Source of the DNA: Flavobacteriaceae bacterium
GTDB taxonomy: Bacteria > Bacteroidota > Bacteroidia > Flavobacteriales > Flavobacteriaceae
Reading direction: 5' to 3'
Assembly (NCBI GenBank): GCA_004762155.1
Contig: SIHP01000008.1
Span: 186,001-250,000, forward strand
Length of the DNA: 64,000 bases
In this document: positions 1-64,000 of the stretch, piece by piece
Layout: each line of letters opens with the position of its first letter
Numbering within the stretch: position 1 is the first letter of the stretch
The notes under the pieces: model-generated
What the model was told of the DNA's origin: nothing
Seen by the model: the letters and a program-made list of their open reading frames with translations, nothing else
The model's database searches: none
Position numbers and translations under genes: made by a program

Positions 1-1
1 A

Positions 2-205
2 TTAATAGGTGTTATGGATCCAAGACCGTCAAGCGAATGGTGGTTTGGTACATCACCAGAAGGTTTTGGTACTGTAGCAATGATTGTAAATGTAATCGTT
101 TCTGTTGCAGTTTCAAGGTTTACTGCTCCACCACCACAGGATGTTCAAGATATGGTTGAAAGTATTAGAATTCCGTCTGGAGCAGGTGATGCTTCAAGTC
201 ATTAA
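2..205 (+). CDS. Sodium/solute symporter, C-terminal end (partial)
   Basis: The reading frame is open from the window edge, so this is only the last 67 or so codons of a gene that begins upstream. It shows one hydrophobic segment (VAMIVNVIVSVAVSRF), then a short polar tail with a 'TAPPPQDVQDMVE' stretch. That layout is typical of the C-terminus of SSS-family sodium/solute symporters of the acetate-permease type. The family assignment is by recognition and context: a small membrane protein, a symporter-fused kinase and acetyl-CoA synthetase follow. It would sit in the inner membrane and import a carboxylate with sodium. The substrate (acetate) is inferred from the neighbours only. Confidence 0.7.
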   Translation, partial: LIGVMDPRPSSEWWFGTSPEGFGTVAMIVNVIVSVAVSRFTAPPPQDVQDMVESIRIPSGAGDASSH

Positions 206-336
206 AAAGAGTGTATATAGTTAATTTCAAATATCAATTACCTTAATTAAAGGGTCAGTGTTGCTTTTGCAATGCTGATCCTTATCTTAGTAAAATATAA
301 CGGTTTTAAAATAGTGTTATTAATATCATTTAATTT

Positions 337-531
337 ATGAAAAAACGACATGAACAAAAGTTAGTAGTATTGTCTTTTTCTTTGATGTTTATTTTTAGTT
401 TACCTTTTGTGCTTGTCTTTAATCATGAAGGAGAAATTTTAGGAATTCCAATATTTTACTTTTCGGTTTTCTTAGTCTGGCTATTGTCAATAATTATATC
501 TTGTATCATCCTAACAAGATATTATGAGTAA
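337..531 (+). CDS. Small two-helix membrane protein
   Basis: This 64-residue protein is almost entirely two hydrophobic helices (about residues 8-29 and 35-60) joined by a polar 'NHEGEILGIP' turn. Its place between a symporter and a symporter-fused kinase matches the small subunits or companion proteins often encoded beside SSS transporters. Its stop overlaps the start of the kinase gene by 8 bases, so translation of the two is probably coupled. No catalytic motif is present. The role is inferred as a transporter or sensor accessory protein; the reading frame itself is convincing. Confidence 0.7.
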   Translation: MKKRHEQKLVVLSFSLMFIFSLPFVLVFNHEGEILGIPIFYFSVFLVWLLSIIISCIILTRYYE

Positions 532-3211
532 TTATACCTTGTTTTTAATTATTGTAATTTACTTGTGTGTTCTTTTTTATTTAGCTTTTCTTGCTGAAAA
601 GAATAAAAAAACTAAATGGGTAAATAATCCATATGTATATACTTTGTCATTAGCGGTCTATTGTTCTGCATGGACGTATTATGGAAGTATAGGTATTGCT
701 GCAAACTCAGGTATAGATTTCTTACCTATTTATTTAGGGCCAATAATTGCAGCACCTTTATGGATTGTTGTGTTGCGGAAAATTATTAGAATATCAAAAC
801 AACATAAAATTTCTTCAATTGCTGATTTTATAGCTTTAAGGTATGGTAAAAGTAGGTTTTTAGGAGCCTTGGTAACTGTTATTTGCTTATTTGGTACTAT
901 TCCTTATATATCATTGCAATTAAAAGCGGTTTCTGAAACATTTGAAATTATGACAACAGAAACTGGAAATAGTTCTACAAAAATTTTAGCTGATTCTGCT
1001 TTTTATGTAGCATTATTGTTAGCTGTTTTTGCAAGTTTTTTTGGTACTCAAAAAACAGATGCATCAGAAAAGCATAGTGGTATTGTTGCTTCAGTAGCAT
1101 TTGAATCGGTTTTGAAATTAGTGTTTTTTTTAATTATAGGTATTTATATAACTTTTTTCTTGTTTGATGGAACGTCGGATATTTATAGTAAAATTTCAAA
1201 AGAGAGTAATTTTAAAAAGCTAATTACTTTAAACGGTATTGAAGATGGTTTCAGTTGGGTATTTATGATCTCTGTATCTTTTATGGCTATTTTTTTATTG
1301 CCAAGACAGTTTCAAGTTTCTGTATTAGAGAATAACAGGGAAAAGCATTTAAAGAAAGCAATCTGGTTGTTCCCTTTGTATTTATTGATCTTTAATTTTT
1401 TTGTGATTTTTATTGCTTGGGCAGGTAAGCTTACATTTGGAAATTCTGTTAATGCTGAATATTATACTCTATTATTGCCATTACAAAATGATAATTCTTT
1501 TTTAGCAACATTAGTTTTTTTAGGTGGTTTTTCTGCTGTAATATCTATGGTAATAGTATCTACTTTGGCTTTGTCTACTATGGTGAGTAATAATCTAATT
1601 ATACCTTATGGTTTTTTAGATAAGTTTATCCAGAATCAGCCAGAGCGTAATTCAAAATATATTAAAAACATTAGGCGTATTTCAATTTTTACAATTATTA
1701 TTAGCGCCTATTTTTTTTATAATTCATTTTCAAGAGAGTTGTCATTATATTCAATAGGTTTAATTTCTTTTGTAGTAATTGCTCAGTTAGCACCCTCTTT
1801 TTTTATTGGTTTATTTTGGAATAGAGGTTCATCAAAAGGTACAATTATAGGTTTAATAATTGGTGTTAGTATTGTTTTTTATACGTTAATATTACCATTT
1901 ACATTACAAGTCTATACTGGTACTGATGATTTTGTTCAATATGGATTTATGGGGATTGAAGTTTTAAAACCTTACGCTTTATTTGATGTTGATTTTATGA
2001 GTCCGCCAGCTCATGCTTTTTTTTGGAGTTTGTCTATAAATATCCTGTGTTATTTTGTATTCTCTTTAATTTCTAAAGGAAATTACAGAGAACGTAATTA
2101 TGCTGAAATGTTTGTAGATAGTAAAAACTTTTCATCATTACAAGATAATGCATTGGTATGGAAAGGTGAGGCTTATGTTGCAGATATAAAAAATGTTTTG
2201 GTACGATTTTTAGGAGAAAAAAGAGCCTCAAGAGCATTGAAAATATTTTTCATGAAATATAAATTATCACCGGATACTCAATTGGCAGATGCAAGGTTAA
2301 TAAATTTTTCAGAAAAACTACTTACAGGAAGTATAGGTAGTTCATCAGCAAAGATATTAATTGCTAGTGTTGTAAAAGAAGAAGAAATTAGTTTGGTTGA
2401 GGTGTTAAAAATTTTAGAAGAATCTAAAGAAAATATAGTTAGTAATAAGGTGTTAACAGAAAAATCTAATGAGTTGTCACAATTGTCATCACAATTAAAA
2501 GATGTAAATAAGGCATTAGTTGTAAAGGATAAACAAAAAGATGAATTTTTAGATACTGTAGCACACGAATTAAAGACGCCAATAACAGGGATTAGAGCAG
2601 CAACAGAATTATTAAAAGATGATGAAGATATGCCTAAAGACATTAAAGATCAGTTTTTAAATAATATTATTCAAGATTCTGATCGTTTGGCAAGGTTAAT
2701 TAATAATATTCTTGATTTTGAAAAACTAGAAATGGGGCGTTTAGATTTAGATTTAAGATACCAGAGTATTCAAACAACAATCGCTACATCAATAGAAAGA
2801 ATTAAGCACCTGGCTAATAAAAAGGAAATAAGAATTATAAATAATAACGTGCATGATTTTAAGTTGGTATTTGATGAAGATAGAATTATTCAAGTTTTAA
2901 CAAACCTTTTATCTAATGCAATTAAGTTTTGTGATGAGAAAACAGGCGAAATTATTGTAGATTATAGATTAGGGAATGGGGTTATAGAAGTGACCGTAAA
3001 TGATAATGGAAAAGGAATTCCAAAAGAAGATTATGAATACATTTTTGATAAGTTTTACCAATCCAAACATCAAAACACAATAAAGCCTCAAGGTAGTGGA
3101 TTAGGCTTGGCAATTACTAAAAATATAATAGAAAAACATGGAGGAGAAATTTGGGCAAAAAAAGAAGTGAAAAAAGGAGCAATGCTTGTTTTTACGTTAC
3201 CTTTTAAGTAA
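524..3211 (+). CDS. Symporter-fused histidine kinase (CrbS/CbrA-like)
   Basis: The 895-residue protein has roughly thirteen membrane helices in residues 1-520 that resemble an SSS sodium/solute symporter. A linker and coiled coil (about 620-665) follow, then a full kinase core. The phospho-acceptor is His681 in 'VAHELKTP'; the ATPase domain shows the N box 'NLLSNAIKF', the G1 box 'DNGKGIP' and the G2 box 'GSGLGLAI'. This matches the CbrA/CrbS class, in which a transporter-like domain senses a carboxylate; in Vibrio, CrbS/CrbR controls acetyl-CoA synthetase. The single-domain response regulator lies 25 bases downstream and acs follows, so acetate sensing is a reasonable inference. The actual ligand is not shown by the sequence. 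Confidence 0.9.
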   Translation: MSNYTLFLIIVIYLCVLFYLAFLAEKNKKTKWVNNPYVYTLSLAVYCSAWTYYGSIGIAANSGIDFLPIYLGPIIAAPLWIVVLRKIIRISKQHKISSIADFIALRYGKSRFLGALVTVICLFGTIPYISLQLKAVSETFEIMTTETGNSSTKILADSAFYVALLLAVFASFFGTQKTDASEKHSGIVASVAFESVLKLVFFLIIGIYITFFLFDGTSDIYSKISKESNFKKLITLNGIEDGFSWVFMISVSFMAIFLLPRQFQVSVLENNREKHLKKAIWLFPLYLLIFNFFVIFIAWAGKLTFGNSVNAEYYTLLLPLQNDNSFLATLVFLGGFSAVISMVIVSTLALSTMVSNNLIIPYGFLDKFIQNQPERNSKYIKNIRRISIFTIIISAYFFYNSFSRELSLYSIGLISFVVIAQLAPSFFIGLFWNRGSSKGTIIGLIIGVSIVFYTLILPFTLQVYTGTDDFVQYGFMGIEVLKPYALFDVDFMSPPAHAFFWSLSINILCYFVFSLISKGNYRERNYAEMFVDSKNFSSLQDNALVWKGEAYVADIKNVLVRFLGEKRASRALKIFFMKYKLSPDTQLADARLINFSEKLLTGSIGSSSAKILIASVVKEEEISLVEVLKILEESKENIVSNKVLTEKSNELSQLSSQLKDVNKALVVKDKQKDEFLDTVAHELKTPITGIRAATELLKDDEDMPKDIKDQFLNNIIQDSDRLARLINNILDFEKLEMGRLDLDLRYQSIQTTIATSIERIKHLANKKEIRIINNNVHDFKLVFDEDRIIQVLTNLLSNAIKFCDEKTGEIIVDYRLGNGVIEVTVNDNGKGIPKEDYEYIFDKFYQSKHQNTIKPQGSGLGLAITKNIIEKHGGEIWAKKEVKKGAMLVFTLPFK

Positions 3212-3236
3212 ATTGTACACACAATAATGATAGTGT

Positions 3237-3602
3237 ATGAAAAAGAAAATATTAATTGTTGATGATGAGCCAAATATTGTAATGTCTTTAGAGTATGCAT
3301 TTAAAAAACAAGGTTTTGATGTCTTTATAGCAAGAGACGGAAGTGAGGCTTTAGAAATATTAAAAGATCATATACCCAATGTTGTTTTGTTGGATATTAT
3401 GATGCCAAATATAGATGGGTACCAAACCTTAAAAAACATTAAAGATATTGCTGTTTTAAAAAACACAAAAGTTGTGTTTTTAACAGCTAAAAATAAAGTT
3501 TCAGATGTTGAAAAAGGCCTGCAACTAGGAGCTGATAAATATTTAACAAAGCCTTTTTCAGTAAAAAAAATAGTTTCAGAGATATTGGAACTTATGGCTT
3601 AA
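3237..3602 (+). CDS. Single-domain response regulator
   Basis: The whole 121-residue protein is a receiver domain. The acidic pair Asp9/Asp10, phospho-acceptor Asp53 in 'VVLLDIMMP', the Thr in 'VVFLTAK' and the Lys in 'YLTKPF' are all present. There is no DNA-binding or output domain, so it must act through protein contacts or as a phosphate relay. It starts 25 bases after the symporter-fused kinase and is surely its partner. Vibrio CrbR carries a LuxR-type output domain, so this branch is wired differently if it controls the downstream acs gene. Confidence 0.93.
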   Translation: MKKKILIVDDEPNIVMSLEYAFKKQGFDVFIARDGSEALEILKDHIPNVVLLDIMMPNIDGYQTLKNIKDIAVLKNTKVVFLTAKNKVSDVEKGLQLGADKYLTKPFSVKKIVSEILELMA

Positions 3603-3676
3603 AAAAGTTCTTTTAAGTATTTTTTAAATATTGGTATTGTGTGCAAACAAACAATGTTTAATTAAAAACAAAAGAC

Positions 3677-3895
3677 ATGAAATTTCGTATTAGTCCGCTT
3701 GTTTCTGATATAATAATAAGCGTTTATGTAATTGTAACTTTATATCTCCGATTTAAATATGAAAATCAATCCAATATAACTATTGCTAACTCATTAGTTA
3801 TAGGAGTTTGCTTTTTTGTTATTCTTTGGTCGCTTATAAAATTAAAAATTCTTAACCCCAATTGGTTTGGGTTATTTAACTCAAAAAAAATATAA
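3677..3895 (+). CDS. Small membrane protein of unknown function
   Basis: This 72-residue protein has two hydrophobic segments (about residues 8-24 and 36-54) and a short basic tail ending in 'LFNSKKI'. I do not recognise a family. It lies between the response regulator and acetyl-CoA synthetase on the same strand, about 75 bases after the former and 111 bases before the latter, so it may belong to the acetate module. The ATG at 3677 is preceded by an A-rich stretch typical of starts in this genome. An overlapping minus-strand frame is longer but has no comparable features. Confidence 0.6.
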   Translation: MKFRISPLVSDIIISVYVIVTLYLRFKYENQSNITIANSLVIGVCFFVILWSLIKLKILNPNWFGLFNSKKI

Positions 3896-4006
3896 TAATT
3901 AATATAAAAAACATACAATGTATGTAATAATCTGTTGCTGAAATTAATAATCTTAAAAAGGTTGCAGCAATAAGTTTTATATTTAAAATCTTTAAAAACT
4001 AACACA

Positions 4007-5914
4007 ATGAGTAACTATCATATAAAACATTTAGAAGAATATTATCAGGTTTATCGTAAATCGGTTAGAAACCCAGAAGTTTTTTGGGAAGAAATTGCTG
4101 AAGAACACTTTATTTGGCGAAAAAAATGGAACAATGTTTTAAGTTGGGATTTTTCTAAACCTGAAGTAAAATGGTTTGAGGGAGCAAAATTAAATATTAC
4201 AGAAAACTGTATTGATAGACATTTATATACTAGAGGAAATAAAACAGCTATTATTTTTGAGCCCAACAGTCCAGATGAAGAAGCATTGCATATCACTTAT
4301 AATGAATTACACGAACGTGTTTGTAGGTTTGCAAACGTATTAAAAGAACAAGGAGTTGGTAAAGGAGATAGAGTTTGTATTTATTTACCAATGATTCCTG
4401 AATTAGCAGTTGCTGTTTTAGCATGTGCAAGAATAGGAGCCATACATTCTGTAGTATTTGCAGGATTTTCATCTATAGCGTTATCAACAAGAATTAATGA
4501 TTCGGATTGTAAAATGGTAATTACTAGTGATGGTTCTTATCGTGGTGCAAAAACAATAGATTTAAAAGGAATTGTAGATGATGCTTTAGAGGATTGCGAT
4601 TGCGTTGAAACTGTTTTGGTTGCAAAACGTATCAATTCAGATGTCAACATGAAAGAAGGAAGAGATAAATGGTTACAACCGTTATTAGATGAAGCTTTAA
4701 ATAAATGTATTCCTGAAATAATGGATGCAGAAGATCCATTATTTATCTTATATACTTCTGGTTCTACAGGAAAACCAAAAGGAATGGTGCATAGTACAGC
4801 TGGTTATATGGTGTATACTGCATACACGTTTAAAAACGTTTTTCAGTATACAGAAAAAGATGTGTATTGGTGTACTGCAGATATTGGTTGGATTACCGGA
4901 CATAGTTATATTGTTTACGGACCTTTGTGTAATGGAGCAACAACAGTACTATTTGAAGGTGTGCCAAGTTATCCTGATTTTGGTCGTTTTTGGGATATTG
5001 TTCAAAAGCATAAAGTGAATCAGTTTTATACAGCTCCAACAGCAATTAGAGCATTAGCAAAAGAAGGAATATCGCATTTAGAAAAGTATGATTTATCATC
5101 GATAAAAGTTTTAGGTACAGTTGGGGAACCTATTAATGAAGAAGCTTGGCATTGGTATGATGATAATGTAGGAAAGAAAAAAGCACCAATTGTAGATACT
5201 TGGTGGCAAACAGAAACAGGTGGAATTATGATAACTCCTATTGCTTTTGCAACACCAACAAAACCAACCTATGCAACATTACCATTTATAGGAATTCAAC
5301 CAGCGTTAATGGATGAAAATGGAAAAGAGATAAAAGGAAATCAAGTAGATGGACGATTGTGTATTAAATTTCCTTGGCCGAGTATGGCAAGAACTATTTG
5401 GGGAAATCATCAACGTTATAAGGAAACTTATTTTTCTGCATATGAAAATAAATATTTTACAGGAGATGGAGCTTTACGTGACGAAGTTGGTTATTATAGA
5501 ATAACAGGTAGAGTAGATGATGTTATAATTGTTTCTGGTCATAATTTAGGAACAGCTCCAATTGAAGATGCAATTAATGAGCATCAAGCAGTAGCAGAAA
5601 GTGCTATTGTTGGTTTTCCGCATGATATTAAAGGAAATGCATTGTATGGTTATGTAACTTTAAAAGAAACTGGAGAAAGTAGAAATCAAGATAATTTAAG
5701 AAAAGAAATCAATCAAATTATAACAGAACAAATTGGCCCAATAGCAAAGTTGGATAAAATTCAGTTTACAAATGGTTTGCCAAAAACAAGAAGTGGAAAA
5801 ATAATGCGACGTATTTTGCGTAAAATAGCAGGTAAAGATACCAGTAACTTAGGTGATACAAGTACGTTACTTAATCCGGAATGTGTGCAGGAGATTATTG
5901 ATAATGCATTGTAA
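4007..5914 (+). CDS. acs: Acetyl-CoA synthetase (AMP-forming)
   Basis: This enzyme activates acetate with ATP and CoA through acetyl-AMP, in the cytoplasm. The 635-residue length is normal for the family. Diagnostic sites are the P-loop-like 'YTSGSTGKPKGMVHS' (about residues 249-263), the 'WWQTETGG' core, the 'GRVDDVIIVSGH' hinge and the C-terminal 'KTRSGKIMRR', whose Lys is the usual acetylation and catalytic site. The N-terminal acetyl-CoA synthetase domain is also present. The upstream symporter, symporter-fused kinase and response regulator suggest that the gene is switched on when acetate is sensed. Confidence 0.97.
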   Translation: MSNYHIKHLEEYYQVYRKSVRNPEVFWEEIAEEHFIWRKKWNNVLSWDFSKPEVKWFEGAKLNITENCIDRHLYTRGNKTAIIFEPNSPDEEALHITYNELHERVCRFANVLKEQGVGKGDRVCIYLPMIPELAVAVLACARIGAIHSVVFAGFSSIALSTRINDSDCKMVITSDGSYRGAKTIDLKGIVDDALEDCDCVETVLVAKRINSDVNMKEGRDKWLQPLLDEALNKCIPEIMDAEDPLFILYTSGSTGKPKGMVHSTAGYMVYTAYTFKNVFQYTEKDVYWCTADIGWITGHSYIVYGPLCNGATTVLFEGVPSYPDFGRFWDIVQKHKVNQFYTAPTAIRALAKEGISHLEKYDLSSIKVLGTVGEPINEEAWHWYDDNVGKKKAPIVDTWWQTETGGIMITPIAFATPTKPTYATLPFIGIQPALMDENGKEIKGNQVDGRLCIKFPWPSMARTIWGNHQRYKETYFSAYENKYFTGDGALRDEVGYYRITGRVDDVIIVSGHNLGTAPIEDAINEHQAVAESAIVGFPHDIKGNALYGYVTLKETGESRNQDNLRKEINQIITEQIGPIAKLDKIQFTNGLPKTRSGKIMRRILRKIAGKDTSNLGDTSTLLNPECVQEIIDNAL

Positions 5915-5944
5915 AAAATAAAAATGAAAAGTAATTGTAAAAAA

Positions 5945-5977
5945 TTGCTTTTCATTTAAAAAAAGGTTGTAAATTTG
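5945..5977 (+). promoter_or_regulatory. Promoter of the initiator tRNA
   Basis: A Bacteroidetes-type -7 box 'TAAATTTG' lies at 5970-5977 and a TTG of the -33 box at 5945-5947, 22 bases apart. Transcription would begin about 5984, a few bases before the mature tRNA end at 5988. The tight fit to the tRNA makes this the clearest promoter in the window. Confidence 0.65.
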
Positions 5978-5987
5978 CAATCCAAAT

Positions 5988-6060
<73 letters not shown>

Positions 6061-6068
6061 CTAGAAAA

Positions 6069-6098
6069 AAGAGAACCATATACGGTTCTCTTTTTTTG
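6069..6098 (+). terminator. Intrinsic terminator after the tRNA
   Basis: The stem 'agagaacc'/'ggttctct' with a six-base loop is followed by a run of seven T. It starts 9 bases after the tRNA end and is a textbook terminator for it. Confidence 0.85.
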
Positions 6099-6169
6099 TT
6101 TTATTTTTTTGCAAACTTCTTTATAATAAAACGTTTTATTTTTAGTTTTTTAACATAAAACAAACTAAA

Positions 6170-7813
6170 ATGATACTAAATTTAAAAAAATCGATTTTAT
6201 TAATGATAGGCCTTTTTTATATAACCTACTCATTTACTCAAACAGACACAGAATATGATATTAATCCAGGAGGAAAAAGCTGGGGAGATAGTTATCAAGC
6301 TAATGGCTTATGCTGGTGTGATTCTACTTATGATCATGGATTAAATGATGTAAATGTTACATCATTTATGATAAATGGTATAAAAAGAAATATAAAAGAT
6401 ATTTGTGATGAATTAAAAAAGCATCCTTTAGTACGTGATTATCAAGACGGAGATTCTGTATATAATGATATTCAATGTGGAAATGGACCAGCAAATTCTG
6501 ATAGCAAGAATGATGAAACATATTGTCCTGGTATTGTTACTGATGGCAATTCTGGATGTACTATTACTGGCCCAACTTGGGATCTTACTTGGTTAGCTTC
6601 TAGACCAATCTTTGGTGGTAATGGAGATTTAATAACGAATCAAATTTTAGATAATGGTAATTATTATATTGAAACACCTTATTTAAATGAGCGATTGCAT
6701 TCTGATTATGGAATGAGTTACAATGCTAAAATGGAAGTTGACAATACAGATGGTAATAGTCAAATTTGGAATTTTATTCATTTAGGAGATAATATATATA
6801 GCATAAGAAATGAAACTAACTACAGGTATTTAGAAGTTAATAACGCTAGCTGTTCTGACGCTGGTAATGTTGGAACATGGTTTCGCAATGAGAATGAGCA
6901 TCAAAAATGGAAAATAGTTGCTAATGGATCTAATTATAGCTTGTTGCCATTGCATTGTCAAACTAAGGCATTAGATAGAAGCCAAGGTGTTTCTGGAGCT
7001 GAAGCTGTAATTTATGATTATGCAACGTCAAATGATAATCAAAAATGGAACCTTGTTTCTGTTGAAGATGTAATTGTTCCTCCTTCAGAAAATATAGTTA
7101 CTATTATGGCAGAAACGATAAGTAATTACGTGTCATTTGATAGTGAATACCCAAATTATGTTAGCGCAGATAATAGTTCAACGAATAATACTTTTGAAAT
7201 GGAAACAAATGCAGATGGTACTGTGAGTTTTAAAAGTAGTACAGGAAAATATATCTCTAGTGAAAATAGTAGTTCATATGTTACCTGTAATAGAGCTACA
7301 GCAACTCCAGGAACTTGGGAAAGATTTGAGTTAGAACTTTTAACAGCTCCAAACGTATACGCGATTAAGTGGAAGAATAATCAAGGTATATATACCTATT
7401 TGAGCCACGAATTTAATAGAAGTCCAATGAATTGTAATAGACCAGGTCCGGGAACTTGGGAGAGATTTGTTATAGAAACAGTAACAACACATTCTTCTGT
7501 AATTGCGAGTAAAAATGTAGCAGACTCAAAAGCGAATGTAATTTCAACTACTTTTTTTCCAAATCCTGTTACCAATAATGATGTTTTAGGAGTTCAGGTT
7601 GTTTTAAATGAATCTACAGCTGCAACTATTCAAATTTTAGATTTATCTGGAAGATTAGTTGCTGAAAAAAAATATCCTGTATTAGAATCAGGTATCAATT
7701 TTGTAACACTTTCAGAAATACAAAAAAAGGTAGCAACAACTGGTGTTTATGTTTTAAAAATAACATCTAATGAGCAAATTGTTGTTAAAAAAGTTCAGTT
7801 TAATATTTTTTAA
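6170..7813 (+). CDS. Secreted lectin-like protein with T9SS sorting tail
   Basis: The 547-residue protein begins with a signal peptide (about 1-23, 'SILLMIGLFYITYSFTQ'). Residues about 25-150 form a Cys-containing region that I cannot assign ('GLCWCDSTYDHG'). Residues about 150-298 look like a ricin-type beta-trefoil with repeated 'QIWNF', 'QKWKI' and 'QKWNL' motifs. Residues about 300-430 resemble a fascin-like trefoil with two 'GTWERF' repeats. The last 85 residues are a Por/T9SS sorting domain ('FFPNPVTNNDVLGV', 'TGVYVLKI'). It is therefore likely exported by type IX secretion and binds carbohydrate at the cell surface or outside. No catalytic domain is visible. It sits alone between two terminators. 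Confidence 0.82.
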   Translation: MILNLKKSILLMIGLFYITYSFTQTDTEYDINPGGKSWGDSYQANGLCWCDSTYDHGLNDVNVTSFMINGIKRNIKDICDELKKHPLVRDYQDGDSVYNDIQCGNGPANSDSKNDETYCPGIVTDGNSGCTITGPTWDLTWLASRPIFGGNGDLITNQILDNGNYYIETPYLNERLHSDYGMSYNAKMEVDNTDGNSQIWNFIHLGDNIYSIRNETNYRYLEVNNASCSDAGNVGTWFRNENEHQKWKIVANGSNYSLLPLHCQTKALDRSQGVSGAEAVIYDYATSNDNQKWNLVSVEDVIVPPSENIVTIMAETISNYVSFDSEYPNYVSADNSSTNNTFEMETNADGTVSFKSSTGKYISSENSSSYVTCNRATATPGTWERFELELLTAPNVYAIKWKNNQGIYTYLSHEFNRSPMNCNRPGPGTWERFVIETVTTHSSVIASKNVADSKANVISTTFFPNPVTNNDVLGVQVVLNESTAATIQILDLSGRLVAEKKYPVLESGINFVTLSEIQKKVATTGVYVLKITSNEQIVVKKVQFNIF

Positions 7814-7854
7814 AACCTTCCTTTTTAGAGGCTACTTAACACTTAAATAAAATG

Positions 7855-7888
7855 AAAAAACCAGTAATGTTATTTTTACTGGTTTTTT
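7855..7888. terminator. Bidirectional terminator between convergent genes
   Basis: An 11-base stem 'aaaaccagtaa'/'ttactggtttt' with an 8-base loop is flanked by A and T runs. It can end the lectin-like gene on the plus strand and the PorP/SprF gene on the minus strand. Confidence 0.8.
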
Positions 7889-7919
7889 CTTACAAAGATG
7901 TTTTCTATTAAAAATAGGT

Positions 7920-8858
7920 CTAATAATATTTAGGAACTATTTTTCCTTTTCTAGGCAAATCAAACAAAAGCATTATTTCATGAGATCCGTTACTATAACC
8001 AGATAAATTACCTACTGAATAATCATACGCGTAGCCTATTCTTAAATTATCATTAACAAATAAAGCAGCTACAAAACTCATAGATTCACTAAGTCTATAT
8101 GATGTTCCCAACTCTAATTTATTTTGAATAAAAACGGTTGCGGAAAGATCAAAAGAAGTTGGTAAAACACTTGAATATTTTACCAAAAAAGAAGGTTTTA
8201 ACTGTATATCATCATTAATTTCAAATACATATCCAGAGGCTATAAAAAAAGTACTGTTTTTTGATGTTTCAGTAATTAATCCTGATTCTGAGTTTAAAAA
8301 ATTAGTTTGAAGAATATTAGGAATAGATACTCCAACATAAAATTTCTCTTCATTATAATACATTCCAAATCCAAAATTAGGATAGGTTCTGTTATTTAAA
8401 TTAGCAGTAAAACTTTGCGACGAATTAAAGTTTAATAACGATTGATTTAAATTCTGAAAAGAAACTCCACCTTTTAGTCCAAAAGCTAATTTTCCACTAT
8501 AAGAAACGTCAAGAGTATAAGATATGTCAGCATATAAATGAGTTTCTTTTAACGGTCCAACTTGATCGTAAATTGCAGAAAAACCGAGTCCCATATTTTC
8601 ATGTAACCCAACAGGGGAATGAATAGATAATGTTCCTGTTTTTGGAGCACCTTCAACACCTACCCATTGTGTTCTTCCAAGCATATTAATACTTAATGCA
8701 TTTCTAGAGCCTGCATAAGCAGGGTTAACAATAGTCATATTATAAGTATACTGTGTGTATTGAGGATATTGCTGAGCATTTATGGTTTGTAATAATCCTA
8801 AATACATTACGATTATAAAATAAAAATTTCTTTTATTTTTTAGTTCTTTTATTTTCAT
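7920..8858 (-). CDS. PorP/SprF-family outer-membrane protein
   Basis: The 312-residue protein has a signal peptide ('FYFIIVMYLGLLQTINAQ') and then the family opening 'QYPQYTQYTYNMTIVNPAYAGSR'-like segment, which is nearly diagnostic of type IX secretion PorP/SprF proteins. Alternating strands through to the C-terminus fit an outer-membrane beta barrel. It begins 53 bases after the giant gene on the same strand. Such pairs (a giant gliding-type adhesin plus a dedicated PorP/SprF) are common, and the SprF partner is required for secretion or anchoring of type B C-terminal-domain cargo such as SprB. The inferred job is therefore export or attachment of the neighbouring giant protein. Confidence 0.9.
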   Translation of the reverse strand: MKIKELKNKRNFYFIIVMYLGLLQTINAQQYPQYTQYTYNMTIVNPAYAGSRNALSINMLGRTQWVGVEGAPKTGTLSIHSPVGLHENMGLGFSAIYDQVGPLKETHLYADISYTLDVSYSGKLAFGLKGGVSFQNLNQSLLNFNSSQSFTANLNNRTYPNFGFGMYYNEEKFYVGVSIPNILQTNFLNSESGLITETSKNSTFFIASGYVFEINDDIQLKPSFLVKYSSVLPTSFDLSATVFIQNKLELGTSYRLSESMSFVAALFVNDNLRIGYAYDYSVGNLSGYSNGSHEIMLLFDLPRKGKIVPKYY

Positions 8859-8911
8859 CTAAATAAATTTCTTTTAACTAAGTCTATTTTATGTTTTGCT
8901 TTTTATTTCTA

Positions 8912-11900
8912 TTAACGATTTAAATACAACCAAGTCACTTTTGGTTTTGTTTTTCCGTCGTTATAATTTAAAGAGAAATAGTAGGTTCCTGTTGGAAGAT
9001 TAGCATTTTTATAAGTTCCATCCCACCATTGAGGTGTATTATTAACGTCACCATTATGCTTATAATTAAATAATGTAATTCCATTTCTATCAAAGATTTT
9101 AAGCTCAAAATTTGGATAAACTTTTTCTAAATCAGTTATTTCAAAGACATCATTGACACCATCATTGTCTGGAGTAAATGCATTTGGAAATTCAGCATTA
9201 TCTATGCTTGGATTTTCTTCAATAATAATATCAAAACTACAAGTAGCTATGTTTCCAGCAATATCAGTTACTTCAAAAGCAATTGTTGTTGTTCCAATAG
9301 GGAATTCTGAACCAGAAGGTAAACCAGCAGTTTGGGTAACTGTTGTATTCGAACAATTATCAATGCTTACAGGAAGTGTATACGTTATTATAGCTGTTGA
9401 TAAATCTGTATCAACTGATTGAATAATATCAGATGGACAAGAGATTTGTGGAGCTATAGTATCATTTACAGTAATTGTTTGTGTAACATTTGTAGCGTTT
9501 CCAGCTTCGTCAGTTACGCTATATGTTCGTGTTATAATTTCAGGATTTGAATTTCCGTCGCTTACATCACTAACAAATGCAACTATAAGGTTTGCACTAC
9601 AATTATCAGTTTTATTGGTGACGATACTACTGTCTGCAGTTGGGATTTCTGCAGAACAGTTAACAGTTATAGAAAGGGGATTAATAGCTGTTGGATCTGT
9701 AGTATCATTCACCGTAATAGTTTGTGTAAGATTTATAGAGTTTCCTGTTTCATCAGTAATACTGTATGTTCTTGTTATAATTTCAGGATTTGAATTTCCA
9801 TCGCTTACATCACTTACAAAAGCAATAGTAGGATTTGCAGTACAATTATCAGCTGCATCTGTAATAAGTGTAATGTCAGCAGTTGGAATATCTCCAGCGC
9901 ATTCAACATTTATTGGAGTTAAATCACTAGCGGTAGGATTTGTAGTGTCATTCACCGTAATGGTTTGTGTAACGTTTATAGAATTCCCAGCAGTATCAGT
10001 TACACTATAGGTTCTTGTGATAATTCCAATACTAGTGTTTACATCACTTACAAAAGCAATAATAGGATTTGCAGTACAATTATCCGCCGCATCAGTAATA
10101 AGTGTAATATCAGCAGTTGGAATATCACTTACACAATCTACAGTTATTGGAGCTAAATTACTCGCCGTTGGATTGGTAATGTCATTAACTGTAATAGTTT
10201 GCGTAACGTTTATAGAATTTCCAGCAGTATCAGTTATACTATAGGTTCTTGTTATTGCTTCAGGATTTGTATTTCCATCGCTCACATCACTTACAAAAGC
10301 AATAGTAGGATTTGCAGTACAATTATCTGTAGCATCTGTAATAAGTGTAATATCCGCAGTTGGAATATCACTTACACAATCTACAGTTATTGGAGCTAAA
10401 TTACTTGCTGTAGGATTTGTAATGTCATTAACTGTAATTGTTTGTGTAACGTTTATAGAATTTCCAGCTTCATCAGTAACACTGTATGTCCTTGTTATTG
10501 TTTCAGGATTTGTATTTCCGTCGCTTACATCACTTACAAAAGCAACTGTAGGATTTGCAGTACAATTATCCGCAGCATCAGTAATTAGTGTAATATCCGC
10601 AGTTGGAATATCACTTACACAATCTACCGTTATTGTTGATAAATTACTTGCTGTAGGATTTGTAATGTCATTAACTGTAATAGTTTGCGTAACGTTTATA
10701 GAATTTCCAGCTTCATCAGTAACACTGTATGTCCTTGTTATTGTTTCAGGATTTGTATTTCCGTCGCTTACATCACTTACAAAAGCAACTGTAGGATTTG
10801 CAGTACAATTATCCGCAGCATCAGTAATTAGTGTAATATCCGCAGTTGGAATATCACTTACACAATCTACCGTTATTGTTGATAAATTACTTGCTGTAGG
10901 ATTTGTAATGTCATTAACTGTAATTGTTTGTGTAACGTTTATAGAATTCCCAGCTTCATCAGTAACGCTGTACGTTCTTGTTATTGCTTCAGGATTTGTG
11001 TTTCCGTCACTTATATCACTTACAAAAGCAATTGTTGGATTTGCAGTACAATTATCCATCGCATCAGTAATTAGTGTAATATCTGCAGTTGGAATATCAC
11101 TTACACAATCTACAGTTATTGCTGATAAATTACTCGCCGTTGGGTTTGTTGTATCGTTAACCGTTATCGCTTGGGTAACATTTATAGAGTTTCCTGCATC
11201 GTCTGTAACACTATAGGTTCTTGTAATAACTTCAGGATTTGTATTTCCGTCGCTTACATCACTCACAAAATCTACTGTTGGATTTAGTGTTATATTGTCA
11301 GCTTCATCTGTTACTACCAAAGGATCAGCAAGTGGCACGTTTGATGCACACTCTACGCTAATTGGCAGAGGATTGCTTGCTGTTGGGTTTTCAGTATCAC
11401 TTATTGCTGAAGAAGTTAAAGTTACCGTAAAACTTTCTTCAGACTCTCCACAACCACTTCCGCTATCATAAGCATATAAAGTTATTGGGTATGTTGTAGT
11501 AGCATCATAAGTTAAAACATCTCCTGCTGAATATTCAGTTCCTGTTCCTCCTGTTGCAGTATAATATTTTTCGTTTCCAGATAAATCTGTTCCAGTTATC
11601 GCTGGTAATGTATAATTATCTATTTCGTTTATAGCTGTAATTGCAGTAATTGTAGGTGAAGCTACTTTTCCTGCATCTGTAATTGTCCATCCGAAATTGT
11701 CTATAATTGATTGACGTTCAGTTTCAGCGGTACAGTACTTACTGTTTCCACCGCTAAAAGTTACTCCTGATTGTAAGGTTTGGGTGCTCCAGCCTTTTAA
11801 TAAAGCATCGTAGTTTGCGACGGATAAAGTGACGTCTGTAAACATAAAAGACATATTAGTTACATTTTCTACACTCCAGTCTCCTAAATCTTGATCAAAA

Positions 11901-14900
11901 GTTGTTGCTCCCGAAAACATCGCTTCCATATACGTAACATTAGAAACATCCAAACTACTTAAATCTTGATTAAAAGAAGTTGCTTGATAAAACATCCCTG
12001 TCATAAAGATAACATTAGAAACATCCCAACTACTTAAATCTTGATTAAAAGAAGTTGCTTCCGAAAACATTCCTCCCATATTTGTAACATTAGAAACACT
12101 CCAACTACTTAAATCTTGATTAAAAGAAGTTGCCTTCCAAAACATAAATGACATAATCGTAACATTTGAAGTGTTTGTCCAATTTAAGGGCTGGTTAAAA
12201 GAAGTTGCTTCCGTAAACATAAACCCCATAGAGGTAACATTAGAAACATCCCAACTACTTAAATCTTGATTAAAAGAGGTTGCGCTATTAAACATAGAAG
12301 ACATATCGGTAACATTAGAAACATTCCAACTACTTAAATCTTGATTAAATGATGTTGCTCCACGAAACATATCACGCATATCCCCAACTAAAGACAAATC
12401 AGGTGAGTCAATTGTAGGATTGGTTATGTTTAAATTCGTACATCCATAAAAAGCAGCTTCCATAGAAGTCCATACGATATCTCCCCATTGTTCTATGGTA
12501 AGTATTTTGTCTTTGTCACCAGAATTGTTAAAATAAATTTGAGGAAAGTCACCAGAAATACTTATGGTTTGTGTACCTGCAGTTGTGTAAGTATGTGCAG
12601 CATCTCCTGTTTGGTTGGTTTCTGTAGTTCCATCTCCCCAGTCAATTGTATAATCGTAACCTGTTCCTGTAGTTGGTATAGTGATACTTTCATTGGCTGT
12701 TGTTGTCTCCCAAGTGGTTATGAAAGGTCTGAAAGTAGTTGCTGAAGAAGTTAAAGTTACTGTAAAACTTTCTTCTGATGCTCCACAACCGCTTCCGCTA
12801 TCATAAGCATATAAAGTTATTGGGTAGGTTGTAGTAGCATTATAGGTTAAAATATCTCCTGCTGCATATTCAGTTCCTGTTCCTCCTGTTGTTGTGTAAT
12901 ATTTTTCGTTTCCAGATAAATCTGTTCCTGTAATGGCTGGTAACATATAATTATCTTCTTCGTTTACGGCTGTAATAGTAATTATTATAGGTGAAGCTAC
13001 TTTTCCTGCATCTGTAATTGTCCAACCAAAGTTATCAATCATAGATTGACGTTCTGTTTCTGCTGTACAATACTTGCTGTTTCCACCGCTAAAAGTTACT
13101 CCTGATTGTAATGTTTGAGTACTCCAGCCTTTTAGTAAGGCATCATAGTTTGCGACGGATAAAGTAACGCCGTTAAACATATCGCTCATGTCAGTAACAT
13201 TTTCTACATTCCAATTTCCTATGTTTTGGTCAAAAGAACTTGTTAAATAAAACATTTCAGACATATCTGTGACACTAGATGTATCAGCCCAATCTAAAGG
13301 TTGATTAAAAGAATCTGCACTATAAAACATGTTATTCATTGTAACAACCTTCGAGACATCCCAATTACTGATGTTTTGGTTAAAGCTATTTGCAGTAAGA
13401 AACATGGCTCTCATATTTGTTACATTAGAAACATTCCAGTCTAAAGGTTGATTAAACATAGATGCCCCATAAAACATTGAATTCATATTTGTAACCTTAG
13501 AAACATCCCAATTTAAAGGCTGGTTAAATGAGCTAGCCGATCTAAACATATAAGACATGTTAATAATGTTAGAAACATCCCAATTATTAATATCCCCATT
13601 AAATGAATACGCGTTATAAAACATATTACTGGTACTGGTAACATTAGATAAATTTGGAGTATCAATACTAGTATTTATAATATTTAAATTACCACATCCA
13701 GAAAAAGCTCCATCCATAGAAGTCCACTCAATGTCTCCCCATTGTTCTATGGTTTGTATTTTGTTTGCATTACCTGCAGTTGATGATGTAATATGAAAAT
13801 GAATTCTAGGAAAATCACCAGAAATACTGATAGTTTGTGTACCTGCAGTAGTGTAAGTATGTGTAGCATTTCCTGTTTGGTTAGTTTCTGTGGTTCCATC
13901 TCCCCAATCAATAGTATAATCGTAACCTGTTCCTGTAGTTGGTATAGTGATACTTTCATTGGCTGTTGTTGTCTCCCAAGTAGTAATAAAAGGTCTGAAA
14001 GTAGTTGCTGAAGAAGTTAAAGTTACCGTAAAACTTTCTTCTGATACTCCACAACCACTTCCGCTATCATAAGCATATAAAGTTATTGGGTAAGTTGCAG
14101 AAGCATCATAGGTTAAAACATCTCCTGCTGAATATTCAGTTCCTGTTCCTCCTGTTGCAGTATAATATTTTTCGTTTCCAGATAAATCTGTTCCAGTTAT
14201 CGCTAGTAACTTATAATTATCTTCTTCGTTTACGGCTGTAATAGTAGTTATTATAGGAGAATCTACTTTTCCTGCATCGGTAATTGTCCAACCAAAGTCA
14301 TCTATTATAGATTGACGTTCGGTTTCTGCTGTACAATACTTACTGTTTCCACCGCTAAAAGTTACTCCTGTTTGTAAGGTTCGGGCACTCCAACCTTTTA
14401 ATATGGCATCGTAGTTTGCGACGGATAAAGTAACGTCTGTAAACATAAAAGACATATTAGTTACATTTTCTACACTCCAGTCTCCTAAATCTTGATCAAA
14501 AGACGTTGCCTCATAAAACATCAAGGACATATCATCCACATTAGACACATCCCAATTACTTATATCTTGATTAAATAATGTTGCTCCAAAAAACATACGA
14601 TTTATATCGGTAACATTTGAAGTGTTTGTCCAATTTAAGGGCTGGTTAAACGAAGTTGCGTTATAAAACATAGAAGACATATCGGTAACACTTGAAACAT
14701 TCCAACTGCTTAAATCTTGGTTAAAAGATATTGCTCCTTCAAACATAGAAGGCATACTCGTAACCTTAGAAACATCCCAACTACTTAAATCTTGATTAAA
14801 AGAGGTTGCTCTTTCAAACATAGAATACATAATGGTAACATTTGAAGTGTTTGTCCAATTTAAGGGCTGATTAAAAGCTGTTGCTTCTTCAAACATATTA

Positions 14901-17900
14901 TTCATAAAGGAAACCTTAGAAACATCCCAACTACTTAAATCTTGATTAAAAGAGGTTGCTCCTTTAAACATAGAAGACATACTCGTAACACTTGAAACAT
15001 TCCAACTACTTAAATCTTGATTAAAAGAGGTTGCTTCAGCGAACATCACGTACATACTCGTAACACTTGAAACATTCCAATCACTTATATCTTGATTAAA
15101 AGAAGTTGCCTTCCAAAACATATAAGACATGTCAGTAACGTTAGATGTATCAGTCCAGTCTAATGGCTGATTAAAAGCTGTTGCATCACTAAACATAAAA
15201 TCCATGCTAATTACATTTGAAACATCCCAATCGGTAATTGTTCCATCAAAAGCTGTTGCTTTATTGAATAAATGTACCATACTCGTAACATTTGAAACAT
15301 CCCAATTGGATATATCTCCGTTAAATGCTGTTGCATCACTAAACATGTATTCTATGTTGGTTACATTAGAAACATCCCAATTTAAAGATTGGTTAAAAGA
15401 AGAAGCTCCACTAAACATTGAATTCATATTTGTAACTTCAGAAACATCCCAATTTAAAGGTTGATTAAAAGAACTTGCGAAATAAAACATAAAATGCATG
15501 TTAGTAACCTTAGAAACGTCCCAATTAGTTATGTTTCCATCAAAAGTTGTTGCTCCTCTAAATATAGAAGACATATCGGTAACCAAAGACAAATCAGGTA
15601 AGTCAATTGTGGTGTTGGTTATGTTTAAATTCGTACATCCATAAAAAGCGCGTGCCATAGAAGTCCATGCGATATCTCCCCATTGTTCTATGGTAAGTAT
15701 TTTGTCTTTATCTGTGGCTGTATTATTGAAGTATATTCTAGGAAAATCACCAGAAATACTTATGGTTTGTGTACCTGCAGTTGTGTAAACGTGTGTAGCA
15801 TCTCCTGTTTGGTTGGTTTCTATAGTTCCGTCTCCCCAATCTATGGTATAATCATAACCTGTACCTGTTGTTGGTATAGTAATACTTTCATTTGCTGTTG
15901 TTGTTTCCCAAGTGGTAATAAAAGATCTGAAAGTAGTAGTTACTGTAGAAGTTAAAGTTACGGTAAAACTTTCTTCTGATGCTCCACAACCACTTCCGCT
16001 ATCATAAGCATATAAAGTTATTGGGTAAGTTGCAGAAGCATCATAGGTTAAAATATCTCCTGCTGAATATTCAGTTCCTGTTCCTCCTGTTGCTGTGTAA
16101 TATTTTTCGTTTCCAGATAAATCTGTTCCAGTTATCGCTGGTAACATATAATTATCTTCTTCGTTTACGGCTGTAATAGTAGTTATTATAGGAGAAGCTA
16201 CTTTTCCTGCATCTGTAATTGTCCAACCAAAGTTATCAATCATAGATTGACGTTCGGTTTCTGCAGTACAATATTTGCTGTTTCCTCCGCTAAAAGTTAC
16301 TCCTGATTGTAAGGTTTGAGTACTCCAACCTTTTAATAAAGCATCGTAGTTGGCAACAGATAGAGTAACACCGTTAAAGATACCAGTCATGCTGGTTACA
16401 TTTTCTACACTCCAGTCTCCTAAATCTTGATCAAATGATGTTGCTCCAAAAAACATATAAGGCATATACGTAACCTTAGAAACATCCCAACTACTTATAT
16501 CTTGATTAAATAATGTTGCTCCAGCAAACATACGATTCATATCTGTAACATTAGAAACAACCCAACTGCTTAAATCTTGGTTAAAAGCTGTTGCTACAAA
16601 AAACATATAAGACATATTTGTAACACTTGAAACATCCCAACTGCTTAAATCTTGATTAAATGATGATGCTTCTCTAAACATATATGACATATCGGTAACA
16701 TTTGAAGTATTTGTCCAATTTAAGGGCTGGTTAAAAGCTGTTGCTCCCCAAAACATAGACGACATATCGGTAACATTTGAAGTATTTGTCCAATTTAAAG
16801 GCTGGTTAAATAATGTTGCTCCTCTAAACATAGCATGCATATTCGTAACGTTAGATGTATCTGCCCAGTCTAATAGTTCATTAAATGATGTTGCTTCATA
16901 AAACATATAAGACATATTTGTAACACTTGAAACATCCCAACTGCTTAAATTTTGATTAAATAATGTTGCTCCATAAAACATAAAACTCATATTCGTAACA
17001 TTAGAACTATTTGTCCAAATTAAGGGCTGGTTAAAAGCTGTTGCTCCATAAAACATAGAAAACATATTCGTAACACTTGAAACATTCCAACTACTTAAAT
17101 CTTGATTAAATGATGTTGCTCCTCTAAACATAGAAGACATATCTCTAACCATAGAAGCATCCCAACTACTTAAATCTTGATTAAAAATTGTTGCGCTATT
17201 AAACATATAAGACATATCCGTTACCAAAGACAAATCAGGTGAGTCAATTGTGGTGTTGGTTATGTTTAAATTACCACATCCATAAAAGGCTTTCTCCATA
17301 GAAGTCCATGCGATATCTCCCCATTGTTCTATGGTAAGCATTTTGTCTTTATCCGTGGCTGTGTTATTAAAATATATTCTTGGAAAATCTCCAGAAATAC
17401 TTATGGTTTGTGTACCTGCTGTTACATAGGTATGTGTAGCATCTCCTGTTTGGTTGATTTCTATAGTTCCATCTCCCCAGTCAATAGTATAATCGTAGCC
17501 TGCACCTGTAGTTGGTATAGTAATACTTTCGTTAGCTGTTGTTGTTTCCCAAGTGGTAATAAAAGGTCTGAAAGTAATTGCTGAAGAAGTTAAAGTTACC
17601 GTAAAACTTTCTTCCGATTCTCCACAAACACTTCCGCTATCATAAGCATATAAAGTTATTGGGTAAGTTGTAGAAGCATCATAGGTTAAAACATCTCCTG
17701 CTGAATATTCAGTTCCTGTTCCTCCTGTTGCTGTGTAATATTTTTCGTTTCCAGATAAATTTGCTCCAGTTATCGCTGGTAACTTATAATTATCTTCTTC
17801 GTTTACGGCTGTAATTGGCGTTATTGTAGACGAAGCTACTTTTCCTGCATCTGTAATTGTCCAACCAAAATCATCTATTATAGATTGACGTTCTGTTTCT

Positions 17901-20900
17901 GCTGTACAGTATTGGCTGTTTCCTCCGCTAAACCTCACTCCTGTTTGTAAGGTTTGGGCACTCCAACCTTTTAATAAGGCGTCATAGTTTGCGACAGATA
18001 AAATAACGTTGTGAAACATATTATTCATAGTCGTAACATTTGAAACATCCCAACTACTTAAATCTTGATCAAATGATGTTGCAGAATAAAACATATAAAA
18101 CATATTGGTAACCTTAGATACATCCCAACTACTTAAATCTTGATTAAATGATGTTGCTCCAGAAAACATAAAAGGCATATCAGTAACACTTGATGTATTT
18201 GTCCAATTTAAGGGCTGGTTAAAAGAAGTTGCGTCACGAAACATATGAGACATATTGGTAACCTTAGAAACATCCCAACTACTTAAATCTTGATTAAAAG
18301 AGGTTGCTCCACCAAACATTACTGCCATATTCGTAACCTTAGAAACATCCCAACTACTTAAATCTTGATTAAAAGAAGTTGCTCTAGAAAACATATTATT
18401 CATATCCGTAACATGTGAAGTGCTTGTCCAATTTAAGGGCTGGTTGAACGAAGTTGCTCGATAAAACATCTCTGACATATTCGTAACATTTGAAGTGTTT
18501 GTCCAATTTAAGGGCTGGTTAAAAGAAGTTGCGTCACGAAACATTCTATACATACTGGTAACCTCAGAAACATCCCAACTACTTAAATCTTGATTAAAAG
18601 CTGTTGCTAAATGAAACATATTAGACATATCTGTAACCTCAGAAACATCCCAACTACTTAAATCTTGATTAAAAGCTGTTGCTCCATAAAACATTAAACT
18701 CATATTCGTAACATTAGATGTATCTGCCCAGTCTAATAGTTGATTAAATGATGTTGCATCACTAAACATACGATTCATATCTGTAACATTAGAAACATCC
18801 CAACTGCTTAAATCTTGATTAAATGATATTGCTCCTCTAAACATATAAGACATATTGGTAACCAAAGACAAGTCAGGTGAGTCAATTGTGGTATTGGTTA
18901 TGTTTAAGTTCGTACAGCCATAAAAGGATCTCTCCATAGAAGTCCATGCGATATCTCCCCATTGTTCTATGGTAAGTATTTTGTCTTTATCTCCTGTGTT
19001 ATTAAAGTAAATTCTAGGGAAATCACCAGAAATACTTATGGTTTGTGTACCTGCAGTTGCAAAGGTATGCGTAGCATCTCCTGTTTGATTAGTTTCTGTA
19101 GTTCCATCTCCCCAATCTATGGTATAATCATAACCACTTCCTGTAGTTGGAATTGTTATTGTTTCATTTGCTGTTGTAGTTTGCCAAGTGGTAATAAAAG
19201 GTTTTGTAGTTACTTGAAAAGAACATTGGTCTTCTTTTCCTGCATTATCAGTTACTGTAATTGTAACTGTTGTATCTGTGGTAAATAAAGTTCCAGCTTC
19301 TGGGGTTTGAGTAATTTCTAAATTTGTATCACAATCGTCAGTTGCATCAACATAACTGGTATAATCAGGAAGGTTATCTCCAGTGTCTAAAATTTGATTG
19401 CTTACACAGTTTGTGATTTCTGGATTTTGTAAATCAGGAATATCTTGTCCGAATATTACATAAGCAAAACCAGAATTTGAGTTAACATCATAATCATATT
19501 CATATGGGTTATAATGACCAAGAACAATATCATCAATACCATCATTATTAACATCTCCAGCATAAGATCCTGAGACAAGATCATAACTTTTAATTAAAGA
19601 TATTGTTATTTTATAATCATCAGTTGTAGCAACTGAATCTTCCCAATTTGGCCTACCATAAATAATATGCTGCGAAGAATAATCAGCGTATAGAATATCA
19701 TCATAACCATCATTATTAAAATCACCTGCCGAATTAACTACTCTTCCTGAGCTAACAAAAGAGAAGCCATTAGTACCATCTAAAGTTTCTAAGTCTACTA
19801 CAGCAGCAAAAGAGGTATTTCCAAATAAAATATATTTTTTTCCAAAGATGATATCATTATAACCATCATTATTAATGTCATTAGCATTGTCTACATATTG
19901 ACTAATAGTTTCTACAGAATGTTCTACAGCAAAACCATTAGTTCCATCAATATCTTCTACATTAAATGTACTAGGAAAAGATGAGCTACTTGGCTTACCA
20001 AATATTATAAATTTTTGATCTTTTGTACCTCCAATTGCTATATCATTAATAGCATCTCCATTTATATCTCCAAGTCCAGCAACATTTATACCGATTTTAC
20101 CATCTGTGACACCGTTGCTAGTAATAAGAAAACCATTAGTTCCATTTATACTAGAAAGATCAAAAATTGCTGGAAAAGTTCCATTTGCACCATAAATAAC
20201 AAAACATTTTCCTTTAGTTGTATATGTTGAAGAAATGCTATTAGAAAATATTATATCATCTATATTGTCTCCATTAACATCTCCTAAATTGTCTATATCT
20301 GAACCTAAATACCCATTAGTATCAGTACCAATAATAGTAAAACCATTTGTTCCATCTAAAGTAGTTAAATCAAAGCTAGAAGAAAAGCCACCGCTTTTTC
20401 CAAAAACAATATATACTTGTCCTGCTCTATTTGCTTGACTAGGAGTGCTAAGTATGATGTCACTAAAACCATCATTATTAATATCGCCTGCAGTATCAGC
20501 TTTATTAAATAAATAATCGCTACTAGTTCTAGAATGTGCTAAGCTTTCTCCACTAATTTTAAATCCATTAATACCGTTTAAACTTCCTAAATTTATATTA
20601 GGAGGAAATCCAGTATCTATTCCGAAAATAATATATGCTGTTCCAGGCACATCAATATGGTATCCACTATATGGACCAGTATGATTAACAACATCACCTT
20701 GGGCAAGTACAATAAAGTCATTAATTCCATCTCCATTTACATCTCCAGCGGAATTTACATCATGCCCTGTTTCAATATTTGATTTTTCACCATAAAGAGT
20801 AAGTCCGTTTGTACCATTTAAATTATTTACAGAAAAGTTTGATGTAGTACAGTCTATTTGCTCTGTAGTAGTTTTAAGGTTTACAGTAAATGAACAAGAA

Positions 20901-22636
20901 TTGGTGTTTCCAGCTCTATCTGTAACTGTTATTTCTACATTAGTAGTAGCTGTAAATAAAGTTCCTGCGCTTGGAGTTTGCGTATATACCATATCGGTAT
21001 TGTAAGATGAATTATCACTTATACTCGCTAAAGAATTTATATAATTAGGTAACGAAGCGTTTGCGTATAATTCTTGTGTTCCACTTGGACAACTTATGGT
21101 TGGTGCTTCTGTATCAATTACATCTATAGTATTTCCAAAAAAAACATGTGTAGCTCCATTTCTTCTATAAGTAGTACTATTACTAATTCTTTCTCCTACT
21201 ATAAAATCATTGGTTCCATCATTATTAAAGTCTCCAGCATTACTTACGGATTGACCAAAACCATTATAACTATACCTTACATCATCAAAAATATGGTATC
21301 CATTGGTACCATTAATTTCTAGACTTTCCATAGTTTCAGGGAGACTTGTACTTCCATAGATTATATAAACAGATCCACTTCTTGCGTAACCATAAAAATG
21401 TGGTGAAGCAATTATTAAATCTGTAACTCCATCATTATTTATATCTGATAAACCATCAATAGCTGAAAATGTATAAGAATCTTGATACCATCCAGCATTA
21501 AAAACAAATTTATCTGTTGTTGATATATCAGCTATTTTTATAGAAGAAGGAAAGGAGGCTGTTTTTCCATATACTACATAAGCATTATAGTTACTAGTTA
21601 TAGCAACATCATCAATACCATCATTATTAAAGTCTTTACCATCAGCAACGTTTATACCAAATCTTGTGTAATCACCAGTATCTGTTATAATAAATCCATT
21701 TGTTCCGTTTAATGTGCTTAAACTAAAGACTGCTGAAAAACCAGTACTACTACCAAAAATTATAACAACTCTTCCAGTAGTATTGTCTAAACCTTCATCA
21801 TAACCAGGAAATCCCATAACAATATCTTGTATACCGTCGTGATTAATATCTCCAGCATTACTAATATTTAATCCATAACCAGAAGAAGTTTGAGAGAATC
21901 CTTCAACTTTAAACCCATTACTACCGTTAAGCACAGTAGCATCCATGTTAGTTATAGAAGAACTACCATAAAAAACATAAGCGTTACCTAGGCTACTTGG
22001 TTCACCAATAATAATATCATCTATTCCATCATTATTAATATCTGAGGTATTGCTTAAAGTTTGACCAAAATAAGAATTGGAATAACTAAGTATTACGCCA
22101 TTAATTCCATTTATATCAGCAGTTGTGTAAAGTGATAAAAAACCCGAGGTACTTCCGAAGATTATAATCACTTTTCCAGCACCACCTATTAATATATCGT
22201 TAATTCCGTCGTTATTAATATCACCTGCGCTACTTACAGCTATTCCTATTTTGTCAGAAGCATCTATTCCTCTTACAACAAAACCGTTTGAACCATCTAA
22301 AGTACCAATGTTTATTGAAGATGTTGTGATTCCTGTAGCTCCAAAAATCACATAAGCTTCACCAGCATCTGTAACCGTACCATTATCAACACCAGGAGCA
22401 CCTACTATAATATCAGCTATACCATCACCATTTATATCTCCTAAATTTTTAACAGATTCACCAACATCGTCTCCGATAGTAGTTCCATATATATTAAATT
22501 TTTGTGTTTCATCGGTTTCAGATATAGGAACGTCAGGGTAACCTTGTGCAAAAGAAATAAAACCACTAAATAAAAAAAGTAGATATATTACTTTCTTAAA
22601 TTTTAATTCCGTTTTTTTTCTATTCGTATTTAACAT
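8912..22636 (-). CDS. Giant T9SS surface protein: FG-GAP, DUF285, HYR repeats
   Basis: One uninterrupted frame of 4574 residues starts with a signal peptide ('[17 protein letters not shown]'). Domains in order are: FG-GAP integrin-alpha-like repeats ('[17 protein letters not shown]') at about 40-500; a HYR-like domain; more FG-GAP repeats to about 1065; another HYR-like domain; and five modules at about 1145-3745. Each module has a PKD-like '[11 protein letters not shown]' head and a run of BspA/DUF285 repeats ('[18 protein letters not shown]'). Eight HYR-like tandem repeats (about 3748-4400) and a ninth HYR domain follow. It ends in a gliding-type (CHU_C, type B) C-terminal domain with '[14 protein letters not shown]'. 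The FG-GAP loops should bind calcium. It is probably a surface adhesin exported by T9SS with the PorP/SprF protein downstream. Confidence 0.93.
9435..11390 (-). repeat. Eight tandem HYR-like coding repeats, about 243 bp each
   Basis: This part of the giant gene encodes eight copies of an 81-residue unit with '[19 protein letters not shown]' and '[19 protein letters not shown]' segments. Copies three and four (about 10447-10689 and 10690-10932) are the same in protein sequence and almost the same in DNA, which points to recent duplication. Short-read assemblies could miscount the copies. Confidence 0.85.
11400..19205 (-). repeat. Five large DUF285 modules in the giant gene
   Basis: Five units of about 1.3-1.9 kb each begin with the same '[19 protein letters not shown]' head. 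They carry 6-15 copies of a 24-25 residue DUF285 repeat and finish with the same segment ('YDALLKGWS', '[20 protein letters not shown]'). Boundaries are at roughly 17580, 15940, 14010 and 12745. Module ends and heads are more alike than the centres, as expected if modules were copied whole and repeat numbers then changed. Confidence 0.85.
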
Positions 22637-22663
22637 GATTATTTTTCTTTCAGTTTAGTATAA

Positions 22664-22671
22664 CAAAGCTA
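22664..22671 (-). promoter_or_regulatory. Possible -7 box of the giant gene
   Basis: On the minus strand 'TAGCTTTG' matches the Bacteroidetes -7 consensus TAnnTTTG and lies 28 bases before the start codon at 22636. I see no good TTG at the -33 position, so confidence is limited. Confidence 0.4.
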
Positions 22672-22766
22672 GTTTAGGTGTTTGTGATTACTATCACCAT
22701 AAAAAGGGTTTTTAACGTGTTTTGAGCCCCCTGTTTTCAGGGGTGTGTTTTTCACTAAATAAGGCG

Positions 22767-22797
22767 TTTTGTAAACTTTGAATCTGTTTCATCTTTG
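22767..22797 (+). promoter_or_regulatory. Possible promoter of the 139-residue membrane protein
   Basis: A 'TTTTG' at 22767-22771 and 'CATCTTTG' at 22790-22797 are spaced like a Bacteroidetes -33/-7 pair, with one mismatch in the -7 box. They lie about 107 bases upstream of the ATG at 22905. Confidence 0.4.
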
Positions 22798-22904
22798 CAG
22801 TGTAATTATTTTAAGTATTTGGATACTCGATTACTATTTTGAAGGTATCTAAGAACTTAATTAATTTCAAAAAAATATTTACTAACCCAATAAAAACGAA
22901 AAAC

Positions 22905-23324
22905 ATGATCTGGGGAATTACATTAATCTTATTAAGTATCATTGCGGTACCATCATTATTATTAGCAAAAAAGCCAAATGCCAAAGAATTATTAGAAAAA
23001 ATAGAACCTTATCAAGGTTGGATTGGATTGGTGTTTTGTTTTTGGGGAGTTTGGGGAGTTATATCGGCTGTGTTAAATATCGGTCTTCTTGCAACATTTC
23101 CTATTTGGTGGGTTACATTATTGGCAGGGAATATTATAGAAGCAGTTTTAGGTTTTATGCTAGGGTATAGTTTAATAAATAAATTCTTTTTATCTAAAAC
23201 AGCTGAAGGACAAGCAAAAGGAGAACTTTTAAGACAAAAATTAGCACCTAAACAAGGAAAGCTTGGTATTTTGGGTATAATTGTAGGTGCTTGGATGATT
23301 ATCGCTTCGTTTTTGTTCATATAA
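22905..23324 (+). CDS. Membrane protein of unknown function
   Basis: I place the start at the ATG at 22905, giving 139 residues; the longer frame would need a TTG start at 22839 and adds only a basic, unconvincing leader. Four hydrophobic segments are visible, near residues 4-20, 35-58, 60-90 and 120-138. The third is preceded by '[10 protein letters not shown]', and a basic loop '[16 protein letters not shown]' lies between the last two. I do not recognise a family. It stands alone, divergent from the giant gene, with a hairpin terminator 145 bases downstream. Confidence 0.7.
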
Positions 23325-23468
23325 AATAGTAGCTTATCTATATAAATGCGTTTATAAAAACTATTTTAATCATATTAAGCTTTTTGGTTTGTAGGGAATA
23401 GGGCTATATTAGGAAAAGTGTATTATACAATTTTCTAAAGATTATAATAAAATTAATAAATGTATTTC

Positions 23469-23506
23469 ATGATTCCCTTTTTTATTAAAGGGAATCATAC
23501 TTTTTA
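23469..23506 (+). terminator. Hairpin terminator
   Basis: A 12-base perfect stem 'atgattcccttt'/'aaagggaatcat' with a six-base loop is followed by 'actttttaaa'. It would end the transcript of the upstream membrane protein. It lies about 75 bases before the first TPR kinase. Confidence 0.65.
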
Positions 23507-23573
23507 AAAATATCTCAGTAGGTAACTACATACAAACAAGTATACATGTTTGTAAAATAATTACATTTGTATC

Positions 23574-25733
23574 ATGCTTCGATTTTTACTTAAGCTTATT
23601 CTAATTAATATATGTATTCTCTCTTCTAATATTCAAGCTCAAAAAAATGTAGAGAGTAATAATACACAGTTATCTAATAATACTGAATTAGATGATTATG
23701 AATATGCAGAAAAAATTAATGAAGCAGTAACTTTTTTGAATAATAATAAAGAAAAAGAAGGTTATAAAATAGGACATGAATTACTGAAAAAAAAAACAGA
23801 TATTCGTTCTAAACTAGGTGCTAATTTTACTTTGGCTTATTATTTTCTTAATAAAAGTTTAATAGATTCTTCTTTATATTACGTTAACAAAACATTTAAA
23901 TATCAACCTTTAATTAAAAATGATTCACTAAAGCAAAGAAGTTATTCTTTATCATATAACTTACTAGCAATTAATAATAGAAAAAAAGGATTATTAGAGG
24001 AAAGCAATAAATGGCACATTAAAGGTATTGAGGTTTCTAAAAAGTATAAAGAAGAAGAATTTTATTACACACATATACATGGTCTTGCTAATAATTACCA
24101 AGATTTACAAAACTATGAGAGATCATTAAAGTTATTTAATGAATGTTTAACTTATAAAGATGATCCAGAAATTATATTAGGTAGTTATATAAATATTGGA
24201 GGTATTTATTCTCTTTTAGAAGACTATAGTCAATCTAATAAATATTTAAACAAAGCTTTAAAACTTGCTGAAAAATATAAAAATTATTTAGCCTTGATTT
24301 CAATTAAAATGAATATGGGTATAAATTATCAAAAACAGAATAAGTTAGACAAGGCTCTCTTGTTATATAAAGGAGCTCTTTTATTAGCCGAAGAAAAAGG
24401 AAATAAACAACTAGCAATGAAGGCAAGACTTGATATAGGAAGTGTTTATTATAAATTGAAACAATATAAAGAAGCAGAACTACTATATTCGTCTAATTTA
24501 CATGATGCTATAGCGTTAGGGTATTTAAAAGAGCAATATGATATTTACAATAAGTTAAAAAATATTTCTGTTGCTCAAAAAAAATATAGGAATGCATTTA
24601 ATTTTGCAACAAAATCTTTTAAGATTAATGATTCTATTAATAGATTACAAAAAGATAAAGAAATAGATGAATTAGAAGTACGTTATAAAACATTAGAAAA
24701 AGAAAAAGAAATAAAGTTATTACAAATAGAAAATTCTCACCATGACCTAGAACTTAAAAATCAAAAAGAAGCGATACAAAACCTTGAGTTGAAACAAAAA
24801 ATTGAAGAAAAGGAAAATGAAAATAAAATTTTATCCTTCCAAAACGCTTCAGAAAAAAAGCTAAACGAAATAGCATTATTAAAAAAGAATCAAGAAATAC
24901 AAGAAGCAAAGTTAGTAAAGGAAAAAAGTGTAAAAAATATTATTTTATATTCTTTTTTAATTCTTTTAGTTCCAGTGATAGGTTTACTAATTATTTATTA
25001 TCAAAAGATACAAACCCAAAGTGAATTAAGTAAAAAGCAAGAAGAAGTTAACAATCAAAAAATTACAACACTAATAAAAGATCAAGAATTAAAAGTTATA
25101 AAAGCATCTATAAAAGGTAAAGACAAAGAAAGAAAAAGAATTGCCCAGGAGTTGCATGACAGTATTGGAGGTAATTTAGCCGCTATAAAATTAAAACTTA
25201 ATAATTCGGTTGATACTAGAGGAGATTATTTAAGTGTACTTAATAATCAAATAGATGATACCTATGAGCAAGTGAGGAATCTTTCGCACAATTTAATTCC
25301 TAAAAAATTTAGTAAAAATAATTTTTGTGATATATTAGAAGAGTATATTAATAGTATTTGGGGAGCTAATAGTTCTTTTATGGTATATCCAAGAAGTGAA
25401 ATTGATCTTTTAAATGAGAATCTACAAATAGAAATATTTAAAATTATCCAAGAGTTAGCAACTAATACAATTAAACATGCTCAAGCAACTTCTATAGAAT
25501 TACAAGTGAATTTAGTAGATAAAGAATTAAATATTTTATTTGAAGATAATGGTATTGGTTTTAATACTAAAAATCACAAAGAAGGTATTGGATTTGAGAA
25601 TATTAAAAATAGATTAAAAAAATTCCAAGGCACTTTTTATATTGATTCTAGAATTGATAGAGGTACCATAATAAATATAGAAATACCAACTTTAACTAGT
25701 GTGTGTATTAAAGAAAATGAAATAATTCTATGA
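23574..25733 (+). CDS. TPR sensor histidine kinase, first of a tandem pair
   Basis: The 719-residue protein has a signal peptide or N-terminal helix ('LLKLILINICILSSNIQAQ') and TPR repeats over about 40-370. A long coiled coil (about 350-455) and one membrane helix (about 460-478, 'IILYSFLILLVPVIGLLII') follow. The kinase is of the NarL-partner type: His in 'ERKRIAQELHDSIGG', N box 'ELATNTIKHA' and ATP box 'FEDNGIGFNTK'. The TPR part should be periplasmic and detect a protein, peptide or envelope signal. Its C-terminal half is nearly identical to the next gene, whereas the TPR half has diverged. The response regulator follows the second kinase, so both probably feed one regulator. Confidence 0.9.
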   Translation: MLRFLLKLILINICILSSNIQAQKNVESNNTQLSNNTELDDYEYAEKINEAVTFLNNNKEKEGYKIGHELLKKKTDIRSKLGANFTLAYYFLNKSLIDSSLYYVNKTFKYQPLIKNDSLKQRSYSLSYNLLAINNRKKGLLEESNKWHIKGIEVSKKYKEEEFYYTHIHGLANNYQDLQNYERSLKLFNECLTYKDDPEIILGSYINIGGIYSLLEDYSQSNKYLNKALKLAEKYKNYLALISIKMNMGINYQKQNKLDKALLLYKGALLLAEEKGNKQLAMKARLDIGSVYYKLKQYKEAELLYSSNLHDAIALGYLKEQYDIYNKLKNISVAQKKYRNAFNFATKSFKINDSINRLQKDKEIDELEVRYKTLEKEKEIKLLQIENSHHDLELKNQKEAIQNLELKQKIEEKENENKILSFQNASEKKLNEIALLKKNQEIQEAKLVKEKSVKNIILYSFLILLVPVIGLLIIYYQKIQTQSELSKKQEEVNNQKITTLIKDQELKVIKASIKGKDKERKRIAQELHDSIGGNLAAIKLKLNNSVDTRGDYLSVLNNQIDDTYEQVRNLSHNLIPKKFSKNNFCDILEEYINSIWGANSSFMVYPRSEIDLLNENLQIEIFKIIQELATNTIKHAQATSIELQVNLVDKELNILFEDNGIGFNTKNHKEGIGFENIKNRLKKFQGTFYIDSRIDRGTIINIEIPTLTSVCIKENEIIL

Positions 25734-27960
25734 TAGAATAATTGTCTTAAAAAACAGTTTTATTAAAGTGATTTTATTTTCAATGTATAGGTGTTAAAAC
25801 AGTAATTTATTGTTTTAACAGTACTATAAAACTTAGTAAGTATATATTAACATTCGTAAAATGAATATATTTGTAGTTATACATAAATCGTTATTTAAGT
25901 TTTTTTTAATTAACATATATGTGTTGTTTTTTACTGTTCAGGCTCAGGAATTAAAGGATGAAAATTCTTTGATTTTAAATAAAAAAATAGACAATGCTTT
26001 TGCTCTTTACAATAACAATAAAAAAGAAGAAGCGTACTTTCTTGCACATAAACTTATTAAACAAAAACTAAGTTTAACAACTAAGGCTAGAGTTAATTTA
26101 CTTCTAGCGTATTATTTTAACACAAAACAAATAATAGATTCTTCTTCATTCTATAATAATAAAACACTAAAATATATTGATTTTATTAAAAATGATACCA
26201 TAAAAAATAAATTATATAGTCAGGTTTCTAATTTGTTTGCTATTAATAGTTTAAGGAAAGGAGTGTTAGAGGAATCTAAAAAATGGCATCTTAAAGGAAT
26301 TGAGGTTGCACAAAAAAATAAAATTGAAGATTATTATTATATACATACTCATGGGTTAGCACGTGTTTATATGGATATGAAAGATTATAAGAATGCATTA
26401 AAATTATTTAATGAATGTTTAAATTATAAAGAAGACCCAAAAACTATATATGCAAGTTATATTAATATTGGAGGAATTTATTCATTACTTAAAGATTTTG
26501 ATTCTGGAAATAGATACTATCAAAAAGCGTTAAAATTAATTAAAGAAGACTATTATGGCATTGCAGTAATAAAAACAAATCTTGCTTCAAACTATTTAGA
26601 GTTAAAGAATTATGACAAGGCAATTTTGTTTTATAATGAAGCTCTTAAGTTATCAGAAAAAAAAGGATATAAACATTTAATGTTACAAATTCGTTCTGAG
26701 ATAGGAAATCTTTATTATAGCTTAAATAAATATGAAGATGCGGAACTTATGTTTTCGTCTAATTTATATGAAGCAAAAAAATTAGGTTATTTAAGTGATC
26801 AAGAGTTGATTTATACTAGACTAAAAGATGTTTCTGTTGCTCAAAAAAAATATAGAAATGCTTTTCACTTTGCAACAAAATCTTTTGAGATTAAAGATTC
26901 TATTACAAAATTACAGAAAGATAAAGAGATTGATGAGTTAGAGGTACGTTATAAAACGTTGGAAAAAGAAAAAGAAATAAAACTATTAAAAATAGAAAAT
27001 TCTCACCATGACCTAGAACTTAAAAATCAAAAAGAAGCGATACAAAACCTTGAGTTGAAACAGAAAATTGAAGAAACAGAAAATGAAAATAAAATTTTAT
27101 CTTTCAAAAATGCTTCAGAAAAAAAACAAAACGAAATAGTATTATTAAAAAAGAATCAAGAAATACAAGAAGCAAAGTTAGTAAAGGAAAAAAGTGTAAA
27201 AAATATTATTTTATATTTTTTTTTAATTCTTTTGGTTCCAGTGATAGGTTTACTAATTATTTATTATCAAAAGATACAAACCCAAAGCGAATTAAGTAAA
27301 AAGCAAGAAGAGATTAACAATCAAAAAATTACAACACTAATAAAAGATCAAGAATTAAAAGTTATAAAAGCGTCTATAAAAGGTAAAGACAAAGAAAGAA
27401 AAAGAATTGCCCAGGAATTGCATGACAGTATTGGAGGTAATTTAGCCGCTATAAAATTAAAACTTAATAATTCGGTTGATACTAGAGGAGATTATTTAAG
27501 TGTACTTAATAATCAAATAGATGATACTTATGAGCAGGTTAGAAATCTTTCGCACAATTTAATTCCTAAAAAGTTTAGTAAAAATAACTTTTGTGATGTA
27601 TTAGAAGAGTATATTAATAGTATTTGGGGAGCTAATAGTTCTTTTATGGTGTATCCAAGAAAAAAAATTGATCTTTTAAAGGAGAATTTGCAAATAGAAA
27701 TATTTAAAATTATCCAAGAGTTAGCAACAAATACAATTAAACATGCTCAAGCAACTTCCATAGAATTACAAGTAAATTTAGTAGAAAACGAATTAAATAT
27801 TTTATTTGAAGATAATGGTATTGGTTTTAATACTAAAAATCACAAAGAAGGTATTGGATTTGAGAATATTAAAAATAGATTAAAAAAATTCCAAGGTACT
27901 TTTTATATTGATTCCAGAATTGATAGAGGTACCATAATAAATATAGAAATACCAATATTA
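24590..27960 (+). repeat. Near-identical 1.1-kb segments of the two TPR kinases
   Basis: DNA of about 24590-25700 and 26850-27960 matches almost base for base through the coiled coil, membrane helix and kinase core. Upstream of these points the TPR regions differ much more. The pattern fits tandem duplication followed by gene conversion or selection restricted to the signalling half. Confidence 0.8.
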
Positions 27961-27972
27961 AGCACAGTATAA
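25861..27972 (+). CDS. TPR sensor histidine kinase, second of a tandem pair
   Basis: The 703-residue protein has the same architecture as its upstream neighbour: N-terminal hydrophobic helix ('FFLINIYVLFFTVQAQ'), TPR repeats, coiled coil, one membrane helix and a NarL-type kinase core with 'ERKRIAQELHDSIGG' and 'FEDNGIGFN'. It differs mainly in the TPR sensor part. Its stop lies 1 base before the response-regulator start at 27974, so those two are co-translated. The 127-base gap from the first kinase has no obvious terminator. The sensed signal is unknown. Confidence 0.9.
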   Translation: MNIFVVIHKSLFKFFLINIYVLFFTVQAQELKDENSLILNKKIDNAFALYNNNKKEEAYFLAHKLIKQKLSLTTKARVNLLLAYYFNTKQIIDSSSFYNNKTLKYIDFIKNDTIKNKLYSQVSNLFAINSLRKGVLEESKKWHLKGIEVAQKNKIEDYYYIHTHGLARVYMDMKDYKNALKLFNECLNYKEDPKTIYASYINIGGIYSLLKDFDSGNRYYQKALKLIKEDYYGIAVIKTNLASNYLELKNYDKAILFYNEALKLSEKKGYKHLMLQIRSEIGNLYYSLNKYEDAELMFSSNLYEAKKLGYLSDQELIYTRLKDVSVAQKKYRNAFHFATKSFEIKDSITKLQKDKEIDELEVRYKTLEKEKEIKLLKIENSHHDLELKNQKEAIQNLELKQKIEETENENKILSFKNASEKKQNEIVLLKKNQEIQEAKLVKEKSVKNIILYFFLILLVPVIGLLIIYYQKIQTQSELSKKQEEINNQKITTLIKDQELKVIKASIKGKDKERKRIAQELHDSIGGNLAAIKLKLNNSVDTRGDYLSVLNNQIDDTYEQVRNLSHNLIPKKFSKNNFCDVLEEYINSIWGANSSFMVYPRKKIDLLKENLQIEIFKIIQELATNTIKHAQATSIELQVNLVENELNILFEDNGIGFNTKNHKEGIGFENIKNRLKKFQGTFYIDSRIDRGTIINIEIPILSTV

Positions 27973-27973
27973 C

Positions 27974-28618
27974 ATGAAATATAATTTAATTATTGTAGAT
28001 GATCATAAAATGTTTTTAGACGGAATGATAAGTATTCTTAGTTCAGAAAAACAATATAACATTGTACTTACATCAACAAAAGGAAAGCAGATTATCAAGT
28101 ATTTAGAAATTAATTCTAACGAAAAAATAGATTTAATTATAACAGATATTTCAATGCCAGAAATAAATGGTATTACTCTAAACAAAATTATTAAAGAAAA
28201 ACACAAGAATATAAAAACACTTGTTGTTAGTATGCATAATGATGCGGATATGATTGATAATCTGATTAAACATGATGTTGATGGCTATGTTCCAAAAAAT
28301 GCAGAAAAGAATGAATTTTTATTAGCCATAAAAACAATTTTTAAGGGAGAAAAATATTTTTCAAAAGAGATAAAAGATATATATCTAGAAAATAAGTTTT
28401 ATAAGAAGAAACAAGAAGAGATAAAACTAACTCAAAGAGAAATTGACGTAATAATATTAATAGCAGAAGAACATACTACACAAGAAATTGCAGATAAATT
28501 ATTCTTAAGTAAACATACTATAGAAAGCTACAGAAAAAATTTAATAGCTAAATTAGGTGTTAGAAACCTAGCTGGCTTAACCAAATATGCTATAAAAATG
28601 AAATACGTAGAATCGTAA
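27974..28618 (+). CDS. NarL/LuxR-family response regulator
   Basis: The 214-residue protein has a receiver domain (acidic pair Asp9/Asp10 in 'IIVDDHKMF', phospho-acceptor Asp in 'LIITDISMPEINGI', Lys in 'DGYVPKNAEK') and a C-terminal LuxR-type helix-turn-helix ('LTQREIDVIILIAEEHTT', 'LFLSKHTIESYRKN'). It is the DNA-binding output of the two upstream kinases. Its stop is 4 bases from the stop of the convergent LysR gene, so the two transcripts must overlap at their ends. Confidence 0.94.
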   Translation: MKYNLIIVDDHKMFLDGMISILSSEKQYNIVLTSTKGKQIIKYLEINSNEKIDLIITDISMPEINGITLNKIIKEKHKNIKTLVVSMHNDADMIDNLIKHDVDGYVPKNAEKNEFLLAIKTIFKGEKYFSKEIKDIYLENKFYKKKQEEIKLTQREIDVIILIAEEHTTQEIADKLFLSKHTIESYRKNLIAKLGVRNLAGLTKYAIKMKYVES

Positions 28619-28622
28619 GATT

Positions 28623-29528
28623 TTATAATTTATTTTTAATAATAATATCTTTTTCATCATCTAAATACTTTAGAAAAGCTTTTGCTACTGGAGATAGTTT
28701 TTTCTCTCTTAACCAAATGATATTCCAGTTAGATTTTATTGGAAAACCATCAACAGGTATAATTTGCAAACGCTTTTCTTTTAATTCATTTCTAATTCCA
28801 ATAAGTGGCATTATAGAGTATCCTAAACCAGCTAAAACAGCTTGTTTAACCGCTTCGTTAGAAGTTAACTCCATCTTCTTTTTTATTGGAATATTATAAG
28901 TATTTATATAACGTTCCATGGTTAAACGTGTACCAGAACCTTTTTCTCTATAAATAATAGGTAACTCAGATAAGATAGATTTGTTATACTTGGATGTTTT
29001 AAATTCAGTATCGGAATTTCCAACCAAATACAATTCATTTTCCATAAGTTGAACTGCTTTAATTTGCATTTTTTCTGGTAATATGGAAACCATTGAAAAG
29101 TCTACTTCATTTTTTTCTAAATTATCAATTACTTTAGATTTATTAGTAACATCTAACACTAATTCAATTTCAGAATTAGTTTTAATAAAATTAGCCAACA
29201 AATAAGGCATTATATATTTTGCAGTAGAAACAATAGATATTTTTAATTTACCCGATAACTTTCCAGTGTATGAAGATATTTTTTGATCAATTAAATTAAC
29301 ATGATTGATAATTTCTTTTCCAGCCTCAACAATTTCTTTTCCAAAATCGGTAAAATAAATTCTACGACCAATTACTTCCGTTAAAGGATACGGGAATTGC
29401 TCTTGAAATTTTTTAAGTTGAATAGAAACAGCTGGTTGAGTTAAATGTAGTTCTTCAGCTGCTTTTGTAATACTAAGTTTTTCAAATATTTTTAAAAATA
29501 TTTGAAGTTGGTGTAAAGTGTAATGCAT
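28623..29528 (-). CDS. LysR-family regulator (CbbR-like)
   Basis: The 301-residue protein has an N-terminal winged helix-turn-helix ('LSITKAAEELHLTQPAVSIQ') and a substrate-binding-like domain through to about 290, the standard LysR layout. The sequence around 'YREKGSGTRLTME' and 'VKQAVLAGLGYSIMP' is like the CbbR/CysB branch, whose members often regulate inorganic-carbon or sulphur genes. A decayed SbtA-type bicarbonate transporter lies 0.6 kb upstream on the same strand, which supports a former role in carbon uptake. The regulator itself looks intact. Confidence 0.9.
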   Translation of the reverse strand: MHYTLHQLQIFLKIFEKLSITKAAEELHLTQPAVSIQLKKFQEQFPYPLTEVIGRRIYFTDFGKEIVEAGKEIINHVNLIDQKISSYTGKLSGKLKISIVSTAKYIMPYLLANFIKTNSEIELVLDVTNKSKVIDNLEKNEVDFSMVSILPEKMQIKAVQLMENELYLVGNSDTEFKTSKYNKSILSELPIIYREKGSGTRLTMERYINTYNIPIKKKMELTSNEAVKQAVLAGLGYSIMPLIGIRNELKEKRLQIIPVDGFPIKSNWNIIWLREKKLSPVAKAFLKYLDDEKDIIIKNKL

Positions 29529-29701
29529 TAAATAAATTATATATTATAAAAGTAGATATATTTAAACTATCTATATTTAGTTTAATAGTTAATTTTAAAC
29601 TAAAAAAATAACAGCTCATAAATAATAGAGCTGTTATTATAAATTCAAACTAAAATCGAAAAATGGAAAGGAAAGTATTCTAATTTAAAATAACCACATG
29701 C

Positions 29702-30010
29702 TTAACCTTCAATAGTAATATGTATTGTACTTGTCATTTTTAGTTTTTTAACTTGCATTCTTGCTTGAGAAAAAAACTGTTTAGCAATTTCTTGTTCGTT
29801 TAATAATTCATTTATTCTAGCACTATCAAATTCGCATTTGTTTTTGCTGTTACCTTCAGTAATAGATAAACGTTGTATTTTATGAAAATTAATTTTAACT
29901 TTTAAAACGTCATTAATAATGTCAGCTGCTTCAGATGCTGTAAAATCCCCATCAATAAGATTAATTTTTTGACTTGTTTTCATTAAAGTTGGTGTTGCAA
30001 TAGTTTCCAT
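29702..30010 (-). CDS. Small protein of unknown function
   Basis: This 102-residue soluble protein has a mostly helical prediction and ends in a strand 'TSTIHITIEG'. The segment 'GDFTASEAADIINDVLKVKI' looks like a conserved core I have seen in flavobacterial hypothetical proteins, but I cannot name a function. It has no signal peptide or Cys cluster. It lies 91 bases downstream of the SbtA pseudogene on the same strand, so it could once have been part of that transcription unit. SbtA partners are often PII-like, but PII motifs are not visible here. Confidence 0.65.
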   Translation of the reverse strand: METIATPTLMKTSQKINLIDGDFTASEAADIINDVLKVKINFHKIQRLSITEGNSKNKCEFDSARINELLNEQEIAKQFFSQARMQVKKLKMTSTIHITIEG

Positions 30011-30101
30011 AATTGTATTTATATTTTAATAACCCTACAAAGGTGTGTTTTTTTGTTAATATATTTTTATTTATATGTTTTATGTTATGTATAATGATTA
30101 T

Positions 30102-31030
30102 TTATGAACAAAGGTATAAAAGCATACCAAGTGTAATATTAAAAGGAAAAGTAATTGCAAGAGTCATTGGTATATACAAACTCGGATTTGCTTTTGGAGC
30201 TGCAAGTTTCATCGCTTCTGGAATTGCAATATAAGAAGCACTTGCAGCTAGTATTGAAAGCAACAAACGATCTCCAATTTCAGTTACAAAAGTTCCACTT
30301 ATAACAGCTATTAAACATCCATTGAATATTGGTACGACAATAACAAATAGGAAAGCATACCATTTTTTTTTTATAAAATCAGATAATTTTTTTCCACTAG
30401 TAATTCCCATATCTAATAAAAAGACAGCTAAAAACCCTTTAAAAATATCAGTTGTATATGGCTTAATTCATTTTGCTTGTGCTTCACTTGCCAACAAGCC
30501 AATAATTAAAAGAACACTTCCGTTAGTTAAGGAATGATGCAATACTTTTTTGGTAGCAACACTTTTTTCATTTTTATTCTTTTCAAATACTGTCATTAAA
30601 AGTAAACCAACCATTATAGTCGGAGCTTCCATTAAGACCATAATAGCTACCATATGTCCGTTGAAAGTAATGTGTTCCATTTCTAAAAAGATATTGTAGT
30701 AACAAAAGTAATTGCACTAACAGAAGCGTAGGCAGCAGCAATTGCACCAGCATTTTCTATACTAAATTTTAAGAATAAAATAAAGTAAGTGTAAACAGGT
30801 ACGATTAAGGCTAAAAAGATTCCAAATAATAAAGACCAAAAATTTCCATATTAAAAGAACTATGAGCTAATTCTTGTCCGCCTTTAAAACCAATACTTAA
30901 TAACAAGTAAAGAGAAATAAATTTTGATGAGTTTTGTGGAATACTAAGATCACTTTTTAATTGAACGGCTATAATTCCTAAAAAGTAAAGCTGGGTTGAT
31001 TAAATTATCTACTAATAAATGTAAATACAT
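30102..31030 (-). pseudogene. Decayed SbtA-type sodium/bicarbonate transporter
   Basis: Pieces of one SbtA-like (DUF897) protein are spread over shifting frames. From 31030 the frame starts 'MYLHLLVDNLINPALLF'. It then shifts to 'LGIIAVQLKSDLSIPQNS' and 'SLYLLLSIGFKGGQELAHS', shifts again near 30840, and carries 'ASVSAITFVTTISF' up to a stop near 30687. One base later it would continue into 'MEHITFNGHMVAIMVLMEAP'. A TGA at 30468-30470 interrupts the frame before 'IKPYTTDIFKGFLAVF', and the rest runs to 30102. At least three frameshifts and one nonsense codon make function very unlikely, unless they are sequencing errors. Intact SbtA imports bicarbonate with sodium across the inner membrane. 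Confidence 0.82.
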
Positions 31031-31174
31031 AAATATTATATTTAATAATCTTTGCAAATATTACATTTCTTATTAATAAATTTTTATTTATGCTTTTTGT
31101 GTTTTGTATTGTTTTTGTTTATGTTTTTTCTTTGAATAAACATTTTTTTTGTCCTTTTGGTTTTTTATGATTTT

Positions 31175-32059
31175 CTAATCGTTTTCCTTCAGCTTATCAA
31201 AAATTAATTCTAAAAAAACTTTTGCAGCTTTTTTCTGATAATTGCCTGTTAAATATCGAATTCCTGCATTAAGTCTAAGCTTGTTTTTTTGTATTGGAAT
31301 ACTTTTTAAATATGGTAAATGTTCTGTAGTGTATTTAGTTAATACTGTAGCCCATTTACCCGTTTCAATTAATTGAATTATGGTAGGTACATGATCTAAT
31401 TCAATATGATAATTAAGCGGTAATTTGTGTTTGTTTATTGTTGTTTCTAAAACCTTTCTGGCAGTAAAACCTTTATCAGTAACTACCAAAGGAAGTGTGC
31501 TAAGTTCTTTTAAATTAATATGTGTTTTATTTGCATACGGATGAGAGTGATGGACAACTAGCACTAAAAAAGATTCAAATAACGGAATTGTTGTAATGGT
31601 TTTAGTATCTGTTGTATCTTGAAAAGATAAAATAAAATCTAATGTGTTGGATTTTAGTTTCTCTAATAATTCATCAGAAGTACCAAAAGAAATTTTTACT
31701 TTTATTAAAGGATATTTTTCAGAAAAAGAAATTAATGTTTTAGTTAATAACGCTGTTAAACCATAGGTTACACCAATATATAAAACACCAATTTTTAAAT
31801 TTTGAAAATCTATCATTTGTTGTTTTGCATTTTCAGCATTTTTTAAAGTATGCCTCGCTTTCTCTAAAAACAAAACTCCAGCTTCAGTAAGCTGAATTCT
31901 TTTTCCAATTCTATTAAAAAGTAAAAGACCTAATTCTTGTTCTAGGTTTTTAATTTGTTGCGAAAGTGCACTTTGTGTAACAAATGATTGATGAGCAGCT
32001 TCTGTAAAACTTAAATTTTCCGCAGCTTTTATAAAATAATGTAATTGCCTAAGTTCCAT
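31175..32059 (-). CDS. LysR-family regulator beside an MFS exporter
   Basis: The 294-residue protein has a canonical LysR helix-turn-helix ('LSFTEAAHQSFVTQSALSQQ') and an effector-binding domain with 'IGVTYGLTALLTKTLISF' and 'VTDKGFTARKVLETTI'. It is divergent from the MFS gene, with 76 bases between starts. That is the usual layout for a LysR protein that controls the neighbouring transporter and itself. The shared intergenic region 32060-32135 should contain the operator; I did not see a clear T-N11-A inverted repeat. Confidence 0.92.
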   Translation of the reverse strand: MELRQLHYFIKAAENLSFTEAAHQSFVTQSALSQQIKNLEQELGLLLFNRIGKRIQLTEAGVLFLEKARHTLKNAENAKQQMIDFQNLKIGVLYIGVTYGLTALLTKTLISFSEKYPLIKVKISFGTSDELLEKLKSNTLDFILSFQDTTDTKTITTIPLFESFLVLVVHHSHPYANKTHINLKELSTLPLVVTDKGFTARKVLETTINKHKLPLNYHIELDHVPTIIQLIETGKWATVLTKYTTEHLPYLKSIPIQKNKLRLNAGIRYLTGNYQKKAAKVFLELIFDKLKEND

Positions 32060-32135
32060 ATTAATTAGTTTTTCTAATGATAAGTATTAAAAAATACTGT
32101 TTTGCTAATGTATTAATATTGCCAACCTTTACAAT

Positions 32136-33335
32136 ATGGAAAATAGTATATTATTAAAAACAAAATCAATAGCAATAAAAAATAACGATGTTGCTATCAG
32201 AAAAACAGTTTTGCTTCCTGGGTTAATAGTTTTTTCGCAATTTTATTTTTTTCAGCCTTTATTACCATTATTAAGTAAAACTATGGGAACTTCTTTAACA
32301 AGAAGTAGTTTTGCTATGTCTTTTACTATGATAGGGTTGGCTTTTGGACTTTTTACAGCAATTTTTTTTGTAGACAGATTTCCTAGAAAAAAAATAATGA
32401 TAAGAAGTCTTTTCTTTTCATCAATAGTAACAATTGTTTCTGCATTTTCTTGGAGTTTTCAAATATTGGTTGCTCTTAATTTTATAAAGGGATTTTTGGT
32501 GTCGGGAATATTATCAGTTGGATTGGCTTATATATCTGAAGAAGTAACAGCTTCAAAAAGAGGAGTTATTATTGGTGTTTATTTAGCAGGTAATGTGTTA
32601 GGTGGGATGTTGGGTAGAGTTATAGCTAGTATAATTTCCGATATATATACTTGGAGAATAGCGGTGTTACTCTTAGGGTTTATAGGTTTGGTTTTGTTAG
32701 TGCCATTTGTGAAATATTTTCCAGTTTCTCAATATTTTTCACCAAAAAAAGAATCTTTATTAAAAAAAACAACACAATTAAAAGCACTGTTAAAATCGTT
32801 TTCTTTTTTAAGATTAATATTAATTATTGTTTTAAATATGGGGGTTTTTGTAAGTGTATATAACTATTTAAGTTTTAGATTAAAAATGGCTCCTTTTTTA
32901 TTATCTCAACAATTTATTTCAATATTATTTATGCTTTATATTATTGGAGCTTTAGGGCCAATTTTTATAGGAAAGTTATCGCAAAGAATAGCTCCAGTAA
33001 AATTATTAAAAGTTACAATTCCACTTTTTTTCTTGGGACTTTTATGTTTGCTTGCAACAAATATTGGGACTTTTATTTTTGGATTACTATTGTTAACGCT
33101 TTGTATGTTTGGAACCCAATCTATACTGGCAATATTAATTTCAAATCAACATAAAGAACAAAAGAGTAATGCAAATGCCATTTATTTAATATGTTCTTAT
33201 ATAGGGGCAAGTAGTATTGGTAGTTTTTCTGGTTATATTTTAACGAATTTAGGCTGGACCATTTTTGTATTATCATTACTACTACTTATAGCTTGTTCTT
33301 GGGGATTTATAATATTTCAAAAAAGTAATAATTAA
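32136..33335 (+). CDS. MFS transporter (YnfM/arabinose-efflux-like)
   Basis: The 399-residue protein has about twelve membrane helices. The MFS loop between helices 2 and 3 is seen as 'FFVDRFPRKKIMIRSL', a variant of the GxLaDrxGrrx signature, and 'YISEEVTASKRGVIIGVYLA' matches helix 5 of YnfM-type drug or metabolite exporters. It is probably an inner-membrane proton-driven exporter; the substrate is unknown. It is divergently paired with a LysR regulator, which likely induces it. Confidence 0.88.
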   Translation: MENSILLKTKSIAIKNNDVAIRKTVLLPGLIVFSQFYFFQPLLPLLSKTMGTSLTRSSFAMSFTMIGLAFGLFTAIFFVDRFPRKKIMIRSLFFSSIVTIVSAFSWSFQILVALNFIKGFLVSGILSVGLAYISEEVTASKRGVIIGVYLAGNVLGGMLGRVIASIISDIYTWRIAVLLLGFIGLVLLVPFVKYFPVSQYFSPKKESLLKKTTQLKALLKSFSFLRLILIIVLNMGVFVSVYNYLSFRLKMAPFLLSQQFISILFMLYIIGALGPIFIGKLSQRIAPVKLLKVTIPLFFLGLLCLLATNIGTFIFGLLLLTLCMFGTQSILAILISNQHKEQKSNANAIYLICSYIGASSIGSFSGYILTNLGWTIFVLSLLLLIACSWGFIIFQKSNN

Positions 33336-33494
33336 AAATAAGTATAGGTAAATACATATATGTTTTATAGAATAATCAAATCTTTAATAATGAAGATTCT
33401 GTCCGTTCGAGTCTTTTGATTTCGCTCAACCAGATACTTCCAAAGTATTTTTATTAAAACATAACAAACTATTAATCTTAAAAAATAAATAATT

Positions 33495-33839
33495 ATGCCA
33501 CATTTTATAATCGATTGTTCAGTAAATATTTTAAAATTAAAAGAACCAGAAATAATTATTAAACAAGTGTATGAAGTTGCTCAATCAACAGAGCTTTTTA
33601 ACCCTTATGAAATAAAAGTTAGGATTCATACTTATGAATATTATAACACAGGAAATATTAAGGATGATTTTATACATGTATTTGCAAATATTATGGAAGG
33701 AAGAACGAATGCTCAAAAAAGCGATCTTTCAAAAAAAATAGTTCGTAAGCTTACCAATTTATTTCCTGATGTTCCCATTGTATCAATGAATATTAGAGAC
33801 TTTGAAAAAACTACTTATTGTAATAAAGAAATGGTGTAA
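33495..33839 (+). CDS. 5-carboxymethyl-2-hydroxymuconate isomerase-like protein
   Basis: This 114-residue protein begins with 'MPHFIIDCS', keeping the N-terminal Pro2 that is the catalytic base of the CHMI/tautomerase fold. It has the central 'IKVRIHTYEYYNTG' and 'FIHVFANIMEGRTNAQKSDL' segments of the family (normal length about 115-130). CHMI works in homoprotocatechuate breakdown, but no other genes of that pathway are nearby, so its substrate is uncertain. It lies 159 bases downstream of the MFS gene and may be transcribed with it. Confidence 0.82.
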   Translation: MPHFIIDCSVNILKLKEPEIIIKQVYEVAQSTELFNPYEIKVRIHTYEYYNTGNIKDDFIHVFANIMEGRTNAQKSDLSKKIVRKLTNLFPDVPIVSMNIRDFEKTTYCNKEMV

Positions 33840-34088
33840 TACTTTATAGAAATTACATGTTTCGTCAATAAATATTCACTTGTGTTTTTATGTTTAATTA
33901 TCTTTTTTAAATAAAAAATTATTGTTTTTCAATAATTTTAATATAATTGTATGATAAAAAAATAATTGCAATAGATTTAAAACATCCAAGAAAACCAAAA
34001 CACGGAAAAGTGTTATGGAAAGAGAGAGAATTGATTGTACTATCAAGTAGATGAAATAGGAGGGAAGCCTAAGTTATAATATTATTTA
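33840..34088. other. Intergenic stretch with a possible gene remnant
   Basis: No full gene is seen here. A 35-codon frame at 33947-34054 (plus strand, TTG start) reads 'IIAIDLKHPRKPKHGKVLWK' in its middle. It looks protein-like but is too short to assign; it may be the relic of a gene lost when the defence island formed. The rest is AT-rich without evident signals. Confidence 0.3.
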
Positions 34089-34117
34089 AAACCTCGGAAT
34101 TATTCATTCCGAGGTTT
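34089..34117 (-). terminator. Terminator at the end of CRISPR array 1
   Basis: A perfect 12-base stem 'aaacctcggaat'/'attccgaggttt' with a five-base loop lies 5 bases beyond the last repeat. Read on the minus strand it is followed by a T-rich 'ttttaaataat', so it should end the array transcript. It could also act on the plus strand. Confidence 0.75.
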
Positions 34118-34122
34118 ACTAT

Positions 34123-34488
34123 GTTGTGAATTGGTTTCAAATTGTCCATAGTCACAACTGACCATCACAGCTCCTCCTATCTGTACTCGTTGTGAATTGT
34201 CATAAAAATAAACAGAGTCACAACTCAATCGGCTGGGTAATTTCTTTTACTTTAGTTGTGAATTGTCATCAAAATAAACAGAGTCACAACTGAACCGTGA
34301 CACACCAGTAACAATCATTAGTTGTGAATTGTCATCAAAATAAACAGAGTCACAACTGAACCGTGACACACCAGTAACAATCATTAGTTGTGAATTGTCA
34401 TCAAAATAAACAGAGTCACAACAAAAAAGCAATAACAATTATAATACTAATAGTTGTGAATTGTCATCAAAATAAACAGAGTCACAAC
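34123..34488 (-). CRISPR. CRISPR array 1 (type VI-B), six repeats
   Basis: Six 36-base repeats start at 34123, 34189, 34255, 34321, 34387 and 34453 with five spacers of exactly 30 bases, a strict 66-base period. On the minus strand the repeats begin GTTGTGACTC and end ATTCACAAC. The GTTG...CAAC ends and the central ATTTTGA match Cas13b direct repeats, so the array is transcribed on the minus strand like cas13b. The repeat at 34123 is strongly degenerate in its middle and 34189 has one change, as expected at the trailer end. Spacers 34291-34320 and 34357-34386 are identical. Confidence 0.97.
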
Positions 34489-34558
34489 GTAAACGTATAA
34501 TTTAAAGCTTAAACCCTTATAAACACTAATGTTTATTGTGTTTTAGGATTTAAAAACA
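34489..34558 (-). promoter_or_regulatory. Leader of CRISPR array 1
   Basis: This AT-rich stretch fills the gap between the cas13b stop and the first repeat. Written on the plus strand it starts 'gtaaac' and carries 'ttattgt' followed by 'tttag', 43-45 bases from the repeat. The same elements at the same distance flank array 2. This is direct evidence for leader identity and for array direction. Confidence 0.7.
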
Positions 34559-37500
34559 CTATCTTTTATTAGGTTTCCAACTTTTATTATACTGTTTTTT
34601 AAATCCTGTAATCGTTTTAACTAGTTGCGTATACGATATTTCGGGAGGTAAAATATCCGTATGTAAAGCTGTGTTTCTAACGCTAGAAAGTTCTTTAAAA
34701 TGAGTACTTAAATCATTTTTAAAAGCATCAAAAGAGGCAAACCCTATATCATATAAAGAAATATCATCTTTAATAACTATATCTTTTTTATTACTTTTTT
34801 CAAAAGCTAATAATTGCGATACAAACCAAATACTTTCTTTCCAATGCAATTGCATAGCGGTTTTAATGTCTTTGTACTCATACTCTTTTTTATTAGGATT
34901 TTCTTTTTTTAAGCGTTTTACAATGTCTTTAATACGGTCAACACTATAAAAATCATGACTTTTTAATTGCTTTACATGAAAATGAACCTTAATATCACTT
35001 TCCTGATAGTATTTTGTAAGCATTGGTTTTGTATCGTCTTTTTCAAGTATACTTTTTCTAATATTTTGTACATGTTTTGCTTTCCATTGCGTTGGCAAAC
35101 GTGCATTATTTTGTAATAACCTACCTTCTAATAAACTCAACACAGTATCTGTATACAAACTTTCATACAGCTGTTTTATTTTTTTAAGCTGTTCTTTTAA
35201 TGGTATTAGCGAGTTGGTGTTGGATTGTAAGGCGTCAAAAGACTTTAGTACTTTAGATTTAGGTGTTGTTTTTTTAGCTTCTTTTATTTTAGTATTTGTT
35301 TCTTTAAAATCGGTAAAAAAGGTTTGGTAGTTTTCTTTTGTATCCAAGTCTTTCCAAACTTTTTTTATGTTTTTTAGCGTTTCTTTAGTGTCTGGTAAAT
35401 TTTTAAAAGTATCTTTTAAAGAATTTTTAGTTTCTTCAGCAATCAAAAAGAAATCGTGTGGTAAATGAATATATCCATGCGTACCTTCTTCGTCTTTTTT
35501 ATAAAAAGGCGCTAAAATTTCAGCCCTTCTATTTGTATGCATACTGTCGGTAGTACTGTTACTCTTTTCAGAATTAGAAGGATTGGCAATATTTAAACGC
35601 TTAGCCAAACCAATTAAGTTTACATACCTATCATACGTAGCTACTTTGTGTAATTCCGCTTTGTATTTATCTATGGCTAATTGCGTAATGCGTTTAAAGA
35701 AATTATCAAAAGAAATGGCTTCATGTATAATTTTAGAGACGCCTTTTTGGTATATTTCAAAAGCATCGTTTTCGTGTTTTTTTAAATTTGGTTTACAAGT
35801 ACAAGCAATAGTTAACCAATCGTTAATAAGTGAAATATTGTTGTTTTTATGGCGCTGATCGTCTAACAAATAACAATATTTTGCAAATTGCTTTTTTGCT
35901 TCTGTTGAGGTAAATTTACCTTGTTTACCTAAAATCCATTGCAAAGATTTGTAAATCAATTGCATTTTTTCGTGTCGGACAGGACGATTGGTTTTTCCTT
36001 TCCATTGACGTTCTAAACGTTTTTTTTCTGCCAACTCTTTATCGTTAACTGTTTTTGCTTTAATTTTATTTCTAATACGGTTTATTTTAGTTAATAAACG
36101 TTGTTGTTCTTTTTTATCAAAATATCCTGTACAATAATCAGCACTATTATATTTGGTAACCAAAGCGGCAAAATGGTTTTCATTATCAATATTTATAATA
36201 CGCTCTATTTTTTGTTGAATGCGTTTGCGTAAAACATCCATAGCTTTTGCTTCTGATAAATCATCGCCTTGTAATTGCAACAATATTTTAGGTAATAGCG
36301 AACTGTATTTGCAAGAACCATCAGTATTTTTTTCGCCATTAAAATGTTTTAAATATGAGGTGTTTAAAAAGAAAGACTTCTTAGTAGGATTATTTAAATA
36401 ATGTAACCATTGCATAAAAGCTTTAGCAAAATTTTGTAAAGCCTCCATACTTTTTTCTAATTTACTCATACCAATTAAAGCTCCCCAGTGTTTTAGGTTT
36501 TCATGTCCAATAATAAAATGTAAAAAGTCCTTATTGCTAAGGTTTACTTTAATCATTATTCTATTGGCGTTTTCGTATAATTCTTGTTGTACTTGTAGTT
36601 CTTCAGGAGCGACGGTATTGGTGTTGTGTTGCAAACGATCTGCAGTAACTGTGGTAACACCTAATTGTTGTACATATTTTGCCTTGGTGGTAAAGTATGC
36701 TTCGGGTATTTTTTGAAGATTTTCTTTTATTTCTTTAGTATGCGATACTTTTTTACAGATCACATCATCTGAATAAACACGCCAAGTAATGTTCGTTTTT
36801 CCTTCTGTTAAATAGGCAATTGAAGAGGCGAGTAAAGTAGTTGGTTTTTTTGAGATTCGACGTACAATTTCTGTTTGGGTTTCTTCGGAAAGTTGTTCAT
36901 GTAAATACACAGGTAATGAGCCTAAATAATTACGGACTTGCAATAAATGATATTGCAAAGCGTCTATAGGAAATAAAGAATGTTTTCCCAGCCAATATCC
37001 AGCACTTTCAGAAGCATCACGTTGCGCATAAAAAGAAGCAATGAATCTACTTTTTTCCAAATCTAAAATATCTTCGGAAGAACGAGAGGTACCGTTTTTA
37101 TTTTTTTTGATGTTTCCGTTACTATCGTAAAGATAGCTTTCTCGGTTTCCAGACCTTCCTTTTTGTGTGGGTGGCTTAGTATAACCACCACGATTTAAAT
37201 ACTGACGCGATTTCATAAACAACTCCATTTGACTTCGTGTTAAAAAGAAACCTAAAAAAAAGTTGATTCCTAAAACACTCAATTTTTTGTCATTCTTTTT
37301 ATCCCAACAACTTTCATAAGGCGTTACATCAATAGCAAAATTAACCTGAGGTTGATAACTATTTACAGCAATTTTAAATGAACGATCTAAAACCACTCTT
37401 GCAGTATTCGTTAGATGAATAGCAGTGTCTGCGTGCCAATAATGCGAGTGATAATCGCGTAGGCGAAGTAGCAATAATAAAATATGATTAATCTCTTTTA

Positions 37501-37840
37501 TTTCTTCAGGGGTTACAAAACGGATATTTTTTCCTTTGGGAGTATTCCAGAAGAATACTTTTAATTCGGAATAGGTTCTGTCAGTTAAATCAGTTATTTT
37601 TTTGTCTAAATCGTTGAGGTTTATTTTTTCTTTTCTAATTCCGGTTTCAGAATGTTTCGGGAAAAAGAGTTGTCTAATTTCTGTAAATTCTTGTGCTTTA
37701 TCCTTTCGTTGAATCGTTTTTATAAAATTACCAGTTCGGTTGTAGGCTAAATTATAGAAAACGGCAAGTTCTCCATTTTTATAAATTTCAGGAACCGAAC
37801 GTCTTTGATTGTCTTTTAACTTTTTTGGTTTGTATGTCAT
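34559..37840 (-). CDS. cas13b: Cas13b RNA-guided RNase (type VI-B effector)
   Basis: I take the ATG at 37840 (1093 residues); a TTG three codons upstream is possible. Both HEPN RNase motifs of the R-x4-H type sit near the ends as Cas13b requires: Arg128-His133 ('RDYHSH') and Arg1055-His1060 ('RNTALH'). The length is within the usual 1050-1250. Cas13b processes its own crRNA (spacer 5', repeat 3'), cuts target RNA and then cuts RNA non-specifically. No csx27, csx28, cas1 or cas2 is visible nearby. Its start is 39 bases after the E2-like CBASS gene on the same strand, with no terminator between, and array 1 follows directly. Confidence 0.97.
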   Translation of the reverse strand: MTYKPKKLKDNQRRSVPEIYKNGELAVFYNLAYNRTGNFIKTIQRKDKAQEFTEIRQLFFPKHSETGIRKEKINLNDLDKKITDLTDRTYSELKVFFWNTPKGKNIRFVTPEEIKEINHILLLLLRLRDYHSHYWHADTAIHLTNTARVVLDRSFKIAVNSYQPQVNFAIDVTPYESCWDKKNDKKLSVLGINFFLGFFLTRSQMELFMKSRQYLNRGGYTKPPTQKGRSGNRESYLYDSNGNIKKNKNGTSRSSEDILDLEKSRFIASFYAQRDASESAGYWLGKHSLFPIDALQYHLLQVRNYLGSLPVYLHEQLSEETQTEIVRRISKKPTTLLASSIAYLTEGKTNITWRVYSDDVICKKVSHTKEIKENLQKIPEAYFTTKAKYVQQLGVTTVTADRLQHNTNTVAPEELQVQQELYENANRIMIKVNLSNKDFLHFIIGHENLKHWGALIGMSKLEKSMEALQNFAKAFMQWLHYLNNPTKKSFFLNTSYLKHFNGEKNTDGSCKYSSLLPKILLQLQGDDLSEAKAMDVLRKRIQQKIERIINIDNENHFAALVTKYNSADYCTGYFDKKEQQRLLTKINRIRNKIKAKTVNDKELAEKKRLERQWKGKTNRPVRHEKMQLIYKSLQWILGKQGKFTSTEAKKQFAKYCYLLDDQRHKNNNISLINDWLTIACTCKPNLKKHENDAFEIYQKGVSKIIHEAISFDNFFKRITQLAIDKYKAELHKVATYDRYVNLIGLAKRLNIANPSNSEKSNSTTDSMHTNRRAEILAPFYKKDEEGTHGYIHLPHDFFLIAEETKNSLKDTFKNLPDTKETLKNIKKVWKDLDTKENYQTFFTDFKETNTKIKEAKKTTPKSKVLKSFDALQSNTNSLIPLKEQLKKIKQLYESLYTDTVLSLLEGRLLQNNARLPTQWKAKHVQNIRKSILEKDDTKPMLTKYYQESDIKVHFHVKQLKSHDFYSVDRIKDIVKRLKKENPNKKEYEYKDIKTAMQLHWKESIWFVSQLLAFEKSNKKDIVIKDDISLYDIGFASFDAFKNDLSTHFKELSSVRNTALHTDILPPEISYTQLVKTITGFKKQYNKSWKPNKR

Positions 37841-37879
37841 GAGTAACAATTTTTTAAGTGTAATTTTTTTATGAAAGTA

Positions 37880-38512
37880 TTATTGGGGTTCAAATTTTTT
37901 ATACAGGTAAATCAAATCATTTTCTATATGCTTTTTATTGATGTATTCTAGTTGTTGATATCCTATTTTATGTAATCCATTATTACATTTTCTAAAGGTT
38001 TTACCACTACCACAATAACAAGAGTCCTTATCTGTACGTCTATTTTCTTGGAAGTATTCACATAAAACTAATACAACCTTAGAAGGATCTGTAATTTTTA
38101 ATAAGGTTTGATAGGTTTCTAAAATGGCATCTGAATGCGAGAATTCGCCAAAGAAATAGGTTTTATATAACTCGTAATACGAGTTGTTTTGTAAATACGG
38201 AACAACAATTCTTTCAATAAAATGCGCCAAGGTTTTTACTTTGGTTTTTAAATAAATCTCTTCCAATCTTGGTGTTGTAAAACAACAATTACCAGTATCT
38301 TCAAAAACATGTCTGTCTAATTCGTGCGGAATGCGTTCTCCTATTTCATAAACTTTAGGAAAACCATTATTCCATCTATCAATATCTATTAAAACTGAGT
38401 AAAAATCATTTTCAAACACGGCTATTTCTCCTGTAAAAGTATTTTCCTGATGATTAAAAGTTAACTCAGGAAAACGCTCTAAAACATCATCTATTTGTTG
38501 CTTAATATCCAT
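37880..38512 (-). CDS. CBASS E2-like protein with SEC-C zinc motif
   Basis: Residues about 1-110 resemble a bacterial E2 (ubiquitin-conjugating-like) domain: 'FPKVYEIGERIPHELDRHVF' followed by 'GNCCFT', where Cys76 or Cys77 would be the active cysteine. Residues about 160-185 carry a SEC-C zinc motif 'CYCGSGKTFRKC'. The CD-NTase stop overlaps the start of this gene by 11 bases. In short type II CBASS an E2-only protein acts on the CD-NTase; no E1 or JAB peptidase is encoded here, fitting that class. The SEC-C tail may aid protein binding. The E2 assignment is based on motif and context. Confidence 0.8.
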   Translation of the reverse strand: MDIKQQIDDVLERFPELTFNHQENTFTGEIAVFENDFYSVLIDIDRWNNGFPKVYEIGERIPHELDRHVFEDTGNCCFTTPRLEEIYLKTKVKTLAHFIERIVVPYLQNNSYYELYKTYFFGEFSHSDAILETYQTLLKITDPSKVVLVLCEYFQENRRTDKDSCYCGSGKTFRKCNNGLHKIGYQQLEYINKKHIENDLIYLYKKFEPQ

Positions 38513-39506
38513 AAGGTTTCGGTTGTATATAGGTGCCAGCTAAAGTACTAGACATTGCTTTTTTTTGTCTTTCTTCATCAGTATCATCTCCTTTAGGGAA
38601 ACGATCGCCAAACTGATTATCACGTAGATATTCCGATGCTTTTTTAAAGTTCGATTCATCTTTAGCACGATCGCAATCGGTTAGTAAACTATTAAGTGCA
38701 GTTAAAAAATCGTTTTTTCGAGTATCAGAATAATCATCAAAAACATTTTCATCTTCAGGAATTGTTGGGCGCAAACATTTAAAACCGTTGTATGCTGAAA
38801 GTGAATTATAAATGTTTCTAATTGTTTCTCTAAAAGCAACATCGTCGTTATCATTTTTAACATAATTATTAATTACTAAAATGGTTAAAGCAAAACCAGA
38901 AGGTAATTTTAAATTACTGTTTTTGTCCTGCCTAAAATCTTTCCAAGATTTTATATAGCGAACCAAACGCTTTTTTTGTTTAGTTGAATTTTTTTGAAAC
39001 CAAGTTGTAAATTCAACAGGATCACTTTCTTTCCAACCAACCAGCACAGAACGATGTGCTAATTCTGGCGTATCTCCATCTTTATAATAAATAGGTAGAT
39101 CGATGTGATGTCCGTCAGCAAAAACCACACGCACACAGGTGTTTTTTCGTATAGTGTCTTCTCCTGTATGATCTTTTACCGCTTCGTAAACCCAATTATG
39201 CCAAGTATCAATGTTTTCTCTATTATCTTCTCCTTCTTTTTCATAAAAATAAACACCGTCATCTAAATCGTACTTGCGAAATGTTTCACCATCTTTTGTC
39301 TCTACTATTGGATTTACCGTAGTGTCCATTTCAAAAGAACCTTGTCCTTTAAATTTCGGTTGTAACCGATCTGATTTATTTTCTTTAAACCATTTTTCAA
39401 TTTTTTCACGTAACGATTTTCTACTTCCTAATAAATCGTCTTTTCTATTATCTGTAAGTTTAATTTTATCGTAAAATGTATTGTATTCTTTATGTAATGT
39501 TGCCAT
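38502..39506 (-). CDS. CD-NTase, DncV-like (clade A) cyclic dinucleotide synthase
   Basis: The 334-residue enzyme shows the nucleotidyltransferase core: 'GQGSFEMDT' (Gly56-Ser57), metal ligands Asp80 and Asp82 in 'YDLDDGVYF', and the third Asp136 in 'HHIDLPIYY'. These segments closely follow Vibrio DncV ('TQGSFQYDT', 'MDIDDGTY', 'HIDVPMY'). On infection it should make a cyclic dinucleotide, by analogy 3',3'-cGAMP, to activate the neighbouring effector. It starts 13 bases after the TIR gene and overlaps the E2-like gene, consistent with one operon. The product identity is inferred from clade similarity only. Confidence 0.93.
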   Translation of the reverse strand: MATLHKEYNTFYDKIKLTDNRKDDLLGSRKSLREKIEKWFKENKSDRLQPKFKGQGSFEMDTTVNPIVETKDGETFRKYDLDDGVYFYEKEGEDNRENIDTWHNWVYEAVKDHTGEDTIRKNTCVRVVFADGHHIDLPIYYKDGDTPELAHRSVLVGWKESDPVEFTTWFQKNSTKQKKRLVRYIKSWKDFRQDKNSNLKLPSGFALTILVINNYVKNDNDDVAFRETIRNIYNSLSAYNGFKCLRPTIPEDENVFDDYSDTRKNDFLTALNSLLTDCDRAKDESNFKKASEYLRDNQFGDRFPKGDDTDEERQKKAMSSTLAGTYIQPKPYGY

Positions 39507-39519
39507 AGTTTTTGTTTTT

Positions 39520-40701
39520 TTAAATTGGATGATTGGTGTCTTTTGATACTCTTTTTAGGTTTTGAAACTTTCCTCTTGTAGGGAAGGGTAACCGATTGGT
39601 ATAATAGTTTCCTTTTAAGGTGAAATCATTGTCTTTTTTTATAACTTTAAGTATGGCAGTACCTGAATGTTTATCTAAATTTTCATTTGGATTACCCTCA
39701 TTTGTATAATGATACAATATTTGGATATGTTGTTGGTCTTTCGTTTTGGTAAGAATACAAATGTCACTTTCAGAGCTTGACGATTCTAGAACACCTTCCC
39801 GTTTATAAAAGGCAGTAACGGTAACTTGGTTTCCTGTTTGTACCAAAATCATAGTAACATCTATAGTAATATCTTCGAATTTACAAGGTTTATCTTTTTC
39901 TTCTCCAGGGATGTAATAGCAGAGTTGTTTACCTTTATAAGTTCCTGAAAAGTTATCAAAAGAAATATTATCAAGATGTGATTGAATACCTCTTAAAGCC
40001 ATATTGCGAGTACGTTCCCAAATTAAATGACGTTTAGGAGTTAGGCTTAATTTGTCTTCAAGTGTTTCTTTGAGTAAATCTAATTGTTTTCCTTCATTGA
40101 TACGTATTCCTTGAAATTTTTGAAAAACGCCTTTCATTTGACTAAGTTCAAAAGGAGGAATAGCAATAGAAATTTGGTCTTTGGTTAAAGCCCAAGTAGC
40201 TCCCATTTGTATTAAACATTCTGTAGAGTTATAAAAATTCTCAGAAATCATAAATAAAACCAACACCTTATCGTTTAATCTTTTTTTAATATCGTCTTCA
40301 AAATTGGTTCCTAAGGAGGTTCCGTAACCTTCTACAGAAGAACAAAAGATTTGATCGGAAGAAATACCCGTACCTTCTAAAAGCTGTATGAAGTCAGAAA
40401 TAATTTCTTTATCCTTTTTAGCATGACAGATAAAAATTTCTTTAATGTTTCTGTTTTGTGTAGGCTTTGTATTTTGGGTGTATTCTGTAGTTAACATTCC
40501 TAAATCTTCAGCTATTTGTAATAAAATATCATCGTTAGTATTTCTTAAAGCTTCTTTTAATTGATCAGCTGAATAGGTTTGCGATGTTAAAATATCTATA
40601 TTATAACCTCTAAATATTTGTTTCATTTCTTCTTCTGTGCGAGTAGTTTGCATAGAGAAATAAATGTCGTTTACTAAACTGTGTTTATCGTTCGGATTCA
40701 T
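39520..40701 (-). CDS. CBASS effector: TIR domain with Cap15-like barrel
   Basis: Three parts are visible in 393 residues. Residues 1-75 are helical ('YSADQLKEALRNTNDDILLQ') and look like an effector-associated adaptor domain. Residues about 85-235 are a TIR domain ('KEIFICHAKKDKEI', 'FCSSVEGYGTSLG', 'MISENFYNSTECLIQMGATW'). Residues about 255-390 match the beta-barrel sensor of Cap15/S-2TMbeta effectors ('FSGTYKGKQL', 'HSGTAILKV', 'LKGNYYTNRL', 'TRGKFQNL') but lack its two membrane helices. The barrel would bind the cyclic dinucleotide and switch on the TIR domain, which in related proteins degrades NAD+. The position where bacterial TIRs normally carry the catalytic Glu reads as Gln165 in my alignment. 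Confidence 0.85.
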   Translation of the reverse strand: MNPNDKHSLVNDIYFSMQTTRTEEEMKQIFRGYNIDILTSQTYSADQLKEALRNTNDDILLQIAEDLGMLTTEYTQNTKPTQNRNIKEIFICHAKKDKEIISDFIQLLEGTGISSDQIFCSSVEGYGTSLGTNFEDDIKKRLNDKVLVLFMISENFYNSTECLIQMGATWALTKDQISIAIPPFELSQMKGVFQKFQGIRINEGKQLDLLKETLEDKLSLTPKRHLIWERTRNMALRGIQSHLDNISFDNFSGTYKGKQLCYYIPGEEKDKPCKFEDITIDVTMILVQTGNQVTVTAFYKREGVLESSSSESDICILTKTKDQQHIQILYHYTNEGNPNENLDKHSGTAILKVIKKDNDFTLKGNYYTNRLPFPTRGKFQNLKRVSKDTNHPI

Positions 40702-40712
40702 TTGTTAAGATT

Positions 40713-41648
40713 TTATAAGTTATTAGAAATAGCTAATTTTTTATAGTATTCACCAAGAGGTGTTAATGTGCATACTTTTTTGTTTTTTGCGGTTTCTTCT
40801 AAAGTATTTCCTTCAGGAAGTTTTAGTAAACCGTTAGCATAATACATTTGTAAATGTTTCATGATTTTCATAAGGTCAGATTGTGAGATGTAATTAGTAG
40901 ATAATTGCAATCCACTTTTTGTGCCTTCAAAATAAACAGGTAATTTTCGAAGTATTAGTAAGGGAATCTTCGGTTCACAATTTCTAAGTGAAATCATTTG
41001 TGAAACATGCGATTTAAAAACCGGACGCTGTTGCCAAGCATTTAATTGAGTGTCGGCATAATAATACAAGCTAGACAATACTATTTTTCCACGAACATCA
41101 GCAGCGCTTCCTTGCATGGCGTCGTAAAGAATACTTGTAAAAACGCCATAACCACCTTTTTCCATAGAATATTGACTTTCGGTAGAAGCGGCTAAAATAG
41201 ATACGCCTTCGCGTAAAATAACTTTGCGTTCGCCTAAGTCGATACTGTTTCCTGCATCACCAGCATGGCAACAGTCTAAAATAATAATTACCTCTTTGGC
41301 TTTTGAGTTGTTTGCTAAAGCAACTATTTCCATTAAGCTAACTCCTAAATCATTAGGTTGTGCATCTTGAGTTACTAAATAGCTACCTGCTTCGGTAGTT
41401 GCTCCATGACCTGAGAAGTATAGTAAGGTAGTATCATTATCATTATGATTAAACAGTTTTTTAATGTTTTCTTTTAATCTACCTCTAGTAACATGTGTGT
41501 TATCTGAGGTTAATAATTTGCAACTAAAGTTAGTGTCTTCATTTTCATGTTTACTAAAAACTTCTTCCATTCTTTTAGCGTCGTTAATACAACCTTTTAA
41601 TGGACTTCTTGGATAATCGTCTATTCCAACGAGTAATGCTCTTCTCAT
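40713..41648 (-). CDS. Caspase-like peptidase, first gene of the CBASS operon
   Basis: Residues 1-200 form a peptidase C14 (metacaspase-like) domain: catalytic His81 in 'YFSGHGA' and Cys127 in 'IILDCCHAG', plus the opening 'RRALLVGIDDYPRSPLKGC'. Residues about 215-311 form a C-terminal helical or winged-helix-like part ('CTLTPLGEYYKKLAIS') that could be an adaptor. No signal peptide is present, so it acts in the cytoplasm. It ends 11 bases before the TIR effector gene. In defence operons such peptidases act as cell-killing effectors or process partner proteins. Whether it is a second CBASS effector or a protease that activates the TIR protein cannot be told from sequence. Confidence 0.9.
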   Translation of the reverse strand: MRRALLVGIDDYPRSPLKGCINDAKRMEEVFSKHENEDTNFSCKLLTSDNTHVTRGRLKENIKKLFNHNDNDTTLLYFSGHGATTEAGSYLVTQDAQPNDLGVSLMEIVALANNSKAKEVIIILDCCHAGDAGNSIDLGERKVILREGVSILAASTESQYSMEKGGYGVFTSILYDAMQGSAADVRGKIVLSSLYYYADTQLNAWQQRPVFKSHVSQMISLRNCEPKIPLLILRKLPVYFEGTKSGLQLSTNYISQSDLMKIMKHLQMYYANGLLKLPEGNTLEETAKNKKVCTLTPLGEYYKKLAISNNL

Positions 41649-41724
41649 TTTTTCATATTTAAAATTATACCTACAAATTTGGAAGAAATTGAGATGTGAA
41701 AACAGCCCAATATTGTGGATAAAA

Positions 41725-41750
41725 AAAACTCCACAATATTGTGGAGTTTT
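41725..41750 (-). terminator. 26-base perfect palindrome, terminator-like on minus strand
   Basis: The half-site 'aaaactccacaat' is followed at once by its exact reverse complement. Read on the minus strand the stem runs into a stretch of eight T, a strong intrinsic terminator. It lies directly next to the solitary CRISPR repeat and 77 bases before the CBASS start codon. It may end a crRNA transcript arriving from array 2 or attenuate the CBASS operon. Its core recurs at 45824-45849. Confidence 0.75.
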
Positions 41751-41751
41751 A

Positions 41752-41787
41752 GCTGTGAATAGGTTTCAAAATGACGACAGTAACAAC
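41752..41787 (-). repeat. Solitary Cas13b-type CRISPR repeat
   Basis: This 36-base sequence reads on the minus strand GTTGTTACTGTCG...ATTTTGAAACC...ATTCACAGC. It has the length, ends and centre of the Cas13b repeats in both arrays, and is closest to the variant repeats at 42375 and 34123. No second repeat lies 30 bases away on either side. It sits beside the 26-base terminator palindrome, just as the last repeat of array 1 sits beside its terminator, so it looks like a detached array end or a stand-alone crRNA unit. Confidence 0.8.
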
Positions 41788-41892
41788 GAAAAGCAATTAT
41801 GTTTTATATATCTAAGCTGTCACTTCGGAGTGAAAATTTGCGTGATAAAATGAAGTATAATTTAATATCGAGAAGTATTCGTTAAGTTATCT

Positions 41893-41940
41893 GTTCTCGA
41901 TACAATTTTCTTTCGTTTCTCTACAGAAAATCACTCGAAC
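41893..41940. repeat. Possible dispersed intergenic repeat
   Basis: The stretch starting 'gttctcgatacaattttc' and ending 'cactcgaac' resembles a dispersed intergenic element that I associate with flavobacterial genomes. A partial inverted match ('tatcgagaag') lies just before it at 41864-41873. It is seen once in the window. With the solitary repeat it occupies the gene-free stretch 41649-42030, in which I see no coding region. Confidence 0.35.
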
Positions 41941-42030
41941 TTACATTGTTTAGGGTTTTATCCAATCGTAATCAATTAGGTTTGCGAGATTATCAGTTTT
42001 GGTATCGTCTGGATTAGATCGTAAATATTT

Positions 42031-42264
42031 TCAATTACTACCATGAACCACCTCTACATTACTTCCTATATCCCAGCCTGAAGTGTTATAGTTCCAAGTC
42101 CAAGTAACCGCTGAGTTTGCTTTATTTTCTAAGAGTTTTATAGCATCCGCTTTTGATTTTTTTGATGCTCTGGTAGTACTTTTTTCATTTACGGTATGAA
42201 AAGCATAATGTGTTATTACATTATTATCATCTTTCCATACTCCTGAAATTCTATATTTTGCCAT
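42031..42264 (-). CDS. DUF3892-family small protein
   Basis: The 77-residue protein opens with 'MAKYRISGVWKDDNNVITHY' and continues with an 'AFHTV...SKSKADAIKLLE' segment, the DUF3892 pattern of a short beta sheet plus one helix. The function of the family is not known to me. It sits between CRISPR array 2 and the solitary repeat, on the same strand as the arrays and the CBASS operon. It has no HEPN or membrane features and so is not a csx27/csx28-type partner. It may have been inserted into an ancestral array. Confidence 0.8.
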   Translation of the reverse strand: MAKYRISGVWKDDNNVITHYAFHTVNEKSTTRASKKSKADAIKLLENKANSAVTWTWNYNTSGWDIGSNVEVVHGSN

Positions 42265-42308
42265 AATTATTTTGTTTTAAGTTATTGAAATGTTTAAATG
42301 AAAATGAA

Positions 42309-42606
42309 GTTGTGAATACATTTCAAATAGATATAAGTCACAACATGGACATATGATGAACGTGGTAATAGATTGTTGTGAATACCTTTCAAAATGAGAT
42401 GAATCACAACTTGTAGGTCATAGAGACTTTTCAAAGGATAGTTGTGAATACATTTCAAATAGATATAAGTCACAACTTAAAGAAAGAAAACTTTACTATG
42501 AGTGCTGTTGTGAATACATTTCAAATAGATATAAGTCACAACAAAATCTGTTTTTTAGACTAATTACAAAGTTGTGAATACATTTCAAATAGATATAAGT
42601 CACAAC
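42309..42606 (-). CRISPR. CRISPR array 2 (type VI-B-like), five repeats
   Basis: Five 36-base repeats start at 42309, 42375, 42441, 42507 and 42571, with spacers of 30, 30, 30 and 28 bases. Four repeats are identical; on the minus strand they begin GTTGTGACTTATATC and end ATTCACAAC. The repeat at 42375 is a variant with a more canonical CATTTTGAAAGG centre. The ends match array 1 but the middle differs at many positions. The leader elements downstream in plus coordinates match array 1, so it is transcribed on the minus strand toward the CBASS operon and cas13b. The 28-base spacer is next to the leader, so it should be the newest. Confidence 0.95.
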
Positions 42607-42722
42607 GTAAACAGGTATATATACTTATAAGCCTTTATATACAAAGGATTATTGTTTTTTTAGAAATTAGAAACCAACATTTTTTGTTTGTTTTAAGCCT
42701 ATAAAAAGCTGTTTTTTTAATC
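42607..42722 (-). promoter_or_regulatory. Leader of CRISPR array 2
   Basis: Directly next to the first repeat the plus strand reads 'gtaaac', then 'ctttatatac', then 'ttattgt' and 'tttag' about 43 bases out, mirroring the leader of array 1. It fills the gap to the stop of the response-regulator gene at 42723. The array promoter should lie here. Confidence 0.65.
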
Positions 42723-43376
42723 TTAACAGTCTTTTTTTGTTAAACCTTTATCATAAGCATAACTTACCAAACCCAACGAACTTTTTACGCCCGTTTTTTC
42801 AATTAAATTTCTACGATAAGTGTCTACCGTACAGGTTGCTATATTTAATTTAAGCGCAATTTCACCAGAAGTATTGTCTTGTGCTAATAATTGTAAAACT
42901 TCTAATTCTCTGCGCGTTAAATGTATGGTTTTAGGTTCAGGTATTTCACTGGTGGTTATATAATTGTCTAATACTTCACCTTTTAAATATCTACGCCCAT
43001 CTATTATAGTTTCTAAAGCTTCTATAAATTCTTGTTTATCTAAATTTTTTAAAATATAACCATTTGCTCCAGCATTTATTAATTCTTTTACAAAAGCACC
43101 TTCGTTATGTGAGGTAAGCATTAGAGTTTTGGTTGGTAAACCTAATTCTTTAATACTTTTAACTACTTCAATACCTGTTTTTACTGGCATTTTTATATCC
43201 AAAACAGCAATGTCTATTTTTTCTTTTTTGGCTTTTAATAATTCCAAAGCTTCCTCGCCATTATACGCTTCGTCAATTACTTTTATATGTGTATTTTGTA
43301 AAAGAGATTTTAAGCCTTGGATAAACATTTTATGATCATCTGCAATAATTATATGTATAGTTTTTTTAGTTTTCAT
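42723..43376 (-). CDS. NarL/LuxR-family response regulator
   Basis: I choose the ATG at 43376 (217 residues, 'MKTKKTIHIIIADDHKMF'); the longer frame only adds an implausible hydrophobic leader inside the kinase gene. The receiver has 'IADDHKMF', the phospho-acceptor in 'IDIAVLDIKMPVKTGI' and Lys in 'NGYILKNLDK'. The LuxR-type output is 'LTRRELEVLQLLAQDNTSGE' followed by 'LNIATCTVDTYRRN'. Its start overlaps the kinase stop by 11 bases, so the pair is translationally coupled. It lies just upstream of array 2 in the direction of transcription, but nothing shows that it controls the defence genes. Confidence 0.92.
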   Translation of the reverse strand: MKTKKTIHIIIADDHKMFIQGLKSLLQNTHIKVIDEAYNGEEALELLKAKKEKIDIAVLDIKMPVKTGIEVVKSIKELGLPTKTLMLTSHNEGAFVKELINAGANGYILKNLDKQEFIEALETIIDGRRYLKGEVLDNYITTSEIPEPKTIHLTRRELEVLQLLAQDNTSGEIALKLNIATCTVDTYRRNLIEKTGVKSSLGLVSYAYDKGLTKKDC

Positions 43377-45489
43377 AGATGTTTGCTTTTTCAATAGGAA
43401 TATCAATAGTAATAGTAGTTCCATTACCTTTTCCAGAGTCAATTTGATAGTTGCCTTTTAGTTTATTAACAATTCTTGAATGGATGTTTTTTAATCCAAT
43501 ACCTTTATGTGTTTCAATGGGGTTAAAACCAATACCATTATCTTCAACAATAATATTAATGGTATCTGTTAATTTTAATAATTGAATATCTACTTGGGTA
43601 GCATTGGCGTGTTTTATAATATTAGTTAATAATTCTTGTAATATTCTATAAATTTGAATTTCTATATTGTTATCAAGTCTAATATCTAATTTATGAAAAC
43701 TTAGGTTAATAAATATTTGTTTTTCATGTTGTTTACTATAAACACTTTCTATGTTTTGTTTCAATTCTTTTAAGGCAGGTATCAATCCAAAATTAGCTAA
43801 TGTACCCGATAACATTTTGTGTGAAATTTCTCTAATATCTGTACAAGCTTCATCTAGTAAAGAGTTCGCCTTTATATAATTTTCATCAGCGTTATTAGTT
43901 AAATTATTACCTACAGATTGGTATAAAATTTTAATAAGTGCAAGTTTGCTACTAAAATTATCATGTAAATCTTCAGCAATCCGTTTACGTTCTTTTTCTT
44001 CACCAGTAACCATTGCGTCAAAAGCCTGCATTTCCTGAGAACTAATTAAGGTTTGTATTTGTTGTTCTTGTTTTGTTTTTTCGTGTGCAATTATTAGTTT
44101 TTGTTGCTTTTCTTTTCGTGCTTTATTCACGAAAAAAAATAAAACACTTAAGAGAAGTATTATTAATATAAGGCTTATGATTAAAATATTTTTCTTAGCA
44201 GTTTTTGATTCTGCAATTTTTTGTTTGTTTAAAGCAGTTGCTGCTTTTTTCTTTTCATTTACATAAGCAACTTCATAACGATCTGCTGCTTTTATTTTAG
44301 AGAAATCTTTTTGTGTAACTAAAAAACTAGAGTCTTTGTATTGATAAGCTAAAGAGTAATTTTTTAAATCTTTATAAACATTGGCTATTGAAGCATACGT
44401 TAGTGAAAGCATAGATGAGTCTTTCAATTTATGCTGAATAGTTAAACTTTTTTTTAAGGATATTAATGCATTTTTGTAATCTTTATTGTCTGAATATAAA
44501 TTACCAATGTTGTTATAAGCGACTAATGTGTAGTTGTTTTTTTTATTTTTTTTGAATTCTATTATTGCTTTCTGATAAAAATAAAATGCGGAATCTTTTT
44601 TTTGTAATTTCCTATATAAAGTAGCGATGTTGTTATAAAGAATACCTTTGTGTCCAACATTATTTTTTAAGATTAAATTTTCTGCATCGTTAAATGTTTT
44701 TTTTGCTAATTCATTTTCATTTAAATAGTCATAAATAGTTGCAATATCTATTTTTAGATTGGCAACTTTCTTTTTGTTTTTCTTTAATTTGTATATAACA
44801 ATAGCTTTTTTAAAGCTTGTTAAAGCTTCAGCATAATTTTTTAATTCTTTTTGTGTTTTCCCTAATCTTTTATAAGCGTATGCAATAGAAAGAGAATCAC
44901 CATTTTTAATACTAAAATCTAGTGCTTTTAAGAAGTATTTTAAAGATTCTTTTTGAGAGTTATATGAGAGGTATAAATCGCCTAAGTTAAGAGCTACTTT
45001 TGCAGCTTGTTTGTGTTTGTTTATTTTTTCAAAAAAAATTAAACTCAATAAATAATGCTCTAAAGAACCAGTGCGGTTTTTTTGTGTTTTAAAAACACGC
45101 CCTAATTGATTGTGATCTCTAGCAATACCATATATATAATTTTGTTTAGTGTCTATTACTAAAGCGTTATTATAATGTTTTTTTGCTTGTTCTAAATAAC
45201 CTTGATACTTTGCAATTCCTCCTAAACGGTTATATGCATCTGAAATTCCTGAATAATAGTTTAGTTTTTTACTTAATTGTAAAGCTTCTAGAGCATAATG
45301 AATTCCAACAGAATCCTTAGTTTTACGTAAGGTCCAAGATAGCTCGTCTAATGTTTTTATTTTTTCTATACCTTTTTGTTTAGATAATACTTGTTGTAAG
45401 CTATCTACATATGTTTGTTTTTGAGCATATGAAAAAAATGTTCCGAAAAGAGCTAAGAAACTAACATAACAGATGGTGTTTTTAATCAT
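43366..45489 (-). CDS. TPR sensor histidine kinase
   Basis: The 707-residue protein has a signal peptide ('NTICYVSFLALFGTFFSYAQ'), about eight TPR repeats (30-400) and one membrane helix near 432-452 ('NILIISLILIILLLSVLFFF'). The NarL-type kinase core has His in 'ERKRIAEDLHDNFSS', N box 'QELLTNIIKHA' and 'VEDNGIGFNP'. It shares architecture with the two kinases at 23.6-28 kb but is clearly a separate paralogue. The TPR part should face the periplasm. The small peptide gene 96 bases upstream is a possible ligand source. Confidence 0.92.
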   Translation of the reverse strand: MIKNTICYVSFLALFGTFFSYAQKQTYVDSLQQVLSKQKGIEKIKTLDELSWTLRKTKDSVGIHYALEALQLSKKLNYYSGISDAYNRLGGIAKYQGYLEQAKKHYNNALVIDTKQNYIYGIARDHNQLGRVFKTQKNRTGSLEHYLLSLIFFEKINKHKQAAKVALNLGDLYLSYNSQKESLKYFLKALDFSIKNGDSLSIAYAYKRLGKTQKELKNYAEALTSFKKAIVIYKLKKNKKKVANLKIDIATIYDYLNENELAKKTFNDAENLILKNNVGHKGILYNNIATLYRKLQKKDSAFYFYQKAIIEFKKNKKNNYTLVAYNNIGNLYSDNKDYKNALISLKKSLTIQHKLKDSSMLSLTYASIANVYKDLKNYSLAYQYKDSSFLVTQKDFSKIKAADRYEVAYVNEKKKAATALNKQKIAESKTAKKNILIISLILIILLLSVLFFFVNKARKEKQQKLIIAHEKTKQEQQIQTLISSQEMQAFDAMVTGEEKERKRIAEDLHDNFSSKLALIKILYQSVGNNLTNNADENYIKANSLLDEACTDIREISHKMLSGTLANFGLIPALKELKQNIESVYSKQHEKQIFINLSFHKLDIRLDNNIEIQIYRILQELLTNIIKHANATQVDIQLLKLTDTINIIVEDNGIGFNPIETHKGIGLKNIHSRIVNKLKGNYQIDSGKGNGTTITIDIPIEKANIYEN

Positions 45490-45585
45490 AATTTTTTTAG
45501 CTTAGGAATTGAGAAAAATAAAAGACTTTATTTTCTTTAACTTAAAGATACATAAAGCCTTTCATCAAATAATTTTAATTATCAA

Positions 45586-45750
45586 TTATTTATAAGGTCT
45601 AATGTCTCCATCTTCATTATCCTCTCCTGTACCTATAGTGCCATCACCATTACCTGGTTTTGGACTTTCTTTATCAAAAGGTTTTGGATTTTGAGGAGCT
45701 TTTGTAGATTCATCATTTGAACAGTTTAATGTAATTGATTTTGTTTTCAT
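45586..45750 (-). CDS. 54-residue acidic peptide of unknown function
   Basis: I place the start at the ATG at 45750; the longer frame would need a TTG and adds a poor leader. The peptide begins 'MKTKSITLNCSNDESTKAPQ' and ends in a Pro/Gly/Asp-rich tail ('GTGEDNEDGDIRPYK'). It has one Cys and no membrane helix or double-glycine leader. It is encoded on the same strand as the downstream TPR kinase and response regulator. It could be a small signalling or precursor peptide, but this is speculation. Codon use looks ordinary. Confidence 0.5.
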   Translation of the reverse strand: MKTKSITLNCSNDESTKAPQNPKPFDKESPKPGNGDGTIGTGEDNEDGDIRPYK

Positions 45751-45823
45751 AATATTTGTTTTAATGTTAGTTACAAATTTCAGAATATTATAAAAGGTTG
45801 TCAATCGTAAATGTTAAGTGTAT

Positions 45824-45849
45824 TAAACTCCACAATATTGTGGAGTTTA
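45824..45849. promoter_or_regulatory. Second copy of the 26-base palindrome
   Basis: A perfect palindrome with the same 24-base core as 41725-41750 ('aactccacaat' and its reverse complement) lies between the GH18-like gene and the 54-residue peptide gene, about 75 bases before the latter's start. Neither side has a clear T run, so here it looks more like an operator or a processed hairpin than a strong terminator. Confidence 0.6.
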
Positions 45850-45878
45850 GTGTTGATTTATGTGTTTTTAAAATAGGA

Positions 45879-46529
45879 TCAGCTCTGTTTCCATTGGATA
45901 TAACCATTTAAAGTTACCCCATTTTCTTGAAAATATTTTTGAGCACTTTCATAAAGAGAAGCTTGTACAATGCTAGGAACAATAGAAGCTTTTGCATTTT
46001 TATAATCTGCCCAAGTAACATTATGCGAAATAGCATAATCATTTGCTGTTTCTTGTCCTGTAGTATATAATTGAGGAGAAAGAATATCAATATTTTCATC
46101 AACAAAAAATGAATTCATTAGTTGCTGAGCATCAGAAATTCCATAAGGAGCGGAGTGACTTACAGTAATCAATACTTTAAACCCTTTGTTTTTGGCAGCT
46201 AAAAAAGAAGCAGCAAATAAATCTTCAAGTCCCGATTCTCCTTCTTCTACATCATATGCAATTCCATCATAATCGCTAAATTTATTATTATTTATTGCAG
46301 AAGTTATACTATCTAATGATTCCTTTGTAAATGATCCATTAGAATTACCACCTCCAAAAGAAATATATTTATCGCCAATTAATGTGTTTTTGACCTTTTC
46401 ACTCTGACTTAAAGCTTCTGCTGGGTTAGTCCAACCGCTAAAAGCAATACTTAATGTTGATGTTTTTGGAGGAACAGTATTTGGCTCCCAAGTCCAATCC
46501 CAATATCCTTTGTTCTCTGATGAATTCAT
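45879..46529 (-). CDS. GH18-like (chitinase-fold) protein, no signal peptide
   Basis: The 216-residue protein resembles a compact GH18-type barrel: 'TLSIAFSGWTNP' (beta-1/2), 'KYISFGGGNSNG' (beta-3, SxGG-like), 'DYDGIAYDVEEGESG' (beta-4, with the DxxDxxE-like catalytic spacing), 'FKVLITVSHSAPYG' and 'IDILSPQLY'. It is shorter than secreted chitinases (usually above 300) and begins directly with 'MNSSENKGYWDWTWE', without a signal peptide, so it may be cytoplasmic or exported by another route. The family assignment is by motif recognition; substrate and activity are not established. Confidence 0.65.
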   Translation of the reverse strand: MNSSENKGYWDWTWEPNTVPPKTSTLSIAFSGWTNPAEALSQSEKVKNTLIGDKYISFGGGNSNGSFTKESLDSITSAINNNKFSDYDGIAYDVEEGESGLEDLFAASFLAAKNKGFKVLITVSHSAPYGISDAQQLMNSFFVDENIDILSPQLYTTGQETANDYAISHNVTWADYKNAKASIVPSIVQASLYESAQKYFQENGVTLNGYIQWKQS

Positions 46530-46784
46530 AATATTAATTTTTAGTTAGAGAAACTAAGTTACGTTATGTATTAATAAGTTTTGAAATAAGTTTAATAAGT
46601 GTATAAATAAGAGGTGTAAGAGTAAGAAATTATGGGATGAAAAGTGTTTTTTTAAATCAAATTATTACTGTGTCGTATTTCACGTTGTTTTTTACGTTAT
46701 TCGCGACATTTTTAATTTAGTAGTCTTGTAATGAGGTAGTTTTGTGTCAGTTGGTTTTGTTAATCAATTCAAAATTATATCAAT

Positions 46785-47729
46785 ATGAGTGATGTTAAAA
46801 AACTTCAATTTGGGGATCTGAATTATAATTATAATCAGGTAAAAGTTGGCGATAAAGATGCACAATCTGAACTTATTTTAAATGTGTATTACACCACGGA
46901 AAAAATGGTTATTTACAGAACCAAAGGCAATCTTGTAATTACGTATAGCGCTTATGCGAATCGTTTTTCAATTCTAAATGCAAAAAAGCAAGAAATAAAC
47001 AATTTACTTCAGTATAAGATAAACCAAGAACAAAAGAATAATAGTGAAAAGACTTTAGAAGATTTAAGAGTTTTTTATGCGCCTCAATTAGCGCATGCTT
47101 ACCAAATGTGTTATTTAGAAGAATATGAAGAAGCTATTTTAATAGCTGAAAACATTAAAAAAAGTATTGAAAACAGCATAATATCTAAGGCTCAATACAC
47201 CTACTTTAGTTATTATTTAAAGTACATTCTTTACGTATTTGGTGTAACTGCACTTTTCTTATTATGGAATAGCTTAAAAATTGCAGAAAAAAATGCCATA
47301 CCTAATTGGTTTGTTTGGCATATTTATATTGCTGTTGCAGGAATTATAGGCTCTTTTATCTCTGCAAAAGAAAAAGTAGCTAACAGAACTATAGATTTCA
47401 ACATTCCAACAAAACGAACCATTTTAGATGTAAAACTTAGAGTCTTATTAGGAGGTTTGTTTGGAATTCTAACAGTATGGTTAGTGTATTCAAAAGTTTT
47501 AATGGGTTTCTTAGAAGGACAAATAAACACCAATTTATTTGGTAGCGGAAATGTAGCTTTTTCTCAAAAAATAACAGTATTACTTATCGGAATTATAGGC
47601 GGATTTAGTGAACGTTTGGTACCAGATACTTTACAAGCGAAGTTAAATGATATACCAAATAAAAAGGATACAAACGAAGAAGTTAAAAAAATAGCCAAAG
47701 CAGTAAATGAGGCTAAAAAAAAGAACTAA
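46785..47729 (+). CDS. Four-helix membrane protein, first gene of the caspase operon
   Basis: This 314-residue protein has a soluble N-terminal half (about 1-140, with a helical 'LAHAYQMCYLEEYEEAIL' region). Four membrane helices follow, near 147-163, 178-197, 222-243 and 258-276. A conserved-looking 'GGFSERLVPDTL' and a basic, charged tail end the protein. The 'iGGFSERLvpd' motif after the last helix is seen in several unassigned bacterial membrane proteins, but I cannot give a function. It is the first of six same-strand genes spaced by 4-44 bases, so it probably anchors a complex made by the operon. Confidence 0.75.
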   Translation: MSDVKKLQFGDLNYNYNQVKVGDKDAQSELILNVYYTTEKMVIYRTKGNLVITYSAYANRFSILNAKKQEINNLLQYKINQEQKNNSEKTLEDLRVFYAPQLAHAYQMCYLEEYEEAILIAENIKKSIENSIISKAQYTYFSYYLKYILYVFGVTALFLLWNSLKIAEKNAIPNWFVWHIYIAVAGIIGSFISAKEKVANRTIDFNIPTKRTILDVKLRVLLGGLFGILTVWLVYSKVLMGFLEGQINTNLFGSGNVAFSQKITVLLIGIIGGFSERLVPDTLQAKLNDIPNKKDTNEEVKKIAKAVNEAKKKN

Positions 47730-47773
47730 ATATTTAGAAATAAAAATAATTATTAACCAAAACTATTATAATC

Positions 47774-48382
47774 ATGTCAGAAATTAAAGACGAAAAGAAA
47801 AAAGAAAACGAAAATTGGGGAAGAACTTTAATGTTAACTCCCAAAGAAGAAAACATTCAAGAAATTTTACTAAAGTTTATGGAAGACAAAGGAGAAGGAG
47901 GTTGCCCTGCATTTTCACCAGACTTTATGTTAAGAAATTTAAAAGATAATTTTAATGCAAAAAATTTAATTGTAGGACCTAAAACGTTAGAAAAAGTATT
48001 ATTAAAATCTTCAGCGTTACATTTTGATAGTGAAGTTACAGGTACGGTTTCAAAATATCAAAATAAAGCAACGGTTACCTATACTTTTTCTCCTAATAGT
48101 TCTGATGATATTATTATCGCTAAAATTGGCGGTAAAGAAATTTCAAAAGGAGAACACACCATAGAAAACGTTGGTTTAACCGTTTTTTATAAACTTCAAA
48201 TTCAGTTAGAATATGCAGGAATTGTAGATTGGAAATTAGTAATAACAGCTATAGAAGCTGATGGAATTCCTCTTAAACTTTTGAATTTCGACGAAGGAAA
48301 TATTAAAGTTTCCAATAATTCTACTATTAAAGTTAGAGACAAATCAGTTGTAAATAGATTTTTAAATACTCTTGAAATATAA
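47774..48382 (+). CDS. Protein of unknown function, beta-rich
   Basis: The 202-residue soluble protein starts with a charged leader ('MSEIKDEKKKENENWGRTL'). A helical section with 'GGCPAFSPDFMLRNLKDNF' follows, then a beta-rich half ('ATVTYTFSPNSSD', 'GIVDWKLVITAIEADGIPLK'). There is no signal peptide or known catalytic motif. It ends 5 bases before the next gene, so it is certainly in the same operon as the caspase-like peptidase. No family is recognised. Confidence 0.7.
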   Translation: MSEIKDEKKKENENWGRTLMLTPKEENIQEILLKFMEDKGEGGCPAFSPDFMLRNLKDNFNAKNLIVGPKTLEKVLLKSSALHFDSEVTGTVSKYQNKATVTYTFSPNSSDDIIIAKIGGKEISKGEHTIENVGLTVFYKLQIQLEYAGIVDWKLVITAIEADGIPLKLLNFDEGNIKVSNNSTIKVRDKSVVNRFLNTLEI

Positions 48383-48387
48383 TTTGT

Positions 48388-49809
48388 ATGAAAAATAAGA
48401 TTTTAATAATACAAGTAATGTTTATGCCATTACTTGTATTTACCCAAAACTTGGGTACAGATATAGAGGGCTATAGTACAATTTACACTAAAGGCTCAAA
48501 TTTAAGCTTAGATGCTATAAATAACACACTCAATTTTGATTTTTACAAGAGCACGAAATTTAAAAAGGACTTGAATACTGATGCGCATAAATCAGAAATT
48601 TATGGAGTAAGTGTTAAAGGGAAATCAAATAACGGATTAGCAAATTTGATAACTTCAGGAGAGATTAACGCGGCTACACAAATTAATTTGGTTTATGGTT
48701 CAAGATATTATAAAAATAAAAAAGTCAATAACTATCAGGATAAAGTCGATGAAATTCAAAATGAACTTTCAGAACTAGTTCAACCAATAATAGCTTTAAG
48801 AGCTAAGATTTCTGATGAGTTAGCAAAACAAAAAAAGCAATATATTCATGGATTTGTAGAGGATATGAATGGCTTGTTAGATGCTGATAAAAATGAGTTG
48901 AAGAGCATTATAGTTAACAAAGAACCTTGGAAAGAAAAAGAAAAAAAGATTAAAATATTGGAAATTGATTCAGAAGAAGAATTACTAGAAAAAATCTCAT
49001 TGTTTAATGACAAGGTCAAAGGATACAGAACTGGTGGGCAGCCAGATATATGGAGACAAATAAAGAATAACTTACAAAAACTTCACTATATCAACACCAC
49101 AACTATCAATACATTATTAGATGAAATGATTCTACATAATATAGATAATGACGCATTAGAAGAAGAGTTGAGAAAGCTAAAAGAAGGTGATGCTACAATT
49201 AATGCTTTCTTGGTCAAGGTTGGAGTATCAGAACAAGAATTTCAATACGATTTAGATAATAGCGGAGCAACAGCAGAAGAACGTATAAAGGATGAAGAAT
49301 TTACAGCACTCTCTTTTGAAATTATCTTTAACAAACAATTTAAATACTACAATTTCTTTGGAATCTCCTTTAAAGGAGAACGCGCTAATAATTTTGATGC
49401 TTTAGAAGCTAAAGAAATTACTTTTGGTGAAGCAGGTACAGAAAACGAAGAAACCTACAGTGCTTTTGCAGGAGATTACGATACGTTCAACCGTTTTTCT
49501 TTTAATGCAGATTATATGCGATTAGTTCCCATTGATTCAGAAGGTACAGATAATATGTATTTAACGATAAATCCGTATGTAAGACACTTTGTTTACAGTG
49601 GTGCAACAAATTTGAAAAACAACACCAATTTAGGTTTAGGAGTGAATATTTTCAACAAAACAAATAATAAACTAATGGGTGGTGCATTTGTACAAGCAAA
49701 CGATATTTTTAGCGTAAATACCAAACAAGCTTTAGGTAGAAAAGTAGCCATTGGGCTGGTCGTAAAGTTTGCTTTTGAAGGCTTTAATTTTGAAGAAAAA
49801 ATAGATTAA
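48388..49809 (+). CDS. Exported protein, coiled coil then beta-rich domain
   Basis: The 473-residue protein has a signal peptide ('KNKILIIQVMFMPLLVFTQ'), so it enters the periplasm or outer membrane. Residues about 110-270 are strongly helical and charged. Residues about 285-473 alternate strands ('FEIIFNKQFKYYNFFGISF', 'MYLTINPYVRHFVYSG', 'KVAIGLVVKFAFEGFNF') in a way that suggests an outer-membrane barrel or beta sandwich ending in an aromatic-rich strand. The family is not recognised. Lying between cytoplasmic-type proteins and a peptidase, it suggests that the operon product spans the envelope. Confidence 0.72.
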   Translation: MKNKILIIQVMFMPLLVFTQNLGTDIEGYSTIYTKGSNLSLDAINNTLNFDFYKSTKFKKDLNTDAHKSEIYGVSVKGKSNNGLANLITSGEINAATQINLVYGSRYYKNKKVNNYQDKVDEIQNELSELVQPIIALRAKISDELAKQKKQYIHGFVEDMNGLLDADKNELKSIIVNKEPWKEKEKKIKILEIDSEEELLEKISLFNDKVKGYRTGGQPDIWRQIKNNLQKLHYINTTTINTLLDEMILHNIDNDALEEELRKLKEGDATINAFLVKVGVSEQEFQYDLDNSGATAEERIKDEEFTALSFEIIFNKQFKYYNFFGISFKGERANNFDALEAKEITFGEAGTENEETYSAFAGDYDTFNRFSFNADYMRLVPIDSEGTDNMYLTINPYVRHFVYSGATNLKNNTNLGLGVNIFNKTNNKLMGGAFVQANDIFSVNTKQALGRKVAIGLVVKFAFEGFNFEEKID

Positions 49810-49822
49810 AATAAACTGTATT

Positions 49823-50845
49823 ATGCATAAAAAAATAGCACTTTGCATTGGTATTAACGAATACGCTCCTAGAGCCAATGCAGTACCTTTAGAAGGATGC
49901 GTAAATGATGCGTTACTTTGGCACAATATTTTAAAAAAGAATTACAGCTTTAAAATGCGACAACCTTTATTAAATAGGTTTGCTTCATTTAAAAATATTA
50001 AGAAACAAATAAAAAGATTTTTAAAAGATTTAAATGAAGGCGACTTAGGCGTAATTTTTTTTTCAGGGCATGGAACAAGAAATACAAGAGGTGGTATGTG
50101 TTATGAAGCCATACAAACTTTTGATAAATGTATTGAAGGAAATACACACATGAGAGCTTGGGTTGATAAGTATAAGCACCCAAAAGCAAAATTTGTTTTT
50201 ATTGCAGATTCTTGTCATTCAGGAACATTTTTAGAGTTAGGAAGATGCTGTGCTAAAGCAATATACTGTGCTCATAAAAAGAATGAAAGCCTTACAACAC
50301 CTATAGATTTTACTAAAATCGACACAAAAAAAGAGTTCAAAGAATTTGTTGAAACCAAACTTTTTGAAACGGATTTTAATATCGATATGAATGTCATTGA
50401 AGACTACATTGATGTTTCTGATTCGTTAAAAGAAAAGTTAGTAGATAAAATTACGTATTTAAACAACAATCCACAGGAACTCAAAGAAATGTTAGTTGCT
50501 GTTTACTTGAATGCGAAGGTTAAAAGAATTCCACCAAAAAACGTATGTATAGCAGATCTTACCGAAGAGGGCAGTGTGTTTTTTGAAACTCAAAACGAAT
50601 ACGAAATTATGATTGCTGCTTGTTGGAGCAACCAAGAAGCCTACGAAACGGATTTCAGTGGCACTAAGCACGGAATATTTTCAAAGTTAACTATTGATCT
50701 TCTGAAAAATAACAATATGACTTACAATGAGTTTTATACTCAGGTTTTACAGAAGTTCGAAGGCCATAAATGGTCAAAACTCAAGCAAAAACCCTTATTA
50801 CAAGGACATAACCAATTTAAAAATCAACTTATATTTAAAAATTAA
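49823..50845 (+). CDS. Caspase-like (metacaspase) peptidase
   Basis: The 340-residue protein opens with 'KKIALCIGINEYAPRANAVP' and has catalytic His83 in 'IFFSGHGTRN' and Cys131 in 'FIADSCHSGTF', with 'GCVNDALLW' between strands 1 and 2: a peptidase C14 domain. An insertion of about 100 residues after the Cys (about 150-260) is acidic. The later part resumes the fold with 'EIMIAACWSNQEAYE' and 'GIFSKLTIDLL'. No signal peptide is present, so it works in the cytoplasm. Unlike the CBASS peptidase of this window, it is flanked by unknown proteins and a LytTR regulator. The target is unknown; a partner protein within the operon is plausible. Confidence 0.92.
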   Translation: MHKKIALCIGINEYAPRANAVPLEGCVNDALLWHNILKKNYSFKMRQPLLNRFASFKNIKKQIKRFLKDLNEGDLGVIFFSGHGTRNTRGGMCYEAIQTFDKCIEGNTHMRAWVDKYKHPKAKFVFIADSCHSGTFLELGRCCAKAIYCAHKKNESLTTPIDFTKIDTKKEFKEFVETKLFETDFNIDMNVIEDYIDVSDSLKEKLVDKITYLNNNPQELKEMLVAVYLNAKVKRIPPKNVCIADLTEEGSVFFETQNEYEIMIAACWSNQEAYETDFSGTKHGIFSKLTIDLLKNNNMTYNEFYTQVLQKFEGHKWSKLKQKPLLQGHNQFKNQLIFKN

Positions 50846-50849
50846 AAAT

Positions 50850-51353
50850 ATGATTACAAAAGCACCAGTACCAAGAAATATGCGGGAAGTCAACCAAACT
50901 GTTTTTTCTAATTTAATCATTAACGATTACACCAACTTTCAATTAGCACATGCAGAAACAGATAAAGAAAAAAGTTTTTTAGTTTTAATACGTTTTGAAG
51001 ACGGAATAGAACAAGGCGAGAATCATAAAATTACAAAAATGGGATTTGTATTGGTAAATGCCTTCAATAATATTCCAGATGGAAAATATTACATCATCAA
51101 TAGTGTTGAAAAAACAACATCAACAGATGAAGTATATCAACAAGGAATGTTTAATTTAACCGTTAAAATTGAATTGGCTGATGACCCAAGCGAAGCAGTA
51201 TACTATTTAGAAGAAGAAACTGTATTAAAGAGCAAAGGTGAGCTAATAGATATTCATATTAAAGATAAACATGAAGAGGATGAGATTATATCATGGAGGC
51301 CAAAAAATACTGGCGGACATCTTTGTAAAAGTAAAACATCTAAAGGTGGTTAA
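50850..51353 (+). CDS. Protein of unknown function after the caspase gene
   Basis: I place the start at the ATG at 50850, 4 bases after the caspase stop, giving 167 residues; the longer frame overlaps the peptidase. It is a soluble, acidic, beta-rich protein ('SFLVLIRFEDGIEQG', 'GMFNLTVKIELADDP', 'LIDIHIKDKHEEDE') with no signal peptide. I recognise no family. The tight spacing suggests that it works with the peptidase, for example as its inhibitor, adaptor or substrate, but this is inference. Its end overlaps the TPR/LytTR frame. Confidence 0.65.
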   Translation: MITKAPVPRNMREVNQTVFSNLIINDYTNFQLAHAETDKEKSFLVLIRFEDGIEQGENHKITKMGFVLVNAFNNIPDGKYYIINSVEKTTSTDEVYQQGMFNLTVKIELADDPSEAVYYLEEETVLKSKGELIDIHIKDKHEEDEIISWRPKNTGGHLCKSKTSKGG

Positions 51354-52908
51354 TGTTTTTTACGCATTACTTTTTTTATTATTGTTTTCTGGTAATATTG
51401 TTTCCTTACAAGCTCAAGAATACAAAACATTCATTCAAGAATTAAAGTTAGGAAATATTGAAAAAGCTAGTCAGTTAGTTGAAAAAAGTAGTCAAGGTAA
51501 AGCGGTAAAGAGTTTTTTACTAATTTATCTTGATTACCTCAAAACAGGAAATTACCAACAACAATCATTTCCTACAGAAGAAATCGCTAAAAAATCATTT
51601 CCTGCTACCTATAAATCCATGTATTATTATATGTATGGAGATATTATAAAAGGAGAATATATGGATAGTGACTTCTTTTATCCGTTGTATTTAAAAGCAC
51701 TAGATATAGCAGAAAAAGAAAATAATAAGGTATTAGAAAATGAAGCTTTAAAAAGACTGTTGCATCACTTTCAAAGAAATCCGTTAAACCTTAAATTATA
51801 TGAGTCTTATAAAAATCGGTTTTTAAAAAACGCAAAAGATTCTATAAATATGCTTTGGGCTAAATACTATGATATTAGCTTTAAAGTACATAAAGAATGT
51901 TTACGAAAAAAAGTGTACAAAAAAAAAGGAACTCAAAAAGATTTTACAACTTCCATAGATACAGTGGTGTTTCAAAATTTATTAAATGCCAAAGTAGCTA
52001 CAAAACAGACATTCTTTAAAGCAAGAGTACATCAAATGTTTGGAATTTGTCAAGATGTTTTAAAGGAAGATCCAAAAAGAGGTAAAAGTAACTTTGAAAA
52101 AGCCCAGCAGTATTTTGAAGAAAGCACCTATCATTTTTCAAAAAAAGAAGTTGTAAGAGCTACTATTAATAAAGGATGCGCATTAAAATTAGCAAGAGCT
52201 TACAACGAAGCAATTATAGTTTTAAAAAGTGCTGTCAATTTTAAAGATTCCATAAAGCAACTCACAGAAAAACGTGTTGTATACCAACAGTTATCAGATT
52301 GTTATGATTCGTTAAGAAAAATAGACAGTGTTAATTATTGTATCAAGCAAAAGATATATGTCGATAAATTAATAAGTGAATATACTTTAGCTGAGAAAAT
52401 TTATAGTTTAGATTATGATAATCGGATCTATACTATTAAAGAAGAGAAAGAAAAACTAAATAAAGATAATCAAATGTTATTTATAGGAGGAATCGTTTTA
52501 TTAATAATTTTAGTATTGGTTTACTATAATTGGTGTGTATCTAAAAAAGAAAATAAAAATTTAGAAGTAAAACACGAACAAGTTATAGAAGAAATAAAAT
52601 CGATAAAAAAACTGGTAATACAAGATCGTATTGTTTTAAAAAATAAAGTGCACGTATTGTTAGATGAATTAATATATATAAAGGCAGAAGACCATTATTT
52701 AGCGTTGCATACTGTTAATAAAAAGGAGTTTATTAGAGGGAAAATTTCAAGTATTCTAAAAGAATTACCACCTAATTTTGTAAGAAGTCACCGTTCTTAT
52801 ATTGTAAATAAGAACCATCTTGTTAAGGTTGATAATAAGGGAATAATATTGAAAGAAAATAAAGAAATACCACCACCGTCTAGGACCTATAAAAATAATT
52901 TCATTTAA
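51271..52908 (+). CDS. Membrane-bound TPR/LytTR transcription regulator
   Basis: The frame encodes up to 545 residues. The first 25 overlap the previous gene; a GTG at 51346 would start directly at a good signal-anchor ('ALLFLLLFSGNIVSLQAQ') and is my preferred start. TPR-like repeats occupy about 50-385, one membrane helix lies near 406-424 ('MLFIGGIVLLIILVLVYYNW') and a short coiled coil follows. The C-terminus (about 450-545) is a LytTR DNA-binding domain with 'LIYIKAEDHYLALHT' and 'FVRSHRSYIVNKNHL'. It is a one-component envelope sensor that binds DNA from the membrane, probably regulating this gene cluster. The operon ends here. Confidence 0.85.
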   Translation: MKRMRLYHGGQKILADIFVKVKHLKVVNVFYALLFLLLFSGNIVSLQAQEYKTFIQELKLGNIEKASQLVEKSSQGKAVKSFLLIYLDYLKTGNYQQQSFPTEEIAKKSFPATYKSMYYYMYGDIIKGEYMDSDFFYPLYLKALDIAEKENNKVLENEALKRLLHHFQRNPLNLKLYESYKNRFLKNAKDSINMLWAKYYDISFKVHKECLRKKVYKKKGTQKDFTTSIDTVVFQNLLNAKVATKQTFFKARVHQMFGICQDVLKEDPKRGKSNFEKAQQYFEESTYHFSKKEVVRATINKGCALKLARAYNEAIIVLKSAVNFKDSIKQLTEKRVVYQQLSDCYDSLRKIDSVNYCIKQKIYVDKLISEYTLAEKIYSLDYDNRIYTIKEEKEKLNKDNQMLFIGGIVLLIILVLVYYNWCVSKKENKNLEVKHEQVIEEIKSIKKLVIQDRIVLKNKVHVLLDELIYIKAEDHYLALHTVNKKEFIRGKISSILKELPPNFVRSHRSYIVNKNHLVKVDNKGIILKENKEIPPPSRTYKNNFI

Positions 52909-53160
52909 TCTTTTAGGGTTTAATTCACAGAGGATTTCCTCATACGAAAAGGGAAGTTTGAAAACCTTAGGTTTTTTATTAAGTAAGCTAGAATTCGAAC
53001 CAATAACTCGTATTCTTGCATTGAGCAACTTTATTGTTTTTAACGCTTAATTTTAGTTAATAAAGCTAAATTAATGAGTTAAAGATGTTTCTTTTGAAGA
53101 ATTTACATGAGTGTTTGTATAAGAGGAATAAGTGTTGGTTTTATAATGTTAAAAAATAAA
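52909..53160. other. Gene-free spacer between convergent operons
   Basis: The stretch after the LytTR gene contains no convincing gene, only AT-rich sequence leading into the shared terminator at 53161. The short minus-strand frame here overlaps the end of the LytTR gene and lacks protein-like features. Confidence 0.6.
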
Positions 53161-53192
53161 AAATCCCGAAGCCATACCAAACTTCGGGATTT
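53161..53192. terminator. Bidirectional terminator between the two operons
   Basis: An 11-base perfect stem 'aaatcccgaag'/'cttcgggattt' with a ten-base loop. For the minus-strand operon it is followed by a T-rich run ('ttttttattttttaac'), and for the plus-strand operon by 'ttaac'. It lies 36 bases after the last minus-strand gene. Confidence 0.85.
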
Positions 53193-53228
53193 AACATGCT
53201 GAATTAGAAATAAGCGGTATTGTAAACT

Positions 53229-53897
53229 TTAACTCAAAACAATAACAGTATCAGCACGTATAACTTGAGTACTACCAGAAATATAAGCAGGATTTTGTTC
53301 AGAGAATGTTGATTCATCTGTTAACTCACTTTCCACAATATTTTCTGCAAATGAATAATTTAAATTGTACTCGTTAAGTAAAATTTGTATTTCCGAAAAT
53401 GTTCTTTTTTCTGTTGTAGTTTTCCCGTTAGTATCAGTAATAGTTTTCTCTATAAGGTTAGGTAAAAAACGTATAATTTGAGTGTCAGATGGCGGAACAG
53501 GCATAATATCAAACTGAATTTCTGCACTTGCATTTAAATTCATATTGTATTTGTTTGTATTTGTTGCATTTACTGGAGTTGCATACATTTTAGTGCGAAA
53601 AGCTTGTCCGCCATTTAAAACACTAGAAGATTGTTGCGATAAGGATAATGATATTTTAGCTTTTGCTGTAGTTTTCGGAATCGTATAAAATGTAGGTTGA
53701 TATCCGATTTCTCGTAATAACTTTAAAGAAGCTTCAGAATTATCAGGATCTGAATTATAAATCTCTAAAGTTTGTCTTAAAGATCCTTTATCTAATGCAG
53801 CTTGTGCCTCGCCAACTCCTTCCCCAATGGAAGCAATAAAATCTCCTAAAGGTGCAGCAAAAGCGTCTTTTAAATAATCGTTTGAATTGTTTGACAT
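53229..53897 (-). CDS. 'AQxALD' family paralogue, last gene of the operon
   Basis: This 222-residue protein has the family head 'FAAPLGDFIASIGEGVGEAQ' followed by 'AALDKGSLRQT', then 'REIGYQPTFYTIPK' and the strand 'AKAKISLSLSQQ'. A beta-rich middle follows ('MNLNASAEIQFDIMPVPPSD'), keeping the terminal Pro-Pro feature of its relatives. The last 80 residues ('TFSEIQILLNEYNLNYSFAE') are unique to this copy. No signal peptide or catalytic motif is seen. It starts 4 bases after the PASTA gene stop. Function is unknown; it is probably a structural component with the other paralogues. Confidence 0.75.
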   Translation of the reverse strand: MSNNSNDYLKDAFAAPLGDFIASIGEGVGEAQAALDKGSLRQTLEIYNSDPDNSEASLKLLREIGYQPTFYTIPKTTAKAKISLSLSQQSSSVLNGGQAFRTKMYATPVNATNTNKYNMNLNASAEIQFDIMPVPPSDTQIIRFLPNLIEKTITDTNGKTTTEKRTFSEIQILLNEYNLNYSFAENIVESELTDESTFSEQNPAYISGSTQVIRADTVIVLS

Positions 53898-53901
53898 GGT
53901 T

Positions 53902-55647
53902 TTAGTTTTTTAATGGTTTTGCAAAAATTACAAGCACTTCTTGTCCTGGAGTTAATGCAGCTCCAGCTTCTGGTATTTGTTTAATTGCTTGTCCTTTTAT
54001 AAAATTTGGATTATCGGTTGGTTGGTAAATAACATCTAATTTTAATCCGTAATTTGTAATAATTTTTCTAGCAGCAGTTTCCGTAAGTCCTATAATGTTA
54101 GGTACACTATTTTCTGTTTTTACAGCGGTTGTATTCGGAACAATATCAATACTAATATCACTTATTGCAGCAGCGTTAATATCTTTAGCAGATTCAAAAT
54201 CAACCAAACCAAATAAGGTTCCTTCTGGTCCTTTTTCTACAGTAGCTTTTAGATTTAATGAAATATTTGCCATTTTAAATCGCGAAGTATCCATTTCTGC
54301 ATCAGCAATAGCAATATCGTTAATAATACTACTATATACTTTTTTAGCATCTAATTTATTAGGATTCTCAGCATCAACATAACTTTGTATTTCGGTTACT
54401 TTGGTTTCTAGTTTAGAAATTTCAATTTCTTTTACCGCTGTATTTTGAGCAAGTGTAGCTATTTCATTATTTTTTTCTGAAACAAGTTGTTGTGATGTTT
54501 TTACTTTTTCAACTAAATCATCAATAGCATTTTGTTGATTTTGTAAATCGTTTTTAGCTTTTTCAACTTCTAAAAGTATCAATTGCTTTTCTTCTTCAAG
54601 TACATTTTGTGTTTTTTGAAAACCTTCAATAATGTTCGTTTTTTCTAATAGAACTTCTTTAAGTTTATCAGCCTCAGAAGTATCATTTTTTAAGATTGAT
54701 ATTTCTTTTTTTAGTATTTCTATTTCCTGATTTTTCTCTTCTAAATTGTATTGAAGAATAGCAGTTTTTTCTTCATAACTAACAACTAAATTTTCTAATT
54801 CTTTAATACGAATAGTAAGTTCATCTTTGTTTTCTTCAGAAGATTTTAGAATTTCTATTTCTTCTTGTAAACCAAGCATTTGTTCGTTTTGCTTATTTAA
54901 CTTTTCTAATAGAGATTCAATTTCATTGGTTTTAGCTTCTAAAGTTTTTATAAGTTGATTAAACTCATCTGAATTATCATCCTTAAAAGAACTATTAAAT
55001 TGTTCTTTTAGGTTAGCAATTTCATTAAGACTGTTTTCTAAAGATTGTTTTAGTAATGATTCTGTTTCTTCATGTTCATCTAAATGTTCGTGAAGTTCTT
55101 TCAATTGATGCTCAAATTTTTCGGTAGCCTTTTTAAAGTCATCAGCTTGCTGTTTTGTTAAATCAATAAGTACTGTATTTTCTTCTTGTAAACCTAAAAA
55201 CTCTTTTTGAAAATCATATAAATAAAAGGGAGAAGCAATAATTAGTGCGCTTTCTTTTTTGATGTATAACGAAGGATCTAAAAGCCAAAGTTTCTGAAAA
55301 TCAATAACAATTTCTAACTTTTCTTCATCAAAAAAAATAGCTGGGGCTTCAGAAATAGTTAAAGTTTCTTTCTCGTTAGATTTTACAATTCTAAACATTG
55401 GTAAACTTCCTTCACTCATGCAATCACGAACAAGTCTAGTAATCACTTCTTCCTTAGCAAGACGAACAGGAATCTCATATGCAAGAGCTAATAACCCTTT
55501 TTTTGTTTCAATTCCCGTAACCAATTTTCCCCAAGTTTTGTTTTCTATATCTAAAAATTCAATATCTATTGAATAGGATTTTAAAGCAGTATTGTTAGCA
55601 GCTAACAAATCGCATTTAAAAAGTAAAGCGCGGTATTTAGTAGCCAT
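53902..55647 (-). CDS. Coiled-coil protein with C-terminal PASTA domain
   Basis: The 581-residue protein has a beta-rich N-terminal domain (about 1-175) and a long coiled coil (about 178-430). A compact domain follows at about 440-512 ('RFKMANISLNLKATVEKGPE', 'AAISDISIDIVP') that looks like the Trypco2 (trypsin-co-occurring) domain. One PASTA domain spans 515-581 ('VPNIIGLTETAARKIITNYG', 'KQIPEAGAALTPGQEV'). PASTA domains bind peptidoglycan or act as protein spacers, but no signal peptide is visible here, so it may be cytoplasmic. It starts 3 bases after the preceding gene's stop. The Trypco2 resemblance would link the operon to conflict systems. Confidence 0.78.
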   Translation of the reverse strand: MATKYRALLFKCDLLAANNTALKSYSIDIEFLDIENKTWGKLVTGIETKKGLLALAYEIPVRLAKEEVITRLVRDCMSEGSLPMFRIVKSNEKETLTISEAPAIFFDEEKLEIVIDFQKLWLLDPSLYIKKESALIIASPFYLYDFQKEFLGLQEENTVLIDLTKQQADDFKKATEKFEHQLKELHEHLDEHEETESLLKQSLENSLNEIANLKEQFNSSFKDDNSDEFNQLIKTLEAKTNEIESLLEKLNKQNEQMLGLQEEIEILKSSEENKDELTIRIKELENLVVSYEEKTAILQYNLEEKNQEIEILKKEISILKNDTSEADKLKEVLLEKTNIIEGFQKTQNVLEEEKQLILLEVEKAKNDLQNQQNAIDDLVEKVKTSQQLVSEKNNEIATLAQNTAVKEIEISKLETKVTEIQSYVDAENPNKLDAKKVYSSIINDIAIADAEMDTSRFKMANISLNLKATVEKGPEGTLFGLVDFESAKDINAAAISDISIDIVPNTTAVKTENSVPNIIGLTETAARKIITNYGLKLDVIYQPTDNPNFIKGQAIKQIPEAGAALTPGQEVLVIFAKPLKN

Positions 55648-55649
55648 AA

Positions 55650-56360
55650 TTAGTGTTTTTGAATTGAGATTTTAGTAAAAACTGTTCCTACATTAATATC
55701 AACCTGAATCGTGTTTTTAGCATTATAATCAGTGGTGTCTATAGCAATAGTATTGGTTGCTTTTCCGTTAATATCACTTGCAATTTCTCCTTGTTTTACA
55801 AAGTTGGTATTGTGGTTTAAAACAGTATTAGGATTTAAGATGATGGTTTTGTCTTTGTTATAATTAAACTCAACTAAAGCACCAGGAATATTTTCACCTG
55901 CAGAGTTAAACACACTAACTTCAATATCATAAATATTAGCGTTTGTATTTGATTGTTTCGGAATTGCTTCAATAATTAGTTGAGGTAAACCTTCATTTGG
56001 TGCAATAGCAACAAAACGACCAGAAATACTACTGGTAATTTTATCAGATTCACTTGTGCTACTTGTTTTACTAACTGGACGATATGTCATAACCGGAGCA
56101 GGAGAATATAACATTTCAGATGTAGCATATTTTCCATAGCCGGTACTTTGATCGTAAGTTCCGTCTGTAGTTGAACTGGTTTCCAATTCAGTTTCTACTT
56201 GTAATGTAAAATCTAAATACGGTAATGTATATAAAGTATTCGGACGACCATATTCATCATAAGGAGCAGCATTACGTAATTGATGTTGTGCTTCGTTTAA
56301 GCTCTCTGAAATTCCGAGTAATATTTCTTTTAAGGTGATAGATGTATTTTGTGTGCTCAT
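55650..56360 (-). CDS. Divergent 'AQ' family paralogue with beta-sandwich tail
   Basis: The 236-residue protein has a shorter family head ('LKEILLGISESLNEAQHQL') and, instead of 'GFxPTFY', the segment 'TLYTLPYLDFTLQVETELE', so it is the most divergent member. Residues about 130-236 form a beta sandwich of Ig or invasin-like type ('YDIEVSVFNSAGENIPGALV', 'GEIASDINGKATNTIAI'), a fold used in surface or scaffold proteins. No signal peptide. It is flanked by gaps of 2 and 21 bases. Some features recall DUF2589-like proteins, but I am not certain. Confidence 0.65.
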   Translation of the reverse strand: MSTQNTSITLKEILLGISESLNEAQHQLRNAAPYDEYGRPNTLYTLPYLDFTLQVETELETSSTTDGTYDQSTGYGKYATSEMLYSPAPVMTYRPVSKTSSTSESDKITSSISGRFVAIAPNEGLPQLIIEAIPKQSNTNANIYDIEVSVFNSAGENIPGALVEFNYNKDKTIILNPNTVLNHNTNFVKQGEIASDINGKATNTIAIDTTDYNAKNTIQVDINVGTVFTKISIQKH

Positions 56361-56381
56361 AATATTTATTTGGTATGTAAA

Positions 56382-57851
56382 TTAGAATGAAAATGGATCT
56401 TTTTTGGATGCTGATTTCTTTTTAGTAGGAAGCTCATCTGCAAACTCTTTTATTTTTTTTGCAGCAGAAAAAATTTCGGAGACATTAATTGTATTAAAAC
56501 CTTTAGCTGTTTTTTCTTCTTTTTTAGTAAAAATTTTATCTAAAGAATTTAACTCCAGTGAAGCTTCTTCTTTCTTATCTGACTTTTTTAATTCACCAGA
56601 ATTATTAAAAAGATTATCAACAGTTGTAATCGTTTTAGTTGTTTTATCTAAATGCTTTTTTGTGTTTTCATAAAAGTTATTCACTTTGTTTAATTTTTCA
56701 CTTAAAAGGTTAGCATCTTTAGTATTTGTTTTTATAGTTGGTAACGGGTTTTTAATTCCGTTTTTTTTTTGTTTTAATTGATTTATACTTTTAACAAAAT
56801 CTGTTTTCTTTTTATCTATTTTATTAAAAGTATTTAGTGTTTTCTCAGCAGTATTAACAACTGTTCCAACTGTTTTAATGACCGTAGAAAAAGTTTTGTT
56901 TTCTAAAACAGCCTTTTTATTATTTGATGTATTTTCTTTTTCACCAAGCTTGTTAGAAAGTAAACTACTTACTTTGTTTATGTTTTTAGAAACATCATTC
57001 GTAATTGAACTTACTTTTTTAATTGTTTTAGAAGCGGTATCTATTGTACCTGTGACCTTTTTTAATTCTTCGGTTGCTTTTGTTTTCTTTTTATTAACCT
57101 GAACAAGTTTATCAGAAAACTTAGTAATTTTAGTATCAGTTTTTTCAACAGTTTTAGAAACGTTGTTTAATGTGTTACTTATCTTTTTTAAACCTGTTGA
57201 TATTTTTGTTTTCTTATTGTTTGTTTGGCTTATTTTCTCAGAAAACCGAGTTAGATTCTTATCTGTTTTGGCTATGGTTTTTGAAGTGTCATTACTAATA
57301 GTTGAAACTTTCTCAGTCGCTTTTTTTAGATTGTTAAAAGTTTTTAATGAGGTTTTGGATTGTCTTTTTTTAGTAGCAAATTCTGTTTTATCTTTTCTCT
57401 TTTTAGAGAATAGATTTTTTGGTTTTTCTTGTTTTTTTCTAGTTGTATCTACATTAAAAAAGTCCTTTTTCTTTCTATTCCAATTACTATTTTCTTTAGC
57501 ATTATTTTTCCTTTTTTTAAGAAGTTTATTTTTCTTTTTTTCTTCTTTACGTTCTTCTTTTCTTTTTTGATAAACAGATTTTATCTCATGATCATATTGT
57601 TTTTTGGTAGTAGAATGCTCTTCTGTTTTACCAGTAAGAGCATTCATATTTTGTTCTAGTTCTTTTTGCTCCTCAAGCAAGCTTTTTAAATTAATATTGG
57701 ACGCAGCAATATCTTCTAACGATTTCTCATTAGTAGCAGGTTGAAGTAAATCAGGTAAAGAAAAATTTTCATTTTCTTCATTTTCTTCATCTTTTACCAA
57801 ATTTTTAGTTGGTTCTTCTTGCTTAATAAGCTGTTTCCAATGCTTTGCCAT
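56382..57851 (-). CDS. Lysine-rich coiled-coil protein
   Basis: Nearly the whole 489 residues are low-complexity Lys/Asn/Ser/Thr helix. Residues about 80-160 are very basic ('KKKNKLLKKRKNNAKE'). The middle has tandem units of about 55 residues seen as 'SKTIAKTDKNLTRFSEKISQ' and 'SKTVEKTDTKITKFSDKLVQ', a filament-like coiled coil. No enzyme or membrane motif is present. It lies 3 bases after one family paralogue and 21 bases before another, so it should be part of the same assembly, for example as a rod, tether or nucleic-acid-binding part. Homology to a known tape-measure protein is not visible. Confidence 0.72.
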   Translation of the reverse strand: MAKHWKQLIKQEEPTKNLVKDEENEENENFSLPDLLQPATNEKSLEDIAASNINLKSLLEEQKELEQNMNALTGKTEEHSTTKKQYDHEIKSVYQKRKEERKEEKKKNKLLKKRKNNAKENSNWNRKKKDFFNVDTTRKKQEKPKNLFSKKRKDKTEFATKKRQSKTSLKTFNNLKKATEKVSTISNDTSKTIAKTDKNLTRFSEKISQTNNKKTKISTGLKKISNTLNNVSKTVEKTDTKITKFSDKLVQVNKKKTKATEELKKVTGTIDTASKTIKKVSSITNDVSKNINKVSSLLSNKLGEKENTSNNKKAVLENKTFSTVIKTVGTVVNTAEKTLNTFNKIDKKKTDFVKSINQLKQKKNGIKNPLPTIKTNTKDANLLSEKLNKVNNFYENTKKHLDKTTKTITTVDNLFNNSGELKKSDKKEEASLELNSLDKIFTKKEEKTAKGFNTINVSEIFSAAKKIKEFADELPTKKKSASKKDPFSF

Positions 57852-57854
57852 TTT

Positions 57855-58340
57855 TTAAGGAGTGTTTAAGTTATCTCTTTTATCTTCAAGTTCAGTTGCT
57901 ATCATCGCACGCAAGCGTTGTTCAAATACAGGCGGATTTGGTACGGCTACCAATTTGGTGCGTAACATAGAACTCCCTTCTGCCGAATATTGATATTTCT
58001 GAGAATAACTAGCAGAAACAGAAGCACTAACAGCAACAAAACCTACACTTGCACCAGCACTTACGGAAACCGAAGCACCAAACTCTTTTGTTTGACTCAT
58101 AGAAACAGACATTTTCATTTCTAAAACAGTATCTACATATTGATAAAATGTAGGTGTAAAACCAAGGGAAAGCAAACTATATTCTTCGCCTCCCATATCC
58201 ACTTTAGTATCTACCAACTCTTTTGCTAGTTCCATAGAAACTTTATCTAAGGCGCGTTGTGCTTGAGCAATTCCAATACCAAGTGTTTTTACCATTTCTG
58301 GTAAAGGTGCATTTAAAATTTCTTTAGTAATACTTCCCAT
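57855..58340 (-). CDS. 'AQxALD' family paralogue, minimal form
   Basis: This 161-residue copy shows the family in its simplest form. The head is 'NAPLPEMVKTLGIGIAQAQR' followed by 'ALDKVSMELAKE'. The core is 'SLLSLGFTPTFYQYVD' and the strand 'LEMKMSVSMSQT'. A Gly/Ala/Ser-rich beta stretch follows ('FGASVSVSAGASVGFVAVSA'), and the end piece is 'QYSAEGSSMLRTKLVAVPNP'. No insertion is present. It is probably cytoplasmic. It makes the best query for finding distant relatives. The gene is 17 bases after one paralogue and 3 bases before the coiled-coil gene. Confidence 0.78.
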   Translation of the reverse strand: MGSITKEILNAPLPEMVKTLGIGIAQAQRALDKVSMELAKELVDTKVDMGGEEYSLLSLGFTPTFYQYVDTVLEMKMSVSMSQTKEFGASVSVSAGASVGFVAVSASVSASYSQKYQYSAEGSSMLRTKLVAVPNPPVFEQRLRAMIATELEDKRDNLNTP

Positions 58341-58357
58341 TTTAGTGTGTTATTAAA

Positions 58358-59140
58358 TTATGATTCAGCTTCTTCTCGTGCAATTTCCATTTGTTGTTGA
58401 ATTCGTTCTTCTAAAGCTGCTGGTGGTGGAATAGGAACTAATTTGGTTTGTAGAATACTAGAACCTTCTGCTGAATAACTATACTTTTGAGAGAAATTAG
58501 CATTTACTTGTGTTGTAGTAACCGTTTTATTAGTTTTTAAACCTTTACGCCAACTAAAACTAGCACTGTTACTTTTACTTTCTGTATTTCTATCAATAGA
58601 AACAGAAGAAGAACCTTCTCTTGAAAAAGTAATAGAAATGCTCACACGAATCATCGTATCTACAAACTGATAAAAAGTAGGAGAGAATCCTAGCTCTAAC
58701 ATAGATAATCGTTGTGGAACAATAATTTCATTGATAATATTAGTATCCTTAAGTTTAATTGTTCCAGTAGTACTTCCAGCTTCAAAAATATCGTCATTAT
58801 TTCCGTTACTTGGATCGTTACCAGTAGCAGTATCAGGAGTATAAATTTGACCTTTTAAAGCATCATCTTGTGTTGTATTGTAAGTGATAACAGCATTTTC
58901 AACTGAAATTTTTTCTTTTCCAAAGAAAACTCTACTATCTTTAAAATTGATAAATTCTTCACCATTTAATTCTCCTTTAACTACTGAAAGTCCTCCCATC
59001 ATTTCGGCAACTTCAATAGAGTTTGTATCTAAAGCCATTTGAGCTTTGGCAATAGACATTGCCATAGACTCGATCATTTCTCCCATAGGAACGTCCAACA
59101 ATTGTTGGCCTATTCTGGGAGTTTCTTTTAACATATTCAT
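58358..59140 (-). CDS. 'AQxALD' family paralogue with N-terminal-side insertion
   Basis: The 260-residue copy has the head 'DVPMGEMIESMAMSIAKAQM' followed by 'ALDTNSIEVAE'. About 95 residues are inserted before the core, where the minimal form has about 10. The core 'MLELGFSPTFYQFVDTMIRV' and the end piece 'YSYSAEGSSILQTKLVPIPP' are then conserved. The insertion carries strands and an Asn/Asp-rich loop ('TGNDPSNGNNDDIFE'). It is most like the 161-residue neighbour at both ends, suggesting a tandem duplication. No signal peptide; function unknown. Confidence 0.77.
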   Translation of the reverse strand: MNMLKETPRIGQQLLDVPMGEMIESMAMSIAKAQMALDTNSIEVAEMMGGLSVVKGELNGEEFINFKDSRVFFGKEKISVENAVITYNTTQDDALKGQIYTPDTATGNDPSNGNNDDIFEAGSTTGTIKLKDTNIINEIIVPQRLSMLELGFSPTFYQFVDTMIRVSISITFSREGSSSVSIDRNTESKSNSASFSWRKGLKTNKTVTTTQVNANFSQKYSYSAEGSSILQTKLVPIPPPAALEERIQQQMEIAREEAES

Positions 59141-59152
59141 AATCTTTCGTTT

Positions 59153-59689
59153 TTATTCGTTTGTTGTTATTGTTGATTTTAATATTTCATAATAGACATC
59201 TGGTGCTGGTAGCGATACAATTTTTGCTGCTATAGACGAAGAAGCTTCGGCTGAGACAGAAAATTTGCGTGCATAATGCGCAGAGATAGATATTCCAAAC
59301 ATTTGTGTTTCTGTACTTTCATTGTTTGCACTAAAACTACTATTACCATTACTAACACTTCCACCAACTGAATTACTTGAGCCAGAGCTATTACCATAAT
59401 TTAAACTTAATGATCCTCCATAACTTTCAGATTCTGCTACTGAGAATTCCATCTTAACTTCAAAAGAAGCTTCAGTAAAAGCATAAAAAGTAGGAGCAAA
59501 ACCAAGGCTTATTAAATTATAATCTTCATCACCCACAGCTATTTTAATAGTTGCCATTTCATTGGCTAAGCGAATAGAATTTGCATCTAATGCAGCTTGT
59601 GCATTGGCAATAGAAGCGCCCAATTTCTCTAACATAAATGGTAGAGGAGCATTGGTAATTTGTTGTATAACTTGTGGTACTGCGCTCAT
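59153..59689 (-). CDS. 'AQxALD' family paralogue
   Basis: The 178-residue copy has the head 'NAPLPFMLEKLGASIANAQA' followed by 'ALDANSIRLANE', the core 'LISLGFAPTFYAFTEASFEV' and the end 'KFSVSAEASSSIAAKIVSLP' with 'PAPDVYYE'. Its variable middle is Ser/Gly/Asn-rich ('SYGGSLSLNYGNSSGSSNSV'), resembling a flexible beta hairpin region. It lies 5 bases after the OmpA-containing paralogue and 12 bases before the next. No enzyme motif. Confidence 0.77.
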   Translation of the reverse strand: MSAVPQVIQQITNAPLPFMLEKLGASIANAQAALDANSIRLANEMATIKIAVGDEDYNLISLGFAPTFYAFTEASFEVKMEFSVAESESYGGSLSLNYGNSSGSSNSVGGSVSNGNSSFSANNESTETQMFGISISAHYARKFSVSAEASSSIAAKIVSLPAPDVYYEILKSTITTNE

Positions 59690-59694
59690 AATGT

Positions 59695-61554
59695 TTAGTT
59701 GCCAGAAGTTGAATTACCAGTTAATGATTCAATATAGTTTTCTAAACCAGTTGGTGGTGGAACAGAAATCATACGTGCAGAAACAGATGCATTTCCTTCT
59801 ACAGATACTCCAAATTGTCTTGCATAGCGTACGTCTAAAGAACCGCTGATTGCTAACGATCTATCTCCTTCAAAATCTTTTGAATTTTGCTTAAGTTTTG
59901 AAAGATCATTTTGTGTTTCACCAACGTATACTTTTGTGGTGTCTTTATTCATTTCTGCTGAAGCTACATTATCAACTTCTACGTCCAATTCTTTACTTTC
60001 TTTAGAATGAACAAAATAATTAACATAAGCTTCTTCATGCAACAAATAATAAGCATCATTATATCTCTCAATATAAAAATCATGTAAATAATGTTGACTT
60101 TGTGTTAATGAAGTAGCAGATAAATCGGTACTACTTCCGTCAGAAAAAGTAACAGTGTTTCCTCCGTAAATGAAAATAATATCCGGTCTTGTTGTTAGCG
60201 TAGATGTTGCAGTTTTCATAACAAAAGAGTCGCTAGTATTACTATTTGGAGTACTAGCGCCTGTAGAAATATTTCCAGCTTCAAAGTAGATGTAGTCAAA
60301 TAATGAATTTGTATTAAATTCAACAGTTACTTTTCTAATGCTAGCGTCTTTTGCAGAACTCCCTTGTGCCAATTGTTCTCCTTTGGTAACTATGGTTACT
60401 TGAGACGAAATATCTTTACCTGCATGATTTTTGATTTCTTCCATCAAAGAGGTTGCTCTATTTGTACCAAGTTTTTCATTATAGGTATTGTTTGCATCTG
60501 AACTGTTACCACTTCCATCAGTATACCCTGTAATAGTAATATTTAAAGTCGAATCGTTTTTTAATGCCTTTGCTAATAATTTAACGTCTTCTAAAATTAA
60601 AGAATTTGTTGCTACACTTTGAGAGTATGTAAAATCTATTAATTTATATTTATCCCAATCAAAGTAAAATACATAAGGTGTAGTAGTAATACTAGAACTT
60701 ACTTTCCTATGGATACCTAGACTATTAATACCTATTACTTTTTCTGTAGTGCCAGGATCAGCATCATCATTACCAGTAATTGCATTCTCTAATGTTTGTT
60801 CAAAGTCATCTATTTTATCAAAAGTATCTGGACCTGGATTCGTTTTTGCATTTAGATTTATTGCCACAGCCGTTGCTGAATAATTTTGCTCCATCTTTAA
60901 TAAAGCAATTGCCTGTGTATTTATTTCTGGTTCAACAATAACTACATAACCATCGTGTTTTCTAATGAAAACATTATTAGTGTTTGTAGTTTGTGTTAGT
61001 GCTGTTTCATCATCAATAATGCTTTCTACACGAATCTCTTTACTTTCGTCTCTAATTTTTTCTTCCGCAGTTTTTATTTTAGAAATTGATCCTTCTTCTT
61101 CATGTGCATTAAACGAACTTTCATTGATGCTAATTTTTTTTGAAGCCTTTGCTTGTAGTGCAAAGTCCTTTTGTGTCTTTGAAGATTTACTTAGTGATTT
61201 ACTCTTGTTTCTTTCAAGTCTGTTAAAAAAGTCTTTATCAAATGTAGTGTTGTTTTGATAATCAACAGCTAAACTAAAATCAACTTCAACCTCTTCTTTA
61301 ATCGCCATTTTAAGCTGAATAGACGCAGAAACGTCTGCGTACTCAAAGGCATAAAAAGCGGGTTGAAAGCCAAATTCTAATAATGATTTCCCAGCAACTT
61401 TAGTTTCGGAAAGCCGAATTAATTGTGATACCGAATTGTTGTCTAAACGCTCTTGCGCGTCTGCAATACCAAGTGCTAAACCCGTTACAATACTACTCAC
61501 ATCTACGTTTTGTAGTATTTTGGCGCCTTGGTCAAGTGTGTTAATGTCTGCCAT
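59695..61554 (-). CDS. 'AQxALD' family paralogue with inserted OmpA-like domain
   Basis: This 619-residue member keeps the family head ('IVTGLALGIADAQERLDNNS'), core ('LLEFGFQPAFYAFEYADV') and end ('FGVSVEGNASVSARMISVPP'). Between core and end it holds about 470 extra residues. The insertion includes an OmpA-like domain at about 290-412 ('YVFYFDWDKYKL', 'ITGYTDGSGNSSDANN', 'EKLGTNRATSLMEEI'), the type that binds peptidoglycan. No signal peptide is visible, so access to the wall would need an unusual export route or the fold is used for something else. It is the largest and perhaps central component of the operon. Gap to the next paralogue: 5 bases. Confidence 0.83.
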   Translation of the reverse strand: MADINTLDQGAKILQNVDVSSIVTGLALGIADAQERLDNNSVSQLIRLSETKVAGKSLLEFGFQPAFYAFEYADVSASIQLKMAIKEEVEVDFSLAVDYQNNTTFDKDFFNRLERNKSKSLSKSSKTQKDFALQAKASKKISINESSFNAHEEEGSISKIKTAEEKIRDESKEIRVESIIDDETALTQTTNTNNVFIRKHDGYVVIVEPEINTQAIALLKMEQNYSATAVAINLNAKTNPGPDTFDKIDDFEQTLENAITGNDDADPGTTEKVIGINSLGIHRKVSSSITTTPYVFYFDWDKYKLIDFTYSQSVATNSLILEDVKLLAKALKNDSTLNITITGYTDGSGNSSDANNTYNEKLGTNRATSLMEEIKNHAGKDISSQVTIVTKGEQLAQGSSAKDASIRKVTVEFNTNSLFDYIYFEAGNISTGASTPNSNTSDSFVMKTATSTLTTRPDIIFIYGGNTVTFSDGSSTDLSATSLTQSQHYLHDFYIERYNDAYYLLHEEAYVNYFVHSKESKELDVEVDNVASAEMNKDTTKVYVGETQNDLSKLKQNSKDFEGDRSLAISGSLDVRYARQFGVSVEGNASVSARMISVPPPTGLENYIESLTGNSTSGN

Positions 61555-61573
61555 ATTTAATTGTTTTTAATGG

Positions 61574-62119
61574 TTAAAATGGAGAAATTCCCTCTGGTAA
61601 ATCCATGGCTATTTTTGGATTTACAGATTCTTTTCTCACGATAAAATAATTGTGTTTTTTTTGTAATCGTATTACTTGATCTTTGTTTATTTTATAACCT
61701 CTTAAAAGCCAGTTTAACAATTCATCAGTGATAGGATGTTTCCCTTTTCCTATTTCCTTTTGTGCGTCTGCTAATAAGATTTTAGCTTCTTCTTGTTCTT
61801 CTTTTAAGATGTGTTGTATGGCTTGTCTTTCACTCACAAAAGCATTGTGCTTTTTTACTAACACATTGGTTTCTTTGTCAGCTAAAAATGCCCTGTAGTT
61901 TTTGCAGAAAGAAATTACTTCATCATAAGATCCTAATTGTTCTAAAGCTTCCATCACACATTGACTATAATGCTGAAAAAACAATTCGCTATCTTTTTGT
62001 GTTTGTGTCAATTTCAAAGCCTCTTTATAATGTCGTAAGGCTTCTTTGTAGTTTTTGTCTAAGGCGTGCATTTTGCCACGTTCGGCAATTCTGAAATGCA
62101 ACATTTTTTTATTTTCCAT
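61574..62119 (-). CDS. TPR protein of the paralogue operon
   Basis: The 181-residue protein has two to three TPR-like helix pairs ('HFRIAERGKMHALDKNYKEA', 'LRHYKEALKLTQ', 'ALEQLGSYDEVISFCKNY') and ends 'MDLPEGISPF'. It has no signal peptide or enzyme motif, so it is probably a cytoplasmic adaptor or chaperone for the paralogous proteins. It starts 3 bases after the L7/L12-like repeat gene and ends 19 bases before the OmpA-containing gene. Confidence 0.78.
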   Translation of the reverse strand: MENKKMLHFRIAERGKMHALDKNYKEALRHYKEALKLTQTQKDSELFFQHYSQCVMEALEQLGSYDEVISFCKNYRAFLADKETNVLVKKHNAFVSERQAIQHILKEEQEEAKILLADAQKEIGKGKHPITDELLNWLLRGYKINKDQVIRLQKKHNYFIVRKESVNPKIAMDLPEGISPF

Positions 62120-62122
62120 AAG

Positions 62123-63181
62123 TTAAATAAGTGTTGGTTCGCAGTTTAGTAGTACTAATTGTGCGTATAAATAGTTGGCTATTAAATCAGGAATTTCAGT
62201 AGTGCTTTTCCAATTAGTTGTGTTTTCTTTAAACGAATTCACATCAATAAATTGAGCTAATATTTCTTTAACCGCAGCATGATCTTTAATTTCATCAATG
62301 ACAAGTTTTCTTGTTGTTTCAAAATTATTTTCTACAGAAATTTCAAGTCCAATTTCTTTACAATCTTCAATTGTTTTTTGTGCAGATTTATTGCTAATAC
62401 GATCAAAAAGAGTAATAGGTAAGTGTTGTTTTAGGTCCGATAAAATAGTTGAAGGCATGCCAATTTTTTCAGTTAAAAAAGAAACATGTTGCGCGTTTTT
62501 GCTATCAAAAGAAGTTAAATTAATAGTAACTAATTGATGTGTTTGATTAATGACACGAATTCCTTTTTTAGATTGATGTTCTCTCCAAATACTGCTGCTT
62601 TCAGCAAAACTTAAATCTTTTAAAACACTTGCTCCATTTACTAGATTTTCAAAAGGTTGTTTAACTTTAGTAGTAAGTCTTTTTAAATCACTTTTAGGAA
62701 ATTCATCAGAGATATAAATGCTAAATAAATCTTTTCTAGGATTAGAATAACACACCAAAGCATCTAAACGATTTTGTAGTGCAATTGCAGTAGCTTTGGA
62801 AACACCACCCAATACAATACCAGGTTGTGCGAGTAACATGTTTAAAGACTCTGAAGGTTTACAACCTAAGAATTCAGATAATTGATGAATTACTTTAGGC
62901 AACCTTAGAATATCTTCAAAGTATATACTAATCTCTACTTGTTCTTTGCTTAAGTTTAGTTTTTCTTTTTCATCAGTTACTTGTACATCTAAACCAAGTT
63001 TAGTTAATGTTGATGCTGCTTTTTCGGCTAAGTCTAAATCTATTTTTTGAAATAAAACAGAAGGAGCATTGTACAACATTTTTAAAATGAATTCTTGTGG
63101 CATTTTAAAAGAGTCGGCTAATAATTTTGATACACTAGGATTTGCAGTTCCAATAGAATTGATAATTACGGTATTTTCCAT
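62123..63181 (-). CDS. Protein with three L7/L12-like repeats, first gene of operon
   Basis: Three segments of the 352-residue protein follow the helix-strand pattern of the ribosomal L7/L12 C-terminal (ClpS-like) fold. They are about 16-69 ('VSKLLADSFKMPQEFILKML' to 'KLGLDVQVT'), about 96-146 ('VIHQLSEFLGCKPSESLNML') and about 226-285 ('HVSFLTEKIGMPSTILSDLK' to 'IGLEISVE'). L7/L12 domains recruit partner proteins. Between them lies a strand-rich segment ('DLFSIYISDEFPKS') with no match. It is probably a cytoplasmic recruiting or chaperone protein. It heads the minus-strand operon, whose promoter should be in 63182-63421. The repeat assignment is my own pattern reading. Confidence 0.7.
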   Translation of the reverse strand: MENTVIINSIGTANPSVSKLLADSFKMPQEFILKMLYNAPSVLFQKIDLDLAEKAASTLTKLGLDVQVTDEKEKLNLSKEQVEISIYFEDILRLPKVIHQLSEFLGCKPSESLNMLLAQPGIVLGGVSKATAIALQNRLDALVCYSNPRKDLFSIYISDEFPKSDLKRLTTKVKQPFENLVNGASVLKDLSFAESSSIWREHQSKKGIRVINQTHQLVTINLTSFDSKNAQHVSFLTEKIGMPSTILSDLKQHLPITLFDRISNKSAQKTIEDCKEIGLEISVENNFETTRKLVIDEIKDHAAVKEILAQFIDVNSFKENTTNWKSTTEIPDLIANYLYAQLVLLNCEPTLI

Positions 63182-63421
63182 TTAAATAATTTTGTTAAAG
63201 TTTATAATACAGTTGCTTACTGTTGAGTTTTACAAACTTCATTATATATTTATGTTTTAAAGGCGTGTGATTAACGTAAATGAAGCCGTAAAATAGACCT
63301 GAAATTTTAGGGTTATTTAACCCTAAAGCTTAGGTTTTGTAACTTTTAGTAGATTTTATAAAAAAAGGGTTCTTTGTACCAGAAATAAGTATATTTAACA
63401 AAATAAAAACGAACAAAAATT

Positions 63422-64000
63422 ATGATTACATCAGTATTATTAGCGGCAGTATCTATTGCTTTTGGGGTATATATATATAAATTCCCTCCAACAAAACCAA
63501 CAATACCAGCAGAACCAACAGAACCAAGTGATTCTATTTGTATGAACTATGCTGATAATAAAGCAAGTGAATTAAGTAGAGCGTTAATACGTGAAATGGC
63601 ATACGGATATAGAGCAGATCAATTAAATACTATTAATTCAACGTTAAAAATAGATGATGCTCATTCTATATGGTTTGATTTAGAAACAATTAAACAGTTT
63701 ATATATCATGTTGAATTTAATGCAAGGGAAAATAAAGTTTCTAGTGAAAAGTTAGGTTTACGAATTTACTATTCGCGTTATCCGGAGATGAAAACATGGA
63801 GTAATACGTATACAGATTTGAGAAGTTTTATAGGTACAGATAAAGAAAAGTATGAAAAGCTACATACTTTAGTTATGATTCCAACAATTAAGGTAAAAGA
63901 TGAAAAAACAGGAGACGATCATGACTATGATTTTAACCCTAAAGATATTAGTACATACACAACAGGATTGCCTGAGATTGTTGGAGATGTTCCACCAGCG
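63422..64000 (+). CDS. Membrane-anchored protein of unknown function (partial)
   Basis: An open frame runs from the ATG at 63422 to the window edge (193 codons, no stop). It begins with an N-terminal helix ('MITSVLLAAVSIAFGVYIYK') and a Pro-rich spacer ('TKPTIPAEPTEPSDS'). A soluble domain follows with 'SIWFDLETIKQFIYHVEF', 'LGLRIYYSRYPEMKTW' and 'HTLVMIPTIK'. The 'LGLRIYY...HTLVMIPT' pattern is one I have seen in flavobacterial hypothetical proteins. It is divergent from the paralogue operon with 240 bases between starts, so the two may share a regulatory region. Confidence 0.75.
   Translation, partial: MITSVLLAAVSIAFGVYIYKFPPTKPTIPAEPTEPSDSICMNYADNKASELSRALIREMAYGYRADQLNTINSTLKIDDAHSIWFDLETIKQFIYHVEFNARENKVSSEKLGLRIYYSRYPEMKTWSNTYTDLRSFIGTDKEKYEKLHTLVMIPTIKVKDEKTGDDHDYDFNPKDISTYTTGLPEIVGDVPPA

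What the first reader, a model, noticed from the sequence alone, without database searches (positions are those of the whole stretch)
46785..52908. Caspase operon with envelope proteins and a LytTR regulator
Six tightly packed genes combine a four-helix membrane protein, an exported coiled-coil/beta protein, a caspase-like peptidase, two unknown proteins and a membrane-bound TPR/LytTR factor. The set spans cytoplasm, inner membrane and outside, and it faces the paralogue operon across one shared terminator. It may sense envelope damage or an invader and trigger proteolysis.
Basis: partly seen in the sequence, partly recalled or inferred. Interest (0 to 1): 0.62.

Follow-up and report, generated by a model that had tools for sequence, protein, structure and literature searches.

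The report
Orphan caspase operon with envelope module
A bacterium close to Tenacibaculum carries a rare six-gene cluster that joins a caspase-type protease to a membrane-bound gene regulator and to a two-gene cell-envelope module found on its own elsewhere, which makes it a plausible but untested defence or stress cassette, with no sign of a link to the neighbouring operon.

Summary
The six genes are real and packed as described: membrane protein TM314, p202, exported exp473, a metacaspase-like protease with His83/Cys131, p167, and a membrane LytTR regulator (TPRs not confirmed). The hairpin called a shared terminator has its T-run only for the opposite operon.

The link to the paralogue operon is not supported. 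That operon is widespread (at least 8 of 10 genes in 70 of 80 loci) with no relative of the five non-LytTR proteins in the held flanks. Eleven exp473 carriers lack it; one of 29 tested paralogue carriers has exp473, elsewhere in the genome.

The cassette looks composite. exp473 occurs in 12 further loci, nine with a p202-type gene directly before it, none with the caspase within 20 kb. TM314, p167 and a full-length caspase orthologue were seen only here in the genomes sampled. The regulator fits a wider pattern: 20 of 24 small-caspase loci in other Bacteroidota adjoin a histidine kinase and/or response regulator (6 of 80 control loci), and the window holds such an operon, with a CD-NTase, 1.3 kb away.

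Most likely: a rare, regulated caspase cassette that borrowed an envelope module. Defence, sensing and substrate are inferred.

The parts
46571..46612 (+). two tandem imperfect 21-nt direct repeats upstream of the operon; possible operator (weak)
   Evidence: the repeat finder; spacing as in LytTR operators (recalled); may be chance in AT-rich DNA
46785..47729 (+). TM314: membrane protein, long soluble N-terminal part, about four TM helices
   Evidence: ORF, hydropathy; own genome only among 395 of the phylum
47774..48382 (+). p202: soluble protein, first gene of the p202-exp473 module
   Evidence: ORF; blastp E 0.001-0.004 to L133 and L150; profile match to soluble relatives P 1.5e-4
48388..49809 (+). 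exp473: exported protein with a conserved, barrel-like (inferred) C-terminal half
   Evidence: ORF; relatives in 12 further loci; alignment A7
49823..50845 (+). casp340: caspase-fold (metacaspase-like) peptidase, His83/Cys131
   Evidence: Pfam PF00656 4.2e-21; metacaspase-4 6w8s 1.1e-8; motifs
50850..51353 (+). p167: soluble protein of unknown family
   Evidence: ORF; own genome only among 166 of the genus
51271..52908 (+). membrane-anchored LytTR regulator, probably exported helical N-terminal part (a GTG start at 51346 is also possible)
   Evidence: Pfam LytTR 1.2e-17; AgrA LytTR domain in PDB 1.9e-4; hydrophobic segments
53161..53192 (-). terminator-like hairpin of the opposite paralogue operon
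   Evidence: T-run on the - strand only

Best explanation
A rare accessory caspase cassette in a defence neighbourhood, built from three parts. (1) A cytoplasmic metacaspase-type protease (casp340) with a partner of unknown role (p167). (2) A membrane one-component regulator whose exported helical domain senses a signal and whose cytoplasmic LytTR domain controls the operon, taking the place of the histidine-kinase/response-regulator pair that accompanies most of the small caspases sampled in relatives. (3) A separately inherited envelope module, p202-exp473 plus the membrane protein TM314, which puts an exported, probably outer-membrane, component outside the cytoplasmic membrane and a soluble domain inside. 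Proposed course: an envelope event such as phage contact or damage is registered by exp473 and the regulator, the cassette is induced, TM314/p202 relay the state to the caspase, and cleavage of p167 or host proteins stops growth. Shown: gene order, caspase residues, LytTR domain, the recurrent p202-exp473 pair, and the recurrent sensor-caspase linkage elsewhere. Inferred: outer-membrane location, the relay, the trigger, the substrate and defence itself.
For: Caspase family match and dyad. LytTR domain with signal-like and TM segments. Of 24 small-caspase loci in 17 other genomes, 20 have an HK and/or RR relative within 5.2 kb, 16 of them upstream on the same strand, against 6 of 80 control loci; Fisher 1.4e-12, loci not independent. 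A caspase operon of that kind with TIR/Cap15 and CD-NTase lies at 37880-45489. A p202-family gene directly precedes exp473 in 10 of 13 loci, the window included; in five of them it is fused to two hydrophobic helices, which suggests that a membrane part and the p202 domain act together, as TM314 and p202 could here. L162 lies beside an integrase-like gene (by eye) and an ATPase with sub-threshold AAA/nSTAND hits, L150 near a TIR gene. Occurrence is patchy: 5 of 166, 7 of 397 and 5 of 249 genomes at E<=0.001, own genome, weak hits and one fragment included.
Against: No other genome with the whole set was found, so the six genes are not shown to be one functional unit. None of the 12 other exp473 loci carries the caspase, TM314 or p167 in the 20 kb fetched. 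An HK or RR lies near 2 of those 12 loci too. The regulator shows no similarity to the neighbouring kinase's TPR part and Pfam sees no TPR in it; nor does it in the kinase beside the nearest caspase relative, L122. casp340 is a long branch of unsure place. The window's p202 matches the membrane-anchored forms only weakly on its own (P 0.028). exp473 gave no usable model (pLDDT 31), so the barrel is unproven. PADLOC recognises none of the other five proteins. G+C gives no sign of foreign origin.
Confidence: 0.4

Rival explanations
1. Two unrelated units that happen to abut: an envelope pair (p202-exp473, perhaps with TM314) of ordinary surface function, and a separate caspase-p167-LytTR unit.
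For: exp473 occurs without a caspase within 20 kb in 12 of 12 other loci. Single-query searches found no full-length casp340 relative in 97 and no p167 in 166 genomes of the genus besides the own.
Against: All six genes run in one direction with gaps of 4-44 nt or an overlap; the consensus scan found no + strand terminator inside the operon.
Confidence: 0.3
2. A regulated protease system for envelope stress, development or surface remodelling, not defence: LytTR switches on the set and the caspase processes envelope or cytoplasmic proteins.
For: Exported and membrane proteins are prominent; LytTR regulators often control surface traits (recalled); in two genomes of another genus the exp473 relative is followed by a matrixin-like protease (Pfam on one, the other alike by eye).
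Against: Patchy occurrence of the module and a defence neighbourhood fit accessory defence better.
Confidence: 0.2
3. The caspase operon and the facing paralogue operon are one system.
For: They converge, 320 bp apart; one Kordia genome holds both exp473 and the paralogues.
Against: 0 of 80 paralogue loci have relatives of the five non-LytTR proteins nearby; exp473 in 1 of 29 paralogue genomes, paralogues in 0 of 11 exp473 genomes; matching DNA in the two closest relatives ends at the boundary.
Confidence: 0.03

Closest known systems
Prokaryotic metacaspases/orthocaspases (Peptidase_C14; PMC3501461, abstract start seen in a search listing)
   Same: Caspase fold with the SGHG...DSCHSG dyad; plant metacaspase-4 is the best solved relative by sequence
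   Different: About 110 residues between the p20- and p10-like parts, set in an operon with envelope and LytTR genes
HK-RR-caspase operons of Bacteroidota (seen here; no paper found in the searches named)
   Same: Small caspase beside a membrane sensor and regulator, with variable partner genes
   Different: A one-component LytTR protein instead of HK plus RR; no TIR or CD-NTase in this operon
EACC1 two-gene membrane caspase system (PMC7159879, passages read)
   Same: Caspase linked to a proposed membrane-associated sensor; casp340 matches NCBIfam caspase_w_EACC1 weakly
   Different: Score 32 against a cut-off of 140; no EACC1-like gene recognised
Canu caspase-nuclease defence (PMC12799240, passages read)
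   Same: Caspase in loci with proteins of unknown function
   Different: No nuclease family matched in this operon
Immune operons with upstream regulators, CapK/CapS (PMC13373217, passages read)
   Same: A regulatory gene set controls an immune operon
   Different: CapK/CapS are a kinase and a STAS-domain repressor upstream; here a membrane LytTR protein is encoded last

Membership tests
Caspase/metacaspase (PF00656) | caspase domain above the curated cut-off, with catalytic His and Cys | tested here: met
   76.1 bits against 21.4; H83 and C131
Caspase/metacaspase (PF00656) | protease activity and P1 specificity | not testable with these tools
   Arg/Lys preference is guessed from metacaspase motifs (recalled)
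LytTR transcription regulators | LytTR DNA-binding domain | tested here: met
   64.3 bits against 22.6
TPR membrane regulator | detectable TPR repeats | tested here: not met
   no TPR family listed by Pfam with the limit at E 10; TPR-like only by eye
p202-exp473 envelope module | exp473 homologue preceded directly by a p202-family gene | tested here: met
   10 of 13 loci; the window's p202 by P 1.5e-4 against soluble relatives
EACC1-caspase two-gene system | caspase above the NF047832 cut-off and a 5' EACC1 gene | tested here: not met
   32.2 bits against 140; TM314 and p202 match no NCBIfam model at E<=0.1
Canu | caspase-linked nuclease | tested here: inconclusive
   no nuclease family in the operon, but p202 and p167 have no known family
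CBASS / Thoeris | CD-NTase or TIR gene in the same operon | tested here: not met
   none recognised at 46785-52908; they are in the separate operon 37880-45489
Partner of the paralogue operon | co-occurrence in other genomes | tested here: not met
   one Kordia genome has both, on different contigs

The most novel reading that the evidence does not exclude
An outside-in bacterial caspase pathway: an exported, probably outer-membrane protein (exp473) with its inner partner p202 and the membrane protein TM314 detects contact or damage at the cell surface and switches on a cytoplasmic caspase, with transcription set by a membrane-spanning LytTR regulator in the same operon. The envelope module would be an interchangeable sensor, coupled elsewhere to a matrixin-like protease or an amidohydrolase.
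Probability: 0.15. Interest if true: 0.78.

Novelty: new variant of a known kind. Interest (0 to 1): 0.5.

Why it matters
Of the bacterial caspase systems named in the passages read (type III CRISPR, gasdermin/CARD, NLR, Thoeris, canu, EACC1), only EACC1 is given a proposed membrane-associated sensor there. A caspase operon with exported and membrane parts, and the wider finding that most small caspases sampled here sit beside a histidine kinase or its response regulator, suggest that surface signals may control caspase cassettes in Bacteroidota. That can be tested with a catalytic mutant and a sensor deletion.

Tried and rejected
Linkage to the paralogue operon: tested from both sides and not found beyond one Kordia genome. 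p167 as a relative of the small proteins beside other caspases: profile P 0.24, rejected. TM314 as a relative of the two-helix domains fused to p202, or of the membrane protein in L152: P 0.055 and 0.41, not shown. LytTR genes near exp473 pairs: 4 of 12 loci against 5 of 80 controls, but some of these served as seeds for the search and the taxa differ, so not used. Base composition: G+C of the operon 29.1% against 29.9% for the window; third-position G+C of the six genes is 15.8-26.1% against 15.3-18.0% for four comparison genes outside the defence region, at most a faint sign. Structure of exp473 from one sequence: pLDDT 31, useless. The paralogue protein par161 gave pLDDT 55 and a best PDB match of E 5.2. 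Weak PDB hits of the exp473 profile (E 0.059 or worse) fall in its middle and were taken as coiled-coil noise; those of the p202 profile are E 0.31 or worse. Viral contigs: no relative of the paralogue family or of TM314. Plasmids: no relative of TM314, exp473, p202 or p167; the caspase hits listed cover the p20 part only; one paralogue hit.

Rows dropped: G733 and G1007 (weak, 53 and 57 residues) and G1055 (a C-terminal fragment, 1e-60) are not counted as exp473 loci. Caspase rows with open frames over 500 aa, near contig ends or with stops were not fetched as caspase loci, so the 24 loci are a chosen part of the rows. L189 holds a second caspase, not counted apart. In one search the printed list was cut; one search recounted all 80 loci.
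Full report
OBSERVATION. Six co-directional ORFs fill 46785-52908. The gaps are 44, 5, 13 and 4 nt, and the last gene overlaps p167 (or starts at a GTG at 51346). The longest ORF in 300 shuffles was 147 aa, so all six exceed chance. The caspase matches Peptidase_C14 at 4.2e-21 and plant metacaspase-4 at 1.1e-8, with SGHG at 81 and DSCHSG at 129; H83 and C131 are invariant among four compared caspases. The last gene has a LytTR domain (1.2e-17) and two hydrophobic segments, but Pfam lists no TPR in it with the limit at E 10. The hairpin between the two operons has its T-run on the minus strand only, so it suits the paralogue operon.

PARALOGUE OPERON. One scan of genomes of 84,980 species with paralogues from the window and from a Sphaerotilus plasmid found 196 encoded relatives and kept 80 loci, by their titles mostly Bacteroidota and Pseudomonadota. 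At least 8 of the 10 genes were found in 70 of 80 loci and at least 6 in 78 of 80. None of the 80 has a relative of TM314, p202, exp473, casp340 or p167 within the held flanks (10 kb or less, tblastn E<=1e-3, which would miss distant p202 relatives); four have a match to the LytTR protein. In the two nearest relatives, both Tenacibaculum, the matching DNA stops at 53232 and 53248, in the end of the last paralogue gene, and other genes follow. In genomes: exp473 is in 1 of 29 paralogue carriers searched (Kordia jejudonensis, on another contig); paralogues are in 0 of 11 other exp473 carriers and 1 of 40 genus controls that I picked. I take the two operons to be independent.

THE ENVELOPE MODULE. 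With exp473 as query, 4 other genomes of the genus (of 166) and then, by profile, others in the family (7 of 397 with the own genome) and in a second genus (5 of 249) carry relatives. After dropping two weak rows and one fragment, and adding Kordia, there are 13 loci including the window. A p202-family gene lies directly before exp473 in 10 of 13, at -35 to +60 nt. L152 and L162 have other small genes there that could not be shown to be related, and L151 a lipoprotein-like gene. Homology between the soluble and membrane-anchored forms of p202 rests on a profile comparison (probability 95%, P 6e-8; single controls P 0.017 or more). The window's p202 alone gives P 1.5e-4 against the soluble relatives and P 0.028 against the anchored ones. 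In five loci the p202 domain is fused to two hydrophobic helices and a charged linker. What follows exp473 varies: a matrixin-like protease in L149, with a look-alike 370-aa gene in L160; an Amidohydro_2 protein in L148; a small gene and then an N6/N4 methylase in L150; the caspase in the window; in several loci no gene follows closely on the same strand. No caspase, TM314 or p167 relative was found by blastp in the 20 kb around any of the other 12.

THE CASPASE SIDE. Caspase hits were taken from 97 genomes of the genus and 29 paralogue carriers. Of these, 24 loci in 17 genomes with open frames of 500 aa or less were fetched. Within 5.2 kb, 20 of 24 have a blastp relative of the window's histidine kinases and/or of its LuxR-type response regulator: 16 upstream on the same strand, 1 downstream, 3 divergent. 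L173, L175, L177 and L178 have none. Among 80 paralogue loci used as controls, 6 have one near the centre, and among the 12 other exp473 loci 2 do; Fisher P for 20 of 24 against 6 of 80 is 1.4e-12, with the caution that the loci are related and that the controls differ in taxa and in the stretch looked at. TPRs were checked by Pfam only in the window's kinase, where they are clear, in a kinase of L170, where they are found too, and in the L122 kinase, where none is listed. The window's casp311 operon is one of this kind. casp340 itself is a long branch of unsure place; its highest-scoring caspase relative is about 34% identical, in a Dokdonia MAG, in a run of genes with a small protein, a kinase and response regulators. 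By single-query search, TM314 was found only in the own genome among 395 of the phylum, p202 only there among 149 of the family and p167 only there among 166 of the genus. A single-sequence p202 search misses distant relatives, as the exp473 loci showed.

MECHANISM. Best reading: an accessory caspase cassette under a membrane LytTR regulator, which has taken up an envelope module. Shown: the parts and their recurrence. Inferred: that the six act together, that the trigger is at the envelope, that p167 is a substrate or inhibitor, and that the purpose is defence. The strongest rival is chance adjacency of an envelope pair and a caspase unit.

LITERATURE. Seven library searches were made. Those for caspase, bacteria, antiphage and LytTR, for two-component, antiphage, caspase and Bacteroidetes, for Thoeris, caspase-like and two-component system, and for defense islands, response regulator, histidine kinase and CBASS returned no paper. 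Passages of PMC13373217, PMC7159879 and PMC12799240 were read. They describe other caspase systems and other immune regulators; the passages seen do not describe this set. The library is partial, so this does not show that the pattern is unpublished.

Noticed in passing
window 34559-45489 (-): An operon-like run: TPR histidine kinase, response regulator, caspase, TIR+Cap15-domain protein, DncV-like CD-NTase, a 210-aa protein, and a 1096-aa protein with two RxxxxH motifs for which Pfam, NCBIfam, PADLOC and PDB searches gave no meaningful match. L180 and L190 keep a similar order (extra genes in L180) with 64-65% identical ~1085-aa proteins.
   Followed up: partly
window 34123-34491; L180 737-1914; L190 2-803: CRISPR-like arrays at the end of that run: in the window six 36-nt repeats every 66 nt, starting GTTGTGAAT and ending GTCACAAC, with two identical spacers; in L180 and L190 the middles of the repeats vary strongly. 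With the double-HEPN-motif protein this suggests a divergent Cas13b-like system (recalled) next to a CD-NTase operon.
   Followed up: partly
L122-L125, L174, L176, L179-L192: 20 of 24 small-caspase loci adjoin a histidine kinase and/or LuxR-type response regulator; several also hold TIR or CD-NTase relatives.
   Followed up: partly
L123 11522-12322, also L174, L176, L179, L182: A 262-268-aa family of unknown function encoded between the response regulator and the caspase; a candidate caspase partner.
   Followed up: no
window 53229-63181; L031-L110: A widespread ten-gene operon of unknown function with several paralogous proteins, a PASTA protein and a TPR-like protein.
   Followed up: partly
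window 23574-28618 (+): Two near-duplicate proteins that look like TPR histidine kinases in tandem, followed by a LuxR-type response regulator (by eye).
   Followed up: no
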